Origin: Rhodospirillaceae bacterium
Lineage (GTDB): Bacteria; Pseudomonadota; Alphaproteobacteria; Bin65
Length of the DNA stretch: 64,000 nucleotides
Reading direction: 5' to 3'
Assembly: GCA_028819475.1 (NCBI GenBank)
Contig: JAPPLJ010000065.1
Span: forward strand, 31,953-95,952
Shown here: piece after piece, positions 1 to 64,000 of the stretch
How the letters are laid out: each line of letters opens with the position of its first letter
Position numbering within the stretch: position 1 is the stretch's first letter
Made by a program: the position numbers and the translations under genes
Notes under the pieces: model-generated
Told to the model about the DNA's origin: nothing
Databases searched by the model: none
The model's input: only the letters and a program-made list of their open reading frames with translations

Positions 1-1157
1 CCGGGTCTCGCGCCGGGGCGATCCAGCCGCCGCCGAGCAGCCGCGTATCGTCGTAGAGCACCGCCGCCTGGCCCGCGGCGACGCCGTATTGCGGCGCGTC
101 GAAGGTCAGCGTCGCGCCGCCGCCGCCGTCCGCCTCGACCCGGCAGGGCATGGCGGCGCCGGTATTGCGGATGCGGGCTTCGGCGCGGATCGCCCTGCCC
201 TCCGGCGCCCCGTCTTCGAGCATACCGCCTTCAAGCGCCCCGTCGCCCAGCCAGTTCAGCCGGCCGATCGCGATGGTGCGGCGCGCCAGGGCTTCGCGCG
301 GGCCGACCGTGACCTCGCGGCTCTCCGCGTCGATGCGCACGACGTAGAGCGGCTCCGCCGCGCCGCCGACGCCGAGGCCCCGGCGCTGGCCGACGGTGAA
401 GCGGATAATGCCGTCGTGGGCGCCCAGTTCGTTGCCGTCGAGATCGACGATCCGGCCGGGATCGCAGGCGCCGGGCCGCAGCTTCTCGACCACCCGCGCA
501 TAGTCGCCGTTCGGGACGAAACAGATGTCCTGGCTGTCCGGCTTTTCGGCGACGGGCACATCGAGTTCCCGCGCCATGCGGCGGGTCTCTGCCTTCGACA
601 GGCCGCCCAGGGGAAAGCGCAGATAGCCGAGCTGCTCGCGGGTCGTGGCAAACAGGAAATAGCTCTGGTCCTTGGCCGGATCGGCGGCCCTGTGCAGTTC
701 CGGCCCGGCGGCCGCCTCGATCCGGCGGACATAGTGGCCGGTCGCGAGGCAGTCGGCGTCGAGGTCGCGCGCCATCGCCATGAGGTCGGTGAACTTGACC
801 GTCTGGTTGCAGCGCACGCAGGGCAGCGGGGTCTCGCCGCGCAGGTAGCTGTCGGCGAAATCGTCGATCACGCTCTCGCGGAACCGGGTTTCGTAGTCGA
901 GGACATAGTGCGGGAACCCGGCCTCTTCGGCGACCCGGCGGGCGTCGCGGATGTCCTGCCCGGCGCAGCAGGCGCCCGGCCGGCTGACGGCGGCGCCGTG
1001 GTCGTAGAGTTGCAGGGTGACGCCGATGACCTCATAGCCCCCGGCGTGCAGCATCGCGGCGGTGACGGAACTGTCGACACCGCCGGACATCGCCACCACG
1101 ACCCGCGTCCGCGCGGGCGCCCTGGCAAAGCCGAGACTGTTGATCTGCGCAGCCATG
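1..1157 (-). CDS. mnmA: tRNA-specific 2-thiouridylase MnmA (3' end outside window)
   Basis: Transfers sulfur to U34 of the Lys, Glu and Gln tRNAs in an ATP-dependent reaction in the cytoplasm. Read on the minus strand from an ATG at 1157, the protein has the PP-loop motif SGGVDSS near residue 24, a CVRCN motif near 113-117 holding the first catalytic cysteine, and a CFVP motif near 212 holding the second. 385 codons are present and the frame is still open at base 1, so only a few C-terminal residues can be missing, since family members have about 360-390. The start sits only 76 bp from the toxin gene transcribed the other way, so the two share a short divergent promoter region. Confidence 0.95.
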
Positions 1158-1233
1158 AAGCCGGATATAAGCGGAGCGCGGGGGAACGCAACGCAGTTTG
1201 CACCGACCGTCTGTGTACTATATCTTACATTCA

Positions 1234-1533
1234 ATGGAAATCAGGCAGACCCGCGCCTTCTCCGACTGGCTGGAAAAACTTCGGGATTTACAGGCGGTTG
1301 CGCGGATCGACCTGCGAATCCGCCGAATGTCGCTGGGCAATCCCGGCGATGTGCGGCCGGTCGGCGGCGGTGTGAGCGAATTGCGGGTCGATGTCGGACC
1401 CGGTTACCGGGTCTATTTTACGCAGCGTCCGGACGGGACCGTCATCCTCCTGTGCGGCGGCGACAAGAGGCGGCAGCGCCCCGAAATTACGAAGGGACAT
1501 TGCGCGGGCGAGGCAAATGGCGAAGGAACTTGA
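1234..1533 (+). CDS. HigB/RelE-type toxin, C-terminus apparently frameshifted
   Basis: Putative mRNA-interfering toxin of the RelE/HigB-like addiction-module killer family. The start [13 protein letters not shown], the central VGPGYRVYF and the LLCGGDK motif are typical. The chosen ATG (1234) matches the family's usual N-terminus; an upstream in-frame start would add 12 unrelated residues. After GGDKRRQ the frame reads on to a TGA at 1531-1533 with an atypical tail ([18 protein letters not shown]). The +1 frame over the same bases reads [18 protein letters not shown] and stops at 1544-1546, which is what this family normally ends with. An insertion of 1 mod 3 bases (for example 13 bp near 1476-1489) is therefore likely. 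The cognate antitoxin follows at 1536. Confidence 0.8.
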
Positions 1534-1535
1534 CG

Positions 1536-1856
1536 ATGGCGCTTGAAACCGAACCCTGGGATCCGGCCGTCCGGCTATCCGCCCCGGAAGCCCAGGCGGC
1601 CTATCTCGAAGCGGCCTTCGAAGACGGCGACCCCGATCTGATCGTCGCGGCGATCGGCGATGTCGCACGGGCGCGCGGAATGTCGTCGGTCGCCGGTTCC
1701 GCGTCCGTCAGCCGCGAAGCGCTGTACAAAGCATTCCGGCCGGGCGGCAATCCGACGCTTGCGACCCTAGCCAGCGTGATGAAGGCGCTCGGTTACAGGC
1801 TCTCCGTTGCGCCCGTGCTGGCGGCCGGCAGCGATTCCCGGCCCTCGACCGGATAG
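1536..1856 (+). CDS. HigA-type antitoxin (HTH DNA-binding)
   Basis: Antitoxin partner of the preceding toxin, 106 aa. It reads MALETEPWDPA at the start and has the family core GDPDLIVAAIGDVARARGMS, followed by a helix-turn-helix around residues 55-85 (VSREALYKAF, GNPTLATLASVMKALGYRL). The ATG lies 2 bp past the toxin stop. If the toxin's original reading frame is restored, the two genes overlap by 11 bp, the normal translational coupling for this family. Such antitoxins repress their own operon through the HTH domain; that role is inferred from the family. Confidence 0.9.
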   Translation: MALETEPWDPAVRLSAPEAQAAYLEAAFEDGDPDLIVAAIGDVARARGMSSVAGSASVSREALYKAFRPGGNPTLATLASVMKALGYRLSVAPVLAAGSDSRPSTG

Positions 1857-1893
1857 CCCGGTGCCCGGCCGCCGCCTGGCGACCGGGACCCGC

Positions 1894-1921
1894 TTCTTGA
1901 CAGGCGATTCTTGACAGGCGG
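1894..1921 (+). repeat. 14-bp tandem duplication containing TTGACA
   Basis: Two adjacent copies of ttcttgacaggcg(a/g) at 1894-1907 and 1908-1921, 51 bp before the FAH-family start. Each contains a consensus -35 hexamer TTGACA, but no good -10 box lies 16-18 bp after either copy. The repeat is seen directly; a promoter role is only a possibility. Confidence 0.6.
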
Positions 1922-1971
1922 ACGGCCATGCGGAAAGCATCCGGCCGCTCCGATAGACCGGATGGCCCATC

Positions 1972-2973
1972 ATGCGCCTCGCCAGTATCCATTGGGACGG
2001 ACAGGACCGGATCGCGGCGGCGGCCGGCGAGGACGCGCTGATCGACCTCGACATGGCGCTGGAAGCGACCGGCAGCCCGGCTTTCGGTTCGATGCTGAAC
2101 CTCGTCCGTGGCGGCCCCGAAGCGCTCCGCCGGGCCCGGCACGCCGTGGACCGGATGCGGGACAATCCGGGCAGCCTTCCGACGATTCCCGCCCATGCGG
2201 TCACCTGGCAGCCACCGGTGCGCCGGCCGGGCAAGATTATCGGCGTGGCGCTCAACAACTCGGCGGCCGACGACCGCAAGATCAGCGCGCCGGACCATCC
2301 GACGATCTTCATGAAGCCGGCGACCTGCCTGATCGGCCACGGCGCGCCGGTCCCGGTCCGCCCGCACTACGGCCGGCTGCATCCGGAGCCGGAGCTGGCG
2401 GTCATCGTCGGCCGGGACGGCAAGGACATCGACCCGGCCCGGGCGATGGACCACGTCTTCGGCTACACCATCTTCAACGACATGACCGGCAACGACATGC
2501 GCGGCGAAGACCGGGTCCATTACTGGGCGCTCTATCCCGATCCGGACGACCCGGATTCCGTCCGGAAGGTCGAGCAGCATCTCTCCTACGCCGCGCGCTA
2601 CAAGGGCGCCGACGGCTTCGGCCCGGCCGGCCCCTGGCTCGTGACGGCAGACGAGGTGCCCGACCCGCACGATCTCGACATTTCCTGCAGCCTGGCCGGC
2701 GAGGTCTTCACCGACGACAACACGCGCCACTACACCTACCGGGTCGAGGAAGTGCTGGCATTCATCTCCCGCTTCATGACCCTCGAAGCCGGCGACATGA
2801 TCTCCATGGGCACCGCCTTCCGCGCCGCGAAAGCCGGCGGCCGGCCGCTGCATGCCGCCGATCTCAGCCGGTTCGACGGCCCGGTCGAGGTGACGATTGC
2901 CGGGCTGGGCCGCCTGTCGAACCCGGTGCGGCGCGATCCGGCGCCGGCGACGGACTGGCGGCTGGCGCGATGA
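1972..2973 (+). CDS. Fumarylacetoacetate hydrolase (FAH) family protein
   Basis: 333-aa member of the FAH superfamily, whose members hydrolyse or hydrate C-C bonds of diketo or oxo-dienoate acids with a divalent metal. The core KIIGVALNN, the acidic metal-ligand region HPEPELAVIVGRDGKDI and GYTIFNDMTGNDM are visible, as is the C-terminal GDMISMGT. The ATG at 1972 gives the expected N-terminus. Its TGA overlaps the ATG of the NTF2-like gene, which in turn overlaps the dioxygenase gene, so the three form one operon. With an extradiol dioxygenase in the operon, a role in processing a ring-cleavage product (MhpD- or fumarylpyruvate-hydrolase-like) is plausible. The exact substrate cannot be read from the sequence. 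Confidence 0.85.
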   Translation: MRLASIHWDGQDRIAAAAGEDALIDLDMALEATGSPAFGSMLNLVRGGPEALRRARHAVDRMRDNPGSLPTIPAHAVTWQPPVRRPGKIIGVALNNSAADDRKISAPDHPTIFMKPATCLIGHGAPVPVRPHYGRLHPEPELAVIVGRDGKDIDPARAMDHVFGYTIFNDMTGNDMRGEDRVHYWALYPDPDDPDSVRKVEQHLSYAARYKGADGFGPAGPWLVTADEVPDPHDLDISCSLAGEVFTDDNTRHYTYRVEEVLAFISRFMTLEAGDMISMGTAFRAAKAGGRPLHAADLSRFDGPVEVTIAGLGRLSNPVRRDPAPATDWRLAR

Positions 2974-3427
2974 CCGATCCCCTGCTCCGCCTCGAGATCG
3001 AGGCGCTGATCGCCGAATTCGCCTGGCGCATCGACCGCGGCGACCCGGCGACCGTGGCCGACCTGTTCACGCCGGACGGCTGGTACGGCCGCGAGAGCGG
3101 CGCGCGCAGCGTCGGCCGCAGCGCCATCCGGGCCGCCTATGCCGCGCGGGCCGGGCGCGAGGCCGCCGCGGGCGTCCGCACCGCCCGCCACCTGTTCACC
3201 AACCTGCGCCTGGAACGGACCGGCGAGGACAGCGCCGCCGGGAGCTGTATCCTGCTGCTGTTCGCCGCCGACGGTCCGCCGCCCCACCCGGCGGTGCCGC
3301 TGCTGGTGCAGGATTACGACGACACTTACCGGCGGCTCGACGGGCGATGGCTGTTCGCCAGCCGGTCGGTCGCAAAGGTGTTTGTCGGGGAGAATTTCGC
3401 GCCGGTCCTGCCGCTGGGGATGTCCGC

Positions 3428-3431
<4 letters not shown>
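2970..3431 (+). CDS. NTF2/SnoaL-like small protein
   Basis: 153-aa protein with the NTF2-like (SnoaL / ring-hydroxylating dioxygenase beta-subunit-like) pattern: an N-terminal helix ending IDRGDPATVADLFTPDGWY, a middle region with HLFTNLRLE, and a C-terminal strand pair around DYDDTYRRLDGRWLFASR. The ATG overlaps the preceding TGA (ATGA), and its own TGA overlaps the next ATG in the same way, so translation is probably coupled across all three genes. It could be a small enzyme (isomerase or dehydratase) or a binding partner in aromatic catabolism. No catalytic assignment is made. Confidence 0.75.
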
Positions 3432-5475
<2,044 letters not shown>

Positions 5476-5635
5476 CAAGCAGCCTGCCAGGCCGAAACGA
5501 GGCCGTTTGCCGGCAACGCGAAAATTTCGGACCCGCAATGAGCGACGAGGGTCTTCGATAGCGCCGGATTGCATTTTTTCGAAAAGTCTCTGGCCACCCG
5601 GCGGCGACGGCCTATATGCGCCGCCGGGATTCGAT

Positions 5636-6439
5636 ATGGCCGTTCCTATGAAACATCTGCTCGACCTTGACCGCTTTCCCCTCGACACGCCCGACAGCGC
5701 CCGGGGGCGGTCGTTGCTTGCCAGATGCCGGCAGGAACTGCAGGGCGCCGGCATGTTCAGCCTCGAAGGCCTGATCCTGCCGGAGGCGCTGGAGCGCTGC
5801 ATCGACGAACTCGGACCGCTGTTCGAAACCTCGGCGTTCACCCATTGCCGCGAACACAACATCTATTTCGACGATGCCATTCGCGACGTGCCGCCGGACC
5901 ACCCTGCCCTGCGCCGCTTCGACACGATCAACCATACGGTTTGCGCCGACCAGATCCCGCAAAGCCCGATCGCGCAGATTTACGGGTGGCAGCCACTGAT
6001 CGACTTCCTTGCAGCAACGCTGGAAAAAACCCGCCTTTACGAGATGGCCGACCCGCTGGCGCGAATCAACGTCATGACCTACGGCGCGGGAGAGCAACTC
6101 AACTGGCATTTCGACCGGGCGGAATTCACCACGACCTGCCTGCTCCAGGCGCCGCTCGCCGGCGGCGTGTTCCAGTATCGCAGCGGTCTGCGGAGCGACG
6201 CGGACCCGAACTACGACGGCGTCGGCCGCCTGCTCGCCGGGGAGGACGGTTTCGTCCGGTCGCTGCCGCTGGCGCCGGGCACGCTCAACGTCTTCAAGGG
6301 GAAGAACACCGCCCACCGGGTCACGCCGGTCGAAGGAGGCCGCGCGCGCATCGTCGCCGTCTTCTCCTATTTCGAGGAACCGGACGTTGCGTTCACGGCA
6401 GAGGAAAGGCTCGGATTTTACGGCCGGGCCGGGCCGTAG
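5636..6439 (+). CDS. 2-oxoglutarate/Fe(II) dioxygenase-like protein
   Basis: About 267 aa. The iron-binding facial triad is visible as NWHFDRAEF (His and Asp) and KNTAHRVTPV (distal His), followed by an arginine in RARIVAVFSY that should bind 2-oxoglutarate. This is the layout of a double-stranded beta-helix oxygenase. Similar proteins act on amino acids or small acids, but the substrate is unknown. The frame is open upstream to 5507. I chose the ATG at 5636 because the upstream residues look non-coding and another ATG follows at 5648. Confidence 0.75.
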   Translation: MAVPMKHLLDLDRFPLDTPDSARGRSLLARCRQELQGAGMFSLEGLILPEALERCIDELGPLFETSAFTHCREHNIYFDDAIRDVPPDHPALRRFDTINHTVCADQIPQSPIAQIYGWQPLIDFLAATLEKTRLYEMADPLARINVMTYGAGEQLNWHFDRAEFTTTCLLQAPLAGGVFQYRSGLRSDADPNYDGVGRLLAGEDGFVRSLPLAPGTLNVFKGKNTAHRVTPVEGGRARIVAVFSYFEEPDVAFTAEERLGFYGRAGP

Positions 6440-6594
6440 CCGCCGCTTCCGGAGGATGCGATATCGGGTGCCGATGTCTTTCGGCGAGCCGGCACCTAAT
6501 CTATCTAAAGCGAAAACTTGGACCAAGTGTTGACCAAATAAGCAATATACATTAGGAAATCGACATTCGGAAACCGCTATCAGGAACTTATCCG

Positions 6595-6828
6595 ATGTCC
6601 CTTACGGTCAATGTTGCGGACGCGAAGGCCAAACTCTCGCATCTCATTGCGCAGGCTGAGGCCGGCGAAGACGTCATCATCGCGCGTCACGGCGTACCGG
6701 CTGCCCGGATCGTAGCGCTGAACAGCCCGGTTGCTGAAACAGTTGCGCTTATCCGTGCGGAGCGGGCCCGGCGGCCGAGAGTATCGGCTGCGGAAATCCG
6801 CGCGGCCAGGGATCAGGGGCGCGCCTGA
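6595..6828 (+). CDS. VapB/Phd-type antitoxin
   Basis: 77-aa antitoxin of the Phd/YefM-like fold, with N-terminus LTVNVADAKAKLSHLIAQAEAGEDVIIARHG. The first part is a DNA-binding domain and the C-terminal tail (from about residue 55, rich in Arg/Ala) would wrap the toxin. The stop overlaps the toxin start (TGATG). The 155-bp region before it is AT-rich compared with the rest of the window and probably holds the operator. Confidence 0.9.
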   Translation: MSLTVNVADAKAKLSHLIAQAEAGEDVIIARHGVPAARIVALNSPVAETVALIRAERARRPRVSAAEIRAARDQGRA

Positions 6829-7229
6829 TGGCGATCGTCATCGATGCGTCGATCGCTGCTTCGTGGTGTTTCGAGGATGAACAGGCCACGGCGTCCGATA
6901 GGGTCCTGAACGATCTGCCTCGGGTCGGCGGTGCGATCCCGGCACTTTTCTGGCATGAGATTCGCAATGTGCTGATCGTCAACGAAAGGCGCGCAAGAAT
7001 TGACCCGTCGGATAGCGCGCGATTCCTGATGCGTCTCCGGAATCTTCGTCTGCACCATGACGACGATCATGACGAAGAGTCAGTCATGGGACTCGCGCGT
7101 TCGCATACTCTAAGCGCGTACGACGCCGCTTATCTGGAATGCGCACTGCGCCGCGGAGATATCCTGGCGACGCTGGACCGGTCTTTGGCAACCGCCGCCA
7201 TCGCCGAGGGTGTATCCGTTATCCATTGA
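6828..7229 (+). CDS. vapC: VapC-type PIN-domain ribonuclease toxin
   Basis: 133-aa PIN-domain RNase. The acidic metal-binding residues are at D6 (IVIDASI), E44 (FWHEIRN), D99 (SAYDAAYLE) and D117 (ATLDRSL), in the usual order for VapC. Its ATG overlaps the antitoxin stop, so the pair is translationally coupled. The toxin is intact. Confidence 0.93.
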   Translation: MAIVIDASIAASWCFEDEQATASDRVLNDLPRVGGAIPALFWHEIRNVLIVNERRARIDPSDSARFLMRLRNLRLHHDDDHDEESVMGLARSHTLSAYDAAYLECALRRGDILATLDRSLATAAIAEGVSVIH

Positions 7230-7328
7230 TCGAGACTACGCCACAAAACCGGCTAAGCCCCTTAACCGGGGTGCCTCGGTTTCAACACCAGAATCTCATT
7301 CCGGCCACTCGACTGCCGATCCGGCCGA

Positions 7329-8366
7329 TCAGTGCACCACCCGCTCGCCGATCCTGTGGCCGTCCTGCGCCATCAGGCCGAGCAGGATGCCTTCGCGCAG
7401 GCCGCGGTCGGCGATGCGCATGCGCCCGACCGGCCACATGCGGATGATGGCCTCCAGGATCGCCACGCCGCCGACGACCAGATCGGCCCGTTCGGCGCCG
7501 ATGCAGGTGATGGCCGCGCGTTCGTCGCGGCTCAATCCGGCCAGCATCCGGCCGATGCGCAGCAGATCGTCGAAGCGCATGGTGGCGCCGTCGATGCGGG
7601 AGCGGACATACCGGCGCAGACCGAGATGCACGCTCGCCAGCGTCGTTACCGTGCCGGAGGACCCGACCATCTGGAGCTGCCCGGCCGCAATGCGCGGCGC
7701 GAGCTGCTGCTCTTGCTCGAAGTCTTCCAGGAGGCCCGTCGTCTCCCCGACCATGGCGGCGAAGTCTTCGTCCGAAATCCGGTCGCCGCCGAACCGTTCG
7801 TAGAGGTTGACGACTCCGAGCGGCACCGAGAGGACGCGGATGGCGGCGTCCCGGCCGGGGCGGCAGACGATTTCGGTGCTGCCGCCGCCGATATCGAACA
7901 CCATGGCGCCCGGGATCTTCGGGTCGAACAGCGGCGTGCAGCTGCTCAGCGCCAGGCGCGCTTCCTCGGCCGGCGAGATGATTTCGAAATCCAGGCCGGT
8001 TTCGGTCAGGGCGCGCTCCACGAACCGGTCGCGGTTGGCGGCCTGGCGGCAGGCCGCCGTCGCCACGTTGCGCACGCGGATCACGTCGGCCCGGCGCATC
8101 TTGGCGGCGCAGATGCGCAGGGCGTCGATCGTCCGGTCGATGGCCGCTTCGGAAAGCCGGCCCGTCGCGGCAACGCCTTCGCCCAGCCGGACGATCCGCG
8201 AGAAGGAATCGATGACCCGGAAGCCTTTGGCCGAAGGCTCCGCGACCAGCAGGCGGCAATTGTTCGTACCCAGATCGACGGCGGCGTAGGCCGGCCGGTT
8301 GGCCCGTCGCGTGCGGGGCGGATGGTCCCTTTTCCTGAACGGCTGCCGCACCCGCGGGTTTGTCAT
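7329..8366 (-). CDS. Ppx/GppA family phosphatase (short form)
   Basis: 345-aa exopolyphosphatase / pppGpp phosphatase family member of the actin-like ATPase fold. After a basic N-terminal stretch of about 25 residues come AAVDLGTNNCRLLV (phosphate 1), VFDIGGGSTEIV (phosphate 2) and GSSGTVTTLASV. The C-terminal HD-like domain of the about 500-aa E. coli enzymes is absent, as in many alphaproteobacterial GppA-like proteins. It would hydrolyse polyphosphate or pppGpp, linking it to the stringent response. It runs convergent to vapC. Confidence 0.9.
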   Translation of the reverse strand: MTNPRVRQPFRKRDHPPRTRRANRPAYAAVDLGTNNCRLLVAEPSAKGFRVIDSFSRIVRLGEGVAATGRLSEAAIDRTIDALRICAAKMRRADVIRVRNVATAACRQAANRDRFVERALTETGLDFEIISPAEEARLALSSCTPLFDPKIPGAMVFDIGGGSTEIVCRPGRDAAIRVLSVPLGVVNLYERFGGDRISDEDFAAMVGETTGLLEDFEQEQQLAPRIAAGQLQMVGSSGTVTTLASVHLGLRRYVRSRIDGATMRFDDLLRIGRMLAGLSRDERAAITCIGAERADLVVGGVAILEAIIRMWPVGRMRIADRGLREGILLGLMAQDGHRIGERVVH

Positions 8367-8580
8367 TCTTGTTCTCCGACCCGGCCTGTTGCCGAAAATC
8401 TAATGGTTTGAACCGGGAAATTCAAACTTGGGATGACGAAGTCGTGACAGCCGCCCGCTCCGCCGCACCGAATCCGCCGGCCCCCGCGGCGCGGGATCGC
8501 CAAGGGGCTTTGGATGGGGGCTTGAGAAGCGGCCTCACCCGCCTTATCTGGCCGGACCGAGGGCGCCCCGCCCTTCCGGT

Positions 8581-8654
8581 TGGGGAATAGTTTAACGGTA
8601 GAACAGCGGACTCTGACTCCGTCGGTCCTGGTTCGAATCCAGGTTCCCCAGCCA
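8581..8654 (+). tRNA. tRNA-Gln (anticodon CUG)
   Basis: Cloverleaf seen directly: acceptor TGGGGAA pairs with TTCCCCA, D-arm region GTTTAACGGTAGAAC, anticodon stem GCGGA/TCCGT around the loop CTCTGAC (anticodon CTG), T-arm CTGG TTCGAATC CAGG, discriminator G and an encoded CCA at 8652-8654. Confidence 0.95.
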
Positions 8655-8808
8655 CGTCCCGCACAAATCCGAAACCGTCCCTCCGCCACCCGACTTTCTA
8701 CGGCGCAACCGGCAGCAATTCCGCCTGCAGGACGGTGTATCCGCAACTTCGGCCCGGCCCGGAAACCGGGCCCGTCGGCGCCGGAACCGTGCGGCCGGCC
8801 GCTTGCGA

Positions 8809-8837
8809 TTGACCCGCCACACCGACATCCCTATGGT
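8809..8837 (+). promoter_or_regulatory. Possible sigma-70 promoter of the Liv binding-protein gene
   Basis: TTGACC at 8809-8814, a 17-bp spacer, then TATGGT at 8832-8837, about 110 bp before the GTG start at 8949. The match is moderate and no transcript data are available. Confidence 0.35.
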
Positions 8838-8948
8838 GGCAGGCGGCTGCACGGGGTCCGTTCCGGTTTCCGGGCTGCATTGCCGACTCAATTCTGGGTG
8901 CCGATGGCAACGTACACGCCGGCGCCCGATGGAATAGGGAGGAACATC

Positions 8949-10145
8949 GTGAAATATCCAATCATGTTTGCCGCCACTGCCGCGCTCGCGTTCGTCGGAA
9001 CGCAAGGCGCCGCCGTGTCGGCCGATCGCGAAGTCCATGTCGCCGGTTTCGGCGCCAAGTCCGGCGTCGTCCGCTCGTTCGGCGTCAACACCGAAGCGGT
9101 GATGCTCGCCGCGGCCGAGAAGATCAACAAGGAAGGCGGAATCAAGCTCGGCGACGGCACGAAGGGCAAGGTAGTCGTCACCTTCTACGACGACCGCTGC
9201 AAGGCCGAGGAAGGCATCTCCGTCGTCCGCCGCATCGCGTCGGGCAAGGCCGTCGTGGCGATCGGCCCGACCTGCTCGAACGTGGCCGAGCCGCTGTTCG
9301 GCGTCCTGCAGAAGAAGGCCGGCGACGCTTCGGATACGGGCCTCCAGTTCCCGATCTTCACCGACACGGCCATCAAGGGCGGCCTGGCGAAGATTTCGGA
9401 ATGGGCGTTCCGCAACGTGCCGAACGAAAGCCAGATGTATCAGAGCCTGTTCAAATGGGTGAAGAAGACGAATCCGGGCTTCAAGTCCGTCTTCGGCGGC
9501 GTGGAAGAGGATTTCGCCCACTCGCGCTTCACCTGGTACCAGGTCATGGAAAAGCGCGCCGCGGAAGCCGGCTTCGAGGTTAAGGGCCGGGTCAAGTGGC
9601 TGCTCAACGACACCAACTTCACCACCCAGGTGCGGCAGATGAAGAAGGCCAAGGCCGACGTCATCTCCATTTCCTCGCACCCCTTCACCCTGTGCGGTGT
9701 GCTCAAGGAGATGAAGCGCCAGCGCGTGAAGTATAAGATGCTGATCGGCCTTACCAGCTCGTCGAGCATGGAGACCCTCAGGGGCTGCTCGCGCCAAGCT
9801 GCCGGAATCATCATCCCGACCAGCTACGCGCCGGTAACCCCGGCGGCCAAGGAAGCGGCAGCCGGAGCAGCCAAGTATAACGGCAGCGCCGACCTGCACA
9901 GCGCCGCGGCCTGGGAGAACATGTTCATCCTGAAGAGCGTCATCGAGAAAACCGGCGTCATGGCCAAGGGCGACACGGTGCAGGCCGACCGCCGCAAGAT
10001 CCGCGACGGACTGGCCGCGTTGAAGTCGACCGGCGGCCTGATCGGCGGCATCCAGCGCACGAAAGAAGGCGAAGCCGTCAAGCCGTATGTCTATGTCCAT
10101 GCGCAAGGGAAAGAGTGGAAGATCCTCCACGACCCGCGCAAATAG
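8949..10145 (+). CDS. Branched-chain amino acid-type ABC transporter substrate-binding protein
   Basis: Periplasmic binding protein of the LivK-like family, 398 aa, starting at GTG 8949 with GGGAGGA 5-11 bp upstream. It has an N-terminal signal peptide ending near AVSA-D (residue 25), followed by the type I periplasmic-binding fold (VTFYDDRCKAEEGISVVRRI, AIGPTCSNVAEP). It heads a long operon with two LivHMGF sets and is separated from the first permease by a strong hairpin. The ligand is unknown; such proteins also bind amides, urea or aromatics. Confidence 0.9.
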   Translation: MKYPIMFAATAALAFVGTQGAAVSADREVHVAGFGAKSGVVRSFGVNTEAVMLAAAEKINKEGGIKLGDGTKGKVVVTFYDDRCKAEEGISVVRRIASGKAVVAIGPTCSNVAEPLFGVLQKKAGDASDTGLQFPIFTDTAIKGGLAKISEWAFRNVPNESQMYQSLFKWVKKTNPGFKSVFGGVEEDFAHSRFTWYQVMEKRAAEAGFEVKGRVKWLLNDTNFTTQVRQMKKAKADVISISSHPFTLCGVLKEMKRQRVKYKMLIGLTSSSSMETLRGCSRQAAGIIIPTSYAPVTPAAKEAAAGAAKYNGSADLHSAAAWENMFILKSVIEKTGVMAKGDTVQADRRKIRDGLAALKSTGGLIGGIQRTKEGEAVKPYVYVHAQGKEWKILHDPRK

Positions 10146-10162
10146 GCTGACGGTCTAGAATC

Positions 10163-10198
10163 CCGCCGGCGCCCGTGCGGCGCCGGCGGATTTCTCTC
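10163..10198 (+). terminator. GC-rich hairpin between binding protein and permease genes
   Basis: Perfect 11-bp stem ccgccggcgcc / ggcgccggcgg with a 5-nt loop at 10163-10189, followed by atttctctc. It is positioned as an intra-operon attenuator or 3'-end stabiliser, a common way to make more binding protein than membrane components. Confidence 0.6.
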
Positions 10199-10248
10199 GC
10201 ATTTAATCTCCACTCCATCCGCTCCCGTTCGGGAAGAAGGGCGGCCCC

Positions 10249-11163
10249 GTGGAATTTGTCGATTATCTTCAGGCGGTCACCGACGGCGTGATGCAGGGCG
10301 CGTATTACGCGCTCATCGGAATCGGCTTCACGCTGATCTTCGGCGTGATGAACAAGATCAACCTGGCCTATGCAGCGGCGGCGTTCGGCGGCGCCTACGC
10401 CAGCCTCGGCGTCGCGGCGTTGATCGGCACCGGCGACGATTTCGGCTTGCCGCCGTTGCTTATGTTCCTGGTATCGGCGATCGCCGCGGGCCTGTTCGCC
10501 TGGGTCGTCTATACGATCTGCTTCCGATTCACGCCGGACCATTACGAACTCGCCACGCTGATGGCGACGGTCGGCGCATTCTTCCTGATCGAAGAGATCG
10601 CCGTCCACGCCACCGACGGGGAACCGATGGATTTCCCGGAGGTGCTGCAGGGCATCATCGAAGACCCGATGATCGAATTCAGCGACGCCTTCGCGGTCCG
10701 CGGCGACCTGCTGACGATCTTCCTGCTCGCCCTGATCGCGATGGGGCTGCTGCTCACGCTGCTGTACCGGACCAAGCTCGGCCTGGCGACCCGGGCGGTC
10801 GCGCAGCAGAGGACCGCAGCGCAGCTTTGCGGCATCAGCGTCGACCGGACCAACGCGACGACCTTCATCATCGCCGGCGTTCTGGGCGGCCTGGCCGGCG
10901 CCATGATCGGCGCGGCTGTCGGCGTCCTGTCGCCGCTGCTCTTCGTTCCGCTAACCGTCAAGGGCCTGATCGTCACCGTGATGGGCGGCCTGGGCAGCAT
11001 TCCGGGCGCGATCGTCGCCGGCCTGCTGGTCGGCGGGCTGGAAAATGTGTTTCTTGCCCTGCGCGGCATCACCGAGCGCGACATGTATGTCATGCTCCTG
11101 CTGTTCCTGTTCCTTGCGTTCCGTCCGCAGGGGCTGTTCGGCAAGAAGGTGTTGAGGGACTGA
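10249..11163 (+). CDS. livH: Liv-type ABC permease LivH (set 1)
   Basis: 304-aa inner-membrane permease starting at GTG, with about eight hydrophobic segments. The N-terminus (GVMQGAYYALIGIGFTLIFGVMNKINLAYA) and the C-terminal loop KGLIVTVMGGLGSIPGAIVAGLLVGGLE, the coupling region for the ATPase, are classic LivH features. It ends 4 bp before the LivM gene and belongs to the operon begun by the binding protein at 8949. Confidence 0.93.
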   Translation: MEFVDYLQAVTDGVMQGAYYALIGIGFTLIFGVMNKINLAYAAAAFGGAYASLGVAALIGTGDDFGLPPLLMFLVSAIAAGLFAWVVYTICFRFTPDHYELATLMATVGAFFLIEEIAVHATDGEPMDFPEVLQGIIEDPMIEFSDAFAVRGDLLTIFLLALIAMGLLLTLLYRTKLGLATRAVAQQRTAAQLCGISVDRTNATTFIIAGVLGGLAGAMIGAAVGVLSPLLFVPLTVKGLIVTVMGGLGSIPGAIVAGLLVGGLENVFLALRGITERDMYVMLLLFLFLAFRPQGLFGKKVLRD

Positions 11164-11167
11164 GGCG

Positions 11168-12079
11168 ATGGACGACTTTACCTGGGGCCTGGTCCAGATC
11201 GTCGGGGTCCACACCATCCTGGGCCTGTCGGCCTATGTGATCCTTTTGACCGGCCAGGTCTCGATGGCCCAGGCCGGCTTCGTGGCGATCGGCGCCTATG
11301 TCGCCGGCATGCTCACGGTGCTCGCCGAATGGCACATCGTTCCGTCCATGATCACCGGCGGGCTCGCTGCGGCCGTGCTGGCCTGCATCGTCGGCTTCCC
11401 CGCGCTGCGGGTCCGCGGGCTCATGCTGGTCGTCGCGACCATCGCGTTCGGCGAATTCGTGCGCCTGTTCTGGTTCAACTTCGACTACCGGATCGCCAAG
11501 GGCGATATCATCGTCGGCCCGGAAGGCGGTGAGGGCTTCAAGCAGATCCGCTTCTTCCCGGAAAACGGATGGACGACCCAGGACGTTGCAGCCTTCATAT
11601 GGATTGTCGCCGCGATCATCCTGGCCACCCTTTGGTGGATGGACCGTTCGCGCGCCGGCAAGGTGCTGCGCGCAGTCGGCGAAGACGAGATGGCGGCCCA
11701 GAGCGTGGGCATCAACCTGACCGTGGTGAAGGTGTCCGCCTTTACCGCCGGCGGTTTCATCGCCGGGACCGCGGGCGCCCTGTATGCCCACTACACGACC
11801 CACATCGAGCATCTGAACTTCGACATCCTCATGGCGACTTTCGCGATCGCCTATCCGATCCTGGGCGGCCTCGCGAATGTCTGGGGTACGCTGTTCGCCG
11901 CGATCTTCATCCAGGTGATCGTTATCGAAGTGCTCCGCGACCTTGGCGACGTTCGAAACCTGATGTTCGGTGCGCTGATCATCCTGGTGATGAACTTCCT
12001 GCCCCGGGGCCTGTTCAGCGCCCAGGTGGTGCGCAAGCTGAAGGAATGGATCGGCGCCGGGAAGACGTCCGATGCTTGA
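11168..12079 (+). CDS. livM: Liv-type ABC permease LivM (set 1)
   Basis: 303-aa inner-membrane permease. SAYVILLTGQVSMAQAGFVAIGAY near the N-terminus and FDILMATFAIAYPILGGLANVWGT in the C-terminal half are LivM hallmarks. It overlaps the LivG start by 8 bp. It pairs with LivH to form the translocation channel. Confidence 0.93.
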   Translation: MDDFTWGLVQIVGVHTILGLSAYVILLTGQVSMAQAGFVAIGAYVAGMLTVLAEWHIVPSMITGGLAAAVLACIVGFPALRVRGLMLVVATIAFGEFVRLFWFNFDYRIAKGDIIVGPEGGEGFKQIRFFPENGWTTQDVAAFIWIVAAIILATLWWMDRSRAGKVLRAVGEDEMAAQSVGINLTVVKVSAFTAGGFIAGTAGALYAHYTTHIEHLNFDILMATFAIAYPILGGLANVWGTLFAAIFIQVIVIEVLRDLGDVRNLMFGALIILVMNFLPRGLFSAQVVRKLKEWIGAGKTSDA

Positions 12080-12833
12080 AGTCGCCAACCTCTCCAAACA
12101 TTTCGGCGGCGTGCGCGCCGTCGACGAACTGGACTTCACGGTCGAGGCCGGGGAAATCTTCGGCCTGATCGGCCCCAACGGTTCGGGCAAGAGCACGACC
12201 GTCAATATGATCGCCGGTATCTTCGCGCCGACCGACGGCAAGATCTTCTTCGACGGCGAGGACATCACGGAAGCGCCACCGCACGTCACGCTGCACGCCG
12301 GCATCGCGCGGACCTTCCAGAATATCCGCCTGTTCAACAACATGACGGTCTGGGAAAATCTCTGGGTCGCCCAGAACTCGGCCGAGCAGAAGCGGACCGG
12401 CAATCCGCTCGCGCGCTGGATGGGCGGGTCGCGACGCGCCGCCGCTGCGGTCGAGGACTATCTCGACTTTTCCAACCTCGCCCACAAGCGCGACGAACTG
12501 GCCGGCAACCTGGCTTTCGGCGAGCAGCGCCGGCTCGAGGTGGCCCGGGCGCTCGCTGCGCAGCCTAAATTCCTGCTGCTCGACGAGCCGGCCGCAGGCA
12601 TGAACCTGGAAGAGGTCAAGGAACTGGACGAGCGCCTGCGCGTGCTTCGGGACCGCGGCGTCACGATCCTGCTGGTCGAGCATGTCATGGAGCTGGTGAT
12701 GGAGGTCACGGACCGGATTGCCGTGCTCAATTTCGGCCGCAAGATCGCCGAGGGCACTCCGGCGGAGGTGCAACAGAACCAGGCCGTGATGGACGCCTAT
12801 CTCGGCGCCGGCGAAGGCGGGTCCGATGCTTGA
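12072..12833 (+). CDS. livG: Liv-type ABC ATPase LivG (set 1)
   Basis: 253-aa cytoplasmic ATPase. Walker A GPNGSGKST near residue 35, LivG-type insert with RTFQNIRLFNNMTVWEN, signature region NLAFGEQRRLEVARAL (the usual LivG variant of LSGGQ), and Walker B FLLLDEPAAGM. The switch histidine is in LLVEHVME. It overlaps both neighbours by 8 bp. Confidence 0.95.
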   Translation: MLEVANLSKHFGGVRAVDELDFTVEAGEIFGLIGPNGSGKSTTVNMIAGIFAPTDGKIFFDGEDITEAPPHVTLHAGIARTFQNIRLFNNMTVWENLWVAQNSAEQKRTGNPLARWMGGSRRAAAAVEDYLDFSNLAHKRDELAGNLAFGEQRRLEVARALAAQPKFLLLDEPAAGMNLEEVKELDERLRVLRDRGVTILLVEHVMELVMEVTDRIAVLNFGRKIAEGTPAEVQQNQAVMDAYLGAGEGGSDA

Positions 12834-13539
12834 GATCACGGATATCGTCACCTCCTACGGCAAGATCGAGGCGCTGAAAGGGGTTTCCCTTTCCGTTGCG
12901 CCTGGCAAGATCACCTGCCTGCTCGGCCCGAACGGCGCCGGCAAGACCACGACGATGATGACCGTCTCCGGCCTGCTGAAGCCGCGCCGCGGGAACATCA
13001 CGTTCGAAGAGCGGAACATCACCGGGCGCGATCCCGGCCATATCGTGCAGAGCGGTATCGCCCTGGTCCCGGAAAACCGGCTGGTCTTCCCGGACATGAC
13101 GGTTCACGACAATCTGCGCACCGGCGCCTACAGCCGTTCGGACAACGAGATCGAAGACGATATCGAGCACATGTTCGAACGGTTCCCGCGCTTGCACGAG
13201 CGCCAGTTGCAGCATGCCGGGACGCTTTCGGGCGGCGAACAGCAGATGCTGGCGGTCGCCCGCGCCCTGATGGCCCGGCCCAAGCTGCTGCTGATGGACG
13301 AGCCGTCGCTCGGCCTCGCGCCGCTGATCGTCGAGGAGATTTTCCGGATCATCCGCGATCTCAACGCCGAAGGTGTGTCGATCTTCCTCGTCGAGCAGAA
13401 TGTCCACCAGGCGCTCAAGGTGGCCCACCATTTCTACCTGCTGGAACAGGGCCGCGTGACCTTCGGCGGATCGCCCGGCGACCTCGAGGAAGACGAGGTG
13501 ATCCAGCGGGCCTATCTGGGGTCGGCCGAACAGACATAG
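12826..13539 (+). CDS. livF: Liv-type ABC ATPase LivF (set 1)
   Basis: 237-aa ATPase partner of LivG. Walker A GPNGAGKTT, signature LSGGEQQML, Walker B LLMDEPSLGLAP and switch FLVEQNVHQAL are all present. It is the last gene of set 1, with 64 bp between it and the next permease. Confidence 0.95.
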   Translation: MLEITDIVTSYGKIEALKGVSLSVAPGKITCLLGPNGAGKTTTMMTVSGLLKPRRGNITFEERNITGRDPGHIVQSGIALVPENRLVFPDMTVHDNLRTGAYSRSDNEIEDDIEHMFERFPRLHERQLQHAGTLSGGEQQMLAVARALMARPKLLLMDEPSLGLAPLIVEEIFRIIRDLNAEGVSIFLVEQNVHQALKVAHHFYLLEQGRVTFGGSPGDLEEDEVIQRAYLGSAEQT

Positions 13540-13570
13540 CGCGGGCGCAGCCCCGGGGGATGGGGAGTAG

Positions 13571-13599
13571 CCGGCGGGGAGAAACCGGCGGGGGAGAAA
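13571..13599 (+). repeat. Tandem duplication upstream of second livH
   Basis: Two near-identical units, ccggcggggagaaa (13571-13584) and ccggcgggggagaaa (13585-13599), carry two copies of a GGGGAG Shine-Dalgarno-like motif directly before the non-standard start at 13604. Confidence 0.6.
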
Positions 13600-13603
13600 C
13601 CGG

Positions 13604-14503
13604 ATTCTCGATTTCATCCAGAACACCCTCGACGGCATTACCGTAGGTTCGGGTTACGCCCTGCTTGCCATCGGCTTCACGCTGATTTTCGGCGTCCTGC
13701 GCCGCCTCAACCTGTCCTACGGCCCGTCGATCATGGTCGGCGTGTTCTTCGGGACCTTCCTGTTCCTCCAGTTCCAGGCCGGCTGGTACTCCGTGCTGGT
13801 GGCGACCGTCTTGGGCGCGGTGATCGCCGGCGCCTATGTCGAACGCCTGTGCTTCTGGGCGATCAAGAAGGGCGCGGCTGTGGCCTCGATGGTCTCGAGC
13901 TTCGCCGTCTGGATGCAGCTCGAAGAGGCCGTCACCATCGCCTTTCCCGACCGGACCTACGAATTTCCCGCGCTGGGCGATTTCGAGCTCATCGAGCTGG
14001 GAGAGCTTTCGGTCCGCCAGGAGCACCTGATCATGCTGGGCATCGCGGCGCTCCTCGTCTTCGCGCTGCACCAGCTGCTCTTCCGCACGCGCTTCGGTCT
14101 GGCAGTGCGGGCGGTCTCCGAGGATCCCGATGCCGCGCTCTTCATGGGCGTCAACACCGGGCGGGTGATCTTTCTCGCCTTCATCCTGGCGTCGGCTATC
14201 GGCGGCGTCGCCGGCTACTTCATCATGGCGACCGAAGAGGTCATCACGCCGAAATTCGGCCTGCAGGCGACCTTCAAGGGGCTGATCGCCATGATGCTGG
14301 GCGGCATGGGATCGGTGCCGGGCGCCATCGCCGGCGGGCTGCTGCTCGGCGTCGTCGAGAAACAGGCGGAGTGGTATGCCGGCGCGGTCTGGCGCGACAT
14401 CGCCGCCTTCATGCTGCTGTTCGTGTTCCTGATCTTCCGGCCGGGCGGCCTGCTCGCGCAAGGGGCGGCGGCCCGCGACCTGGCCGCGCTCAGGCGGGTG
14501 TAG
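13604..14503 (+). CDS. livH: Liv-type ABC permease LivH (set 2), apparent ATT start
   Basis: 299-aa LivH permease if started at ATT 13604. The frame has a TAG stop at 13568-13570 and no ATG, GTG or TTG until 13733, yet the residues before 13733 are plainly family N-terminus: LDFIQNTLDGITVGSGYALL, then AIGFTLIFGVLRRLN. Starting at 13733 would delete the first membrane span. A GGGGGAG motif lies 7-8 bp before the ATT, so translation from ATT (or an ATG-to-ATT change that weakens the gene) fits best. The C-terminal half has the usual FKGLIAMMLGGMGSVPGAI loop. Confidence 0.8.
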   Translation: MLDFIQNTLDGITVGSGYALLAIGFTLIFGVLRRLNLSYGPSIMVGVFFGTFLFLQFQAGWYSVLVATVLGAVIAGAYVERLCFWAIKKGAAVASMVSSFAVWMQLEEAVTIAFPDRTYEFPALGDFELIELGELSVRQEHLIMLGIAALLVFALHQLLFRTRFGLAVRAVSEDPDAALFMGVNTGRVIFLAFILASAIGGVAGYFIMATEEVITPKFGLQATFKGLIAMMLGGMGSVPGAIAGGLLLGVVEKQAEWYAGAVWRDIAAFMLLFVFLIFRPGGLLAQGAAARDLAALRRV

Positions 14504-14526
14504 GGCGACAGGCGCAGGGCCGGGTC

Positions 14527-15450
14527 ATGGACGACCATGTCATCACGGTGCTGAACAATATCGGCGGATTTTCGTTCATCGCGCTGTCCGCCTATCTGCT
14601 TCTGCTCAGCGGCGAGATTTCCTTCGGCCAGCAGGCGTTCTACGGCATCGGCGCCTATGCCTCCGGGGTCATGACGGCCATGTTCGGCATGAGCTTCTGG
14701 CTCGCCCTGCCGCTCGCCATGATCGTTTCGGGGCTGGCGGCGGCCCTCGTCGGCGGCCTGACGCTGCGCCTGCGCGGCCTCTATTTCGCCATCGCGACCC
14801 TTGCGTTTGCGGAAACGATCCGCCTGATCCTGGTCGCGACCACCTGGCAGGTCGAGGTCGACGGCGAACCGGTCGGCCCGAACGGCTCGGAAGGGCTCGG
14901 CAACATCCGCTGGGGCTTCGACAACGAATACGAGCCGGTCGACTTCCTGTGGATGATCTACGGCTCGCTGGGCATCGTGCTGCTTCTCTTCTTCCTGATG
15001 GAGCGCAGCCGCCTCGGCTCGATCGTCCGGACCATCGGGGCGGACCGGCTGCTGGCCGAGACCCAGGGCATCAACGTGACGCGGTACAAGATCCTGGTGG
15101 CGGGGCTTGCCGGCGCCATTGCGGCGATCGGCGGCGCCTTCTACGCCCATATCCAGACGACCGTTTATCCCGAGAATTTCGATGTCATGCTCGGCGTGCA
15201 CAGCCTCGCCTACGGGCTGATCGGCGGCCTCGGCACGGCGGTCGGACCGATCCTCGGCGTGCTGCTCGACGTCGGGTTTCTCGAAGCCGTCGAATGGGTC
15301 CAGGGCTACCGGATGATCGTGTTCGGCGGACTCGTGGCCGTCCTTCTGATCTTCATGCCGCGCGGGATCCTCGACGAGCGCCGCGTGCACCGGCTGCGGA
15401 CGATGCTGCGCGGATGGCGGGCCGAAACCCATGGCGCTGCTGGAAATTAG
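14527..15450 (+). CDS. livM: Liv-type ABC permease LivM (set 2)
   Basis: 307-aa membrane permease with LSAYLLLLSGEISFGQQAFYGIGAY, the LRGLYFAIATLAFAETIRL segment and the VMLGVHSLAYGLIGGLGTAVGP loop, all LivM features. The last 20 bp overlap the LivG gene that follows, an unusually long overlap that suggests coupling. Confidence 0.93.
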   Translation: MDDHVITVLNNIGGFSFIALSAYLLLLSGEISFGQQAFYGIGAYASGVMTAMFGMSFWLALPLAMIVSGLAAALVGGLTLRLRGLYFAIATLAFAETIRLILVATTWQVEVDGEPVGPNGSEGLGNIRWGFDNEYEPVDFLWMIYGSLGIVLLLFFLMERSRLGSIVRTIGADRLLAETQGINVTRYKILVAGLAGAIAAIGGAFYAHIQTTVYPENFDVMLGVHSLAYGLIGGLGTAVGPILGVLLDVGFLEAVEWVQGYRMIVFGGLVAVLLIFMPRGILDERRVHRLRTMLRGWRAETHGAAGN

Positions 15451-16192
15451 CGGGATCGGCCGGCGGTTCGGCGCGGTCGAGGCGCTTGACGCGATCGACC
15501 TCAGTGTCGAGGAAGGCGAAGTCTTCGGGCTGATCGGGCCGAACGGCTCCGGCAAGACCACCCTGTTCAACGTGCTGACCGGAGTCTATCCGCCGAGCGC
15601 GGGGGAAATCCGCCTGGACGGCGCGCCGATCGGCGGTGTCCGGCCCGAGCGCATCGCCGGAATGGGCCTCGCCCGCACATTTCAGAATTTGCGCCTGGTC
15701 CCGCATATGAGCGCCTTCGACAATGTCTGGCTGGCCCAGCACCGGCGCCCCGGCATGGGGATGCGCGATATCCTCGCCGTCGGCGGACGCAAGGAGCGCG
15801 CGCGCCGCGGCGAGGTCGAGGCGCTGCTGGAACAGACCGGCCTGGCCGCCCGGCGCGATACCTTCGCCGGCGACCTGCCCCTGCCCGACCAGCGCCGGCT
15901 GGAGATCGCCCGGGCCCTGGTCCGCCAGCCGCGGCTGCTGCTGCTCGACGAACCGGCCGGCGGCATGACACCGCTGGAAACCCGCGAGATGGCCGACCTG
16001 ATCCGCACGGTGGCGGCGCCGGGACGGACGCTGATCGTGATCGAGCACAAGATGGACCTGATCGCCGAAATCTGCGACCGGCTGTGCGTGCTCGATTTCG
16101 GCCGCAAGATCGCCGAGGGCCCGCCCGGCCGCGTGCTCAGCGACCCGAAAGTCCTCGACGTCTATCTCGGCCGCGAGGACGGCGATGATTGA
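15431..16192 (+). CDS. livG: Liv-type ABC ATPase LivG (set 2)
   Basis: 253-aa ATPase with Walker A GPNGSGKTT, RTFQNLRLVPHMSAFDN and Walker B LLLLDEPAGGMTP. The ABC signature is degenerate even for LivG: DLPLPDQRRLEIARAL, where LivG usually has LSYGEQRRLE. Hydrolysis may rely mainly on the intact LivF signature, as in asymmetric ABC pairs; that is inference. It overlaps LivF by 8 bp. Confidence 0.93.
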   Translation: MALLEISGIGRRFGAVEALDAIDLSVEEGEVFGLIGPNGSGKTTLFNVLTGVYPPSAGEIRLDGAPIGGVRPERIAGMGLARTFQNLRLVPHMSAFDNVWLAQHRRPGMGMRDILAVGGRKERARRGEVEALLEQTGLAARRDTFAGDLPLPDQRRLEIARALVRQPRLLLLDEPAGGMTPLETREMADLIRTVAAPGRTLIVIEHKMDLIAEICDRLCVLDFGRKIAEGPPGRVLSDPKVLDVYLGREDGDD

Positions 16193-16904
16193 GGTCCGCA
16201 GCCTCGCCGTCAGCTACGGCAACATCAGGGCGGTGCTGGGCATCGACCTGGACGTCGCGGCGGGCGAGATCGTCGCCCTGATCGGCGCCAACGGCGCCGG
16301 CAAGAGCTCGACCCTCCGGGCGATCTCGGGCATCGAGAAGCCGACCGGGGGCACGATCCGTTTCGAGGGCCGGGACATCGCCGGCCGCCCGCCGCACGAG
16401 ATCATCGCCGCCGGGATCACCCAGGTGCCGGAAGGCCGCCAGATCTTCGGCCGGCTGAGCGTGCGCGAGAACCTCCGCCTCGGCGCCTATCTGCGTTCGG
16501 CCGACGAGATTGACGCCGCCATCGCCGAGGTCGCCGCCCTTTTTCCGATCCTGCAGGACCGGCTGGATGCGCCGGGCTCGGAACTTTCCGGGGGTCAGGC
16601 GCAAATGCTGGCGCTGGCCCGCGGCGTGATCGCCCGGCCGCGCCTCCTGATGCTGGACGAGCCGACGCTCGGTCTGGCGCCCAAGACGGCGGGCGAAATC
16701 TTCGCGATCATTCGCCGGCTGCGCGCCGACGGTCTGACGATCATGCTGGTGGAACAGAATCTGCGCCAGGCCCTGAAAATCGCGGACCGCGCCTATGTGC
16801 TGGAGAGCGGCCGGATCGTCCTGCAGGGCACGGCCGCCGAACTGGCCGCCGACCGCCGTCTTCACGACGCCTATCTCGGCGTCAGCAGGGAGGATTTATC
16901 ATGA
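16185..16904 (+). CDS. livF: Liv-type ABC ATPase LivF (set 2)
   Basis: 239-aa ATPase. Walker A GANGAGKSS, signature LSGGQAQML, Walker B LMLDEPTLGLAP and switch MLVEQNLRQAL are intact. The 3' end overlaps the small exported protein gene by 4 bp (ATGA). Confidence 0.95.
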   Translation: MIEVRSLAVSYGNIRAVLGIDLDVAAGEIVALIGANGAGKSSTLRAISGIEKPTGGTIRFEGRDIAGRPPHEIIAAGITQVPEGRQIFGRLSVRENLRLGAYLRSADEIDAAIAEVAALFPILQDRLDAPGSELSGGQAQMLALARGVIARPRLLMLDEPTLGLAPKTAGEIFAIIRRLRADGLTIMLVEQNLRQALKIADRAYVLESGRIVLQGTAAELAADRRLHDAYLGVSREDLS

Positions 16905-17269
16905 GATTCGTTCTTGCGGGTTTGGCCGCCGCCGCCCTTGTGACGGGCCCGGCTCTTGCGAAGGAGCGGGCCGCGGTGAAGATCGAGTGCAAGGAAACCG
17001 AGACGAGCCTGGTCTACGACTGCATGCTGCACCTGAGCGGCAAGAAGAGCGAGAAGCCTGTCGAAGGCGCCAGGGTGGCCGTGAAACCCGACATGCCGAC
17101 CATGCCCGGCGCCCACAATATCCGCGCGTCGACCGCAACCCCGGCCGGCACGCCCGGCGCCTACGGCTTCCGGATGAAGCTGGACATGTACGGCATCTGG
17201 GCCCTGAAGGTGACCGTCACCGGCCCGCTGCGCGACATCGTCGTGCAGAAGATCGAGTTCCGGAAATAG
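16901..17269 (+). CDS. Small exported YtkA/FixH-like protein
   Basis: 122-aa protein with a signal peptide (RFVLAGLAAAALVTGPALA, cleavage after about residue 20). The mature part has VAVKPDMPTMPGAHNI, GAYGFRMKLDMYGIWALKVTV and a terminal beta-strand, resembling the immunoglobulin-like YtkA/FixH fold, which is found with metal or copper handling and oxidase assembly proteins. It is translationally coupled to the second livF, so it is co-expressed with the transporter. Whether it helps capture the ligand or simply rides the operon is unknown. Confidence 0.7.
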   Translation: MRFVLAGLAAAALVTGPALAKERAAVKIECKETETSLVYDCMLHLSGKKSEKPVEGARVAVKPDMPTMPGAHNIRASTATPAGTPGAYGFRMKLDMYGIWALKVTVTGPLRDIVVQKIEFRK

Positions 17270-17303
17270 CCGCCGGCCCAAAACCGCCGGGCGCTGCCGC
17301 GGC

Positions 17304-17549
17304 TCAACCGGAATAGAATTTGCGCTGTAATTCCGCGCTATCGATGAACCGGGAAGCCTGCCGGTAGATCGCCCGGATCGTGCCGACCTGCAATTCGGCG
17401 TGGACCGGAACCGTCAACACCTGCCGTTGCCCCGATGCCGTCACCCGCACCAGCTTGGCGTGGCTGCCACGGATCGAAACGATCTCGAAACCGAAGCCGC
17501 GGAGGATGCGCAGCACCGCCCGCGAAGTCAGCCGCCTCAGGCGCGCCAT
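17304..17549 (-). CDS. hicA: HicA-type mRNA interferase toxin
   Basis: 81-aa HicA-fold toxin. The N-terminal MARLRRLTSRAVLRILRGFGF and the catalytic-histidine segment IRGSHAKLVR are present, followed by QVLTVPVHAELQVGTIRAIYRQA. It overlaps the upstream HicB-type gene by 13 bp. Unusually for a HicA/HicB pair, the antitoxin precedes the toxin. Confidence 0.88.
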   Translation of the reverse strand: MARLRRLTSRAVLRILRGFGFEIVSIRGSHAKLVRVTASGQRQVLTVPVHAELQVGTIRAIYRQASRFIDSAELQRKFYSG

Positions 17550-18133
17550 TCGGGAGCGAAGGCGGAGGTTTCGTAACTGACCACGAGACGCGGCGCCGGG
17601 GAGAGGCCGGTCCGCGCAAGTTCTTCCTCGTCGAGATGGAGCGCCAACGCGCTTCGCAGGTTCGCCAGCGTTTCATCGAGCGACCGGCCCTGCGTTACGA
17701 CCGCGACTTCGAGGCATTCGACGACGAACCATCCCTCGCTCTCTGCGACGACGGCGTGGATCGCCGACATGCCCTCGCTTTGCGCCGAATCGCGCGCTGT
17801 GAGCGGATCGCCCGTTCGGTCGCCGGTTGCGGACCGGTCATAGGTTACCGGGCCGCCGGGCGCGCTTCCGCGATACGCCGGCAGGATCTCGTAGACGCCC
17901 CTGCGCACCCGGCGGAAATAAGGCCAGCGGTGGGCATGATTCTCCGGCGCGTTCTCGCAACACCGGCTGGCGACATGCGTGCGGACCGAGCGTTCGTTCA
18001 GGTGGGAAAGAGCGCGAACGACATCGACAAGCCTGAATGTCCAATCCGCCGTCCCGCACAAGAGTTGCGCCGCGGCGAGCACCTCGGCATGGATCGGCGG
18101 GTTCCGGGTTCCGGTTCCGATGCGATCGGCCAT
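17537..18133 (-). CDS. hicB: HicB-type antitoxin with N-terminal winged-helix-like domain
   Basis: 198-aa protein read from ATG 18133, which has a clear GGAGG 4 bp upstream. Residues 1-95 form a domain with FRLVDVVRALSHLNERSVRTHVASRCCENAPENHAHRWPYF in pieces typical of winged-helix DUF7669-like proteins. Residues 122-198 are a HicB partial RNase-H fold (MSAIHAVVAESEGWFVVECL, VTQGRSLDETLANL). The HicB part alone could start at an internal ATG (17770), but its ribosome site is weaker. The winged helix would supply the DNA-binding function that many HicB proteins carry at the C-terminus. The downstream HicA overlaps. Confidence 0.75.
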   Translation of the reverse strand: MADRIGTGTRNPPIHAEVLAAAQLLCGTADWTFRLVDVVRALSHLNERSVRTHVASRCCENAPENHAHRWPYFRRVRRGVYEILPAYRGSAPGGPVTYDRSATGDRTGDPLTARDSAQSEGMSAIHAVVAESEGWFVVECLEVAVVTQGRSLDETLANLRSALALHLDEEELARTGLSPAPRLVVSYETSAFAPEWRA

Positions 18134-18169
18134 AACGCCTCCGGTCGAAAGGAAAACTGAACCCGCATT

Positions 18170-18197
18170 ATTTACAACATGTAATATAAATTTACAA
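18170..18197 (-). promoter_or_regulatory. Operator/promoter of the hicB-hicA operon
   Basis: An AT-rich island in GC-rich DNA. On the minus strand TTGTAA and TAAATA are 17 bp apart, a good -35/-10 pair. The direct repeat atttacaa occurs at 18170-18177 and 18190-18197, covering both boxes, and the inverted repeat ttacaacatgtaa lies between. This fits autoregulation by the winged-helix antitoxin (inferred). Confidence 0.55.
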
Positions 18198-18263
18198 GTC
18201 ACCGGCCGGCCCGGTCGTGCACCGGTTTGGATTTCAGCATCGGCCGGAGCCGATCCCTTATCC

Positions 18264-18394
18264 GTCATTTCGACCGCAGCCCCGGATTCATCCGGGGCGG
18301 AGCGGAGAAATCTTTCACCTGCGGAGCCCGGTCCAAGGCACTGATCTGGAAAGATTTCTCCGCTGCGCGGCAACGCCGCTCCGGTCGAAATGAC
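18264..18394. repeat. Dispersed inverted-repeat element, copy 1
   Basis: Ends are inverted copies, gtcatttcgacc at 18264-18275 and ggtcgaaatgac at 18383-18394. Inside are a second inverted pair (ggagaaatctttc / gaaagatttctcc) and a small ccccggattcatccgggg hairpin. A further ggtcgaaatgac end occurs near 18420. A second copy lies at 29124-31692, split by an IS. The rest of the 18134-18631 gap shows no gene. Confidence 0.75.
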
Positions 18395-18631
18395 GGGTAG
18401 GGGGCGGCTGCGCCGCTCCGGTCGAAATGACGGGGCGGGGCGCGGAGGGGCGAGCGTTTTCGTGCCGCCGCACACTCTGTTCTTTCAAACCTACACACGA
18501 CCGGCCGGCTCGACTCTTCTCATTTGCCGAACCGGTCGGGGACCGGCGCCATACGCGCCCTTGCCCTTCCCGGCCGAAGGTGCGATTGCCGGCCCTGCCA
18601 CGTTTCCCGACGACCGACCCGAAGGGCGCCC

Positions 18632-20293
18632 ATGAGCGGAAAACGCAACGTCCTGTGGATCATGGCCGACCAGTTGCGGTTCGACTATCTGTCCTGCGCC
18701 GGGCACCCGACGCTGGACACGCCGCATCTGGACGCGCTCGCCGCGCGCGGCGTCCGTTTCGACCGCGCCTATGTCCAGTCGCCCTTCTGCGGCCCGTCGC
18801 GCGCCAGCTACTACACCGGGCGCTACTGCCGGTCCCACGGCGCGACATGGAACGGTTTTCCGGTGCGCGTCGGCGAACCCTCGCTCGGCGACCATCTGCG
18901 CGACCTGGACGTGCGCTGCGCCCTGGTCGGCAAGACCCACATGGTTCCCGACCGGGAGGGAATGGCGCGCTTCGGCATCGACCCGGACTCGCCGATCGGG
19001 CGCAGCATCGCCGAATGCGGCTTCGAGCCGTTCGAGCGCGATGACGGGCTGCACCCCTTCGCCTCGGTCGACAAGGCGCCGGATTACAACGAATATCTGC
19101 GCCGGCTCGGCTTCGAGGCCGACAATCCGTGGGAGGAATGGGCCAATTCCGGCGAGGGGCCGGACGGCGAGATTCTCTCGGGCTGGCTGCTGAAGAACTC
19201 CGGCCTGCCCGCGCGCATCCCGGCCGAGCATTCCGAAACCGCCTACATGACGAACCGCGCCATGGAGTTCATGGCGGAAGCGGAAGCAAGAGAGCCGGAT
19301 CGGCCCTGGCTGCTCCATCTCAGCTTCATCAAGCCGCACTGGCCCTATATCGCGCCGGCGCCCTACCACGACATGTACAGCGCCGACGATATCCTGCCGG
19401 CGGTGCGCTCCAACGCCGAGCGGCAGACCGACCATCCGCTCTACCGGGCCTATCAGGATTCGCGCATCTGCCAGACGATGGCGCGCGACGAGGTCCGGCG
19501 CGCGGTCATCCCGGCCTATATGGGCCTGGTCAAGCAGATCGACGACGAACTGGGCCGGCTGTTCGCCTGGATGGAGGAAAAGGGCCTGATGGAGAACACG
19601 ATGATCGTGTTCTGCTCCGATCACGGCGACTATCTGGGCGACCACTGGATGGGCGAAAAGGACCTGTTCCACGAGCCGTCGATCCGCACGCCGCTCATTC
19701 TCTACGATCCCCGCCCGGAGGCGGACGCGACCCGGGGCAGCGCCAGCAGCGCCCTCGTCGAAGGGATCGACCTGGTCCCGACCTTCCTGGAATATTTCGG
19801 CGGCCCGGAGCTGCCCCATATCCTCGAAGGCCGCTCGCTGTCGCCGCTTCTGCGCGGCGCGGCGGCACCGTGGCGGCAATACGCCTTCGCCGAATACGAC
19901 TATGCCACCCGCCCGGCCCGTGTTGCCTTGGGCGAACATGCGAACGACTCCCGGCTCGTCATGGTGTGCGATGCGCGCTGGAAATTCGTCTGGTGCAAGG
20001 CGCACCGGCCGATCCTGTTCGATCTGGAGAACGATCCGAAGGAACTGGTCGATCTGGGCGGCGACCCGGACCATGCCGAGGTCCGCGCCCGCATGACCGA
20101 AGCGATCCTGGAGTGGGCCACCCGCTTCCACGCACGCACCACGAAGACCCATGCCGAACTCGACCGGATCGCCGGCGGGGAACCGCGCAACATCCTGATC
20201 GGCATCTGGGACGAAGCCGACTACGAAGCCGCATTCGGCCACCCGTTCGACGAGCGTCCGGGATTCCGGAAGGCGCCGGCGGCAAAGCCGTAG
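18632..20293 (+). CDS. Sulfatase / phosphonate monoester hydrolase-like enzyme
   Basis: 553-aa alkaline-phosphatase-superfamily hydrolase. The N-terminal metal site is NVLWIMADQLRFDYL. The nucleophile motif CGPSR at residues 53-57 (C-x-P-S-R) is the one matured to formylglycine. The second metal site FCSDHGDYLGDHWMGEKDLFHE lies near residue 325. No signal peptide is seen, so it is cytoplasmic, as in phosphonate monoester hydrolases (PehA-like), which it resembles in length and layout; an arylsulfatase is the alternative. ATG 18632 is chosen because the family motif begins five residues later. The third Liv transporter begins 130 bp downstream on the same strand. Confidence 0.88.
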   Translation: MSGKRNVLWIMADQLRFDYLSCAGHPTLDTPHLDALAARGVRFDRAYVQSPFCGPSRASYYTGRYCRSHGATWNGFPVRVGEPSLGDHLRDLDVRCALVGKTHMVPDREGMARFGIDPDSPIGRSIAECGFEPFERDDGLHPFASVDKAPDYNEYLRRLGFEADNPWEEWANSGEGPDGEILSGWLLKNSGLPARIPAEHSETAYMTNRAMEFMAEAEAREPDRPWLLHLSFIKPHWPYIAPAPYHDMYSADDILPAVRSNAERQTDHPLYRAYQDSRICQTMARDEVRRAVIPAYMGLVKQIDDELGRLFAWMEEKGLMENTMIVFCSDHGDYLGDHWMGEKDLFHEPSIRTPLILYDPRPEADATRGSASSALVEGIDLVPTFLEYFGGPELPHILEGRSLSPLLRGAAAPWRQYAFAEYDYATRPARVALGEHANDSRLVMVCDARWKFVWCKAHRPILFDLENDPKELVDLGGDPDHAEVRARMTEAILEWATRFHARTTKTHAELDRIAGGEPRNILIGIWDEADYEAAFGHPFDERPGFRKAPAAKP

Positions 20294-20422
20294 TCACAAT
20301 CCCGTTGGCCGCTCCGCTGCCCCCGAAACTGCCCTAGACAGTGCCGGTGGCCTCGGCTTAATTGCGCGCGCTGCACCGGCGGGCCCGACAACGCCGCGGC
20401 GGCCGTATCGGGAGGCGCTTGT

Positions 20423-21322
20423 TTGGAACTGATCCAGGTTCTGGTTGCCGGAATTGCGCAAGGCTGTGTCTACGGCCTGATCGCGCTCGGCTTCGTGCTG
20501 ATCTACAAGGCGACCGAGCAGGTCAATTTCGCCCAGGGCGACATCATGATGCTCGGCATGTTCGCGGCCTTCACGCTGATCGCGATCGCCGGCTTTCCCT
20601 GGTGGCTCGGCGCGCTTATCGGCATCGCGATAACGGGTCTGTTCGGTTTCCTCCTCGACGCAGCCGTGCTGCGCCGGATCATCGGCCAGCCCCAGTTTGC
20701 CGTCATCATCCTGACGATCGCCGTGGGGTTCATCTTCCGGTCGGTCGCCGGCGGCGTGTGGGGCGCCGATCCGGTTTCCTTCGACACGCCCTACGGCGGC
20801 ATGGTCATCACGATCGACGAGAACGAGACCGGCCGGACGGTCCTCGACGTCGCCGAACTGGCGATCATCCTCGGCACCGTCGTTCTGGTCAGCGCGCTCT
20901 ATGCCTTTTTCCGCTTCACCCGGATCGGCGTCGCGATGCAGGCGTCGTCGCAGAACCAGCTTGCGGCCTACTATATGGGCATCCCGGTCAAGTATGTGAT
21001 TTCGCTGATCTGGGGCATCAGCGCCGCGGTTTCGTGCATCGCCGGCATCCTGCTGGCGCCGAAGATCGCCACCTTCGATCCCGACGTCGGCTTTCTGGCG
21101 ATCACGGCCTTTGCGGCGGCGGTGATCGGCGGCTTCGGCAGCCTGCCCGGCGCCGTTCTGGGCGGCCTCATCATCGGCATAACCGAGCAATTGGCCCAGG
21201 CCTACCTGCCCGGCGAATACGCCCGCAGCATCGCGCCGATTTCCGGCTTCATCATCCTGCTGGTCGTATTGCTGATCCGGCCCGACGGCCTGTTTGCGCA
21301 GATCCAGCGCAAGAAGGTGTAG
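20423..21322 (+). CDS. livH: Liv-type ABC permease LivH (set 3)
   Basis: 299-aa permease beginning with TTG at 20423, preceded by GGGAGG. LIQVLVAGIAQGCVYGLIALGF at the N-terminus and the loop FLAITAFAAAVIGGFGSLPGAVLGG near residue 230 identify LivH. It starts the third Liv set, whose genes follow with short gaps or overlaps. Confidence 0.93.
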   Translation: MELIQVLVAGIAQGCVYGLIALGFVLIYKATEQVNFAQGDIMMLGMFAAFTLIAIAGFPWWLGALIGIAITGLFGFLLDAAVLRRIIGQPQFAVIILTIAVGFIFRSVAGGVWGADPVSFDTPYGGMVITIDENETGRTVLDVAELAIILGTVVLVSALYAFFRFTRIGVAMQASSQNQLAAYYMGIPVKYVISLIWGISAAVSCIAGILLAPKIATFDPDVGFLAITAFAAAVIGGFGSLPGAVLGGLIIGITEQLAQAYLPGEYARSIAPISGFIILLVVLLIRPDGLFAQIQRKKV

Positions 21323-21329
21323 CCGGCCC

Positions 21330-22412
21330 ATGCGATTCGTCTTCAAGACCGACTACGACCAGGACGTCCGCTTTTTCAAGCATGCGGGCTACTGGCAATC
21401 CTACGGCTTCCTGTTCATCGCCGCGGTCACCGCGCCGCTTTATCTCGGCAATTTCGAAATCTCCGAGCTGACCCAGGCGATCAGCTTCGCCATCGCCGGG
21501 CTGGGCCTGATGCTGCTGGTGGGCTTCACCGGCCAGGTCAGCCTCGGTCACGCCGCCTTTTTCGGCATCGGCGCCTACGCCCAGGCCTGGCTGCTCGCCA
21601 CCTTCGACATCGCCTTCCTCGTCGCCATGCCGATCGCCGCCGTCTTCACCGGCATCGTCGGCTTCCTGCTGGCCATCCCGCTCCTGCGCATGACGGGCAT
21701 CTATCTCGCCATCGGGACGCTGGCGCTGTCCATCGTGCTCGAGCAGATCCTGAAGTCGTGGAAATCGGTCACCGGCGGGTTCGACGGCAAGGCGGTCGAA
21801 CCGGCCTCCCTTATGGGCTACCAGTTCAACCCGGACAGCTGGGACTTCTACTATGTCGCCCTGGCGATCCTGATCCTGGTGCTGGCGCTGTGCGCCAACC
21901 TTCTGCGCAGCCCGACCGGCCGGGCCATGGTCGCCGTGCGCGATTCGGAGGTCTCGGCGCGCAGCATGGGCGTCAACATCGCCCGGACCAAGATCACCGC
22001 CTTCGGAATCAGCACCGCGATCACCGGCCTCGGCGGCGCCCTGTTCGCCCACAAGCTGCAATATCTGGCGCCCGACGGTTTCAACCTGATCATCTCGATC
22101 ACCTTCCTGCTGATGATCGTCGTCGGCGGGCTCGGCTCCCTGCAGGGGGCGATTCTCGGCGCGCTGGTCGTGATCCTGCTGCCCCAGGCGATCACGATCA
22201 TGAAGGATTACCTGCCGCCGTCGATCGGCCACCAGCCCGGCCTGGAGCCCGGCATCTTCGGCCTGATCCTGGTCGCCTTCATCCTGTTCGAGCCGATGGG
22301 CATCTACGGCCGCTGGCGCAAGATCAAGCTGTTCTTCGATATCTTCCCGGTCTACCGCAAGGCGACGTTCCGGCGTCAGAAGGCCTACCTGAAGACGGAG
22401 CGGATGCGGTGA
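21330..22412 (+). CDS. livM: Liv-type ABC permease LivM (set 3)
   Basis: 360-aa permease, longer than sets 1 and 2 because of extra N-terminal (FKTDYDQDVRFFKHAGYWQ) and C-terminal cytoplasmic tails. GLMLLVGFTGQVSLGHAAFFGIGAY and NLIISITFLLMIVVGGLGSLQGA are LivM motifs. The ATG at 21330 sits 7 bp after LivH. The TGA overlaps the GTG of LivG. Confidence 0.93.
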   Translation: MRFVFKTDYDQDVRFFKHAGYWQSYGFLFIAAVTAPLYLGNFEISELTQAISFAIAGLGLMLLVGFTGQVSLGHAAFFGIGAYAQAWLLATFDIAFLVAMPIAAVFTGIVGFLLAIPLLRMTGIYLAIGTLALSIVLEQILKSWKSVTGGFDGKAVEPASLMGYQFNPDSWDFYYVALAILILVLALCANLLRSPTGRAMVAVRDSEVSARSMGVNIARTKITAFGISTAITGLGGALFAHKLQYLAPDGFNLIISITFLLMIVVGGLGSLQGAILGALVVILLPQAITIMKDYLPPSIGHQPGLEPGIFGLILVAFILFEPMGIYGRWRKIKLFFDIFPVYRKATFRRQKAYLKTERMR

Positions 22413-23170
22413 GTGCGGTTCTGTCGGCCGACGATCTTACGATCCGCTTCGGCGGCCTGACCGCGGTCGACAGCGTGTCGTTCGAGGTGCGCGAATGCGA
22501 GGTCTACACGATCGTCGGCCCGAACGGCGCGGGCAAGACGACGATCTTCAACCTGATCAGCCGGATCTACGACCCGACCGAGGGCCGGATCCGCTTCGGC
22601 GGCGAGGACATCACCGAAATGCCGGCGCACCGGATCGCCGGCCTCGGCATCGCCCGGACCTTCCAGAATATCGAACTGTTCGAGCACGCGACCGTGCTGC
22701 ACAACCTGCTGGTCGGGCGCCACTGCAAGAGCCGGACCAACGTGTTCGAGGAACTGGCCTTCCTGCCGAAGGTGCGCCGGGCCGAATACGAGCATCGCGA
22801 GAAGGTCGAGGAGGTGATCGACTTCCTCGATCTCCAGCCCTACCGCGAGCAGTATATCGCCAACCTGCCCTATGGCGTGCGCAAGGTCGTCGAGCTGGCG
22901 CGCGCGCTGTGCACCGAACCGAAGCTGCTGCTGCTCGACGAGCCGGCCTCGGGCCTCAGCGTCGAGGAAACGGAAAACGTCGCCTTCTGGATCGACGACA
23001 TCAAGAACGACTTGGGAATCGCGATCCTCATGGTCGAACACGACATGTCGCTGGTGACGGAGGTTTCCGACCGGGTGATGGCGATGAACGACGGCCGGAC
23101 CATCGCCGAAGGCACGTCGGACGAGGTCCAGAACCACCCCGATGTGCTGCGCGCCTATCTGGGAGCCTGA
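22409..23170 (+). CDS. livG: Liv-type ABC ATPase LivG (set 3)
   Basis: 253-aa ATPase from GTG 22409, overlapping the LivM stop (GTGA). Walker A GPNGAGKTT, RTFQNIELFEHATVLHN, Walker B LLLLDEPASGLS and switch LMVEHDMSLV are clear. The signature is strongly altered, NLPYGVRKVVELARAL instead of LSYGEQRRLE, a second degenerate LivG in this window. Confidence 0.93.
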   Translation: MSAVLSADDLTIRFGGLTAVDSVSFEVRECEVYTIVGPNGAGKTTIFNLISRIYDPTEGRIRFGGEDITEMPAHRIAGLGIARTFQNIELFEHATVLHNLLVGRHCKSRTNVFEELAFLPKVRRAEYEHREKVEEVIDFLDLQPYREQYIANLPYGVRKVVELARALCTEPKLLLLDEPASGLSVEETENVAFWIDDIKNDLGIAILMVEHDMSLVTEVSDRVMAMNDGRTIAEGTSDEVQNHPDVLRAYLGA

Positions 23171-23174
23171 GGCG

Positions 23175-23960
23175 ATGGCCGAAGCCCTGCCCGACCCCCT
23201 GTTGAGCGTACGCAATATTGAGACCTACTACGGCCCGATCATGGCGATCCGCGGCGTCAGCCTCGACGTGCCGAAAGGCCGGATCGTCACCGTCCTGGGC
23301 GCCAACGGCGCCGGCAAGACGACGATCCTGAAGACGATCAGCGGCGTCATGGACCCGCAAAAGGGCAGCGTGACCTTCGAAGGCGCCGAAATCCAGGGCC
23401 GCGACCCGGACTGGGTGGCGCGCCGCGGCATCGCCCATGTCCCCGAGGGCCGGGAGGTGTTTCCCTTCCTGACGGTGCGCGAGAACCTGCTGATGGGCGC
23501 CTTCGCCCGCTCCGACCGTCCGGCCGTCGCCGAAGACCTGGACATGGTCTACGGCTACTTCCCGATCCTGAAGGAGCGGTCGGAACAGCAGGCCGGCTAT
23601 CTTTCCGGCGGCCAGCAGCAGATGCTCGTCATCGCCCGGGCCCTGATGGCGCGTCCCCGGCTCATGCTGCTCGACGAACCGTCGCTCGGCCTGTCGCCGA
23701 TCCTGGTCAAGGAGATTTTCGGGATCGTGCGGCGCCTGAACGAGGAACAGGGTGTGACGATGCTGCTGGTCGAGCAGAACGCCAACATGGCCCTGCAGAC
23801 CGCCAATTACGGCTATGTGCTGGAACTCGGGCGCATCGTGATGGACGACGAATGCGGCCGCCTGCTCGAGAGCGACGACATCAAGGAGTTCTATCTCGGC
23901 GTCAAGAAAGACGCGGTGCGCGGCAAGAAACGCTGGCGCCGCAAGAAAACCTGGCGCTGA
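23175..23960 (+). CDS. livF: Liv-type ABC ATPase LivF (set 3)
   Basis: 261-aa ATPase. Walker A GANGAGKTT, signature LSGGQQQML, Walker B LMLLDEPSLGLSP and switch LLVEQNANMAL. A basic C-terminal tail (residues 245-261, KKDAVRGKKRWRRKKTW) extends past the usual end. The acyl-CoA ligase gene follows after 37 bp. Confidence 0.95.
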   Translation: MAEALPDPLLSVRNIETYYGPIMAIRGVSLDVPKGRIVTVLGANGAGKTTILKTISGVMDPQKGSVTFEGAEIQGRDPDWVARRGIAHVPEGREVFPFLTVRENLLMGAFARSDRPAVAEDLDMVYGYFPILKERSEQQAGYLSGGQQQMLVIARALMARPRLMLLDEPSLGLSPILVKEIFGIVRRLNEEQGVTMLLVEQNANMALQTANYGYVLELGRIVMDDECGRLLESDDIKEFYLGVKKDAVRGKKRWRRKKTWR

Positions 23961-23997
23961 GCCGGCGCGGCGGACGAGGACGACAGACGAGGACGAC

Positions 23998-25848
23998 ATG
24001 GACGGCCCAACCGGTACGACGACACCAGAGAGCATCGTCTTCGACGGCTGCGATACGCTGCCCGGACTGTTCCGCAAGCGCTACACGGGAGAGGCCGGCA
24101 AGGTCGCAATGCGCGAGAAGGACCTCGGCATCTGGCGCTCGATCTCGTGGGCGGACTATGGCGAGGCGGCCCGCAACGCCGGCCAGGGCCTGATGGCGAT
24201 GGGGCTGGCGCGCGGCGACGTCGTCTCGATCCTGTCCGAAACCAACAAGGAATGGATGTTCGCCGATCTGGGCGCGATCTGCGCCGGCGCGTCGAGCAGC
24301 GGCGTCTACACGACGGATTCGGCCAAGCAACTCGAATATATCGTCAACGATTCAAGCTCGGCCTTCCTGTTCGTCGAGAACGAGGAGCAGCTCGACAAGT
24401 ACCTCCAGGTCCGGGACCGGGTGCCCACGCTGCGGAAGGTCATCATCATGGATCTCGAAGGCCTGCGGGATTTCGACGATCCGATGACCATGAGCTGGGA
24501 CGAGCTGCTCGAACTCGGCCGGCAATTCGGACGCGACAACCCGGCCGCCTGGGACGAACGGATCGACGGCTCCGCGCCGGACGATACGCCGATCCTGGTC
24601 TATACGTCCGGGACGACCGGCCCGCCGAAAGGCGCCATGATCTCCAACCGGAACGTCATCTTCCAGGTCAGCAACGCGAACGCGATGCTGCACTTCCGCG
24701 AGGGCGACAACCAGCTGGCGTTCCTGCCCCTGTGCCATATTGCCGAGCGCGGCTTCTCGATGTTCCTGTCGATCGCCTACAAGACGGTCGTCAATTTCGC
24801 CGAAAGCCCCGAAACCGTGGCGGAAAACGTCCGCGAAGTGGCGCCGCACTACCTGTTTGCCGTGCCGCGCGTGTGGGAAAAATTCTATTCCACCTTCACG
24901 ATCCGGATGCAGGACGCGACCTGGACCGGCAAGCGACTGTACGACTGGGCGATCGGCGTCGGCATGCGCATGGCCGAACACCGGATCGAGGGCACGGCGC
25001 CGGGCGTCCGGGACCGCCTGCTTTACGCGATTGCCGGATTTCTGGTGCTGAACAACGTCAAGACCATGATCGGCCTGCGCCGCACGCGCTGGACCGCCAC
25101 CGGCGCGGCGCCGATCTCGCCGGACCTGATCCGCTGGTATCTCGCCCTCGGCATCAACATGGTGGAACTGTACGGCCAGACCGAGAATACCGGGGTCGCC
25201 ACGAGCAACCGGCCCGACGAATTCAAGGTCGGCACCGTCGGCCTGGCCCTGCCGAACACCGAAGTGAAAATCTCCGAGCGCGGCGAGATCCTGATCAAGG
25301 GGCCCCACGTCTTCAAGGGCTACCTGAACAACCCGGAAAAGACGGCGGAAACCGTAGTCGACGGCTGGCTGCACACCGGCGACGTCGGCTCGGTCGACAA
25401 CCAGGGCTATTTCCGCATCACCGACCGCATCAAGGACATCATCATCACGGCCGGCGGCAAGAATGTGACGCCGTCGGAAATCGAGAACCAGCTGAAATTC
25501 TCGCCCTATATCGCCGACGCGGTTATCGTCGGCGACCAGCGCAAATTTCTGTCCTGCCTCGTGATGATCGACGAGGACACGGTGATGAAATTCGCGCAGG
25601 ACAACAACGTGCCCTTCTCGAATTACGCCAGCCTGTGCCGCGCCGATGCGGTGCAGCGGCTGATCCAGGCCGAGATCGACGCCGTGAACCGGGATTTCGC
25701 CCGGGTCGAGCAGATCAAGGCCTTCCGGCTGATCGAACAGGTGCTGATGCCGGAGGACGACGAGCTGACGCCGACCATGAAACTCAAGCGCAGTTTCGTG
25801 AGCGCCAAATACAAGGAATTGATCGACTCGATGTATGAGGCGGCGTAA
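23998..25848 (+). CDS. AMP-forming long-chain acyl-CoA synthetase-like ligase
   Basis: 616-aa ANL-superfamily ligase that would activate a carboxylic acid to its CoA thioester. The P-loop YTSGTTGPPKGA is near residue 201, YGQTENTG near 391 and the hinge region GWLHTGDVGSVDNQGYFRITDRIKDIIITAGGKNVTP near 455-490, with the expected catalytic lysine context close to the end (MKLKR). Its place between the Liv ATPases and their binding protein suggests that the imported compound is an organic or aromatic acid activated on entry, a common arrangement. The specificity is unknown. Confidence 0.92.
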   Translation: MDGPTGTTTPESIVFDGCDTLPGLFRKRYTGEAGKVAMREKDLGIWRSISWADYGEAARNAGQGLMAMGLARGDVVSILSETNKEWMFADLGAICAGASSSGVYTTDSAKQLEYIVNDSSSAFLFVENEEQLDKYLQVRDRVPTLRKVIIMDLEGLRDFDDPMTMSWDELLELGRQFGRDNPAAWDERIDGSAPDDTPILVYTSGTTGPPKGAMISNRNVIFQVSNANAMLHFREGDNQLAFLPLCHIAERGFSMFLSIAYKTVVNFAESPETVAENVREVAPHYLFAVPRVWEKFYSTFTIRMQDATWTGKRLYDWAIGVGMRMAEHRIEGTAPGVRDRLLYAIAGFLVLNNVKTMIGLRRTRWTATGAAPISPDLIRWYLALGINMVELYGQTENTGVATSNRPDEFKVGTVGLALPNTEVKISERGEILIKGPHVFKGYLNNPEKTAETVVDGWLHTGDVGSVDNQGYFRITDRIKDIIITAGGKNVTPSEIENQLKFSPYIADAVIVGDQRKFLSCLVMIDEDTVMKFAQDNNVPFSNYASLCRADAVQRLIQAEIDAVNRDFARVEQIKAFRLIEQVLMPEDDELTPTMKLKRSFVSAKYKELIDSMYEAA

Positions 25849-25938
25849 CCTGAAAACCGCAGACCGTGCGGCGAAATCCGGCCGAGCGAACCGTTGCGCC
25901 GCCCGCTCCTGAACAAGCCTGCCACAGGGAGAAACATC

Positions 25939-27114
25939 ATGAAAATCAGGATGAAAGCGTTGCTGGCCGGTGTTTCCGGCGTCGCGCTGGTCGCCTCCGC
26001 CGGCGCCACCGCGCAGACCCGCGGCGTGACCGACAAGGAAGTCGTCGTCGGCAGCCATACGGCGCTCACCGGCCCGGTCGCGCCCTGGGGCGTCGGCGCC
26101 ACCACCGGCACGCGGATGGCGTTCGATGAAGCGAACGCGAAAGGCGGCGTCCACGGCCGCAAGATCAGGTTTATCGTCGAGGACCACGGCTACCAGGTGC
26201 CGAAGGCCGTCCAGGCCGCCAACAAGCTGCTCAACCGCGACAATATCTTTGCGATGGTCGGCGCGCTGGGCACGCCGATGAACAACGCCGTCCTGCCGCG
26301 CCAGATCAAGGCGAACGTGCCGAATTTCGTGCCGTTCACGGCGTCCCGGCAGATGATCGACCCCTTTCACAAGATGAAGTTCCTGGCTTTCGCGAGCTAC
26401 TACGACCAGATGCGCGCCGCGACGAACTATTTCGTCAAGGAAAAAGGTTTCAACAAAGTCTGCGCCATGTACCAGGACACGGACTACGGGCGCGAAATCT
26501 CCCAGGCGGTGAACGATGAGCTGAAGGCGCTGAAGCTGAAGCTCGCCGGCGAGTCCGCGCACAGCCCGCGCGAAAAGTCCTTCGTCGGCGCGATCACCAA
26601 GCTGCGCAAGGCGGGCTGCCAGGTCACCATGATGGGAACGATCATCACCGACACCATCGGCCCGTTCCTGACCGCGAAGAAACTTGGCTGGAAGACGACC
26701 TTCGTCGGCAACATCGCGACCTACGACCTGATCGTCTCGGGCTTCAAGAAGGGCCTGATGAACGGCTATTACGCCATGACATCCTTCGAGATGATCTATC
26801 CGGACACGACCAACCCGGACCACAAGGCGTGGGCCGACGCCTACCAGAAATACGCCGGCAAACCGCACAACGGCGCGGCCCAGCTCGGCTACGGCAGCGG
26901 CATTCTGTTCCTGGAGGCCCTGAAACGCGCCGGCAGGAACCTGACGACCGACGGCTTCATCAAGGCGATGGAGAGCATCAAGAGCTTCGAGATGACGCTC
27001 GGCGGCCCGCCGCTCACCTTCGGTCCGAACGACCACCAGGGTTCGACCGACGCCTACCTGGCCGTCGTGGAGAACGCGCGCTGGAAGACGCTGACCAGGC
27101 CGCTCTCCTACTGA
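25939..27114 (+). CDS. Liv-type ABC substrate-binding protein (set 3)
   Basis: 391-aa periplasmic binding protein with a signal peptide (MKALLAGVSGVALVASAGATAQ, cleavage near residue 26), then VTDKEVVVGSHTALTGPVAPWG and FIVEDHGYQVPKAVQAANKLLNRD, typical of LivK-like proteins for aromatic or amide ligands. ATG 25939 follows a GGGAGA motif. It closes the third Liv set. Its partner permeases lie upstream, unlike set 1 where the binding protein comes first. Confidence 0.92.
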   Translation: MKIRMKALLAGVSGVALVASAGATAQTRGVTDKEVVVGSHTALTGPVAPWGVGATTGTRMAFDEANAKGGVHGRKIRFIVEDHGYQVPKAVQAANKLLNRDNIFAMVGALGTPMNNAVLPRQIKANVPNFVPFTASRQMIDPFHKMKFLAFASYYDQMRAATNYFVKEKGFNKVCAMYQDTDYGREISQAVNDELKALKLKLAGESAHSPREKSFVGAITKLRKAGCQVTMMGTIITDTIGPFLTAKKLGWKTTFVGNIATYDLIVSGFKKGLMNGYYAMTSFEMIYPDTTNPDHKAWADAYQKYAGKPHNGAAQLGYGSGILFLEALKRAGRNLTTDGFIKAMESIKSFEMTLGGPPLTFGPNDHQGSTDAYLAVVENARWKTLTRPLSY

Positions 27115-27225
27115 CGCCCGCCCTGCGCCCCGCGCATGCGGCTTGACGCAGCGCCGCCGGCCGGTTGATCCGGCCGGCGGCGGCCCCTACTCTCCGCCGC
27201 GCTTCCATTACGCAGCGGAGGAACC

Positions 27226-27990
27226 ATGACCGATCCGCAGGCCGGCGGCCCCCAAGCCGCCCAATCCGGCGTCGCCCTGATCGTCGGCGCCGGGGTGGCG
27301 ACCGGCAGCGCCATCGCCCGGCGCTTCGCCCGCGAGGGCTTTACCATCTGCGCGACCCGGCGCGACCGGGCGGACGGCCTGAAGGACCTGGCCGCCGACA
27401 TCGAAGCGCTCGGCGCCAAAATCCACACCTTCGCCTCCGACGCCCGCAAGGAAGAGGCGGTCGTCGAACTCGTCGACACGATCGAGGGCACCGTCGGCCC
27501 GATCGAGGTCTGCGTTCACAATATCGGCGCCAATGTGCGCTTCGATATCGGCGAGACGACCTCCCGGGTCTATTACAAGGTCTGGGAAATGGCGGCCTTC
27601 AGCGCATTCCTGCTCGGCCGCGAGGTCTCGCAACGGATGGTGCCTCGGGGCCGCGGCACGATCGTCTTCACCGGCGCTACGGCGAGCGTCCGCGGCGCCG
27701 CCGGCTTCGCCGCTTTCTCCGGCGCCATGCAGGCCAAGCGGGCGCTGGCCCAGGCGATGGCGCGCGAACTGGGGCCGAAGGGCATCCACGTCGCCCACAC
27801 CGTGATCGACGGCCCGATCGACACGCCCTGGACCCGCGAACTGATGCCGAACCTGATCGCCGAGCGGGACTGGGACGACAACCTGTTGCAGCCCGACCAT
27901 ATCGCGGAAATGTACTGGCAGATCCATTGCCAGCGGCGGACGGCCTGGACCTTCGAGATGGACATGCGGCCCTGGGCCGAACCCTGGTAG
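27226..27990 (+). CDS. SDR-family protein with altered catalytic residues
   Basis: 254-aa short-chain dehydrogenase/reductase. The nucleotide motif LIVGAGVATGSAIARRFAREG and the NAG-equivalent HNIGANV are present. In the catalytic region VFTGATASV...GFAAFSGAM the tyrosine of YxxxK aligns with Phe and the lysine with Met, and the serine may be Thr. It may therefore bind NAD(P) without classical SDR catalysis, or act through other residues. The 13-bp aagaaggaa-type ribosome site typical here is seen as GGAGGAACC before the ATG. It lies in the run from the third Liv set to the isomerase. Confidence 0.85.
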   Translation: MTDPQAGGPQAAQSGVALIVGAGVATGSAIARRFAREGFTICATRRDRADGLKDLAADIEALGAKIHTFASDARKEEAVVELVDTIEGTVGPIEVCVHNIGANVRFDIGETTSRVYYKVWEMAAFSAFLLGREVSQRMVPRGRGTIVFTGATASVRGAAGFAAFSGAMQAKRALAQAMARELGPKGIHVAHTVIDGPIDTPWTRELMPNLIAERDWDDNLLQPDHIAEMYWQIHCQRRTAWTFEMDMRPWAEPW

Positions 27991-28030
27991 CCCCGCAGAA
28001 AAGGCCTGCAGAAAAGGAAAGACCGCACGC

Positions 28031-28618
28031 ATGAGCAAGACCGTCGAATTCTGGTACGACGTGCAGAGCCCCACGGCCTACCTGGCCCACTGGCAGTTGA
28101 AGAAAATCGCCGCGCGCACCGGCGCCACGATCGATTACCGGCCGATGCTGCTGGGCGGCGTGTTCAAGGCGACCGGCAACCAGACGCCGGTCAACGTCAA
28201 GCCCAAGGGCAAGTGGATGTTCTTCGACATGCTTAATTACGCGCGGAAATACGGCGTGCCGCTGAAGTCCAATCCCTATTTCGTCTTCAGTTCGCTGCCC
28301 CTTATGCGCGGGGCGATTCTGGCCCAGCAGCGCGGCGAGCTGGATCTCTACAACGACACGATCTTCTACGGCATCTGGCGCGACGCGAAAAATCTCGGCG
28401 ATCCGGCGGTCATCGTCGAGACCCTCAAAGAGGCCGGCATGGACGCCGGCGCCTATGTCGAAGGCATCCAGCAGCAGGCCGTGAAGGACAGGCTGATCGC
28501 CAACACCGAGGAGGCGGTCGGGAAAGGCGTGTTCGGCGCGCCGACCTTCTTCGTCGGCGACAAGATGTGGTGGGGCCAGGACCGGCTGGACTGGGTCGAA
28601 GAGGAACTGGCGGCGTGA
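28031..28618 (+). CDS. DsbA-fold 2-hydroxychromene-2-carboxylate isomerase-like protein
   Basis: 195-aa thioredoxin/GST-kappa-like protein. The N-terminal VEFWYDVQSPTAYLAHWQL has Ser at the site that binds glutathione in HCCA isomerases, and GVFGAPTFFVGDKMWWGQDRLDWV is the conserved cis-proline and C-terminal motif. Such enzymes isomerise ring-cleavage intermediates in naphthalene-type degradation, fitting the acyl-CoA ligase and importer upstream. The TGA overlaps the next GTG. Confidence 0.85.
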   Translation: MSKTVEFWYDVQSPTAYLAHWQLKKIAARTGATIDYRPMLLGGVFKATGNQTPVNVKPKGKWMFFDMLNYARKYGVPLKSNPYFVFSSLPLMRGAILAQQRGELDLYNDTIFYGIWRDAKNLGDPAVIVETLKEAGMDAGAYVEGIQQQAVKDRLIANTEEAVGKGVFGAPTFFVGDKMWWGQDRLDWVEEELAA

Positions 28619-29031
28619 GCGCCGAACTGACGAAGCTGTTCACCGAGCATACCGTCCCGATGGCGCGGACCCTCGGAATCGAACTGGTCGATGTCGATCC
28701 CGACAGGGTCGTCGCAAAGGTCGAGGCGCGCGCAGAGCTGAGCACGTCGGCAGACGCCATGCACGGCGGCGCGATCATGGCGTTGGCGGATACGCTCGGC
28801 GCCATCGGCACGGTCGCCAACATGCCGCGCGGCGCGCGCACCACCACCATCGAGAGCAAGACCAACTTCTTCCGGGCGATCCCGGTCGGCTCGACGCTCA
28901 CCGCCGAAGCGACGCCGCTGCACAAGGGCCGCACGACCCAGGTCTGGCAGACAAGGCTGACCGGCGAGAACGGCAAGCTGGCGGCGCTGGTTACCCAGAC
29001 CCAGATGGTGCTGTACCCGGAAGGGGAGTAA
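28615..29031 (+). CDS. PaaI-like hotdog thioesterase
   Basis: 138-aa hotdog-fold protein starting at GTG 28615 (GTGA overlap with the isomerase). The motif SADAMHGGAIMALADTLGAI matches the PaaI/YdiI active-site helix, with HGG at its centre. It probably releases CoA from dead-end acyl-CoA products of the upstream ligase pathway. It is the last gene of the run before the repeat and IS. Confidence 0.88.
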   Translation: MSAELTKLFTEHTVPMARTLGIELVDVDPDRVVAKVEARAELSTSADAMHGGAIMALADTLGAIGTVANMPRGARTTTIESKTNFFRAIPVGSTLTAEATPLHKGRTTQVWQTRLTGENGKLAALVTQTQMVLYPEGE

Positions 29032-29123
29032 CGCGGCGGGTCTTGTTCCGGTTTGACGCTTCGTGTCCGCCGGAGGCGGTTCCTCTGTCTGTCGTTTCGA
29101 CCGGAGCGCCTACCCTCCTTCCC

Positions 29124-29226
29124 GTCATTTCGACCGAGCGAAGCGAGTGGAGAAATCTTTCACCCGCGATGCCGGGACCGGCGCGCCGAAGGAAAAGGAT
29201 TTCTCCGCTCCGCCCCGGATTGAATC
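29124..29226. repeat. Dispersed inverted-repeat element, copy 2, left part
   Basis: Begins gtcatttcgacc and contains gtggagaaatctttc and ggatttctccgctccgcc, as in copy 1 at 18264-18394. It ends in ggattgaatc, where the IS begins. Joined to 31672-31692 it gives an element of about 124 bp with the same ends as copy 1. A further gtcgtttcgacc end lies at 29091. Confidence 0.7.
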
Positions 29227-29239
29227 GGCAGTGTTACAC

Positions 29240-29268
29240 TTGACATACCAAAAATAACCCCATATTAG
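29240..29268 (+). promoter_or_regulatory. Transposase promoter inside the left inverted repeat
   Basis: TTGACA at 29240-29245, a 17-bp spacer and TATTAG at 29263-29268, then AGGAGG at 29273 and the ATG at 29288. The -35 box lies in the terminal repeat, so transposase binding could repress its own transcription (inference). Confidence 0.65.
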
Positions 29269-29287
29269 GGTCAGGAGGTAGTCACCT

Positions 29288-30226
29288 ATGGCCCGTTCAA
29301 TCCTTTCCGCCCCTCACTTCCACAACGAAGATGCGGCTTTCTCATACGTTGAAAAGACCCTGTGGCCGGACGGCCCCTATTGCCCGCGCTGCGGCGCTAC
29401 GGGCGATCATATCCGCAGGTTGAAGGGCAAGACGACCCGGAAGGGATTGCACAAGTGCTACGCCTGCCGGAAGCCGTTTACCGTCAGGATCGGGACGATC
29501 TTCGAGTCGTCGCACCTGCCCTTACACATGTGGTTGCAGGTCATTCATCTGATGTGCGCCAGCAAAAAGGGTATTTCGACCCGACAGATACAGCGGATGC
29601 TTAAGTGCAGCATGAAAACCGCTTGGTTCCTGACCCATCGTATCCGCGAGGCCATGAAAGACGGGTCGCTTGGACGGCTGGGTGGCGAAGGCAAGGCCGT
29701 CGAAGCCGACGAAACCTTTATCGGCGGCAAGGAAAAGAACCGCCATCGCAGCAAGCGCGCCAATGTCCGCCTCGGCGGCAGTTGGGGCAAGGAAACCGTC
29801 CTGTCCTTGGTCGAGCGCAACGGCCGCGTCCGCTCCATGCACGTTGCCAGCGTCACCGCCGCTAATCTGCGGCCGATCTTGGTGGGCCAGGTTGACGGCA
29901 AATCGAAACTGTACACCGACGACGCAGGCCAGTATCGCCACATGGGCCGGGATTTCGCCCATGAGCATGTGAACCATAAGGCCAAGGAATACGTTCGCGG
30001 AGACGCGCACACCAATACCGTCGAGAACTATTTCAGCATCCTGAAGCGCGGAATCACCGGCTGCTATTTCCATGTCAGCGAAGCGCACCTGCATCGCTAT
30101 TTGGCAGAGTTCGATTTCCGGTACAGCAACCGCGAGGGCTTGGGTGTGGACGATACGGCGCGCGCCGAGGCGGCGCTGAAGGGCTTCCGTGGCAAGCGCC
30201 TCACCTACGAAACAGCTAACGCGTAA
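29288..30226 (+). CDS. IS1595-family transposase
   Basis: 312-aa transposase. An N-terminal zinc ribbon (YCPRCGA ... CYACRKPF) is followed by the MerR-like region MWLQVIHLMCASKKGISTRQIQRML. The DDE-type catalytic core shows VEADETFIGGKEKN, LYTDDAGQY and HTNTVENYFSILKRG. The pattern is that of IS1595/ISXO2-like transposases. It looks intact, so the element may still be able to move. Confidence 0.93.
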   Translation: MARSILSAPHFHNEDAAFSYVEKTLWPDGPYCPRCGATGDHIRRLKGKTTRKGLHKCYACRKPFTVRIGTIFESSHLPLHMWLQVIHLMCASKKGISTRQIQRMLKCSMKTAWFLTHRIREAMKDGSLGRLGGEGKAVEADETFIGGKEKNRHRSKRANVRLGGSWGKETVLSLVERNGRVRSMHVASVTAANLRPILVGQVDGKSKLYTDDAGQYRHMGRDFAHEHVNHKAKEYVRGDAHTNTVENYFSILKRGITGCYFHVSEAHLHRYLAEFDFRYSNREGLGVDDTARAEAALKGFRGKRLTYETANA

Positions 30227-30347
30227 GCGATCGCCGAACGAGAAAACCCGGTACTGGCGCGCATGGGCGCGGCTGCCGGCGCAAGACCCGCAGATGGCTT
30301 TCTTCTTCGTCCTTGAGGACTGAAGGGCTGTCGGGTATTGTCTCGCC

Positions 30348-30503
30348 ATGAGCAAGAAACCCACACCGAAGCCGCGCCCGAAGCCCGACGATCCCGAACA
30401 ATACAGACGGTTTATCGAAACCGCCAAAGAGGTCGAGGCAGATGGCGACGCTGAGGTACTGGACAAAGCCCTCGCAGAGATTGCCGCCCATGACAGACGA
30501 TGA
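30348..30503 (+). CDS. Small charged IS passenger protein
   Basis: 51 aa, beginning MSKKPTPKPRPKPDDPEQYRRFIETAKEVEADGD in two blocks: a Lys/Pro-rich head and an acidic helix. It overlaps the next small gene by 14 bp, and both lie between the transposase and the DUF3800 gene. The function is unknown. Small genes of this kind accompany some IS1595-like transposases, which supports it being real. Confidence 0.55.
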   Translation: MSKKPTPKPRPKPDDPEQYRRFIETAKEVEADGDAEVLDKALAEIAAHDRR

Positions 30504-30759
30504 AAGGGATATGGCCGTTGGCCGCTTGATTCGCCTGAGAGCGGAGACCGAGCAGGATCTGAAGACTGCACAGTGCGACGCGGCGCAGCACCTCCGAACG
30601 CTTCGGAAATGGATCGCTTGGTTTGAGGCCGAAGGCGACGGCGTCGAGCGCCCCATGTCCAGCCCCTCCCATGAGGAACTTGAGGCAACGGCGCGCGCCC
30701 TCCGGGATACCAAGAAGCGGCTGGCCAACCTTGAGTTGGGCATTATCGATGGCTGCTAA
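30490..30759 (+). CDS. Small helical IS passenger protein
   Basis: 89 aa from ATG 30490, overlapping the preceding small gene. It is predicted mostly helical and possibly coiled-coil (RLIRLRAETEQDLKTAQ, EELEATARALRDTKKRLANLE). The function is unknown; it could act with the transposase or with the 51-aa protein. Confidence 0.5.
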   Translation: MTDDERDMAVGRLIRLRAETEQDLKTAQCDAAQHLRTLRKWIAWFEAEGDGVERPMSSPSHEELEATARALRDTKKRLANLELGIIDGC

Positions 30760-30823
30760 CGATCATCCGTCGGCAAACGTTTACTGAGCCGGGACTTTCC
30801 TTAATACCCAAGACGCCGATAGT

Positions 30824-31621
30824 CTATTGGTAATCGGTCTTCGGATGTGCAACCATCATAGGAGACAGTTTGTCGTATAGCGGCGGATTATGAGGATGAT
30901 TGATTAAGTGGCCCCTTATGACAAAGGCACAGATATCCGCTAGTTGAAGAAGCGGAGATTGTTTCTTTTCTGCCCAATGCACCGTATCCCGAATGTGGCG
31001 AAGGGGTAAATACTTCCTGTGCCAGCCGCGGCGTGATAAGGTTTTATTTTGCGCCCATAACTGAACGTCACGTACAACTTTCTTAACTTCAGGGCGATCT
31101 TCCGCAATAAGGAGCGCGATTTCGTCGGGCCAAATGTCTCTTAGTACTTTTTCAACCACACACACACACTGGAAAAATGCAAGAGAGTGGACAACAGCGT
31201 CACGCCCTCGTTCGTTAATAGTAACATCTGGCGGCGTCGCAATTAGTTCGTCGCGCGGGCAATCGCCATAAACAACCGGCAGGTCGAATCTTCCGAGGGT
31301 CTCGATTAGGTCGAGCAAAGTTTCGAGCCGACGATCAAGAGGCCACACATCACGATCCTTAAAGTATTTCGTTGCACTCCAAATGTTAGTGGCGTGAAAG
31401 AAAAAACTGTCTCGATCCGCTTCCGGTATATGCTTTCTAACTAGATATGCCAGATGTTCTTCAACAGCGATCATCTGGCGGTCGCCGTCAACGATAACGC
31501 CAGCGACCACGGCCAACGGCTCCTTCCTTGAAGTGCCGCTTTCATCCAAGTAGACAACGCGCACGAGCCGCCGCCCCGCTAATGGCGAGCCGTCAAACGC
31601 TCGCACCAATGGTAAATTCAT
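30824..31621 (-). CDS. DUF3800 protein (IS passenger)
   Basis: 265-aa DUF3800 protein, a family predicted to have an RNase-H-like fold. VVYLDESGTSRKE near residue 23 holds the first acidic residues, LLIAEDRPE lies near 170 and LLQLADICAFVIRG near 228 holds the last conserved aspartate. It starts 41 bp inside the right inverted repeat with GGGGAG before the ATG. Its AT-rich, rare-codon composition differs from all neighbours, pointing to foreign origin. Similar proteins are found on phages and mobile elements; a nuclease or defence role is possible but unproven. Confidence 0.8.
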   Translation of the reverse strand: MNLPLVRAFDGSPLAGRRLVRVVYLDESGTSRKEPLAVVAGVIVDGDRQMIAVEEHLAYLVRKHIPEADRDSFFFHATNIWSATKYFKDRDVWPLDRRLETLLDLIETLGRFDLPVVYGDCPRDELIATPPDVTINERGRDAVVHSLAFFQCVCVVEKVLRDIWPDEIALLIAEDRPEVKKVVRDVQLWAQNKTLSRRGWHRKYLPLRHIRDTVHWAEKKQSPLLQLADICAFVIRGHLINHPHNPPLYDKLSPMMVAHPKTDYQ

Positions 31622-31662
31622 TTTACTCTCCCCGGATTTGGTACGGCAAGTGTAACGTTGCC

Positions 31663-31692
31663 GATTGAATCCGGGGTTCCGGTCGAAATGAC
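31663..31692. repeat. Target duplication and right end of split repeat
   Basis: gattgaatc (31663-31671) repeats the bases left of the IS. 31672-31692 completes the interrupted dispersed element, ending ggtcgaaatgac. Confidence 0.7.
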
Positions 31693-31727
31693 GGAAAGGG
31701 CAGGCAGCGCATCCCGGGCGAAGCGCC

Positions 31728-32483
31728 CTACCGCCGGCGCTTGCGTTCCCGCGACAGGGATTCGATGACGCCGCGCAGGCCGCGGACTTCCGAATCGGTC
31801 AGCTCCGCCCGGTGGAAGATGTTGCGCAGGTTGCGCACCATGACCGGGCGTTTCTCCGCCGGAATGAAATGACCGGCCTCGTCGAGCGCGCCTTCGAGAT
31901 GCGCGAACATGTTGAGCAGATCGCTTTGCAGCGCCGGCCCGTCGGGCGTCCCGGCACCCGAACCCGGCCTGGCCGCTTCCGCTGCCGCCGGACCGGCGCT
32001 CCACCATTCCCAGCCGACCAGCAGCACGGCCTGGGCGAGGTTGAGCGACGTGTGCGCCGGATTGAGCCGGGCCTCGATGATCGTGCCGGCCAGGACGACG
32101 TCGTCGTTGTGCAGCCCCTTGGATTCCTTGCCGAACAGGATGCCGTTGCGCGCGCCCGCCGCTTCGGCCCGGCGCATCGCGATGCCGGCCTCGCGCGGGC
32201 CGAGCACCGGCTTGTTCATGTCGCGCGGCCGGGCGGTCGTCGCATAGACATGGTGCAGGCCGTCCAGCGCCGCAGCGGCAGACTCATAAAGCCGGGCCGT
32301 TTCCAGAATTGGTTCGGCGCCGGAAGAGGCCGTAACGGCGGTCTCGCTGGGCCAGCCGTCCCGCGGATTGACCAGCCGCAGGTCGGACAGGCCGCAATTC
32401 ATCATGGCGCGCGCGGCCGTACCGATATTCTCGCCAAGTTGCGGTTCGACCAGGATGATCGCGGGGGGTTCGCTATCGGCCAT
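31728..32483 (-). CDS. trmJ: tRNA (cytidine/uridine-2'-O-)-methyltransferase TrmJ
   Basis: 251-aa SPOUT methyltransferase acting on Nm32 of tRNA. PAIILVEPQLGENIGTAARAMMNCG, LFGKESKGLHNDDV and SLNLAQAVLLVGWEW form the knot and SAM site. The C-terminal helical part (RNIFHRAELTDSEVRGLRGVI) matches TrmJ. It overlaps cimA by 11 bp, so the two are probably co-transcribed. Confidence 0.92.
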   Translation of the reverse strand: MADSEPPAIILVEPQLGENIGTAARAMMNCGLSDLRLVNPRDGWPSETAVTASSGAEPILETARLYESAAAALDGLHHVYATTARPRDMNKPVLGPREAGIAMRRAEAAGARNGILFGKESKGLHNDDVVLAGTIIEARLNPAHTSLNLAQAVLLVGWEWWSAGPAAAEAARPGSGAGTPDGPALQSDLLNMFAHLEGALDEAGHFIPAEKRPVMVRNLRNIFHRAELTDSEVRGLRGVIESLSRERKRRR

Positions 32484-34086
32484 TCCCGTTGCGGCTGTCG
32501 GCGTGGCGCAGCAGCTTCCAGTAGATCGCGTCGCGCAGCGCCTCGTAGGAGGCTTCGATGATGTTCGCCGAAATCCCGACGGTCGACCAGCGCAGGCCGC
32601 TGCCGTCGGTCGATTCGATCATCACCCGCGTCACCGCGGCGGTGCCCTCCTGCGGCGTCAGGATGCGCACCTTGTAGTCGGTCAGGCGCATATCGGCGAG
32701 TTCGGGATAGGCGCGCAGCAGGGCCTTGCGCATGGCGTCGTCCAGCGCGTCGACCGGCCCGTTGCCCTCGCCCGCTTCCAGGAAAGGCTCGCCGCCGACA
32801 TCCAGCTTGGTCACGGCGGTGGACACCGTGGTCAGGCTGCCGCGCGCGTTGTAGCGGCGCTCGGTCTCGACCCGGAAGCTCTCCATGGTGAAGAATTTCG
32901 GCAGGCCCTGCAGCAGCTTCCGGGCCAGCAGTTCGAAACTCGCCTCGGCGCCGTCATAGGCATAACCGTCGTGCTCTCGCGCCTTCACGTCCTCGACCAG
33001 CCGGCCGATCTTCGGGTTGTCGGCGGCGATCTCGATCCCGGCATCGGCCAGCCGCGCCAGGACGTTCGAGCGGCCGGCCTGATCCGATACCACGATATGC
33101 CGCCGGTTGCCGACCAGGGCCGGGTCGATATGCTCGTAGGTCCGGGGGTCCTTCTGGACGGCCGAGACGTGCAGCCCGCCCTTGTGGCTGAACGCGCCTT
33201 CGCCGACATAGGCCTGGCTGCGGTCCGGGCTGCGGTTGAGCAGTTCGTCGAGCATGTGGGACACGGAGGTCAGCCGTTCGAGCTGCGCCGGCGCAATGCC
33301 GGTCTCGTAGTCCGTCTTCAGCGCCAGGGTCGGGATCAGGGAGATCAGGTTGGCGTTGCCGCAGCGCTCGCCCAGCCCGTTGATCGTGCCCTGGACCTGC
33401 CGCGCCCCCGCCTCGACCGCGGCCAGCGAATTGGCGACGGCGTTCTCGGTATCGTTATGGGCGTGGATGCCGAGATGCGAGCCGGGGATATGCCGCGCAA
33501 CCTCGGAGACGACGCGGTAGACCTCGTCCGGCAGGGCGCCGCCATTGGTATCGCACAGCACGATCCAGCGCGCGCCGGCGTCGTAGGCGGCTTTCAGGCA
33601 ATCCAGGGCGAACTGCGGGTTGGCCCTGTAGCCGTCGAAGAAATGCTCGGCATCGAACATCGCTTCGTCGAGCCGCCGCGTCGCCAGGGCGATGCTCTCG
33701 GCGATCATCGCGATGTTTTCCCCGGGCGTCGTTTCGAGGGCGATATCGACGTGAAAATCCCAGGTCTTGCCGACCATGCAGACGGTGCGCGCCTTCGTCG
33801 TCAGGATGGCGGTCAGCCCCGGATCGTTCTCCGCGCTACGCCCCGGCCGGCGGGTCATCCCGAAGGCAGTGAATTTCGCCGTCTTCAGGGCCGGCGGCGC
33901 CTCGAAGAAAAGGTCGTCGGTCGGGTTGGCGCCCGGCCAGCCGCCTTCGATGTAATCGACGCCGAGCGTATCCAGGGCTTCGGCGATCGTCGTCTTGTCG
34001 CGCACCGAAAAATCGACGCCCCGGGTCTGGGCGCCGTCCCGCAGCGTGGTGTCGAACAGATAGATGCGCGTGTCGTCGGCGCTCAC
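32473..34086 (-). CDS. cimA: (R)-citramalate synthase
   Basis: 537-aa enzyme that makes citramalate from pyruvate and acetyl-CoA, the threonine-independent route to isoleucine. It has the HMGL-like TIM barrel with YLFDTTLRDGAQTRGVDFSV and the metal motif HLGIHAHNDT, plus a C-terminal LeuA-dimer regulatory domain (residues about 400-530). The length matches CimA rather than the shorter homocitrate synthases. The ATG overlaps nothing upstream; divergent from the PLP enzyme at 34248. Confidence 0.93.
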   Translation of the reverse strand: MSADDTRIYLFDTTLRDGAQTRGVDFSVRDKTTIAEALDTLGVDYIEGGWPGANPTDDLFFEAPPALKTAKFTAFGMTRRPGRSAENDPGLTAILTTKARTVCMVGKTWDFHVDIALETTPGENIAMIAESIALATRRLDEAMFDAEHFFDGYRANPQFALDCLKAAYDAGARWIVLCDTNGGALPDEVYRVVSEVARHIPGSHLGIHAHNDTENAVANSLAAVEAGARQVQGTINGLGERCGNANLISLIPTLALKTDYETGIAPAQLERLTSVSHMLDELLNRSPDRSQAYVGEGAFSHKGGLHVSAVQKDPRTYEHIDPALVGNRRHIVVSDQAGRSNVLARLADAGIEIAADNPKIGRLVEDVKAREHDGYAYDGAEASFELLARKLLQGLPKFFTMESFRVETERRYNARGSLTTVSTAVTKLDVGGEPFLEAGEGNGPVDALDDAMRKALLRAYPELADMRLTDYKVRILTPQEGTAAVTRVMIESTDGSGLRWSTVGISANIIEASYEALRDAIYWKLLRHADSRNGNGR

Positions 34087-34247
34087 ACCGGCTCTCCGAA
34101 CCGAAACCGTCAGGCCGGACAGTTACCACCGGCAGGCGGCCGAAATGCTGCGACACGGCCTCACAGGGCGCGTTTGACGGCTCGGCTTTCCCCGCTGCGG
34201 CCGCCTTGCTAAGTAGCGGGCCAGGAGACTCCGCCGCCACCGGTCCC

Positions 34248-35630
34248 ATGCCCGAAGCCCCCGCGCCCGTTACTTCCGTTCTCGACCTGATCGGCAACAC
34301 GCCGCTGGTCGAGGCCGCGTGCTTCGACACCGGGCCGTGCCGCCTGTTCCTCAAGCTGGAGAGCCAGAATCCGGGCGGCTCGATCAAGGACCGGGTCGCC
34401 CTCTCGATGATTCGCGCCGCCGAGGACGCCGGCCAGCTCAAGCCCGGCGGCACGATCATCGAGGCGACGGCGGGCAACACCGGTCTCGGCCTCGCCCTGA
34501 TCGGCGTGCTTCGGGGCTACCGCTGCGTTCTGGTCGTGCCGGACAAGATGAGCCAGGAGAAGATCTTTCATCTCAAGGCCCTGGGCGCCGATGTCCGCCT
34601 GACCCGCTCCGACGTCAACAAGGGCCATCCGGACTATTACCAGGATGTCGCGGCCCGCCTGGTAAAGGAAATCCCCGGCGCCTGGTGGGCCGACCAGTTC
34701 GGCAATCCGGCAAACCCCGCAGCGCACGAGACCGGCACGGGGCCGGAGATATTCGAGCAGATGGGCGGCGATGTGGACGCCGTCGTGTGCGGCGTCGGCT
34801 CGGGCGGAACGATCACCGGCATCGGCCGGTTCATGGCCGCGCACTCGCCGAAAACGGAGATGGTGCTGGCCGATCCCGAAGGGTCGATCCTGGCCGACTA
34901 TGTCACCAGCGGGACGCTCGGCAACGAGCCCGGCGCGTGGCTGGTCGAAGGGATCGGCGAGGATTTCGTCCCGCCGGTCGCGGATCTCGGCCTGGCGGGC
35001 AGGGCCTATTCCATCCCGGATTCCGAGGCATTCGCGGCCATCCGGACCCTGCTGCTGAAAGACGGCATCTTTGCCGGCACGTCGTCGGGCACGCTGATCG
35101 CGGCGGCGTTGCGCTACTGCCGCGAACAGACAGAACCGAAACGGGTCGTGACGCTGGTCTGCGACAGCGGCGCCAAATATCTCTCGAAGGCCTACAACGA
35201 CTATTGGATGGCCGATCAGGGCTTCCTGAGCACCGAGCCGGCGGGCGACCTGCGCGACCTGATCGGCCGCAAGCACGCCGAGCGCGCGGTCGTCACCGTC
35301 GAGCCCGGCGAAACCCTGGCGGCGGCGTTCGCCCGGATGAAGCTGCACGACGTTTCGCAGTTGCCGGTCATGGACGGCGGGAAGATCGCCGGCATCATCG
35401 ACGAGAGCGATATCCTGCTGTCGGTGCTGGAGGATTCGGCCCGTTTCGAGCGGCCGGTGCGCGACGCGATGACCGCGAACCTGGAGACCATCGATCCGGC
35501 CGCGCCCGTGGATGCCCTGCCGGGCCTGTTCGCCGGCGACAAGGTCGCCATCGTGATGGAGGGCGACCGTTTCCTCGGCCTGATCACGCGGATCGACCTG
35601 TTGAATTACCTGCGCCAGCGCGCCGCCTGA
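34248..35630 (+). CDS. Cystathionine beta-synthase-like PLP enzyme with CBS pair
   Basis: 460-aa fold-type II PLP enzyme. The N-terminal domain has NPGGSIKDRVALSM (PLP lysine), EATAGNTGLGLA and the phosphate loop GVGSGGTITGIGR. Two C-terminal CBS domains (residues about 345-460, DVSQLPVMDGGKIAGIIDESD and the terminal RIDLLNYL) match cystathionine beta-synthase and would bind adenosyl ligands. The likely reaction is serine plus homocysteine to cystathionine. With the PLP gene at 36875 it would complete reverse transsulfuration. The chosen ATG gives a family-like start; a TTG at 34206 is possible. Confidence 0.9.
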   Translation: MPEAPAPVTSVLDLIGNTPLVEAACFDTGPCRLFLKLESQNPGGSIKDRVALSMIRAAEDAGQLKPGGTIIEATAGNTGLGLALIGVLRGYRCVLVVPDKMSQEKIFHLKALGADVRLTRSDVNKGHPDYYQDVAARLVKEIPGAWWADQFGNPANPAAHETGTGPEIFEQMGGDVDAVVCGVGSGGTITGIGRFMAAHSPKTEMVLADPEGSILADYVTSGTLGNEPGAWLVEGIGEDFVPPVADLGLAGRAYSIPDSEAFAAIRTLLLKDGIFAGTSSGTLIAAALRYCREQTEPKRVVTLVCDSGAKYLSKAYNDYWMADQGFLSTEPAGDLRDLIGRKHAERAVVTVEPGETLAAAFARMKLHDVSQLPVMDGGKIAGIIDESDILLSVLEDSARFERPVRDAMTANLETIDPAAPVDALPGLFAGDKVAIVMEGDRFLGLITRIDLLNYLRQRAA

Positions 35631-35663
35631 ACCGGGCCGGGCCGGTTACGCCGCCTGCCCCGG

Positions 35664-36206
35664 TTACAACGCCTGTGCCGTGTCGCTTTTCGCGCTTTCG
35701 GGCAGATAGTCCCGCCAGCGGGCCTCGACCTCGGCGGCGAGCGGCTTGCGCAGTCCGAGCGCAAAGGCGACTTCGGCAATCAGGAACATCGGCGTGATGA
35801 AGACCTGGATGAAATTGTCGACAAGGGCAGGTTTGCGCCCTTCGAAAGCATGGCCGGCCAGTTGAACGGCCCAGCCGCCGACGAACAGGATTGCGAAGAC
35901 GATCCCGACGGCGGCCTCACCCTGCGCCGCCAGCCAGTCGGCAAACGGCAACGCCGGGAGGAAGGCGAGCGACGTGACGATGCCGAAGGGCCGGTCCAGG
36001 GCGATCCAGTAAACCCAGACGGCCGCCGCGAACGCCGTCGCGAGGGAAATATCGTACCAGCCCGTCGTGCCGAATTTCACCAGCGCCGGAGGCAGGAGCA
36101 GCGAGACGGCGATTGCCGGCACGCCGATGAAATGGATCGCCTTGTTCCGGCCGTCGCGGTGGTAGGACGAATAGCGCGAAATCTGCTCGACGAACCAGGC
36201 GCCCAT
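35664..36206 (-). CDS. Mpo1-like (DUF962) membrane dioxygenase
   Basis: 180-aa protein with about four membrane segments. The N-terminal ISRYSSYHRDGRNKAIHFIGVP and the middle VQLAGHAFEGRKPAL supply the histidines conserved in the Mpo1/YGL010w family, which in yeast is an Fe(II) dioxygenase for 2-hydroxy fatty acids. It is placed 3 bp after the flavin reductase stop on the same strand. A bacterial role is inferred from the family. Confidence 0.85.
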   Translation of the reverse strand: MGAWFVEQISRYSSYHRDGRNKAIHFIGVPAIAVSLLLPPALVKFGTTGWYDISLATAFAAAVWVYWIALDRPFGIVTSLAFLPALPFADWLAAQGEAAVGIVFAILFVGGWAVQLAGHAFEGRKPALVDNFIQVFITPMFLIAEVAFALGLRKPLAAEVEARWRDYLPESAKSDTAQAL

Positions 36207-36209
36207 CGC

Positions 36210-36722
36210 TCAACGCCCGGCGTTACCGGGATCGTCTTCGGGCGCGATCCGGGCGTACCGGCCGCGATAGTAGAGCAGCGGATCGCCCCCGGCCTCGTGG
36301 ACGAAGCGCACGACTTCGCCGACGATGATGATATGGTCGCCGCCGTCGTGAACGGCGTGGGTCCGGCACTCGAAGACCGCCAGCGTTTCCGCAAACACCG
36401 GGCACCCGACGCCGCACAGGTCATAGCCGACGTGGCGCCATTTATCCTCCGACGGCCGTGCGAAATGGGCGGACACGTCCTGTTGCCGATCGGTCAGCAC
36501 GTTGACCGCGAAATGCTTCGCCTTCTCGAAATGGTTGAAGGAATAGCTGCCCCGGTCGAGGCAGAACAGCAGCAGGGGCGGCTCGAGGGAAACGGAACTG
36601 AGAGAATTGGCGGTAAAGCCGACCGGCTCGCCGCTTTCGGACATGGTGGTGATGACGGTCACGCCGGTCGCGAAGGTCCCCAGCGCGCTCCGATAATCGA
36701 GGGAATCCCTGGCGGCAGTCAC
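36210..36722 (-). CDS. Flavin reductase-like FMN-binding protein
   Basis: 170-aa protein of the flavin reductase (HpaC-like) family: LGTFATGVTVITTM at the N-terminus, GFTANSLSSVSLEPPLLLFCLD and FAVNVLTDRQQDVSAHFA. It would supply reduced flavin to a two-component monooxygenase, but none is adjacent. The start at ATG 36722 matches the family N-terminus. Confidence 0.9.
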   Translation of the reverse strand: MTAARDSLDYRSALGTFATGVTVITTMSESGEPVGFTANSLSSVSLEPPLLLFCLDRGSYSFNHFEKAKHFAVNVLTDRQQDVSAHFARPSEDKWRHVGYDLCGVGCPVFAETLAVFECRTHAVHDGGDHIIIVGEVVRFVHEAGGDPLLYYRGRYARIAPEDDPGNAGR

Positions 36723-36874
36723 GCATTCGCTCCTGAATTTCCGGCCTGCGCATCAGCCTAGCGGCCCGGCAGGCGGGCGTCAAAACGGCACGCGCGCAGT
36801 CTGGCCATGACGGCTCCGCTGTGCCAGTTAGACGCCGCCCGACGTCGATCCATCCCTGCCCGGAGGCCCGATCC

Positions 36875-38017
36875 GTGAAGCTCGACACCCGCATCGTCCG
36901 CGCCGGCATTTCGCCCGATCCGACCACCGGCGCCATCCTGCCGCCGATCTACGAGACGGCGACGTTCGTTCTGGAGGAGGTCGGCCGGGACAAGGGGTTC
37001 GACTATACGCGGTCGTCCAACCCGACGCGCCAGGTGCTGGAGGACAACCTCGCCGCCATCGAAGGCGCGCAATACGGCATCTGCTTTTCCAGCGGGATGG
37101 CGAGCGTCGACAGCGTCATGAAGCTGCTGTCGGCCGGCGATCACACGATTTCCTCGAACGACGTCTACGGCGGGGTTTCGCGGCACTTCAACCGGGTGCT
37201 GTCGCGCTACGGCCTCGATTTCACCTACGTCGACACCGCCGACCCCGACGCCGTGCGCGCGGCGATCCGCCCGGAAACCCGGATGCTGTGGGTCGAGACA
37301 CCGACCAATCCGCTGCTCCAGGTGACCGACCTCGCGGCGATGGCGGCAATCGCAAAAGAGAACGACCTCCTGCTCGGCGTCGATTCCACCTTCGCCACGC
37401 CGGTGTTCCTGCGGCCGCTGGAACTCGGCGCGGACATCGTGGTCCACAGCACGACCAAATATCTCTCCGGCCACAACCAGATCATCGGCGGCGCGGTGCT
37501 GACCAACCGGGAAGACATCTTCCAGGAGATGAAATTCATCCAGAAAACCATCGGCGCCGTGCCGAGCCCGATGGACTGCTGGCTGGTGCTGCTCGGCCTG
37601 AAGACGCTGCACCTGCGCATGGCCCGCCACAACGACAGCGGCATGAAAATCGCGCGCTTTCTGGAGGCCCACGACAAGGTCGCCCGGGTGCGCTATCCGG
37701 GCCTGCCCTCGCATCCGCAGCACAACATCGCCGCCGCCCAGATGGATGGCTTCTCCGGCATGATCTCCTTCGAACTGAAAGGCGGCATCCCGGCGGGCAA
37801 GGCGCTGATGAATTCGGTCGAATTGTGCGCGCTGGCCGAGAGCCTGGGCGCGGTCGAGACGATGATTACCCACCCGGCGACCATGACCCACGCCGAGGTG
37901 CCGGCGGAGGAACGCCACGCCCGCGGCCTGACCGACGGGCTGGTCCGCCTTTCGGTCGGCATCGAGGATTGCGACGATATCCTGGCCGACCTCGACCGGG
38001 CGCTGGCCGGAGCCTGA
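36875..38017 (+). CDS. Cys/Met metabolism PLP enzyme (cystathionine gamma-lyase/synthase type)
   Basis: 380-aa fold-type I PLP enzyme starting at GTG 36875 with CGGAGG 8 bp upstream. The PLP lysine lies in VHSTTKYLSGHNQIIGG, and YTRSSNPTRQVLE and VETPTNPLLQVTD are standard binding motifs. The family includes cystathionine gamma-lyase, beta-lyase and gamma-synthase. With the cystathionine beta-synthase-like gene nearby, gamma-lyase is the likelier function, giving cysteine from cystathionine. Confidence 0.9.
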   Translation: MKLDTRIVRAGISPDPTTGAILPPIYETATFVLEEVGRDKGFDYTRSSNPTRQVLEDNLAAIEGAQYGICFSSGMASVDSVMKLLSAGDHTISSNDVYGGVSRHFNRVLSRYGLDFTYVDTADPDAVRAAIRPETRMLWVETPTNPLLQVTDLAAMAAIAKENDLLLGVDSTFATPVFLRPLELGADIVVHSTTKYLSGHNQIIGGAVLTNREDIFQEMKFIQKTIGAVPSPMDCWLVLLGLKTLHLRMARHNDSGMKIARFLEAHDKVARVRYPGLPSHPQHNIAAAQMDGFSGMISFELKGGIPAGKALMNSVELCALAESLGAVETMITHPATMTHAEVPAEERHARGLTDGLVRLSVGIEDCDDILADLDRALAGA

Positions 38018-38106
38018 GCCGGCGCGGCGCGGCGGCGATTTCCTGCTCAAGATGTTACGGCCGGCCCGCGGCGGCCGGCTTGCAATGGCCGGGCATCTTG
38101 GCCATC

Positions 38107-38919
38107 ATGCCCGCGATTGAGCGGACTGACGGATTGGACGGGAAATTGGCCGGACCGACTGCGATAACAGCGAAACCTGCCCGGCTGCCCCGTTTCTTCT
38201 ACCGCATGCCGCCCCGGCCGTGCCCCTATCTCAAGGGGCGGACGGAGCAGAATATCTTCACCGAGCTGAACGGTCCCGACACGGCCGGCCTCTACGACGC
38301 CTTGACCCAATCGGGCTTCCGGCGGTCCCACAACGTCGCCTACCGGCCGGCCTGTCCCGGCTGCCGGGCGTGCGTGCCGGTCAGGGTCGTCGCGCCGTCT
38401 TTCGCACCGGGCGCCAGTCTGCGCCGCATTGCCCGGCGCAACAGCGACCTTACCGAACAGGATTTGCCGGCCCGGGCGACGGCCGAGCAATACGAACTGT
38501 TCCTGCGCTACGTAACCTCGCGCCACGGCGACGGGGAAATGGCCGGCATGGATTTTCAGGAATATGCCGCGATGGTGCAGGACAGCCCCTTGCGCACCTT
38601 CGTCACCGAGTTCCGCGACCCGCGGGGCCGGCTGCGCGCCTGCGCCCTTGTCGACCGGCTGGAAGACGGCCTCTCCGCGGTCTACAGCTTCTTCGATCCG
38701 GCCCTCGACCAGCGCAGCCTCGGTACGCTCACGATCGTCCGCCTGATCGCAAAGTCGCGGCGGCTCGGCCTGCCCTACCTCTATCTCGGCTACTGGATCG
38801 AAGGCAGCCCGAAGATGTCCTACAAATGGCGTTTCCGGCCGCTCGAAGGGCTGACTTCGGACGGCTGGCGCCCGCTCGACCTGCGCCCGGCCGAAGAACG
38901 GGATCTCTTCGCGGCCTGA
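38107..38919 (+). CDS. bpt: Aspartate/glutamate leucyltransferase (Bpt/Ate)
   Basis: 270-aa N-end-rule enzyme that adds Leu from Leu-tRNA to N-terminal Asp or Glu. RPCPYLKGRTEQNIFTELN and the CPGCRACVPVRV cluster (N-terminal cysteines) are signature features. The C-terminal part has LYLGYWIEGSPKMSYKWRFRP. ATG 38107 is used because residues just before it continue the previous gene's shadow. Its product directs proteins to ClpS/ClpAP. Confidence 0.94.
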   Translation: MPAIERTDGLDGKLAGPTAITAKPARLPRFFYRMPPRPCPYLKGRTEQNIFTELNGPDTAGLYDALTQSGFRRSHNVAYRPACPGCRACVPVRVVAPSFAPGASLRRIARRNSDLTEQDLPARATAEQYELFLRYVTSRHGDGEMAGMDFQEYAAMVQDSPLRTFVTEFRDPRGRLRACALVDRLEDGLSAVYSFFDPALDQRSLGTLTIVRLIAKSRRLGLPYLYLGYWIEGSPKMSYKWRFRPLEGLTSDGWRPLDLRPAEERDLFAA

Positions 38920-39044
38920 AGATTCGCAAACCGCAGGACCCTGCTGCGTCGGCTGCCCGGAACGGCGCAGTTTGTTGACGAGAGGCAAAGCCCGGGACCC
39001 GGGCGCGGGACTACGTCATATGCCGCAGTCGATGTCTGTATCCA

Positions 39045-39236
39045 ATGCCCAAGGTGCGTGATGCAATCCGCCTCATCGAACGGGAGGGCTGGTCGCTGGT
39101 CCGGATTCGGGGCAGCCATCGCCAGTACCGGCATCCCGAGAGACCGGGGACCGTGACCATCGCCGGCAAGGCTCGGGACGACCTTCCGCCAGGAACCTGG
39201 GCCAGCATCGTAAAGCAGGCAGGGTTGAGGAAGTGA
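39045..39236 (+). CDS. hicA: HicA-type mRNA interferase toxin (second locus)
   Basis: 63-aa HicA of the compact type: KVRDAIRLIEREGWSLVRIRGSHRQY with the catalytic GSH histidine, then VTIAGKARDDLPPGTWASIVKQAGL. The TGA overlaps a GTG of the antitoxin frame. In this locus the toxin comes first, the usual hicAB order. Confidence 0.93.
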   Translation: MPKVRDAIRLIEREGWSLVRIRGSHRQYRHPERPGTVTIAGKARDDLPPGTWASIVKQAGLRK

Positions 39237-39238
39237 GG

Positions 39239-39457
39239 ATGGAGATGGAATACACGGTCATGATCGAGAAGGCGCCGGAGAACTACGCCGCCTATGTACC
39301 CGATCTGCCCGGATGCGTGGCGACCGGGGCAACCCGCGACGAAGCGATCCGGGAGATCGGAATGGCCATCGCTCTGCACATTGAGAGCCTGCGCGAGCAC
39401 GGAGAGCCGGTTCCGGCGCCGCAATGTTCGGCGGCGGTGGTGGAAGTCGCCGCATGA
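39239..39457 (+). CDS. hicB: HicB-type antitoxin (second locus)
   Basis: 72-aa HicB with only the partial RNase-H fold: EYTVMIEKAPENYAAYVPDLPGCVATG and EAIREIGMAIALHIESLREHG. No DNA-binding tail is present, unlike the fused HicB at 17537. Three starts are possible (GTG 39233, ATG 39239, ATG 39245); ATG 39239 has GAGG at a better distance. Confidence 0.9.
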   Translation: MEMEYTVMIEKAPENYAAYVPDLPGCVATGATRDEAIREIGMAIALHIESLREHGEPVPAPQCSAAVVEVAA

Positions 39458-39839
39458 CTGGCCACCAGGACCGATCTTCGCGACGAGTGGCGACTCGACA
39501 CCTGCCCTGTCGGCTGCGGAGCGACCGACAGGAGCCGCAGGAATGGTGACCGGGGCGCGCCGCCGCAAGCCCCCGGAACGGCGGTCGGCACTCGGTGTTG
39601 CAATAGCCCGGACGAATTGCAGGAAATCCGCCAGATCGAAGTTTCGAGAAGTCACCGGCCAATAGCGCGCATGTTGCCAATGCGTGTTGTGCGCATATAA
39701 TGCCGCTACGCCGCCGGGCGGTGGAGCGCCTGTACCGGATTTCCGCCGCCGCCGACTATCCGGCACCTGTGAGCCTGATCCTGCCCGTCCGGATAGTCAG
39801 GAGGCGCAAGGGAGCCACACCAGTCTAAGAGGACGCTTC
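39458..39839. other. Intergenic region, no gene recognised
   Basis: 382 bp between hicB and the TRAP binding-protein gene. A short hairpin (ctgtcgg / ccgacag near 39508-39532) may end hicAB transcription, without a T-run. An AGGAGG-like site is absent before 39840, where GAGGACGC precedes the ATG. No open frame here looks coding. Confidence 0.5.
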
Positions 39840-40931
39840 ATGAAACGTCGAATTTTCCTGTCGGGCGCGGCTGCGGCCGGCGCCACCGTTGCCGCCAGCG
39901 CACTGCCGAAGCCGGCGCTGGCGCAGAAAAAGGTCGAAGCCGTCATGGTGACGACGTGGCCGCGCGACTTCCCGGGCCTCGGCACGGGTGCGCAGCGCCT
40001 CGCCAAGCGAATCAACGATGCCACCGACGGCAAGATCAAGGTCACCTACTACGCCGCCGGCGAGAAGGTCGGCGCCTTTGCCTCGTTCGACGAGGTCGCT
40101 TCCGGCAAGGCCCAGATCTATCACGCCGCCGACTATTACTGGAAAGGCAAGCACCCGGCCTGGGCCTACTTTACGGCGGTGCCGTTCGGCCTGACCTATA
40201 CCGAGATGAACGCCTGGATCCAGTGGGGCGGCGGCCAGCAGCTCTGGGACAAGGTCGCCGGCGAATTCGGCCTTAAATGCGTGCGTGGCGGCAACACCGG
40301 CGTCCAGATGGGCGGCTGGTTCCGCAAGGAGATCGAGTCGCCTGACGATCTCAAGGGCCTGAAGATGCGTATCCCCGGCCTGGGCGGCGACGTCATGGCC
40401 AAGCTGGGCGCATCGCCCGTGTCCCTGCCGGGCGGCCAGATTTACGAGAACCTGGTCTCCGGCGCAATCGACGCCACCGAGTGGGTCGGCCCGTGGAACG
40501 ACAAGTTCATGAAGTTCTACGAGGCGGCCAGCTACTACTATTATCCCGGCATGCACGAGCCGGGCTCGATGCTGGCGCTGGGCATGAACGCGTCCTGGTG
40601 GGGCAAGCTGAGCAGCAATGATCGGACGATCATCGAAGCTCTGGCAGCCGCCGAGAACGACATCATGATGGCGGAATACAACGCCAAGTCGGGACAGGCG
40701 TTGAAGGAACTCCTCCGGGATCACGGCGTGAAGCTGCGCCAGTTCAACGACGATGTCTACGACGCGTTCGGCAAGGCGGCCGAGGAAGTCTTCGAGGCGA
40801 CCCGCTCGCACAGCCCGCTCGCCAAGGAAGTCGACGACGGTTTCCGCGCCGCGCGGGCCGAACTCGGCGCCTGGACGCAGATTTCCGACCAGGCCTATCT
40901 GGCCCAGCGGAACCGCGTGCTCGGCCTCTAG
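39840..40931 (+). CDS. TRAP transporter substrate-binding protein (DctP type)
   Basis: 363-aa periplasmic receptor. A twin-arginine signal (KRRIFLSGAAAAGATVAA, cleavage after LAQ near residue 29) is followed by VMVTTWPRDFPGLGTGAQRLAKRI and the conserved MRIPGLGGDVMAKLGASPVSLPGGQIYENL with the ligand-binding arginine. It resembles the 2-oxo-acid/TakP-like subgroup. It is followed by a perfect hairpin and then the two membrane genes. Confidence 0.93.
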   Translation: MKRRIFLSGAAAAGATVAASALPKPALAQKKVEAVMVTTWPRDFPGLGTGAQRLAKRINDATDGKIKVTYYAAGEKVGAFASFDEVASGKAQIYHAADYYWKGKHPAWAYFTAVPFGLTYTEMNAWIQWGGGQQLWDKVAGEFGLKCVRGGNTGVQMGGWFRKEIESPDDLKGLKMRIPGLGGDVMAKLGASPVSLPGGQIYENLVSGAIDATEWVGPWNDKFMKFYEAASYYYYPGMHEPGSMLALGMNASWWGKLSSNDRTIIEALAAAENDIMMAEYNAKSGQALKELLRDHGVKLRQFNDDVYDAFGKAAEEVFEATRSHSPLAKEVDDGFRAARAELGAWTQISDQAYLAQRNRVLGL

Positions 40932-40954
40932 CCGAGTCGTCGTCCGGACAGGAT

Positions 40955-40988
40955 CGGGAGCAGCCGATGGCGCCATCGGCTGCTCCCG
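40955..40988 (+). terminator. Perfect 34-nt palindrome after the TRAP binding protein
   Basis: cgggagcagccgatggc pairs with gccatcggctgctcccg, then gttcttt. It would act as a partial terminator or mRNA 3' stabiliser raising binding-protein level over the membrane subunits. A tandem ccccgttcggt(a/g)acgc follows at about 41000-41030. Confidence 0.65.
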
Positions 40989-41076
40989 GTTCTTTCGGCC
41001 CCGTTCGGTAACGCCCCGTTCGGTGACGCGCTGAACGGGCGCCGGGCAGACGGCCCAGCCTGTCGAGCGAACCAGC

Positions 41077-41098
41077 ATGAGCACTGCATGAGCACTGC
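41077..41098 (+). repeat. 11-bp tandem duplication over the DctQ start codon
   Basis: atgagcactgc occurs twice in a row, so two ATGs with the same context appear at 41077 and 41088. The first opens a four-codon frame (MSTA, then TGA) that overlaps the second. Confidence 0.85.
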
Positions 41099-42161
41099 GG
41101 CGACGGCCGGTTCCGGCACCCTGTCGGATCTGACGGCGGCAGCGGCGGCGTCCGGCCGGATGCAGCCGGCATTGCGCATCCTGGCGCTCTCCGTTTCCTA
41201 TCTCGGCTTCGTCTATCTGGCGAACGCCTATCTGGTTTTCTGGCTCGAATGGCCCGGCGTCGTCGCCCTGCTCGGCGATGCCGGAATGCTCGGTTTCGTT
41301 GCGCCGAAAGAGCCGCTCGGCGGCAGCGTCACCCTCGCCTTCCTTCAGATCGCGCTCTATCCGCTTACCGTCGTTGCGATCGTCGTCTACGTCTTGCGGA
41401 CGCGGCAGCGCACCCTTTATTCGGACGCACAACGCCTGAGTGCCATCGGTGCGTTCATCGCCCGGGCCGCCTTCTGGAGCGTGCTTCTGGTCGGTCTTGC
41501 CGACGCGGTCGTTTCCTTCCTTCGGGTCGAGGGGCTGCTCGTAGACGTCGTCGGCAAGAGCCTGGCGCAGGATCTCGGCAAGTCGGCATTCCGCGCCCAG
41601 GTGATGCACCTGCCCCTGATGGCGGTCGCCATAGCGATCTCGCTGTTCACCCGGTCCGTCGGCTTCACCTGGCTCGCGCTGCTGGTCGTGGTCGCCGAAC
41701 TCCAGATCGTCATCCTGCGTTTCCTCTATTCCTACGAACAGGCCTTCATGGCCGACCTGGTGCGCTTCTGGTACGCCGCCCTGTTCCTGTTCGCGAGCGC
41801 CTATACGCTGCTCCACGAAGGCCATGTCCGGGTCGACGTGCTGTATTCCGGGTTCGGCGCGCGCCGGCGCGCCTGGGTCAACGCGGTGGGCGCGGCGATT
41901 CTGGGCGCGCCGGTCTGCTGGATCGTGATGACGATGGGCCTCGCCAACAAGTTCAGCGTCGTCAGCGGTCCGCTCTTGAGCTTCGAAGTCACGCAGGCCG
42001 GCTTCGGCCTCTACGTCAAATACATGCTGGCCGGGTATCTCCTGGTCTTTGCCGTAACGATGCTGCTGGAATTCATGGCGTCGCTGCTGTCCAACGCGGG
42101 CGTGCTGCTGGAGGAAGCGGACGCGCCGAAGAGCACGGGCGAGAGCGATGTGCACCATTAG
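41088..42161 (+). CDS. TRAP transporter small permease (DctQ type, enlarged)
   Basis: 357-aa membrane protein, about twice the usual DctQ length. The C-terminal half (from about residue 215, FLYSYEQAFMADLVRFWYAALFLFASAYTLLHEGHVRVDVLYSGF) is the DctQ core with HVRVD. The N-terminal half adds about four membrane spans. Such long DctQ proteins go with large TRAP systems. The duplicated start region upstream is noted separately. Confidence 0.88.
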   Translation: MSTAATAGSGTLSDLTAAAAASGRMQPALRILALSVSYLGFVYLANAYLVFWLEWPGVVALLGDAGMLGFVAPKEPLGGSVTLAFLQIALYPLTVVAIVVYVLRTRQRTLYSDAQRLSAIGAFIARAAFWSVLLVGLADAVVSFLRVEGLLVDVVGKSLAQDLGKSAFRAQVMHLPLMAVAIAISLFTRSVGFTWLALLVVVAELQIVILRFLYSYEQAFMADLVRFWYAALFLFASAYTLLHEGHVRVDVLYSGFGARRRAWVNAVGAAILGAPVCWIVMTMGLANKFSVVSGPLLSFEVTQAGFGLYVKYMLAGYLLVFAVTMLLEFMASLLSNAGVLLEEADAPKSTGESDVHH

Positions 42162-42197
42162 GGGCCGCAGCAGGGCGGCGCGGCAGGGCGGCGGCTG

Positions 42198-44861
42198 ATG
42201 GAATTCTTCTTCCTGCTGCTTCTGGTGCTTCTGATGGCCGGCGCGCTGGCGTCCGGCTATCCGGTTGCCTTCGCCCTGCCCGGCTCGGCCATCCTCACCA
42301 TCCTGCTCGCGACTGTCGCCGGCCTCATCTTCACCGGCGACGAGGGCAGCTTCTTCCATACCGGCGGGCCCATCGAATGGCTGAATTCGGGCGTCTCCAA
42401 CTTCCGGGGCGTCTATTGGGATCCCGACCGCGACACGCTGATCGCGATTCCGCTGTTCGTGTTCATGGGCATCATGCTCGAGCGGTCGAAGATCGCCGAG
42501 GACCTGCTGGTAACCATGGCCCAGCTGTTCGGCCGGATCCCGGGCGGCCTCGGCATCTCGGTCGTCTTCGTCGGCGCCCTGCTGGCGGCGACGACGGGCA
42601 TCGTCGGCGCGACCGTCGTGGCCATGGGGCTGATTTCCCTGCCGGTGATGCTGCGCAACAGATACAGCCAGGCGCTCGCCACCGGCACGATCAGCGCGTC
42701 CGGCACCCTGGGACAGATCATTCCGCCGTCGATCGTGCTGATCATCCTGGCGGACCAGCTCTCGAACGCGACCGACCAGGCGCTGACCCTGCGCAAGGCG
42801 GAATACAAGGCCGGCACCGGATCGAGCGCCATGCCCGGCGACTACGGCCTGACCTCGGCGAGCGCCGGCGACATGTTCCTCGGCGCCTTTCTGCCCGGCA
42901 TGGTGCTGGTCGGGCTCTATATCGCGTTCATCCTGGTGACGGCGCTGATGCGGCCCGCGCTCGCGCCGCCCGTAGCGCGGGAAGGGAAATTCGATGCGGC
43001 CTTCGCCAGACGGGTGCTGATCGTCCTGGTCCCGCCGCTGACCCTGATCTTTGCCGTGCTGGGCTCGATCCTGAGCGGTATCGCAACCGTCAACCAGGCC
43101 GGCGCCATCGGCGCCTCCGGCGCCATGATCATGGCCGGCTACCGCCTCTACCAGGGCAGGAGGAGCGCGTTCTACCCGGCCGTGCTCGCCGTCCTGTCGA
43201 TCGGCGCGATCCTGTTTCTGCTCTCGATCTACACGATCAATGTCAAGAATGTCGTCACCGCCGACGACGTGACGGCGCTCATCCTGGCGTCGGTCGCCGT
43301 CTTCGCCCTGCTGGCGTCGCTCGTGTGGAGCGGCTGGCGGGTCTACAAGACCGATGACACGCTGCGCTACGTCATGGTCGAGACGGCAAAGACCACGTCG
43401 CTGGTCTTCATCATCCTGATCGGCGCCGCGATGCTGACCTCCGCCTTCCGGGCCTTCGGCGGCGAGGATCTGGTCCGCGATTTCCTGTTCGGCCTGCCGG
43501 GCGGCTTCCTCGCCAAGTTTGCGCTGGTCATGGCGGTGATCTTCATCCTCGGCTTTTTCCTCGATTTCATCGAGATCGCCGTGGTCGTGGTGCCGATCAT
43601 CGCGCCGATCCTGCTTGCCGATCCGTCGGCCAACGTCACCGCCGTGTGGCTCGGGGTGATGATCGGCGTCAACATCCAGACATCCTTCCTGACGCCGCCC
43701 TTCGGCTTCGCCCTGTTCTACCTGCGCGGCGTGGCGCCGGCATCGGTCAAGACCATTTCGATGTACAAGGGCGTGGTCCCGTTCATCACCCTGCAGCTGG
43801 TCGCCCTCGGCATCGTCGGCCTGTACCCGTCGCTGGTGAACTACCTGCCGAACCGCATCTCGCTCAGCGGCGAGAATGCACCGCCGCCGCGAAATCCACG
43901 GCTCCAGGCCTGCATCGAAGAGCGCAACTTTGCGCTGATGATGGAGCAGCGTGCAGCCCTCACGGCAGCGATCGACAAGGTATCGAAGACGGATATTTCC
44001 TATCTCCCGGCCGAACGGCGCGGAACGCTGAACCGGGCCTTCAAGGATGCACGGGACACCTTTGTGCGGATCGGCGACGTCCGCGCCGCGGAGAAAACCG
44101 TGGCCGATTACATTCCGACCTACCGGCCGCTGCACCGCAAGGTGCGGTCGATCAACCGCCAGGTGCTGATCATCGACGGCAAACTGAGCCAGGAAGCGGA
44201 AGACCTGCGCCGGCTGCAGAACGCCGAGCGGCCGGACCGCGCCGCCATCGACGATCTCACGCGGGACATGGCGGAATTGCAGGCCGAGAAGAAGGCGCTG
44301 CTGGCGCAGGTGCCGGCCGACTGGCAGGCCCGGCGCAAGCGGTTCCTCGATCTCGCCAAGAAGGAGCGTCTGGCCCGACTGCGCTATCGCCGGACGGTCG
44401 ACAACGCCTATGGGCCGATCGTGGAGACCCGCAAGCTGATCGTCGGCGCCGCCGCACTGAGCGCCCTCAAACCGAAACTGGCGGCGCTGAAACCGGCGAT
44501 CGAATCCGGCGACCCGAAGAAGGCCAGCGGCGCCTTGCGGGCGCTGGAGCGGGAACTGCGCGCGGCGCCGGGCACCAGCAAGATCCGCTCGCGCCTGCGC
44601 GATGCGCGCCGCAATCTGCGGCCGACCCGGCTGAAGCGCGACCGGGCGCTCAAATCCTTTGCCGACGCGCTGAAGCAACTCGACGGCGAAGTCGCCTGGC
44701 GGACGGCCGCCCAGGCCAGGCTCGTCGCTCCGCTTGCCGAATACGATGCGGCGATCGCCCAGACCATCGGCCTGCGCCTTCAGCCGCGGCTGAGCAGCGA
44801 CCAGGCCACCGACGTCGCCGGCTGCCTGGCCGATCACCGGGACATTTCGCTGAATTTCTAG
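42198..44861 (+). CDS. TRAP transporter large permease (DctM) with C-terminal extension
   Basis: 887-aa protein. Residues 1-555 form the DctM-type transport domain with many membrane spans (GIMLERSKIAEDLLVTMAQLFGRIPGGLGI, TISASGTLGQIIPPSIVLIILAD, LGFFLDFIEIAVVVVPIIAPIL, and IGVNIQTSFLTPPFGFALFYLRGVAP). Residues about 556-887 are a highly charged, helix-rich extension with coiled-coil character (KVRSINRQVLIIDGKLSQEAEDLRRL, DDLTRDMAELQAEKKALLAQ), absent from ordinary DctM proteins of 430-650 aa. The codon use of the extension matches the rest, so it is not a shadow. Confidence 0.9.
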   Translation: MEFFFLLLLVLLMAGALASGYPVAFALPGSAILTILLATVAGLIFTGDEGSFFHTGGPIEWLNSGVSNFRGVYWDPDRDTLIAIPLFVFMGIMLERSKIAEDLLVTMAQLFGRIPGGLGISVVFVGALLAATTGIVGATVVAMGLISLPVMLRNRYSQALATGTISASGTLGQIIPPSIVLIILADQLSNATDQALTLRKAEYKAGTGSSAMPGDYGLTSASAGDMFLGAFLPGMVLVGLYIAFILVTALMRPALAPPVAREGKFDAAFARRVLIVLVPPLTLIFAVLGSILSGIATVNQAGAIGASGAMIMAGYRLYQGRRSAFYPAVLAVLSIGAILFLLSIYTINVKNVVTADDVTALILASVAVFALLASLVWSGWRVYKTDDTLRYVMVETAKTTSLVFIILIGAAMLTSAFRAFGGEDLVRDFLFGLPGGFLAKFALVMAVIFILGFFLDFIEIAVVVVPIIAPILLADPSANVTAVWLGVMIGVNIQTSFLTPPFGFALFYLRGVAPASVKTISMYKGVVPFITLQLVALGIVGLYPSLVNYLPNRISLSGENAPPPRNPRLQACIEERNFALMMEQRAALTAAIDKVSKTDISYLPAERRGTLNRAFKDARDTFVRIGDVRAAEKTVADYIPTYRPLHRKVRSINRQVLIIDGKLSQEAEDLRRLQNAERPDRAAIDDLTRDMAELQAEKKALLAQVPADWQARRKRFLDLAKKERLARLRYRRTVDNAYGPIVETRKLIVGAAALSALKPKLAALKPAIESGDPKKASGALRALERELRAAPGTSKIRSRLRDARRNLRPTRLKRDRALKSFADALKQLDGEVAWRTAAQARLVAPLAEYDAAIAQTIGLRLQPRLSSDQATDVAGCLADHRDISLNF

Positions 44862-44903
44862 GACCGGCGGCCGCCTTGGCCGCCCTCCCCTGCGGCAGCC
44901 GGC

Positions 44904-47144
44904 TTAGAACCGCCCACCGCGCGGGAAGCCCCTGGGCGGCAGGCGGCCGGCCTGGGCGCGCTTGCCGAGCCAGCCGGCCAGTTCGTCTGCCGAAAAGGTG
45001 CGGGTCCTGGCCCCGGTCCGGCATTCGAGCCCTTCGGCGAGCGTGAAGGTGCGGGCGTCCGCCAGTCCGCCGCCGCGGTATCTTTGCAGGATCACGCCCT
45101 TGCCGCGGGCCATCTCCGGCAGATCCGCCGCCGGAAAGACCAGCAGCTTCCGGTTCTCCCCGAGAACGGCGACATGGTCGCCGGCGCCATCGGTGCAGAC
45201 CGCGGCCTCGACGTCGCCGGCGACGTTGAGCACCTGCTTGCCCGCCCGCGTCTGGGCCACGACGTCCTTCTCCGGCACCAGGAAGCCGCGGCCGTCGCTG
45301 CTCGCGACCAGCAGCCTGCGCGCCGGATCGTGCACCATGAGCGAGACGATCTCGCTATCGTTGCCGAGCTCGATCGAAAGGCGGATCGGCTCGCCGAACC
45401 CCCGGCCGCGCGGCAGCCTGTCCGCCGGAATGGTGTAGAAGCGTCCGTCGGTGCCGAACAGGACCAGCCGGTCGGCGGTCGTGGCGTGCAGGACGAAGCG
45501 CTCCCGGTCGCCTTCCTTGTAGCGATGGGCGCTGGTGTCGGTGACATGGCCGCCGACCGTCCGGATCCAGCCCTTCTCCGAACACAGTACGGTCAACGGT
45601 TCCTTCGCGACCAGGGCTTCGAAATCGACGATCCCGGCGTCCGGCGCATCGCCGAGTTCGGTCCGGCGCCGCCCCAGCGCGGTCTCCGGCCCGAAGGTCT
45701 CGCGCAGCCGGTCGACCTCGTCGGCAACCCATTTCCACTGGCGCCCTTCGTCCTCGAGCAGACCGGTCAGATCGGCCCGTTCGGCCTCCAGCGCTTCCAG
45801 TTCGCTGCGGATGCCGATTTCTTCCAGCTTGTGCAGGGCGCGCAGCCGCATGTTGAGGATCGCCTCGACCTGGACGTCGCTCAGGTCGTAGCGGCCCATC
45901 AGTTCCTGCTTCGGGCTGTCCTCGAAGCGGACGATGCGGATCACGTCGTCGAGATTCAGGTAGGCGACGATGAAGCCCTGCAGGATCTCGATCCGCCGGG
46001 CGATGATGCCGAGGCGGTGCCCGGTGCGCCGCACGAGGACAGCCTGTCGATGGTCGAGAAACGCGCACAAGGCGTCGCGCAGGCTCATCACCCGCGGTAT
46101 CCGCCCGGCGTCCAGAACGTTGAAATTCAGACCGAACCGGCTTTCCAGTTCGGTTGCGCGGAACAGCGATTCCATCAGGACCGCCGGATCGACGTTGCGG
46201 CTGCGCGGCTGGATGACGATGCGGATGTCCTCGGCCGATTCGTCGACGATATCGCCGATCAGCGGCAGTTTCTTCGCCGCCAGCAGCTCGTCGAGCTTCT
46301 CCATCAGGCGACCCTTCTGGACACCGTAGGGGATCTCGGTCACGACGACCGTGCTGCCGCCGCCCTTGCGCGGCTCCGCCTGCCAGCGCGCACGGATGCG
46401 CAGGCTGCCGCGGCCGGTCTCGTAGGCGGCGGTGACGGCCTCCCGGGTCTCGACCAGCACGCCGCCGGTCGGGAAATCCGGGCCGGGCATCCGTTCGATC
46501 AGGTCGGCGACCGGTACCTTGCCGCGGTTCTCCGGGTTCCGGCGCAGCAGCAGCTTCAGCGCGTCGCAGATTTCGGCGACATTATGCGGCGGGATATTGG
46601 TCGCCATGCCGACTGCGATGCCGCTGGCGCCGTTGGCCAACAGGTTCGGGAAATTCGCCGGCAGGACCGCCGGCTCGCTGCCCTCGCCGTCATAGGTCTC
46701 GCGGAAATCGACCGCGTCTTCGTCGATGCCTTCGAGCAGCCGTTCGGCAACCTCGGTCAGCCGCGCTTCGGTGTAGCGCATGGCGGCCGGGTTATCGCCG
46801 TCGATATTGCCGAAATTGCCCTGTCCGTCGACCAGCGGATAGCGCACGGCGAATTCCTGCGCCAGCCGCACCATGGCGTCGTAGATCGCCTGGTCGCCGT
46901 GCGGATGGTATTTGCCCATGACGTCGCCGACGATCCGGGCGCATTTCTTGAAGCCGGCCTCCGGATCGAGCCGCAACTCGCGCATGGCGTAGAGCAGGCG
47001 CCGGTGGACCGGCTTCAGCCCGTCGCGCACGTCCGGCAGCGAGCGCGACACGATGGTGGACAGGGCATAGGACAGGTAGCGCTGGCCCAGCGCATCCGCC
47101 AGCGGCGTGTCGCGGACTTCCGCAGCTATGGGGGTATCGGCCAT
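44904..47144 (-). CDS. parC: DNA topoisomerase IV subunit A
   Basis: 746-aa type IIA topoisomerase breakage-reunion subunit. The catalytic tyrosine is Y124 in [11 protein letters not shown]. The N-terminal [28 protein letters not shown] and [20 protein letters not shown] are diagnostic. The quinolone-region residue after HPHGD is Gln, rather than the Ser of E. coli ParC. The C-terminal part (from about residue 490) has the beta-pinwheel repeats of ParC. It is preceded by a good sigma-70 promoter. Confidence 0.95.
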
Positions 47145-47168
47145 CTGACGTTCCCGATTGTGGCAGAT

Positions 47169-47196
47169 ATAGTAGCTGACTTGGAAATACCGTCAA
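47169..47196 (-). promoter_or_regulatory. Sigma-70 promoter of parC
   Basis: On the minus strand TTGACG (47196-47191), a 16-bp spacer and TACTAT (47174-47169), 25 bp before the parC ATG at 47144. Confidence 0.6.
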
Positions 47197-47298
47197 CAAA
47201 TTGTAGCCGAATGCGCCCTCTGTCGTGTTCGGCGCTCGATAGCGCCCCCGGAATGGCGTGGGGCCCCTTGGGGTCGAACAGTCTCGGCCGGCGGTCCG

Positions 47299-47320
47299 TT
47301 TTATCAGTATACGGATAAAA
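47299..47320. promoter_or_regulatory. Inverted repeat, possible operator
   Basis: ttttatc and gataaaa flank an 8-bp centre (agtatacg), 126 bp before the FAD oxidoreductase, in an AT-rich patch of GC-rich DNA. It could be a repressor site for either divergent gene. Confidence 0.35.
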
Positions 47321-47445
47321 TATTTGGCCCTATGATCCGCGGGAAGCGTTCGGCCTGCACTTCCGCGAACGGAAGCCGCAATCGGCATGGCGGCGCCGCG
47401 CCGATAAATGACAAGCGTTGACTATCGGACACCGGTTTCTCCGCC

Positions 47446-48810
47446 ATGACCGACTATCCCGGCATGAAGACTGTCCGAATTCAGCATCGGGCGGCGCAGA
47501 TTTACCGCGGCGATGTCTGCGTGGTCGGTTCGGGCGCAGGCGGCCTCTCGGCGGCGCTGGAAGCGGCGAGGCTGGGCCGGCAGGTCGTCATCGTGGATGC
47601 CGCGCCGCATATCGGCGGCCAGGCGGTCGGTGCTGCGCTGGGCACGATCTGCGGCCTGTTCCGCAACGGGCCGGCGCCGCGGCGCCTGACCCATGGCGTC
47701 ATGGACAACCTGTTCGAAACCCTGTTCGCCCAGGGCGACGCAGCCCTGCGCCGGGTGCGCGGCACCTTCATCATCGATTATGTGCCGAACGCCTGGATGC
47801 GCTGGGCCGAGCGGCAGATCGTCGAGACCGGCATCGTCCCGCTGCCCGGCGCCATCGTGCGCCGGGTCGAACAGCGCGACGGCATCATCGAGGCACTCCA
47901 GCTCAGCACGCGGTTCGGCGACGCCAGGGTCGAGGCCGACCGGTTCATCGATGCCTCCGGCGACGCCGTGCTCCCCTGGCTGGCCGGTCAGGCAATGCGG
48001 GAATCGGATAAACAGGTGCTCGGCACGGTCATGGCGATCCTGGAAGACGTCGATACCGGCCTGTGCGCGGAATACCCCCGTTCGCTCTATCACGACCTGA
48101 TCCGCAAATACGGACGCGAATTCGGCCTGGTGCGCGCCGAGGGGCCGGTCTTCGTCGTGCCGGGCACGCGCAAGCTGCTGCTCAACCTCACCCATATCGA
48201 AACGCCGATGGAAACGGCGGGCCTCGCGCTCGCCGGCATCGAGGGGCGGCGCCAGGTCGACGCCTTGCTCCGCCTGTTCAAGCGCGAACTGCCCGAAGCG
48301 TTCCGCGACGCGAAGGTTGCGGTCTACGGCAACGCCGGCATCCGCCAGACCCGGACCATCGTCGGCCGCAGCCACGTTACGGTGGACGATGTCGCGACCG
48401 GCCGCCGGCCGCCCGATGCCATTGCGCGCACAACCTGGCCGATCGAGTTGCACGGCGACATGGCGGGCGCGCACTGGACGATCTTTGACGAGGACCACAT
48501 CCACTACATCCCCTTCGGCGCCATGCTGCCCGAGGGCCTGCACAATGTCGTGGTCGCCGGACGCTGCATCGACGCCGAGCCGGCGGCGCTGGCGAGCCTG
48601 CGGGTTATGGGACCGTGCTTCGCCATGGGCCGTGCCGCCGCCGCGGCAACGCATCTGAACCGCAGCGGCTCGCTGCACCAGATCGACATGGCCGCCCTCC
48701 AGGACGCCGTGAAGGACAATCTCGCTCTCGAGACGACCGACCCCTGGGCCGGGGAAGTCGTCAGCGAGACCGGGCCGGAGGCCTCGGGAAGCGGCGTATC
48801 TCCCACCTGA
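47446..48810 (+). CDS. FAD-dependent oxidoreductase (FAD_oxidored family)
   Basis: 454-aa flavoprotein. The dinucleotide motif VCVVGSGAGGLSAALEAARLG lies near residue 25, GGQAVGAALGTICGLF near 65, RFIDASGDAVLPWLAG near 165-180 and VVVAGRCIDAEPAALASLRVMGPCFAMGRAA at the C-terminus, where FAD is completed. No iron-sulfur cysteine set is seen. It sits just before an ABC importer, so a role in oxidising an imported compound is possible. ATG 47446 is used; ATG 47464 is an alternative. Confidence 0.85.
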   Translation: MTDYPGMKTVRIQHRAAQIYRGDVCVVGSGAGGLSAALEAARLGRQVVIVDAAPHIGGQAVGAALGTICGLFRNGPAPRRLTHGVMDNLFETLFAQGDAALRRVRGTFIIDYVPNAWMRWAERQIVETGIVPLPGAIVRRVEQRDGIIEALQLSTRFGDARVEADRFIDASGDAVLPWLAGQAMRESDKQVLGTVMAILEDVDTGLCAEYPRSLYHDLIRKYGREFGLVRAEGPVFVVPGTRKLLLNLTHIETPMETAGLALAGIEGRRQVDALLRLFKRELPEAFRDAKVAVYGNAGIRQTRTIVGRSHVTVDDVATGRRPPDAIARTTWPIELHGDMAGAHWTIFDEDHIHYIPFGAMLPEGLHNVVVAGRCIDAEPAALASLRVMGPCFAMGRAAAAATHLNRSGSLHQIDMAALQDAVKDNLALETTDPWAGEVVSETGPEASGSGVSPT

Positions 48811-48935
48811 TCCTCATTTGATGCACAAAATTTGCATTTCCCGGCAGTTGAGGCTTCTGTTTGCGCGAGATTTCGGCCAGATGGATCGCCAGAAAGTCGG
48901 CAGCAAGCCGACCTCGTCACGAGAAACCGGCAACC

Positions 48936-49703
48936 ATGGACCTGCACATTGACGGACTGAACCACCGTTATGGCGACATGCCGGTACTCGACGGCATCGA
49001 TCTTCGGATCGAGAGCGGCCGGATCGTCTGCCTGATCGGGCCGTCGGGCTGCGGAAAGTCCACCCTGCTCCGGCTGATCGGGGGCCTTGAGCAGCCCACT
49101 GACGGCGCGGTCCGGCAGGTCGGCGAGCCGCCCGAGGGCTGCCTCAACCCGCTGACCTACATCTTCCAGGATTTCGCCCTCCTGCCCTGGCGGACGGCGC
49201 GGGGCAATATCAGCCTGGTGCTGGAAGACCACGGCCTGAGCGAACGCGAGACCGGGCGGATCGTCGACGATGTGCTGGCGCGGACCGACCTGTCGGAGTT
49301 CGGCAACGCCTTTCCGCGCCAGCTATCCGGCGGCATGAAGCAGCGCGTGGCGATCGCCCGGGCGCTCGCCGTCAACCCGGCGGTGTTCCTGATGGACGAG
49401 CCGCTTTCGGCGCTCGACGGCCAGACCCGCGCCCTGCTGATGGACGACCTGATCGGCCTGTGGACGCGCGAGCCCTTCACGGCGGTCTACGTTACCCATA
49501 ATCTCCAGGAGGCTGTGCGCCTGGGCCACAAGATCGTCGTGCTGTCGCGCCGGCCGGGCCGCATCCGCGACCAGGTGGCGATCGACATGCCGCTCGAGGA
49601 CCGGTCCGACGCGGTGGCCGAACTGGCGCAGATCCAGCGCCGATTGTGGGAAATGTTGCGCGAGGAGGCGCAGGCCGCCGACCGGGAGCTTGCCGATGCC
49701 TGA
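48936..49703 (+). CDS. ABC transporter ATPase (TauB/SsuB/nitrate type)
   Basis: 255-aa ATPase. Walker A GPSGCGKST, Q-loop FQDFALLPWRTARGN, signature LSGGMKQRVAIARAL, Walker B FLMDEPLSALD and switch VTHNLQEAVRLG are all the sulfonate/nitrate/taurine type. ATG 48936 matches the family start. It overlaps the permease gene by 8 bp. Confidence 0.93.
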   Translation: MDLHIDGLNHRYGDMPVLDGIDLRIESGRIVCLIGPSGCGKSTLLRLIGGLEQPTDGAVRQVGEPPEGCLNPLTYIFQDFALLPWRTARGNISLVLEDHGLSERETGRIVDDVLARTDLSEFGNAFPRQLSGGMKQRVAIARALAVNPAVFLMDEPLSALDGQTRALLMDDLIGLWTREPFTAVYVTHNLQEAVRLGHKIVVLSRRPGRIRDQVAIDMPLEDRSDAVAELAQIQRRLWEMLREEAQAADRELADA

Positions 49704-50502
49704 TGCACGAACCCATGCCGGGCGGCCGGTTGCGTTCCGGGGCGGCGGCTTCGCGCCGCGCCCGGTCGGCCCGCTCGGTCCGGCGGTGTTCATCGTCGTG
49801 ATCGGGCTGTGGGAACTGGGCTCGCAGATCGGCTGGATTACGCCGCTGATTCTGCCGGCGCCCAGCGAAGCCTTCGCGGCGCTGGCTTATCTGGTCGAGA
49901 CCGGCGAAATCTGGCGGCACTTGGAAGCATCGGTCTCGCGCCTCGTGATCGGCTGGAGCGCCGGCATGATCCTCGGCGTCGCCGTCGGCTTCTCGATCGG
50001 CCTGTTCTCCATCGCGCGATCGGGGCTTGTGCCGGTGGTCGCCGCCCTGTTCCCGATCCCGAAAATCGCCCTGCTGCCGTTGTTCATCGTCTGGTTCGGC
50101 ATCGGCGAGGGCTCGAAGATCGCGACCATCCTGTTCGGCACCTTCTTCCCGACCGTGATCGCCACCTACGGGGGTGTCGACAATGTCGACCGCAGCCTGA
50201 TCCGCATGGGCCAGTCGTTCGGGCTGAGCTGGCTCTCGATCGTGCGCAAGATCGTCCTGCCGGGGGCGCTGCCGGCGATCCTGTCGGGGACGCGCATTTC
50301 CGCCTCGATCGCCATCATCCTGCTGGTTGCGGCCGAAATGATCGGCGCGGAATACGGCATCGGCGCCTATGTGCTGCTGGCCGGCAATCTGGCGGCGACC
50401 GACCAGCTGATCGCCGGAGTCGCCATGCTGTCGGTGCTCGGCCTCGTCGTATCCTGGCTGATCGGCCGCGCCGAGCGCTACTTCCTGCGCTGGCGGTCGT
50501 AA
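49696..50502 (+). CDS. ABC transporter permease (TauC/SsuC type)
   Basis: 268-aa inner-membrane permease with about six spans. The EAA-like loop VDRSLIRMGQSFGLSWLSIVRKIVLPGALPAILSGTRISAS is typical for sulfonate, nitrate and thiamine-precursor importers. It is coupled to the ATPase and convergent with the binding-protein gene at 50560. Confidence 0.92.
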   Translation: MPDARTHAGRPVAFRGGGFAPRPVGPLGPAVFIVVIGLWELGSQIGWITPLILPAPSEAFAALAYLVETGEIWRHLEASVSRLVIGWSAGMILGVAVGFSIGLFSIARSGLVPVVAALFPIPKIALLPLFIVWFGIGEGSKIATILFGTFFPTVIATYGGVDNVDRSLIRMGQSFGLSWLSIVRKIVLPGALPAILSGTRISASIAIILLVAAEMIGAEYGIGAYVLLAGNLAATDQLIAGVAMLSVLGLVVSWLIGRAERYFLRWRS

Positions 50503-50534
50503 ACGAAAAGGGCCGGCCCCGCGGGACCGGCCCC
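50501..50534 (-). terminator. Intrinsic terminator between convergent genes
   Basis: GC-rich stem (gggccgg / ccggccc) that on the minus strand is followed by ttttcgttt, a good terminator for the binding-protein gene. The plus strand could use the same hairpin. Confidence 0.6.
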
Positions 50535-50559
50535 GTTGCGCCGTCCGCCGGCGCTGCCG

Positions 50560-51594
50560 TCAGTTGGTCTTGACGAAGCTGGTGTCGACGACCTGGTCCA
50601 TCGTGATGTCCTTTTTCACGAAGCCCTGGGACTGGTTCCACTCCAGCTGATGCTTGATGCTCTTCAGGTCGAGCGACAGGCCCGGGTTGAGAAACATGGC
50701 GCCGGCCTTGATTGAGCGCGCCGCCTTGGCGTAGGGCCGCGAGGTATAGACGTACTTGTGGATCGTCTTGACCATCGCCTCAACCGCCGCCGGGTCCTTC
50801 TTCTGGTCGAGCATGACGCGGTTGAAGTCCGCCATGCCTTTCGCGTAGGCGCGCAGGAATTTCTCCACGAGCCCCCGTCTTTTCTCGATGTTGCGTGTCG
50901 AGGTGATGAGCGCCGTGATCTGGTAGTCGGGATGCCAGTCGCGCAGCCAGCCGACGATCTTTGCGGCGCCGCCCCGTGCCAGCGGCTTGGCGATATGGGG
51001 CACCATGAACATGGCGTCGACCTGGCCGGATTTGAGCGCCCCGATCATCGCGCCGACCTTCTGGAGCGGCCGCACGCGGATGTCCTTGATCGAGAAGCCG
51101 AACTTCTCCGCCGTTACGGCGCCCATATAGTGGAAGGTGGAGCCGAACTGGGTCAGCGCCAGCGACTTGCCCTTCAGATGCGCCGGCTTCGTGAGCCCGG
51201 CCTCATACGCCTTCTTGGACGCCAGAAGGGCCATTCCGTCGACACCCTTGCGCTCGTGCAGCACGCCGCCGACCGCCCTGATCGCGCCCTTGCCGGCGAG
51301 GTTGATGAAGCCGCCGGTGATGCCGGCAATGGCGAAATCCGCATCGCCCGCCGCCACGGCGACCGCGGTTGGCGCCGCCGCCTGGAAGAACCGGAATTCG
51401 ACGTCCAGGCCTTCCTGCTTGAAATAGCCCTTTTCGAGCGCGACGAAGCCGGCGCTGTGCGACGTGAAGCGCAGGGCGCCGACGACCAGCTTGTCGGCAG
51501 CTAGCGCGGTCTGCGCGATTCCCGCTGTTGCGATCAGCGCTGCCCCGGCGCCGAGAAGCGCACGGCGCAAATAGAGGCGGTTTCGCATCGTCAT
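50560..51594 (-). CDS. ABC substrate-binding protein (TauA/SsuA/NMT1 type)
   Basis: 344-aa periplasmic receptor. A signal peptide (LRRALLGAGAALIATAGIAQTALA) precedes VVGALRFTSHSAGFVALEKGYFKQEGLDVEF, the standard start of the sulfonate/nitrate/THI5-like group, and LKGKSLALTQFGSTFHYM. It is divergently placed relative to the usual operon order: convergent with the permease but probably its partner. The ligand is undetermined; a sulfonate would fit the xsc genes 10 kb away. Confidence 0.88.
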   Translation of the reverse strand: MTMRNRLYLRRALLGAGAALIATAGIAQTALAADKLVVGALRFTSHSAGFVALEKGYFKQEGLDVEFRFFQAAAPTAVAVAAGDADFAIAGITGGFINLAGKGAIRAVGGVLHERKGVDGMALLASKKAYEAGLTKPAHLKGKSLALTQFGSTFHYMGAVTAEKFGFSIKDIRVRPLQKVGAMIGALKSGQVDAMFMVPHIAKPLARGGAAKIVGWLRDWHPDYQITALITSTRNIEKRRGLVEKFLRAYAKGMADFNRVMLDQKKDPAAVEAMVKTIHKYVYTSRPYAKAARSIKAGAMFLNPGLSLDLKSIKHQLEWNQSQGFVKKDITMDQVVDTSFVKTN

Positions 51595-51742
51595 GTCGTT
51601 TCTCTCCCTTGGATAACGGTCGGATTTCTGTCGGATCGACAGTCGTCGATTTCGGCTGCAAGCGCGCGTGTTAAACGACTTTGCACCGGTTTTCAAACGG
51701 CAACGCCGGAAGACTCGATTTGTACTCCGAAAGTTCGACGCT

Positions 51743-52246
51743 TCATGCCGCTCCTTTCCGGCCGAAGGGCGCGCCGCCGCGCAATTCATACGCCGTTTTG
51801 CCGGTAGTTACCCATCGGATAACCTCCTCAATCAGTGCAATAAAGTCTCGTTTTTCCGGTCCCCGAAGCGCGCACTCCCAAACCGTGAGGCACCGCCATC
51901 CGGTTTCGGACAGCGCCAGTCTCACTTTCTCATCCCTTTCTCTGTTCTGTTGCAGTTTCTTTGCCCAGAACTCGCGCCGAGTGGCCGGTAGACGAAACAG
52001 CGAGCAGTCATGTCCGTGCCAGAAGCAGCCGTGAATCAAAACTGCCGCGCGATACTTTGGAAATACGATGTCGGGCCTTCCCGGCAGCTTGGGGTCGTTC
52101 GTACGGTATCTGAATCCCCGCCTATGCAGAGCCTTTCGTATTGCGACTTCCGGCCCGGTGTCCCGGCTGCGTACCGAAGCCATCATCCGGCTTCGGGTAA
52201 TGGGATCCACGGTATCAGCCAACGTCGACGCCTCCAGAACAGCCAA
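51743..52246 (-). CDS. vsr: Very-short-patch-repair type endonuclease Vsr
   Basis: 167-aa Vsr-family nuclease: RSRMMASVRSRDTGPEVAIRKALHRRGFRYR, then LPGRPDIVFPKYRAAVLIHGCFWHGHDC with the catalytic Asp and the zinc-binding His/Cys, and WRCLTVWECAL. Vsr nicks T:G mismatches made by deamination of 5-methylcytosine, or acts as a restriction nuclease in some systems. It is the last gene of the minus-strand island with a cytosine-5 methyltransferase. Its 5' neighbour is 68 bp away. Confidence 0.93.
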   Translation of the reverse strand: MAVLEASTLADTVDPITRSRMMASVRSRDTGPEVAIRKALHRRGFRYRTNDPKLPGRPDIVFPKYRAAVLIHGCFWHGHDCSLFRLPATRREFWAKKLQQNRERDEKVRLALSETGWRCLTVWECALRGPEKRDFIALIEEVIRWVTTGKTAYELRGGAPFGRKGAA

Positions 52247-52314
52247 GAGCGCGATGGGTACGCGGTACTTGCCTCCATACGCTTGATGTACTTGAGCCCG
52301 CTTGTTTCCGTCGG

Positions 52315-52740
52315 CTAGGTCTCTCCAATCACAGGCTGACCCTGCCGCGCATAGAACGCGGAAAAGCGGGACACGATATCCTTGATGAAGCCCGGCGCGA
52401 TCCTTGCGTCCAGACGCTCGTACTCGGTTCCGATCCTGTCCAATCGCGCGGTCTGAAGTTTGCGGAAATCGAGATAACCGCCGTCAGCCACTTTTGAGTT
52501 CGGCAACCAGTGATAGCAGGACTTGTCGTTGTTCCGTTTAAGCTTCCTTTTTCGGTCCGCATTTGCCTTGAGGGAAACGTACACCGTCTCCTCCGGCACG
52601 ACTTCCGCCAAGATGATCGAGTCGACGTTTGGCCTGCCGTCCTTGCGTAACACCAAATCGCACGCCGGCGTCATGACGACATGGCATGTGCCGTCATTCC
52701 TTCGCTTCACCAGACTGCCCGTCGTCAGCGCATGGTCCAA
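52315..52740 (-). CDS. Unknown island protein, start unclear
   Basis: 141 aa from TTG 52740, with VVMTPACDLVLRKDGRPNVD near residue 21 and KSCYHWLPNSKVADGGYLDFRKL near 75. No family is recognised. The same frame stays open and protein-like (PEEVYLAPP) back into the response-regulator gene, up to a TAG, with no ATG, GTG or TTG before 52740. GAGGAGG lies 17 nt before the TTG, which is too far. It may be made by re-initiation or frameshifting from the response regulator, whose stop is 29 bp upstream. Confidence 0.65.
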   Translation of the reverse strand: MDHALTTGSLVKRRNDGTCHVVMTPACDLVLRKDGRPNVDSIILAEVVPEETVYVSLKANADRKRKLKRNNDKSCYHWLPNSKVADGGYLDFRKLQTARLDRIGTEYERLDARIAPGFIKDIVSRFSAFYARQGQPVIGET

Positions 52741-52768
52741 GGGAGGCGCAAGGTAGACCTCCTCGGGA

Positions 52769-53338
52769 TTAAGTGGGCGTCTCGTCTCCTTCGAGGTCCG
52801 CTACCATGTGGCCCAACGCATAGCGCAGCAACGCCTTTTCCGTTCGGTCGGCGTTCGAGCGTCCGTAACCGATCCAAGTGTCGAGAGTCGGCAGCAGGTT
52901 CTTGAGAAAGACCCTGTTCAAGCGTTCCTCAAGCAGTCCACGTCCACCCATGATCCGCGTTAGACCGATCATGTAGGGCTCCCAAAGACGGTGAAGAACG
53001 TCTTCGAATCCGTCCTTTCCCTTCGTGAACACCTCGATCACGGGAGGATTGTCGTCAGCATCATCCGGAGTCCCCGTCAAGACCGCGACGGGAACGCGAA
53101 AATGCTCCTTAATCTCATCGATCAGTTCCCCACCCTCAGTCGTGTCCTTGCCGAGATTGAGATCCACGATGGCCGCGTCGATAGAGGCATTCAAACTACT
53201 CTTGGCATCGTCCAGCGTCCTGCAGACATGCATCTCGATGTCCCTGCCATGCTGCTGGACGTATTCGCCCAATACATCCTTGTACTGGCTTACGAGAGTG
53301 TCTTCGTCTTCGACCAGAAGCAACTGAAGTGCCGTCAC
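52769..53338 (-). CDS. Response regulator receiver protein
   Basis: 189 aa from GTG 53338, which overlaps the kinase-like stop by 4 bp. The receiver domain is complete: acidic pocket E10/D11 in LLLVEDEDTLV, phospho-acceptor D59 in AAIVDLNLG, T88 in VAVLTGT and K106 in VFTKGKD. Residues 120-189 (helical, PYMIGLTRIMGGRGLLEERLNRVF and LDTWIGYGRSNADRTEKALLRYALGHM) are not a known DNA-binding output domain. It probably signals through protein contact within the island. Confidence 0.88.
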   Translation of the reverse strand: MTALQLLLVEDEDTLVSQYKDVLGEYVQQHGRDIEMHVCRTLDDAKSSLNASIDAAIVDLNLGKDTTEGGELIDEIKEHFRVPVAVLTGTPDDADDNPPVIEVFTKGKDGFEDVLHRLWEPYMIGLTRIMGGRGLLEERLNRVFLKNLLPTLDTWIGYGRSNADRTEKALLRYALGHMVADLEGDETPT

Positions 53339-55506
53339 GTCGTTTCCCCTTTCGCTGGCCCGTCGACTTCCACCGGCTGTAGCCGGAACCACACGCCACC
53401 GTCGTGTTCCAGCGCTCTGAGCTCCAAGCCGTTACGCGTCGCCCCTTCCCCGGCGATCGCCAAGCCCAAGCCCATCCCCTCCGGTTTGGTCGAAAACTGG
53501 GGATCGAAGATCACGCCGGTTTCGATGTGGTCTGGCTCGATGCCCGGTCCCGTATCCCTGTAATCGATGTGCAGGAGCCGCCCTCCATCCGTCGAAAAAT
53601 TGATGGCAATCCGCCTTTCCGGAAACTCTCTCGTCGCCAACCAGTAGAGGCTGTTGTCGATCAAATTGGTGAAAATCGCCTGGATGTCCTGTCGCCAACA
53701 TAGGAATGTGAAGGCCCTGTCGCCGTTGATCGTGCAGGTAACGCCCGTTTCCTTCATTTCTCCGGAAAATGTCTCCACCGCCCTCTCGACGATCGCTCTC
53801 AACGCCTCGGACTTCTTCTTCGACCGTCGTTGCGCGGCGAGCGGGTCCAGCCGGCCGAAAAGAGTGACGAAATCGGCCGCGCTGTCCGCTATTCCCTCGG
53901 CCAGCTCGACGATTCTTGAAGCCTTGCTTGGGTCACGCGTTTCTGCAAACGCATCCGCAGCCCTGCGGAGCAGCGGATGTTGGTTGCGGAAGTAGCTCAG
54001 AGGCCGCCTGCCTTCGTGGAGGACCACATTGATGATCTTGCCGAGCGTGGCCTGACCCTGGTACACAGCGATCGCGTCACGCAGTCGACCGACGGCTTCG
54101 CCCCGTTGCCGCTCGTCCGTCTCGATCAGGGCGATCACCTTGGATGTCGTCCTCTGACTCACCCGGGCTCCGGTAAGGGTGGACCGGACGTCGCGTTTCA
54201 GGGTGTCGAAGGAATAAAGCCGCTCCAGTTCGCGCTCTACCTTCAGCGTCCTTCTGCTGAGACCCGCGCGCTGGCGGTAAACGTACCGCTTTTCTTCCAG
54301 CCGGCCGATTACCGTCTTCGTGATCTCTTTCAACCTTCCGAAAGCGTCGTTCTCGATGAGACCGTCCCTCGCGCTCTTCTCGATGAGCTGCGAGTGCTCT
54401 TCCGACTGGATCTGCACGTAGCCTATGACCTGGTTGTTTCCGATCCGACGCGCCGGCGCCTGTATCCGCTGCTCGTTGAGTTTCAGCCAATCGAATTCGG
54501 GATCGCCCAGAGGCCGCAGGCGGAAGCCGTTTCGGTACACCCCGATCCCGTTGTACTCATTGAGCAGTTGACGCGCCTGAAGTTTGCCCAGGTAGTTGCC
54601 CACGTCGTCCTTCAACCCGCGTTGGATTAGCTGTTCGATCGATGCGGAATCGCGGTCATAGACGCGGATGTCGATTTCGAGGTCTCCGCATCCCGTGGGT
54701 CCGCCGAGGTTAATTGGAATCTCTTCGGTTGATGCGTTGCGGGATTTCTGCTGCGAGTACACGAGGCTCCCGGTCCCGCCAGCCTCTATGGTCCCGGCGA
54801 TCCTGTAATCGAAGTGCTCCACCAGCGGATAGGGTTCCACGAGCGCGTCAATGTCATTGACGCCCGGAACCTCTGTGATGCGCAGTATCACCTCAAACGT
54901 CTGCTCCATCGCCATCGTCGGAAATGGCGGCATAAGCTTCCTGAGTTCGAACTGAAGCTTCGTAAACTGTGAGTCCTTCCAAGCCTTCAGACGATCCTCG
55001 TCAATCACTATGACCAAGGTCGTGCCAGCCGGCTCGTCCACCTCCGTCGTTTCTATGAGAATTTCCACGTCGCCGAGAAAGTCCGCATCCTCGAAGTCTC
55101 CCCACTGCAGGTAGAGCGTCGTCTTCTCGCCAGACGGCGTCGTCGTCTCCAACAGCAGATCCGTCCCAAGGATCGAAGCGGCATAACGGCCGATCCCCTT
55201 CCGCCCCTGCATGGTTCTGCCGCTAGGGCTTTTGCCCCCTCGATCTTCCTTGTCGGAGGTCGACGGAACCATCCATTTGTTGATTACGGTGTCGCGGGAC
55301 ATGCCGTGTCCATGGTCGGCCACCGAAATCCGGTACTGTCTGTCCTCGCCTCTCTCGAAACCGACCGTGACGTCCGCCGAGTCCGCGTCATAGGCGTTCT
55401 TGACCAATTCAATCACGGCCGCGTGCGGATCCTGAATCAGGTCCCGACCTATCGTCAGAATGTGCCTGCCTGCGGGACGAATCGTGTACGTGCCAGCCTC
55501 AGGCAT
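53335..55506 (-). CDS. Dual GHKL ATPase / histidine-kinase-like protein
   Basis: 723 aa. The N-terminal ATPase is Hsp90/MutL-like: [10 protein letters not shown] (33-42), DHGHGMS (64-70) and [10 protein letters not shown] (101-110). A middle domain runs about 200-390. A helical stretch (about 395-435) leads to [11 protein letters not shown] (496-506), which looks like a histidine-kinase H-box, with H497 the candidate phospho-acceptor. A second ATPase follows: NLIDNSLYW (614-622), DTGPGI (651-656) and GMGLGLAI (677-684). The 5' end overlaps the methyltransferase stop by 8 bp and the 3' end overlaps the response-regulator start. No signal peptide or membrane span is seen, so it senses something in the cytoplasm. 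Confidence 0.88.
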
Positions 55507-56761
55507 CCCAGTCCTGCCTTATCTTGGCCGCGATTCTGCGTGAAAGGAGAACCGGGACGGCATTGCCGATCTGCCGGAACGCTTCGGTCCGGGCCGGACG
55601 GTCACTCGCACCTTCAAAATAGTAATCGTCCGGAAAAGTCTGGAGGCGGGCTGCCTCCCGAGGCGTGATCGACCGGTTCTGTTCAATGTCGGGGTGTATG
55701 TAGTAGTGCCCGTCCTTGCAGATGTGAGCCACCACAGTCTGCGAGAACGGAAGATCTGCGGCCACCACCTTGAATCTGTCGGTGAACGAAACCCCATTGC
55801 GATGCGTCTTCAGGTGTGGAGGAAGCGAGCCGTACCGAAGCCTCGACTTGTGTTCGTTCCACTGCCCAACGGCGATGCGGTAAATTTCGCGATCCTAGTC
55901 CGTCTGCGGCCGGGCGACGTGCCACGTCACGGGTGCTGTGCTCCGAACTCCCGCATCCTCCTGCCACTTGCTTTCGCATGGCAGCCGGTTGCACGGCCGA
56001 ACCGTGCCCTCGCCCGCTCCGAGCGTTGGCAGATCACGGAATACCTCGCTCACCTTCACGTCCGGGATCCATTGCTCGGGCTCAGGGTAAGTGCCGCCCG
56101 TGCCCTCCCGCCAACCGACCAGCACCACCCGTTTCCGGTTCTGCAGTACCCCATAGTTCCTAGCCCACAACGTCGAGTACTCAGTCTCGTAACCGATTTG
56201 CCGGAAGAGTTGCCGCATGGCCTCAAAGTAGCCCCGGCCGTCGCTGTCCTTCGCCGACAGTAGGCCCGTCACGTTCTCGAACACGAACCGCCTTGGACGG
56301 TATTTTCCGAGGAATTCCGCGTAGCACTTGTAGAGATAGTTTCTCTTGTCCTCCACCATCCGGTCGGGATCGCGGGAACGCCCGACTACGGAATACGCTT
56401 GGCAAGGCGGTCCACCTACGAGCACATCGAGTTCGCGCCCATTCAGCAGCGAGTCGATCTTGCCGTATAATCGCCCCAAGGTATCCGGTCTGATTTCATC
56501 GTTGACGACGGACTGCGCCACGCTCCGCGGTACTTCCGCATACAACTGTTCCCTGCCAATCTCGCCTGTCAGGTAGTCCGCGTACAGGTCCTCGCGGCCA
56601 GTGGTCCTCAGCCAGTGATACGCCATGCGGGTACGGAGCGTGTTGCAGGCAGCCAAGTCGGCTTCCACATGTGCCACCGGCTCGTAGCCTTCCTGAATGA
56701 ATCCTTCGGAAAGCCCTCCGCCTCCGGCGAAAAGATCTATGAAATTCAAAGTGCTAGACAC
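55499..56761 (-). pseudogene. Cytosine-5 DNA methyltransferase interrupted by in-frame TAG
   Basis: 420-codon C5 methyltransferase frame from GTG 56761. Motif I is FIDLFAGGGGLSEGF (7-21), motif IV GGPPCQAYS (116-124, catalytic C120), VI FENVTG (161-166) and VIII QNRKRVVLVGW (207-217). Codon 289 is TAG (55895-55897), flanked by ...ARPQTD and [12 protein letters not shown] in the same frame. Motifs IX-X follow ([30 protein letters not shown]). Only one base separates it from an intact gene. The stop falls in the variable target-recognition region, between the parts that exist as two chains in split enzymes such as M.AquI, so residual activity is conceivable. Confidence 0.9.
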
Positions 56762-57016
56762 TTGCCCCGCGCGTTGTAGAGGAGCGGCCAGTGAACCTGT
56801 CCCGCCCGCTGGACCAGTTCGTCCTCGCGAATCGCACATTTTCTGCTCGGCCACAAGGTCGAGCGATCCTCGGACCTTTCGTTCACCACCGCCAACCGAA
56901 TTCTTGCCTCGTGTATCGCCGCGACAACGGCTTTGGTGCGAGCCCTCGAGATCGTATAGTGTGCCTTGCGCGCCGGCCTCCCGCGCCTCGCCACTGCAAT
57001 CGTCCGGGTAAGCATC

Positions 57017-58102
57017 ATGAACATTGCCACACCTGCTCCCGACAGCGTCGACCCCGGCGCCTTTACCGCCGTTCCGGTAGTCGATATCGGCAGCCGGGCG
57101 GAAAGCGCCGCGGCGCGCCGGGAACTGGCGGACCGGCTGGGCGGCATTTGCCACCATGTCGGTTTCGCCGTGGTCACCAACCACGGCATCGCGCCCGACG
57201 TCATCGACGCCGTGTTCGCGAAGATTGCCCGCTTCTTCGCCCTGCCCGAGGCCGACAAGCGCTGCATCGACAAGCGCAATTCGCGCCATTTCCGCGGCTG
57301 GGAACCGGTCGGCAGCGAATACACCAACAACCGGCCGGACATGCGCGAGCAGATCGACCTGTGGACCGACCATCCGGCCCGGCCGATCGACACCACGCCC
57401 CGCTACCTGCGCCTGCTCGGGCCGAACCAGTGGCCGCCGGAAGACGTGGCGCCCGGCTTCAGGCCGGCGCTCGAGCGCTGGTTCGCCGACATGTCGGACC
57501 TGGCCGACGACCTGCTGCGCCTGCTCGCTCTCAGCCTGGAGCTGGAGGAGGGCCATTTCGACGCCCTGTTCGGCGCCGAGCGCATGTCGCTCACCAAGCT
57601 GATCGGCTATCCGGAGACGCCGCCCGGCCAGTTCGGCGTCAACGCCCACCACGACGCCGGCTTCCTGACCCTGCTCGCGCCGGGCAAAACGCCGGGCCTG
57701 GAGATCGAGAACGCCAACGGCGACTGGATTCCGGTGCCCATCGTACCGGGTTCCCTGGTCCTCAACCTGGGCGAGGTCCTGCAGAAGATGACCGGCAACT
57801 ATTTCGTCGCCACGCCGCACCGGGTGGTCACCCGCGAACCGCGCCTGTCGGCCGGCTATTTCCACGGGCCGTCGCTCGACATGGCGCTCGATCCGCTGCC
57901 GCTGGCGCCGGAATTCGCCGAAGCCGTCGCCCGCAGCCCGCGCCACGCCGGGGCCGGCTTCATGGCGCAGCGCGACGAGACCGAGGCCGGAGTCGGCGAC
58001 ATGCAGAGCAGGCACCATCCCGGCACCTACGGCGAGCAGCTCTGGAACTATTTCGCGCGCAGCTATCCGGACAACGTCGCGCGCTACTATCCCGCGGACT
58101 GA
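57017..58102 (+). CDS. Isopenicillin-N-synthase-like 2OG-Fe(II) oxygenase
   Basis: 361-aa oxygenase. The DIOX_N part (FTAVPVVDIGSR, GFAVVTNHGI, FFALPEADKR) is followed by the iron triad: NAHHDAGFLTLL (His, Asp) and ATPHRVV (distal His), with RLSAGYF carrying the 2-oxoglutarate-binding Arg/Ser. It is of plant- and fungal-like IPNS topology, common in alphaproteobacteria. The last 16 bp overlap the convergent cupin gene. The substrate is unknown. Confidence 0.88.
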   Translation: MNIATPAPDSVDPGAFTAVPVVDIGSRAESAAARRELADRLGGICHHVGFAVVTNHGIAPDVIDAVFAKIARFFALPEADKRCIDKRNSRHFRGWEPVGSEYTNNRPDMREQIDLWTDHPARPIDTTPRYLRLLGPNQWPPEDVAPGFRPALERWFADMSDLADDLLRLLALSLELEEGHFDALFGAERMSLTKLIGYPETPPGQFGVNAHHDAGFLTLLAPGKTPGLEIENANGDWIPVPIVPGSLVLNLGEVLQKMTGNYFVATPHRVVTREPRLSAGYFHGPSLDMALDPLPLAPEFAEAVARSPRHAGAGFMAQRDETEAGVGDMQSRHHPGTYGEQLWNYFARSYPDNVARYYPAD

Positions 58103-58617
58103 AGCGCCTCTTCCGCGGCCACGATGTGGGATCGCGGGATGAAATCCTGGTTAGCGCCCTCGATGCGGATCAGCCGCGTCGGCCGTGTCCGCCTCGGGGA
58201 ATGGACGGCGCCGACGCCGTAGAAATGGGCGTCGCCGGGCGTGAGCGTATAGGTCCGGTCCGGCACGACGCGGATGGGCCTGCCATCGCCGCCGCGGTCG
58301 ACGATGCGCCAGTCGGTCATTTCGGTCGTGCCCTCGGCCTGGCCGTAGATCGCCCAGGTCGTGCCGTGATCGTGGGGCTTGCCGACCGACGACCCGGCGT
58401 TGACATGGCCGCAGATGCAGAAGCTGAGCTCCGGATCCTCGTACAGAATCTCGCGCACCGGCTCGCCGTCCTTGCGGTCGGGCAGCATAGCGGCCGTGAA
58501 CGCGCGGTCTTTCAGGGCTTCGCCGAGAATGCCGCACAAGGCCGCCGCCCCGTCCGGGACCGGCGAGGCCTTCATAGCGTCGCGCAATCGCTGCGCCAGG
58601 GTTTCCAGGTCCATCAT
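58087..58617 (-). CDS. Cupin / cysteine-dioxygenase-like protein
   Basis: 176-aa single-cupin protein. [25 protein letters not shown] carries the His-x-His metal ligands, and [14 protein letters not shown] the third His. The overall pattern resembles the cysteine-dioxygenase/3-mercaptopropionate-dioxygenase superfamily, which oxidises thiols to sulfinates. That fits the sulfur setting (xsc and pta on the same strand). Its ATG overlaps the pta stop. Confidence 0.8.
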
Positions 58618-59570
58618 GTCGTCTCGTCCGCCGCTTGCGCCGCTGTCACGGCAATCATGTGATAGACATCGTCTTCTGTACAGCCCCGCGACAGGTCGTT
58701 GGCCGGCCGGGCGAGGCCTTGCAGGGTCGGGCCGAGAGCGACCGCGCCGCCCAGCCGCTGGGCGATCTTGTAGCCGATATTGCCGGCGTTGAGGTCCGGG
58801 AAGATCAGCACGTTGGCCCGGCCGGCGACCGGCGATCCCGGCGCCTTGGACGCCGCGACATCGGGCACCAGCGCGGTGTCCACCTGCAATTCGCCGTCGA
58901 TGTCGAGCCCCGGTTCCTGCTCCCGGACCAGCGCTGTCGCTTTCTGGACGGCGGCGACCTTGCCGTGCCGGGCGCTGCCCTTGGTGGAAAAGGAGAGCAT
59001 GGCAACCCGCGGCGTGCCGCCGACCAGTTGCCGGTAGCTTTGCGCCGACGCCCGGGCGATGGCGGCGAGTTCCTCCTCGTCCGGCGCGACGACGAGGCCG
59101 CAGTCGGCGAAGATCAGCGCCCGGTCCGGCCAGACCATCAGGAAGAAGCTGGAGACCAGGGCGTAATCCGGGTGCTTGCCGATGACCTGAAGCGCCGTGC
59201 GGACGGTATCGGACGAGGTCGCCACCGCGCCGCCGAGCGTGCCGCCGGCCAGCCCGTCCCGGACCATCAGGGCGGCGAAGGTGAGCGGATGGCGCACCGC
59301 CGCGCGCGCCGCATCCCGGTCGACGCCGCGATGCTTGCGCAGGGTCCAGTAGGTTTCGGCCAGCCGCTCCGCGTCCGGCGACACCGCCGGATCGACGATT
59401 TCAACCCCCTCTCCGGCCCCGCCGCCGTCGCGCAGCAGCGTGATCCGCGCCAGTCCGTCGGCCGCCGCCCGCGCCGCGCCTCCGGCGATCCGCGGGTCGC
59501 CGCCCTCGGGCAGTACGATATGCGGCCGCAGCGCCCGGGCGCGGTCGGCAAGGGTTTCGAGAACGGACAC
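58614..59570 (-). CDS. pta: Phosphate acetyltransferase
   Basis: 318-aa Pta of the short (no N-terminal DRTGG domain) type: [54 protein letters not shown] and [24 protein letters not shown]. It converts acetyl phosphate, the product of Xsc, to acetyl-CoA, and the neighbouring xsc on the same strand supports that role. It overlaps the cupin gene by 4 bp (ATGA). Confidence 0.93.
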
Positions 59571-59653
59571 GATATCGCCGCAAAGCCTGTTGTGCAGTCC
59601 GGCCGCTATTCAATACTATCCGCATTGAGATTGCGACGGCTTCGGAGGCTCTC

Positions 59654-60301
59654 ATGGCGGATACGCCGAACTGGCACATCGTCGGCGACTGGTTCGACAA
59701 TTGCAGTTGCGCCGTCGCCTGCCCCTGCACCTTCGCGCAGCCGCCGGACAACGGCTTTTGCGACGGGGTCCTCTTCTGGCACGTCAAGCACGGGCATTAC
59801 GGCGACACCGTGCTCGACGACCTCGCCTTCGTGCGGGTCGGCCGCTGGGAAGGCGACCTGTGGGCCGGCAAGGTCAGCGGCAAGGCTGGCGTTTTCGTCG
59901 ACGACCGCGCCGACGACGCCCAGGCCGAGGCCCTGACGGCCATCATCGGCGGCCGCGCGGGCGGTTTCATGGGCAAGGTGAACGCCTTGTTCACCGGGGG
60001 CCGCAAGGTGATCGGCGTCGAACGCGCGAAAATCTCCTTCGAGATTACGCCGAACCAGTCGCGCTGGGGCGTCGAGGTCGCCGGCAAGGTCAAGGCGTGG
60101 GCGGAGGCGCTGACCGGACCGACCAGCAATCCGGGCGAATACCCGCGGCTGGCCAACGCGCCGGGATCGGAGACCGGGCCCGGCCCGCAGCTGGTCACCT
60201 GGGGGAAGTCGACCGTGTGCAATGTCGATGCCTTCGGCTTCAAGTTCTCCTGGGACGTCAACTCCTCCAAGCACATCCCGTTCGACTGGACCGGCCCGTA
60301 G
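59654..60301 (+). CDS. DUF1326 protein
   Basis: 215-aa DUF1326 protein with a cysteine cluster NCSCAVACPCTF near residues 17-28, typical of the family, and SKHIPFDWTGP at the end. The family nearly always sits beside a DUF2182 membrane protein, which lies 3 bp downstream on the opposite strand here. The metal-ligand-like cysteines suggest metal handling; no activity is established. Confidence 0.85.
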   Translation: MADTPNWHIVGDWFDNCSCAVACPCTFAQPPDNGFCDGVLFWHVKHGHYGDTVLDDLAFVRVGRWEGDLWAGKVSGKAGVFVDDRADDAQAEALTAIIGGRAGGFMGKVNALFTGGRKVIGVERAKISFEITPNQSRWGVEVAGKVKAWAEALTGPTSNPGEYPRLANAPGSETGPGPQLVTWGKSTVCNVDAFGFKFSWDVNSSKHIPFDWTGP

Positions 60302-60304
60302 CGG

Positions 60305-61063
60305 TCAAAGCAACATTGCGACGCCGGCGGCCAGCAGGGCCGCGCTGTAGACCCAGGTCAGCCACGCCGGCAGCTGCGGCCATTTCTCGAGCGCCACGGC
60401 GACGGTGAGGACGGCGATCCAGACCGGGTTCATGACGCCGGCAACGAACAGCAGGAGCATGAGCGCCCAGCAGCATCCGGCGCAGTAGAGGCCGTGCCTG
60501 AGGCCCATCGCGAAGGCGCCGCCCGTGCCGTCGCGCCATTCCGCCAGCAGGAAGCCCTGCGGCGTCCGGCAGTATTTCAGGCAGGCCTGCTTCAGCGGCG
60601 TCAGCTGGTAGAGGCCGGCGAGGATCAGCAGGCCGGCGGTCAGCCCATCGGAACGGCTGACGATCATCGGCATCAGCATGCCGCCGGCCTGCAAAGCCCA
60701 CTGCGCGCCGGCGGCGAGCGCGGAAAATCCGATCCACACGAGCAGGTAGGCGCCGGCGAAGGCGAGCGAGCGCGGCGTCGCCCGCCCCGCCGGCGCGTTG
60801 CGGCGTTCCAGGGCGTCGAACGTCAGGATCATCGGCGCGGCCGAGGGCAGCATCATCGCCACCATCATGCCGCCCCACATGACGAAAACGGCAACCGCCG
60901 TCGCCGGGGACCAGGCCGTGTCGAGCGGCATCGCCAGCCGGACGGCCGGATGGGACATGTCGACCGTCATCCAGATGACGAACGCCCAGCCCGCCACGAA
61001 GACGAGCCCCAGCGCCGTCAGGATTTCAGCGTGGCGAAGAAGCCGGCGGGCGAGCGCGTGCAT
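60305..61063 (-). CDS. DUF2182 integral membrane protein
   Basis: 252-aa polytopic membrane protein, about six to seven spans. VMWGGMMVAMMLPSAAPMIL and LYCAGCCWALMLLLFVAGVMNPVWIA are the conserved DUF2182 segments with Met- and Cys-rich motifs. It pairs with the DUF1326 gene and is convergent with it. A metal-related membrane role is inferred from the motifs. Confidence 0.87.
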   Translation of the reverse strand: MHALARRLLRHAEILTALGLVFVAGWAFVIWMTVDMSHPAVRLAMPLDTAWSPATAVAVFVMWGGMMVAMMLPSAAPMILTFDALERRNAPAGRATPRSLAFAGAYLLVWIGFSALAAGAQWALQAGGMLMPMIVSRSDGLTAGLLILAGLYQLTPLKQACLKYCRTPQGFLLAEWRDGTGGAFAMGLRHGLYCAGCCWALMLLLFVAGVMNPVWIAVLTVAVALEKWPQLPAWLTWVYSAALLAAGVAMLL

Positions 61064-61164
61064 GGCCGATCGTTCCCGGATGGGTGAGCACCAGGCGAAT
61101 CTAGCACCGACGCTCGCGGTACGCAGATTTTGACTGGCAGAACGGAGCAGCGCCGTCCGGCATC

Positions 61165-61193
61165 GTAGGGGAGGGTTTGAAACCCTCCCCTAC
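61165..61193. repeat. Perfect palindrome GTAGGGGAGGGTTT-type
   Basis: gtaggggagggttt g aaaccctcccctac: 14-bp arms with a 1-nt centre, between the DUF2182 and xsc genes. It may act as a terminator for xsc transcription, or as one copy of a REP-like repeat. Confidence 0.6.
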
Positions 61194-61265
61194 ACCTTGG
61201 GTCCGCAATCGCCCTTGAAAATACCGCTGTGTCGCCCCGGCCGTTTGCGTCCGGCCGCCGTTCCG

Positions 61266-63044
61266 CTACGCCGCCTGTTGCGGGCGCATGTCGGCGGGGT
61301 CGATGCCGGCGACCTCGACCGGCCTTTTCATGGCGTCGCGGCGGAACGGTTCGCCCAGCTCCTGGTTGAGCAGCACCTCGATGAAGGTGGTCACGCCCTC
61401 CTTCATCTGGGCGTCCACCGCCTTCTGCAACTCCGCCGTCAACCCGTCCATGGTCGCAACCTGCACGCCCTTGAGGCCGCAGGCTTCGGCGATCCGCGCA
61501 TAGTGCACGTCGAGGTCCAGTTCGGTGCCGACGAAATTGTCGTCGAACCACAGGGTGGTGTTGCGCTTCTCGGCGCCCCACTGGTAGTTGCGGAAGATCA
61601 CCATCGTGATCGCCGGCCATTCCTTCCGGCCGCAGGCGGTCATCTCGTTCATCGAGATGCCGAAGGCGCCGTCGCCGGCGAAGCCGATGACCGGCGTGTC
61701 CGGGCAGCCGATCTTGGCCCCGACGATCGCCGGGAAGCCGTAGCCGCATGGGCCGAACAGGCCGGGCGCGAGATATTTCCGGCCCTGCTCGAAGGTCGGG
61801 TAGGCGTTGCCGATGGCGCAGTTGTTGCCGATGTCCGACGAGATGATCGCGTCGGCCGGCAGCGCCGACTGGATGGCGCGCCAGGCCATGCGCGGGCTCA
61901 TCCGCTCCGGCTCGCGGGCGCGGGCGCGCTCGTTCCAGGTCGTGCCGGGATCGTCGTCTTCGTGGTCCATGCCGCTCAGCGCCTGGAGCCAGGCCGAGCG
62001 GGTGTGGTGGATTGTCGAGAGCCGCTCCTCGCGGTCGGTGTCGCCGGCGTCGGACGCAAGATTCTCCAGGAGCTGTTCGGCGACCAGCTTCGCGTCGCCG
62101 GCGATGCCGACCGCCACCGGTTTGGTCAGGCCGATGCGGTCCGGGTTGATATCGACCTGGATGAGCTTCGCCGCCTTCGGCCAGTAGTCGACGCCGTAGC
62201 CCGGCAGGGTCGAGAAGGGGTTGAGGCGGGTGCCGAGCGCGAGCACGACATCGGCTTTGGAAATCAGCTCCATCGCCGCGCGCGAACCGTTGTAGCCGAG
62301 CGGCCCGACGGAGAGCGGGTGGCTGCCGGGGAAGGCATCGTTATGCTGGTAGTTGCAGCAGACCGGCGCGCCCAGCCGTTCGGCCAGCCGGCGCGAGGCG
62401 TCGATAGCGCCGCTCAGCACCACGCCGGCGCCGTTCAGGATGACCGGGAAGTTCGCCTCCGAGAGCAGCGCGGCAGCGGTCTCGATGGCGGCCCGGCCGC
62501 CGGGCGAGCGCTCCAGCCCCACGATCTGGGGCAGTTCGATATCGATCACCTGGGTCCAGTAATCGCGCGGCACGTTGATCTGCGCCGGCGCGCTGCCGCG
62601 CCACGCCTTCTCGATCACCCGGTTCAGCACCTCGGCGATGCGCACCGGATCGCGCACCTCCTCCTGGTAGCAGACCATGTCCTCGAACACGGCCATCTGC
62701 TCGATTTCCTGGAAACCGCCCTGGCCGATCGTCCGGTTCGCCGCCTGGGGCGTCACCAGCAGCATCGGCGTGTGGTTCCAGTAGGCCGTCTTGATCGGGG
62801 TCACAAAATTGGTGATGCCGGGGCCGTTCTGGGCGACCGCCATGCTCATCTTGCCGGTCGCGCGGGAATAACCGTCGGCCATCATCCCGGCATTGCATTC
62901 GTGGGCGCAGTCCCAGAAGGCGATGCCGGCCTTCGGGAACAGGTCCGAGATCGGCATCATGGCCGAGCCGATAATGCCGAAAGCATGCTCGATGCCGTGC
63001 ATCTGCAGCACCTTCACAAAGGCTTCTTCGGTCGTCATCTTCAT
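61266..63044 (-). CDS. xsc: Sulfoacetaldehyde acetyltransferase
   Basis: 592-aa thiamine-diphosphate enzyme that splits sulfoacetaldehyde with phosphate to acetyl phosphate and sulfite. The N-terminus MKMTTEEAFVKVLQMHGIEHAFG and DLFPKAGIAFWDCAHE are the Xsc hallmark. GFAGDGAFGISMNE near residue 455 is the ThDP-Mg site. The full length fits Xsc (about 590 aa), and the phosphate acetyltransferase gene downstream accepts the product. The alternative would be another acetolactate-synthase-like enzyme, but the N-terminal identity argues strongly for Xsc. Confidence 0.94.
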   Translation of the reverse strand: MKMTTEEAFVKVLQMHGIEHAFGIIGSAMMPISDLFPKAGIAFWDCAHECNAGMMADGYSRATGKMSMAVAQNGPGITNFVTPIKTAYWNHTPMLLVTPQAANRTIGQGGFQEIEQMAVFEDMVCYQEEVRDPVRIAEVLNRVIEKAWRGSAPAQINVPRDYWTQVIDIELPQIVGLERSPGGRAAIETAAALLSEANFPVILNGAGVVLSGAIDASRRLAERLGAPVCCNYQHNDAFPGSHPLSVGPLGYNGSRAAMELISKADVVLALGTRLNPFSTLPGYGVDYWPKAAKLIQVDINPDRIGLTKPVAVGIAGDAKLVAEQLLENLASDAGDTDREERLSTIHHTRSAWLQALSGMDHEDDDPGTTWNERARAREPERMSPRMAWRAIQSALPADAIISSDIGNNCAIGNAYPTFEQGRKYLAPGLFGPCGYGFPAIVGAKIGCPDTPVIGFAGDGAFGISMNEMTACGRKEWPAITMVIFRNYQWGAEKRNTTLWFDDNFVGTELDLDVHYARIAEACGLKGVQVATMDGLTAELQKAVDAQMKEGVTTFIEVLLNQELGEPFRRDAMKRPVEVAGIDPADMRPQQAA

Positions 63045-63072
63045 CGGTCTGTCCTCGCAGAGTGCACTTGCG

Positions 63073-63951
63073 TCAGGCCGCCGCCCTCAGGCGCGCCGAC
63101 AGCAGTTTCGGAATGTCGCTCGGCACGTCGGCGACGGCGACGCCCGCCGCTTCCAGCGCCTTTCGCTTCGATTGGTAATCGCCTTTGCCGCCGGAAACAA
63201 TGGCGCCGGCATGGCCCATCTTCCTGCCCGGCGGCGCGGCCCGGCCGGCCACGAAGGCGACGGCGGGCTTGGCCATCCCGGCGGCGTAGTCCGCGGCGTC
63301 TTCCTCGGCACTGCCGCCGATTTCGCCGCAGATCACGACCGCTTCGGTCTTCGGATCAGCGTCGAGGATTTCGAGCGCCTCGCGCGTCGTCGTACCGATT
63401 ATGGGATCGCCGCCGACGCCGTAGACCGCCGATTGGCCGAAGCCGTTCTGGGTCAGCACCAGGCTGAGCAGGGTGCCCAGGCTGCCGGAGCGCGAGATCA
63501 CGCCGACGCCGCCGGGCCGGAACACCCGCGGGTTGAAGGCCGGCAGGATGCCCGCGAAAGTCTCGCCGGGCGTCACCAGGCCGGCGGTGTTCGGCCCGAC
63601 GATCCTCGTGCCGTTCGCCCGGCCCGCAGCCATCATCTCCATTACGTCGTGGGCCGGGATGTGTTCGGTCAGGCAGACCAGCAGCCTGGCGCCGGCCTCG
63701 CAGGCGTCGAAGGCCGCGTCTTTCGCCATCGCCGGCGGAATGAACATCAGCGCCACGTCGAACGGCGCTTCGCGGGCGGCTTCCGCGGCCGAGGCGTAGA
63801 CCGGCAGGCCGAGATGGACCGTTCCGGCCTTGCGCGGGTTGACGCCGCCGACCACGGCCGCACCGTAGCCGATCATCGCCCGGGTCCAGAAGGTGCCCTG
63901 CTTGCCGGTCACGCCCTGGACGAGGATGCGGTGGCCCTTGCGCAGGATCAT
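63073..63951 (-). CDS. NDP-forming acyl-CoA ligase alpha subunit (SucD-like)
   Basis: 292-aa SucD-type subunit. [22 protein letters not shown] is the CoA-binding Rossmann part, [17 protein letters not shown] and [10 protein letters not shown]-like [15 protein letters not shown] follow, and [13 protein letters not shown] carries the phosphohistidine. Housekeeping SucD is also possible. Next to xsc, a sulfoacetate-CoA ligase role (ADP-forming type) is plausible. The ATG overlaps the stop of the previous gene. Confidence 0.88.
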
Positions 63952-64000
63952 GGCGCCGCCTCCCGCGCCGCGCCGCCACCGGCCGCGCCGACCGCCGCCC
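63948..64000 (-). CDS. 3' end of upstream gene (probably ligase beta subunit), partial
   Basis: A minus-strand frame enters from beyond the window and ends in TGA at 63950-63948, overlapping the SucD-like ATG (ATGA). Only 16 residues are visible (Ala/Gly-rich, ending AREAAP), so identity rests only on the position before an alpha subunit. Confidence 0.4.
   Translation of the reverse strand, partial: AAVGAAGGGAAREAAP

Follow-up and report, generated by a model that had tools for sequence, protein, structure and literature searches.

Passenger-bearing elements of the IS1595 family were reportedly set apart as 'transporter IS' by Siguier, Gagnevin and Chandler in 2009, with tISCpe8 and MTnSag1 as examples. 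The element analysed here shares with that class an IS1595 DDE transposase, inverted repeats, a target duplication and extra genes, but differs from it in having its own conserved gene for a 51-aa accessory protein, and a swappable slot that is often taken by a nuclease or defence-type gene; tISCpe8 is a lincomycin-resistance element and MTnSag1 is mobilizable. IS1595 elements with extra genes unrelated to transposition have been described as a class (PMC3129680, PMC5704250), and a passenger-bearing IS1595 transposon is a known kind of element. DUF3800, a passenger of the present element, has been described as an RNase H-fold nuclease accessory at some type V and type VI CRISPR loci (PMC10910872, PMC12669027). 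We found no description in the searchable literature of the 51-aa hallmark protein, of a swappable slot in which DUF3800 is the commonest gene, or of insertion into one type of hairpin, and literature searches that paired IS1595 with DUF3800, with a cargo of defence genes or with targeting of LexA boxes returned nothing directly relevant. The explanation that we favor, to which as a whole we give a probability of about 0.6, is that the locus, most likely from an alphaproteobacterium, is a transporter IS sitting in a hairpin, with a swappable slot in which a DUF3800 nuclease rides as an anti-invader passenger.

The window (the whole stretch of DNA that was analysed, 64,000 nucleotides) contains a complete IS1595-family element of 2436 bp at 29227-31662. 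An earlier note on this DNA had given the coordinates 29218-31671, which are exact, since they run from target duplication to target duplication (Table 1). Its description of a complete IS1595-type transposon with terminal inverted repeats of about 26 bp, a 9-bp target duplication and an intact transposase was also borne out: 22 of 26 bp are identical between the ends, the noted duplication is perfect on both sides, and the transposase matches both PF12762 (ISXO2-like DDE) and PF12760 (zinc ribbon) above cut-off, with its DDE motifs (DETF at residue 141, YTDD at 209, HTNTVEN at 241) and CxxC pairs intact. Because the target palindrome ends GA...TC, a duplication of 8 bp plus one ambiguous base is indistinguishable from one of 9 bp, and because the target is itself palindromic, the inverted repeat at the element ends extends to 40 bp. 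With either length of duplication, the element has the inverted repeats and the target duplication of ∼8 bp that mark the IS1595 family, and duplications of 7-9 bp are reported for the IS1016 subgroup (PMC12561309). The hexamer TTGACA, at 29240-29245 inside the left terminal inverted repeat, would make a plausible -35 box for tnp; it is absent from the list returned by a consensus promoter scan.

Table 1. Positions of the element, its genes and its target in the window.
Feature	Coordinates	Strand	Evidence or remark
Uninterrupted host repeat copy	18255..18431	-	77% identical across junction
Left arm of interrupted target hairpin CCCCGGATTGAATCCGGGG	29213..29226		6 exact intact copies elsewhere in genome
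Left target-site duplication GATTGAATC	29218..29226		identical to 31663-31671
Left terminal inverted repeat	29227..29252	+	22/26 match to right end
IS1595-family DDE transposase, 312 aa, intact	29288..30226	+	PF12762 1.7e-35, PF12760 1.3e-10
Conserved small accessory protein, 51 aa, two predicted helices	30348..30503	+	profile matches ∼65/80 relatives
89-aa gene	30490..30759	+	best read from ATG 30490; 14-bp overlap with 51-aa gene
DUF3800 protein, 265 aa, predicted type-2 RNase-H-fold nuclease	30824..31621	-	PF12686 2.5e-10
Right terminal inverted repeat	31637..31662	-	22/26 match to left end
Right target-site duplication GATTGAATC	31663..31671		identical to 29218-29226
Right arm of interrupted target hairpin	31663..31676		uninterrupted target copies exist

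Eleven IS1595-type transposases are encoded in this genome, only one of them of the window's kind, and the others are at most 41% identical to it. The element is apparently transposition-competent, and its single genomic copy was counted against the favored explanation as regards recent mobility. Six other IS1595 elements are present on other contigs of the same genome (loci L100, L102, L103, L104, L106 and L107), all longer than a bare element (1.6-4.3 kb) and with good ends and 8-bp duplications; four of the six carry apparent DNA methylase genes, as judged by eye.

Judged from the sequence, the insertion lies in the loop of a hairpin of REP-like type that is dispersed in the genome. When the flanks were joined across the insertion site, the dispersed host repeat was restored, and since uninterrupted copies of it also exist, the element represents a true insertion. 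The core palindrome CCCCGGATTSAATCCGGGG was found in six intact copies in the genome and at ∼50 sites within 2 mismatches, compared with 0 for a reversed control, and the 123-bp core of the host repeat gave 55 matches. The host target as a whole is a dispersed palindromic repeat of roughly 105-180 bp.

A scan of 84,980 species genomes yielded 80 relatives of the transposase. Using an automatic search for ends and duplication, 52 relatives were bounded (a poor match, L017, was set aside), which together with the window gave 53 sites. The earlier note had placed the passengers inside the element, a view that bare relatives, with inverted repeats around the transposase alone, would have overturned; the bounded relatives from genomes all measured 1.9-4.2 kb, and 0/52 were bare. 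A bare element of 1042 bp was seen in another genome, for a more distant relative whose transposase is 37% identical. A transposase tree joins the window to L012 and L013, and all three carry DUF3800; they fall within a clade of 23 rows. In the window's lineage, nine members are bounded (the window, L012, L015, L016, L018, L021, L022, L025 and L029), and each has the hairpin type CCCCG|GA-N5-TC|CGGGG as its site. Over the 53 sites, a stem of at least 8 at the duplication was found in 15, compared with 0.28% of random positions.

Elements of other lineages showed a different association. Eighteen of the 53 elements, all of other lineages, lie exactly 4 bp from the motif GTTC-N7-GTTC or GTTC-N7-GAAC, called where at least 7 of the 8 motif bases matched, compared with 0.1% of random positions, and five further elements lie 7 bp from such a motif. 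GTTC-N7-GTTC is the alphaproteobacterial LexA box (PMC8565304, PMC9578287), and a GAAC variant has likewise been used for LexA (PMC6473078). The 4-bp cases (L028, L046, L047, L056, L059, L063, L076, L079, L082 and L090, and in Mesorhizobium L040, L050, L055, L064, L072, L074, L081 and L084) are not independent, because about half are Mesorhizobium insertions near one gene. By eye, genes neighboring the LexA-box insertions include recA (L028) and mmcB (several Mesorhizobium loci), and those on the opposite side a comM-like gene (L076) and an rmuC-like gene (L059). Neither a LexA box at +4 or +7 nor a hairpin with a stem of at least 8 was found in two more sets of bounded elements, 8 from viral contigs and 11 from other genomes, so that the LexA rule is not general, and either is lineage-specific or those sites differ. 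We therefore regard LexA-box targeting as a lead rather than a general rule. In the Mesorhizobium flanks of L055, L057, L072, L074, L081 and L084, the duplications directly adjoin the ends of further related elements, apparently in tandem arrays of such transposons at or close to a single hotspot on the mmcB side.

The two small genes of the element differ in conservation. Matches to the 51-aa profile (Table 1) lie on the transposase strand, nearly all of them within the element region. Among the 17 other best matches (E up to 7e-11) from 385 genomes spanning the class, 15 had a transposase of this group in the surrounding locus of ∼3 kb. The protein belongs to no Pfam or NCBIfam family, and its model consists of two helices of low confidence (pLDDT 72, pTM 0.37). 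The 51-aa gene is best read as a transposon accessory gene, a hallmark of the group, rather than as cargo. No relative of the 89-aa gene was found in the 80 loci, and the 385 genomes contained one weak relative (E 5.5e-4), near another IS1595-type transposase; this gene is nearly private to the window copy. The two small overlapping genes of the earlier note are thus unequal: the 51-aa gene is real and conserved, and the 89-aa gene has the 14-bp overlap and a gene-like codon-position GC pattern with almost no relatives. Likewise, its three passengers all lie inside the element, but they do not form one set, since the 51-aa gene is near-constant, DUF3800 interchangeable and the 89-aa gene nearly private. 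Its term 'AT-rich passenger DNA' fits the DUF3800 gene, with 50% GC, but not the other element genes, with 58-61% GC, compared with 68-69% for the neighbors.

The DUF3800 gene faces inward from the right end of the element, and its product matches PF12686 at 41.7 bits, compared with a curated cut-off of 21. By profile search, a DUF3800 gene is present in 16 of the 80 relatives, always in the element region, and absent from 285 kb of flanks; where such loci were bounded, it lay inside the element in 12/12 cases (p 4e-8 by base share). The 51-aa gene is also present in 15 of these 16 relatives, and the combination that was thought to be perhaps new is instead a recurrent arrangement of DUF3800 with the 51-aa gene. 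Exclusivity of DUF3800 to IS1595 elements was considered and rejected, as a class-wide search gave three solo genes, close relatives of the window DUF3800, without an IS1595 transposase. Solo DUF3800 genes (L096, L097, L098, L114, L115 and L116) have a lower GC content than their surroundings, and a search for MITE-like ends at three solo relatives and at three further DUF3800 genes from the window's genome gave nothing convincing. At L096, repeated copies of an SDR-type gene 3' end (∼5100-5240 and 6655-6900) flank a gene for a 458-aa protein with a DGQHR-like motif by eye, which suggests that this region is a separate small integrated element.

Residues D26, H76, A228 and D229 are invariant across 15 DUF3800 sequences, and the conserved acidic residues of the family (D26 and D229, with H76) are thus present in the window protein. 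Its AlphaFold model (pLDDT 82.5, pTM 0.84) agrees with the RNase-H-like assignment made earlier from the letters, and specifies it further as a type-2 RNase H fold. Structures of RNase HII/H2/HIII made up the top 25 of the VIA-align list, with Z scores of 8.9-11.4 compared with 7.9 for the next family, and ranked above Argonaute and RNase HI; the comparison with 1eke (RNase HII) gave Z 11.4 over 166 residues with an rmsd of 3.3, and the best Foldseek match had an E value of 1.6e-4. Model residue 20 is aligned with residue 1 of both 1eke and 1uax, and from these aligned ranges, we infer that D26-E27 would overlie the N-terminal Asp-Glu of RNase HII. A search of solved structures by sequence gave no relevant match, no plasmid match was found, PADLOC returned 0 families for the window DUF3800, and Rfam (28900-32000, E up to 5) reported no RNA motif beside the gene.

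As comparison of sister-element sequences indicates, the gene in the slot varies while the transposase, the ends and the small protein stay constant. DUF3800 identity does not track transposase identity (Spearman 0.10, p 0.23), which argues that cargo has been exchanged; L013 has a closely related transposase and a very different DUF3800, and L054 and L073 have more distant transposases and similar DUF3800s. A Pfam run on 106 cargo-region proteins (104 from relatives and two from the window) found DUF3800 in 12, PIN in 3, DCD in 2 and NYN in 2, along with single cases that include an adenine methylase, DUF1828, HNH and GmrSD. Strong PADLOC matches (E <1e-15) were obtained for 9 of the 106 cargo proteins compared with 1 of 106 flank proteins (Fisher p 0.019), an enrichment that is real but modest, as most cargo proteins have no match. 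The PADLOC matches include PD-T4-10_B (L090), PD-Lambda-2_C (L064), HEC-09 (L057 and L074) and PDC-M24B (L022). A further cargo family recurs in six loci (L016, L023, L028, L034, L056 and L083), and the three members inspected by eye (L016, L023 and L083) have an Rx4H motif, as in HEPN RNases. At L030 (5041-7258), the cargo consists of both PD-Lambda-5 subunits, A and B (PADLOC), and at L072 (5231-7131), DUF3800 is accompanied by the anti-phage gene BstA (also PADLOC) at nearly its full length.

Several other explanations have to be set against these results. That the right half of the locus is unrelated flanking DNA, and the transposon a bare IS1595 element only, has practically no chance of being right, because a right end with matching inverted repeat and duplication falls beyond the DUF3800 gene, and restoration of the host repeat on joining the flanks speaks against this already refuted reading once more; we found no points in its favor. 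It is also very improbable that the 51-aa and 89-aa genes are a toxin-antitoxin or addiction pair stabilising the element. The two small genes do overlap, and among 27 relatives of the 51-aa protein, a single one gives a weak match of RelB type (E 0.0047), but there is no match to a toxin family, and the genes are not conserved as a pair, the first being nearly universal in the group and the second almost private.

A role for DUF3800 in transposition itself, by clearing RNA-DNA hybrids at the ends, or by cutting the empty donor site for retention in the manner proposed for TnpB-type nucleases, would account for the position of this predicted nuclease gene next to the right end in most relatives that have one, and for the fact that no other cargo is as common. 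We consider this unlikely, since DUF3800 is missing from ∼40 bounded relatives whose ends and duplications are intact, the slot is occupied in other elements by unrelated genes, and other DUF3800 genes stand solo in chromosomes. Nor is it probable that the cargo was acquired at random and hitch-hikes as neutral DNA, without function for host or element. The GC content below that of host DNA and the varying content among close relatives fit such a history, but a few classes recur (DUF3800, PIN, NYN, DCD, methylase and known defence genes), even highly divergent DUF3800s retain their catalytic residues, and the flanking DNA of the same loci contains no DUF3800. In the favored explanation, of a transporter IS with an anti-invader passenger, the transposase, perhaps with the 51-aa protein, would insert the element into the hairpin; DUF3800 would cut RNA, RNA-DNA hybrids or DNA as a metal-dependent nuclease, its active site resembling that of RNase HII; and it would serve host or element as a passenger of the anti-phage type, thereby paying for the persistence of the element. 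The negative PADLOC and Rfam results for the window DUF3800, the modest size of the PADLOC enrichment and the solo occurrence of close DUF3800 relatives weigh against this explanation. Defence genes in sister elements support the suggestion of the earlier note that a nuclease-like passenger could protect element or host, and an anti-phage or defence role for DUF3800 seems the likeliest.

More tentatively, and at somewhat less than even odds, we propose that an undescribed IS1595 group marked by the 51-aa protein carries defence nucleases of one or a few genes interchangeably, and installs them at dispersed hairpins in the window's lineage and at LexA boxes in several others. If so, the transposon would build defence sites in miniature, which in some hosts would lie beside DNA-damage genes. 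The results suggest that single defence-type genes are shuttled by very small transposons. They also give DUF3800, a family with a nuclease fold whose function is not established, a concrete setting in which it can be tested. With one hairpin type in the window's lineage and LexA boxes elsewhere, IS1595 target choice becomes directly testable, and the 51-aa protein is a candidate specificity factor for it.

The window protein shares with DUF3800 (PF12686) proteins the profile match, the DESG motif and the invariant D/H/D residues, and with the Cas12a2-associated DUF3800 an RNase H fold (PMC10910872). It differs from the CRISPR-associated proteins in being encoded by an IS1595 element, in having no CRISPR or TPR domain, and in resembling specifically type-2 RNase H (HII/HIII). 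Like insertion sequences that target REP palindromes, such as IS621, ISPpu9/10, ISRm22 and IS1397 (PMC1525189), the element has inserted at a fixed point of a palindromic repeat that is dispersed through the genome. As far as the available text of that survey goes, those reported so far belong to IS110, IS3, IS4 and other families, IS1595 not being among them (PMC1525189), whereas the window element is an IS1595 member. Tn7-like transposons are likewise reported often to carry defence genes as cargo (PMC8649781), but their transposase and targeting are unrelated, and the elements described here are ∼2-4 kb in length and carry between one and three cargo genes.

What the first reader, a model, noticed from the sequence alone, without database searches (positions are those of the whole stretch)
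51743..56761. Methyltransferase, dual-GHKL kinase, response regulator, unknown protein and Vsr in one coupled operon
Five minus-strand genes with overlaps of 8 and 4 bp among the first three link a C5 DNA methyltransferase to a soluble protein with two different GHKL ATPase domains, a receiver protein with no DNA-binding output, an unknown protein and a Vsr nuclease. The receiver has all phosphotransfer residues (D59, T88, K106), and the kinase-like half has a candidate H-box (H497). It looks like a restriction or defence system in which a signal, rather than sequence alone, controls the nuclease or methylase. GHKL ATPases near methylases in restriction-modification contexts are established (MORC/MutL-like families). 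The two-component pairing inside such a cassette is what stands out. The system-level function is inference.
Basis: partly seen in the sequence, partly recalled or inferred. Interest (0 to 1): 0.82.

Follow-up and report, generated by a model that had tools for sequence, protein, structure and literature searches.

The report
Damaged copy of methylase-linked signalling cassette
This is an acquired but apparently broken copy of a widespread gene set that ties a DNA-marking enzyme to an unusual two-part signalling pair; the kind is already in print, although this branch of it is not matched by the published family models.

Summary
The genes are there, but two are broken and two of the five are one gene. 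Read against relatives, 51743-56761 holds a C5 methyltransferase interrupted by an in-frame TAG (55895-55897), an open 723-aa dual-GHKL kinase, one response regulator split by a frame break (the "receiver" and the "unknown protein" are its halves), and an open Vsr. They lie in 5,136 bases (51780-56915) that same-genus genome G003 lacks; nine flanking genes align to G003 in single frames.

The association is real. Among 80 relatives the regulator directly follows the kinase in 67 of 74 loci with room; methylase and Vsr ORFs cluster within 2.5 kb. H497 is kept in 39 of 39 aligned kinases, D59 in 33 of 33 receivers.

The kind was described in 2021 (HEF_HK/Response_reg_2, PMC8011034). This branch misses both Pfam models but shares the layout and the regulator's unnamed C-terminal domain. 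The kinase model joins a MORC/SMCHD1-like half to a histidine-kinase half. Defence, phosphotransfer and DNA sensing are inference. Verdict: new variant of a known kind; this copy probably no longer works as a system.

The parts
51780..56915 (.). 5,136-base segment absent from same-genus genome G003; holds the whole cassette except the last 12 codons or so of Vsr
   Evidence: blastn: window 47264-51779 matches G003:C13 78235-82750 and window 56916-61082 matches 82752-86950, 93.8 and 94.0%; GC 58-60% in 52001-56000 against mostly 63-70%
55895..56761 (-). C5 cytosine methyltransferase, part before the stop (GTG start at 56761)
   Evidence: PF00145 E 2.3e-37; PADLOC DrmMII PDLC02649 positions 3-294 of 422, E 6.2e-93
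55895..55897 (-). in-frame TAG that interrupts the methyltransferase
   Evidence: L053 is open here; TAG also ends the output-half frame at 52315, so it serves as a stop in this cassette
55499..55894 (-). rest of the methyltransferase frame, beyond the stop; C-terminal conserved block
   Evidence: PF00145 profile 269-323 of 324; PDLC02649 297-418, E 1e-59; 80% identical to L053 over 130 codons
53335..55506 (-). open 723-aa soluble-type kinase: N-terminal MORC/SMCHD1-like GHKL half plus helical H-box (H497) and C-terminal HATPase_c
52769..53338 (-). response regulator, receiver and helical half (GTG start at 53338; D59, T88, K106)
   Evidence: 66% identical to L053 over 189 codons
52765..52786 (-). 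zone of the frame break between the two regulator halves
   Evidence: E. mori and L053 regulators run through this point in one frame
   Evidence: no Pfam match; 58% identical to L053 over 150 codons
51743..52246 (-). Vsr endonuclease, open; its last codons and stop lie in the flank
   Evidence: PF03852 E 1.5e-32; TIGR00632 148.4 bits over cut-off 97.85; PADLOC Vsr E 7.1e-41

Best explanation
The window holds an acquired, damaged copy of a widespread cassette: C5 methyltransferase, a kinase whose sensor half is a MORC-like GHKL ATPase, a response regulator with an unnamed output domain, and often Vsr. Shown here: gene identities, the two lesions in this copy, the extra segment relative to G003, and in relatives the linkage and the conservation of ATP-binding and phospho-acceptor residues. 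Inferred: in intact copies the MORC-like half binds or clamps DNA and, depending on ATP and on the state of the DNA (methylation, ends or topology), switches the kinase half; H497 passes phosphate to D59 of the regulator, whose output domain then acts, probably against foreign or wrongly marked DNA. The methylase sets the self mark and Vsr repairs the mutations that C5 methylation causes. In this genome the methylase stops before its C-terminal conserved block and the regulator's output half is out of frame, so the system is probably dead or reduced to kinase plus Vsr. I hold the identity and damage at about 0.9 (sequence as deposited) and the mechanism of intact copies at about one in three; the figure below is for the whole statement.
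For: Lesions. Extra segment; nine flank proteins in single frames against G003. Linkage: regulator next to kinase in 67 of 74 loci, methylase within 2.5 kb in 39 of 55, Vsr in 27 of 55, with the far-flank control. Co-inheritance: rho 0.82 kinase-regulator, 0 of 2000 permutations reach it. Residues: H497 39 of 39, both ATP sites, D59 33 of 33. Folds: kinase model matches SMCHD1, MORC2, MORC3 and Hsp90 ATPase modules and HK853; receiver Z 18.0. Constraint: dN/dS about 0.1 for kinase and receiver half against L053.
Against: No phosphotransfer, DNA binding, methylation or defence was measured. The methylase is missing within 2.5 kb in 16 of 55 loci and Vsr in 28 of 55; in the closest group in 4 and 6 of 14. 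The regulator was not found in 7 of 74 loci. Vsr position varies: right after the regulator in only 10 of 55. The match of the kinase model to MORC-type modules is loose (TM-score by query about 0.3, 12-14% identity; Hsp90 scores alike), and AlphaFold pTM is 0.69. The methylase past the stop is at least as conserved as before it (80 against 71% identity), so the stop is very recent or an error of the sequence. Distance correlations do not separate joint transfer from shared descent.
Confidence: 0.5

Rival explanations
1. The kinase-regulator pair is a controller: it sets the level or activity of the neighbouring methylase or of an adjoining R-M system (a timing switch, in role like C proteins of R-M systems) and is not itself an effector.
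For: The pair occurs beside different R-M types: type I (L056), a Z1/AIPR/DUF4420 operon (L060), an N6/N4 methylase (L062) and an HNH gene (L063), Z1 in Hymenobacter. PMC8011034 offers the same speculation.
Against: No named DNA-binding domain in the regulator. Cassettes such as L040, L061 and L064 show no restriction gene next to them, judged by reading ORF starts only.
Confidence: 0.25
2. The two lesions are errors of sequencing or assembly and the genome carries a working four-gene cassette.
For: No sign of relaxed constraint past the stop (80% identity against 71% before it); whole copies are the rule in relatives. Reads are not available here.
Against: Two separate lesions in about 5 kb, while nine flanking genes over about 9 kb align to G003 in single frames.
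Confidence: 0.25
3. Neighbours by accretion: methylase, Vsr and the kinase-regulator pair sit in the same mobile islands but do not act together; methylase plus Vsr is the classical modification-and-repair pair.
For: Methylase or Vsr is absent near part of the kinases; kinase-methylase correlation is only 0.41 over 54 loci.
Against: About 21-fold higher methylase density near the kinase than at 5-9 kb; overlapping frames here and in G275 (L040); rho 0.59 for 26 loci with window-type methylases.
Confidence: 0.12
4. The breaks are functional recoding: a methylase naturally made as two chains and a regulator made by programmed frameshifting.
For: Some C5 methylases are natural two-chain enzymes split in this region (M.AquI, recalled). 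Both halves of both genes stay conserved.
Against: Relatives have whole genes; after the TAG the first possible start codon lies well inside conserved sequence; no established slippery site was recognised by eye at the break.
Confidence: 0.04

Closest known systems
HEF_HK / Response_reg_2 two-component-like elements with R-M genes (Bellieny-Rabelo et al. 2021, PMC8011034; abstract, text parts 1-5 of 7 and passages seen)
   Same: Dual-HATPase kinase directly beside a receiver protein with a conserved Asp; C5 methylase upstream; Vsr most often right after the regulator; same kind of regulator C-terminal domain
   Different: Window branch scores no match to PF19191 or PF19192; H-box reads HEG here, HEF or HEL/HEM in the 10 loci seen; regulator about 340-430 aa where complete against ORFs of 547-817 aa
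MORC and paraMORC ATPases of R-M operons (Iyer et al. 2008, PMC2292703; passages seen)
   Same: GHKL ATPase near cytosine methylases and Vsr; kinase N-terminal half resembles MORC2, MORC3 and SMCHD1 modules
   Different: No receiver mentioned there (0 hits for 'receiver'); here a histidine-kinase core is fused behind the ATPase half; usual helicase and nuclease partners are not in this insert
DISARM methylase DrmMII
   Same: Best PADLOC match of both methylase halves
   Different: None of the cassette proteins matches another DISARM gene
Dcm-Vsr modification and repair pairs (recalled)
   Same: C5 methylase with Vsr in one strand
   Different: Kinase and regulator stand between them
Detocs, a phage-defence system built on two-component logic (recalled; only papers mentioning it were listed)
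   Same: Kinase-receiver logic in a defence setting
   Different: Not compared by sequence here; no methylase or MORC-like half as recalled

Membership tests
HEF_HK (PF19191) | Match to the Pfam model over its cut-off (24.1 bits) | tested here: not met
   No match in the window kinase nor in G000, G001, G275, L002, L003, L004 records; one off-target 12.6-bit match in G011
HEF_HK (PF19191) | HATPase_c_3 + H-box + HATPase_c layout | tested here: met
   Pfam domains at 28-140 and 607-709; H497 in a long helix 451-523 of the model; invariant in 39 of 39
HEF_HK (PF19191) | No transmembrane segments | not tested
   No predictor was run
Response_reg_2 (PF19192) | Match to the Pfam model over its cut-off (27 bits) | tested here: not met
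   0 of 7 genomes or records at E up to 10
Response_reg_2 (PF19192) | Homologous C-terminal domain | tested here: met
   hhalign probability 96.1, E 2.8e-9 over 149 columns, one comparison; hmmsearch passes its threshold for 5 of 10 proteins
Two-component system | Phospho-acceptor His, ATP-site motifs, receiver Asp/Thr/Lys, adjacent genes | tested here: met
   Position 88 is T or S in 32 of 33, position 106 is K in 23 and R in 10 of 33; adjacency 67 of 74
Two-component system | Phosphotransfer from kinase to regulator | not testable with these tools
   Needs purified proteins
Type II R-M system | C5 methyltransferase with a cognate restriction enzyme | tested here: not met
   Methylase interrupted; no restriction enzyme but Vsr named in the cassette; kinase hits to restriction-enzyme profiles cover the ATPase only. 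A distant or unnamed enzyme is not excluded
DISARM | Core genes drmA, drmB, drmC beside drmMII | tested here: not met
   No such match among six cassette proteins; only these and nine flank genes (Pfam) were examined
MORC/paraMORC GHKL-S5 ATPase | GHKL plus S5-like module fold | tested here: met
   Foldseek SMCHD1 6mw7_D E 2.4e-12, MORC2 9cdj_A E 1.2e-10, but Hsp90 8h77_B E 4.2e-11 is level with these
MORC/paraMORC GHKL-S5 ATPase | MORC-specific sequence motif | not tested
   Not aligned with MORC proteins
Vsr | Vsr domain over curated cut-off | tested here: met
PemK/MazF toxin fold for the regulator's output domain | Significant profile match | tested here: inconclusive
   hhalign probability 2.1; one PemK-like phage protein at rank 29, E 0.037, in BFVD

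The most novel reading that the evidence does not exclude
A second, unnamed family of methylase-linked phosphorelays, spread over bacteria and archaea, in which a MORC-like DNA-clamp ATPase takes the place of a histidine kinase's sensor, so that the methylation or topological state of DNA is turned into a phosphoryl signal that drives a regulator with an output domain of unknown kind, shared with the HEF_HK systems, possibly as phage or plasmid defence.
Probability: 0.3. Interest if true: 0.78.

Novelty: new variant of a known kind. Interest (0 to 1): 0.42.

Why it matters
If intact relatives work as inferred, the state of DNA would be a direct input to two-component signalling, and MORC-type ATPases (chromatin silencers in eukaryotes) would be linked to a phospho-switch in bacteria and archaea. 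Some relatives (L061, L064) are compact and open in every frame of the cassette, so the idea can be tested. For this genome the practical lesson is annotation: the 'unknown protein' is the regulator's output half and the methylase is interrupted.

Tried and rejected
The unknown ORF as its own gene: rejected. DISARM because of the DrmMII hit: rejected, no core gene among the cassette proteins. Plain membership of PF19191/PF19192: rejected on the models; homology is supported for the regulator, while the kinase match (10 of 10 loci) covers mainly the kinase core and could partly be general histidine-kinase similarity. Output domain as PemK/MazF-like: a lead only, not significant. Output domain in PDB sequences: none; by fold it was barely tested, since the receiver fills the lists, so I do not claim a new fold. 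phrog_4575 (unnamed) matches 5 of 30 output domains, best E 1.4e-8; not followed. Pfam on 30 output domains gave only single-member hits, best DUF3467 E 0.00064. Phage records: no match of the L053 regulator. Viral contigs: none confirmed from one scan with the window kinase. Junction repeats: none, each side searched alone. Promoter and terminator scans: 0 and 3 found against 1.4 and 4.9 in shuffles. Literature searches: among the listings I saw no experimental test of this cassette; subscription papers and preprints are mostly not held.

The regulator count uses 74 of 80 loci, the methylase/Vsr count 55 of 80 (enough flank), the density control all 80. Kinase alignment A5: window plus 38 of 80 loci; regulator alignment A4: 32 of 80 loci plus the two window halves; A6: 29 loci plus the window half. 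One search uses the same loci plus L002-L004 and L040-L042. The regulator profile was built from six proteins, three of them picked because they stood next to the kinase.
Full report
WHAT IS THERE. Pfam names a C5 methylase, a protein with HATPase_c_3 at 28-140 and HATPase_c at 607-709, a receiver below Pfam's cut-off, and Vsr. Two corrections follow. First, the methylase frame carries a TAG at 55895-55897; the part before it matches PADLOC profile PDLC02649 (DrmMII) at 3-294 and the part after it at 297-418 of 422. In L053, a contig of a Bryobacterales MAG, the same protein is uninterrupted and 74% identical over 415 aa without gaps. Second, the 'receiver' and the 'unknown protein' are two halves of one response regulator. 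Regulators of Enterobacter mori (357 aa) and Hymenobacter (385 aa) align to both window frames, that of Campylobacter jejuni (340 aa) to the second. Of 71 regulator-profile rows from the 80 related loci, 61 span the whole profile in one ORF, 3 are cut by a contig end and 7 are partial, one of these an unrelated receiver. TAG ends the output-half frame itself, which argues against TAG being read as an amino acid.

HOW IT GOT HERE. In same-genus genome G003 the two flanking genes stand side by side. blastn matches window 47264-51779 to G003:C13 78235-82750 and window 56916-61082 to 82752-86950, at about 94%, leaving 5,136 extra bases in the window. GC is 58-60% at 52001-56000, against mostly 63-70%; one other bin, 30001-32000, is as low. 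G003 could have lost the segment instead. The low GC and the rarity of the cassette (of 385 class genomes only the window's own, G275, G011 and G001 have a regulator match beyond the receiver) favour gain. Nine flank proteins align to G003 in single frames. Against L053, dN/dS is about 0.1 for the kinase (0.107), the receiver half (0.101) and the methylase past the stop (0.081), and dS is saturated in two of five comparisons; the methylase past the stop is 80% identical, before it 71%. So the lesions are recent, or errors of the sequence.

THE FAMILY. A scan of genome contigs with an alignment of five kinases kept the best 80 of 544 relatives, among them records of Bryobacterales, Gammaproteobacteria, Bacteroidales, Clostridia, Streptomyces, Anaerolineales and archaea (Methanosarcina L060, Methanoregulaceae L088); many are MAGs, so some assignments may be wrong. 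The regulator follows the kinase directly in 67 of 74 loci with at least 600 bp behind it. Of 55 loci with enough flank, 39 have a C5 methylase and 27 a Vsr within 2.5 kb; Vsr directly after the regulator in 10. In the closest group (at least 500 bits) 10 of 14 have the methylase and 8 of 14 Vsr. Methylase ORFs number 56 in 356.1 kb within 2.5 kb of the kinase and 3 in 403.8 kb at 5-9 kb; Vsr 33 and 0. Kinase-regulator distances correlate at rho 0.82 (69 loci), kinase-methylase at 0.41 (54; 0.59 for 26 with window-type methylases), regulator-methylase at 0.52 (48), kinase-Vsr at 0.42 (35); none of 2000 permutations reached any of these. That does not separate joint transfer from shared descent. 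On plasmids, 390 records have a kinase match and 64 have one covering at least 80% of the query; the C. jejuni plasmid read is typed conjugative.

ACTIVE SITES AND FOLDS. In 39 kinases H497 and the ATP-site residues E33, N37, D64, G66, G68, K103, G104, G106 and N614, N618, G653, F667, G677, G679, G681 are invariant; position 498 is E or D in 38 of 39. In 33 receivers D59 is invariant, position 88 is T or S in 32, position 106 is K in 23 and R in 10. The window kinase model (mean pLDDT 81.8, pTM 0.69) matches SMCHD1, MORC2, MORC3 and Hsp90 ATPase modules over about 440-500 columns and HK853 over about 240 columns; the matches are loose (TM-score by query 0.2-0.34). The L053 regulator model (mean pLDDT 89.3) has a receiver at 4-123 (Z 18.0, rmsd 1.8, 124 residues, to 4mld), helices to 183 and a C-terminal domain of strands with a final helix. 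That domain keeps G9, P26, C28, R133, G135 and P137 in 30 of 30 sequences, has no Pfam match in the window copy and no PDB sequence match. A PemK/MazF relation was tested and not supported.

RELATION TO WHAT IS KNOWN. PMC8011034 (2021; [quoted passage not shown] Its authors also met a regulator split in one genome and whole in others. So the layout is not new. The window branch does not reach those Pfam models, reads HEG at the H-box where the 10 HEF-side loci read HEF, HEL or HEM, and has a shorter regulator. The two branches share the regulator's C-terminal domain (96.1% probability). Response_reg_2 itself was found in 10 of 398 phylum genomes. PMC2292703 (passages) ties MORC and paraMORC ATPases to R-M operons with methylases and Vsr and does not contain the word 'receiver'; in L060 and L003 the present cassette sits beside a Z1 operon of that type.

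MECHANISM. Shown: parts, conservation, linkage, lesions. Inferred: the MORC-like half senses DNA and gates H497 autophosphorylation; the regulator's output domain is the effector; the methylase supplies the self mark; Vsr is the repair companion. No restriction gene was seen next to cassettes such as L040, L061 and L064, judged from ORF starts only, so either the output domain or Vsr does the damage, or the system is regulatory. I hold the first at roughly one in three. In this genome the methylase lacks its C-terminal block and the regulator its in-frame output, so function as a system is unlikely if the sequence is right.

VERDICT. Observation partly confirmed; interpretation partly supported; new variant of a known kind; interest 0.42.

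Noticed in passing
L095 (Actinobacillus genomosp. 2, complete chromosome), 9001-9783: Only the first 257 residues of the kinase remain beside a methylase of the window type, and no regulator was found: another decayed cassette.
   Followed up: partly
L060 1484-8869 and L003 5996-10300: The kinase-regulator pair stands beside a Z1-domain operon (HATPase_c_3 protein, Z1, DUF4420, AIPR in Methanosarcina; DUF3883, ATPase, Z1 in Hymenobacter).
   Followed up: partly
L056 426-11526: The cassette lies between a HsdM gene and a HsdR gene of a type I R-M system in a Bacteroidales MAG.
   Followed up: partly
L004 and plasmid hits H3-H40: Conjugative Campylobacter plasmids carry the kinase-regulator pair convergent with a methylase; in several nearly identical records the kinase match comes in 2-3 pieces under more than one annotated gene.
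   Followed up: no
L042 7971-11241 (same-genus genome G001): A different, distant kinase-regulator pair (33% kinase identity) in the same genus, without a window-type methylase in the stretch read.
   Followed up: partly
L129 (Acinetobacter), around 9001-11046: A window-type methylase (547 bits) beside a distant kinase (27% identity) with no regulator of either profile found.
   Followed up: no
window 30001-32000: A second low-GC bin (57.2%), possibly another acquired segment.
   Followed up: no
output domains of L-loci in A6: Five of 30 output domains match phage family phrog_4575 of unknown function (best E 1.4e-8), so the domain may also occur in phages.
   Followed up: no
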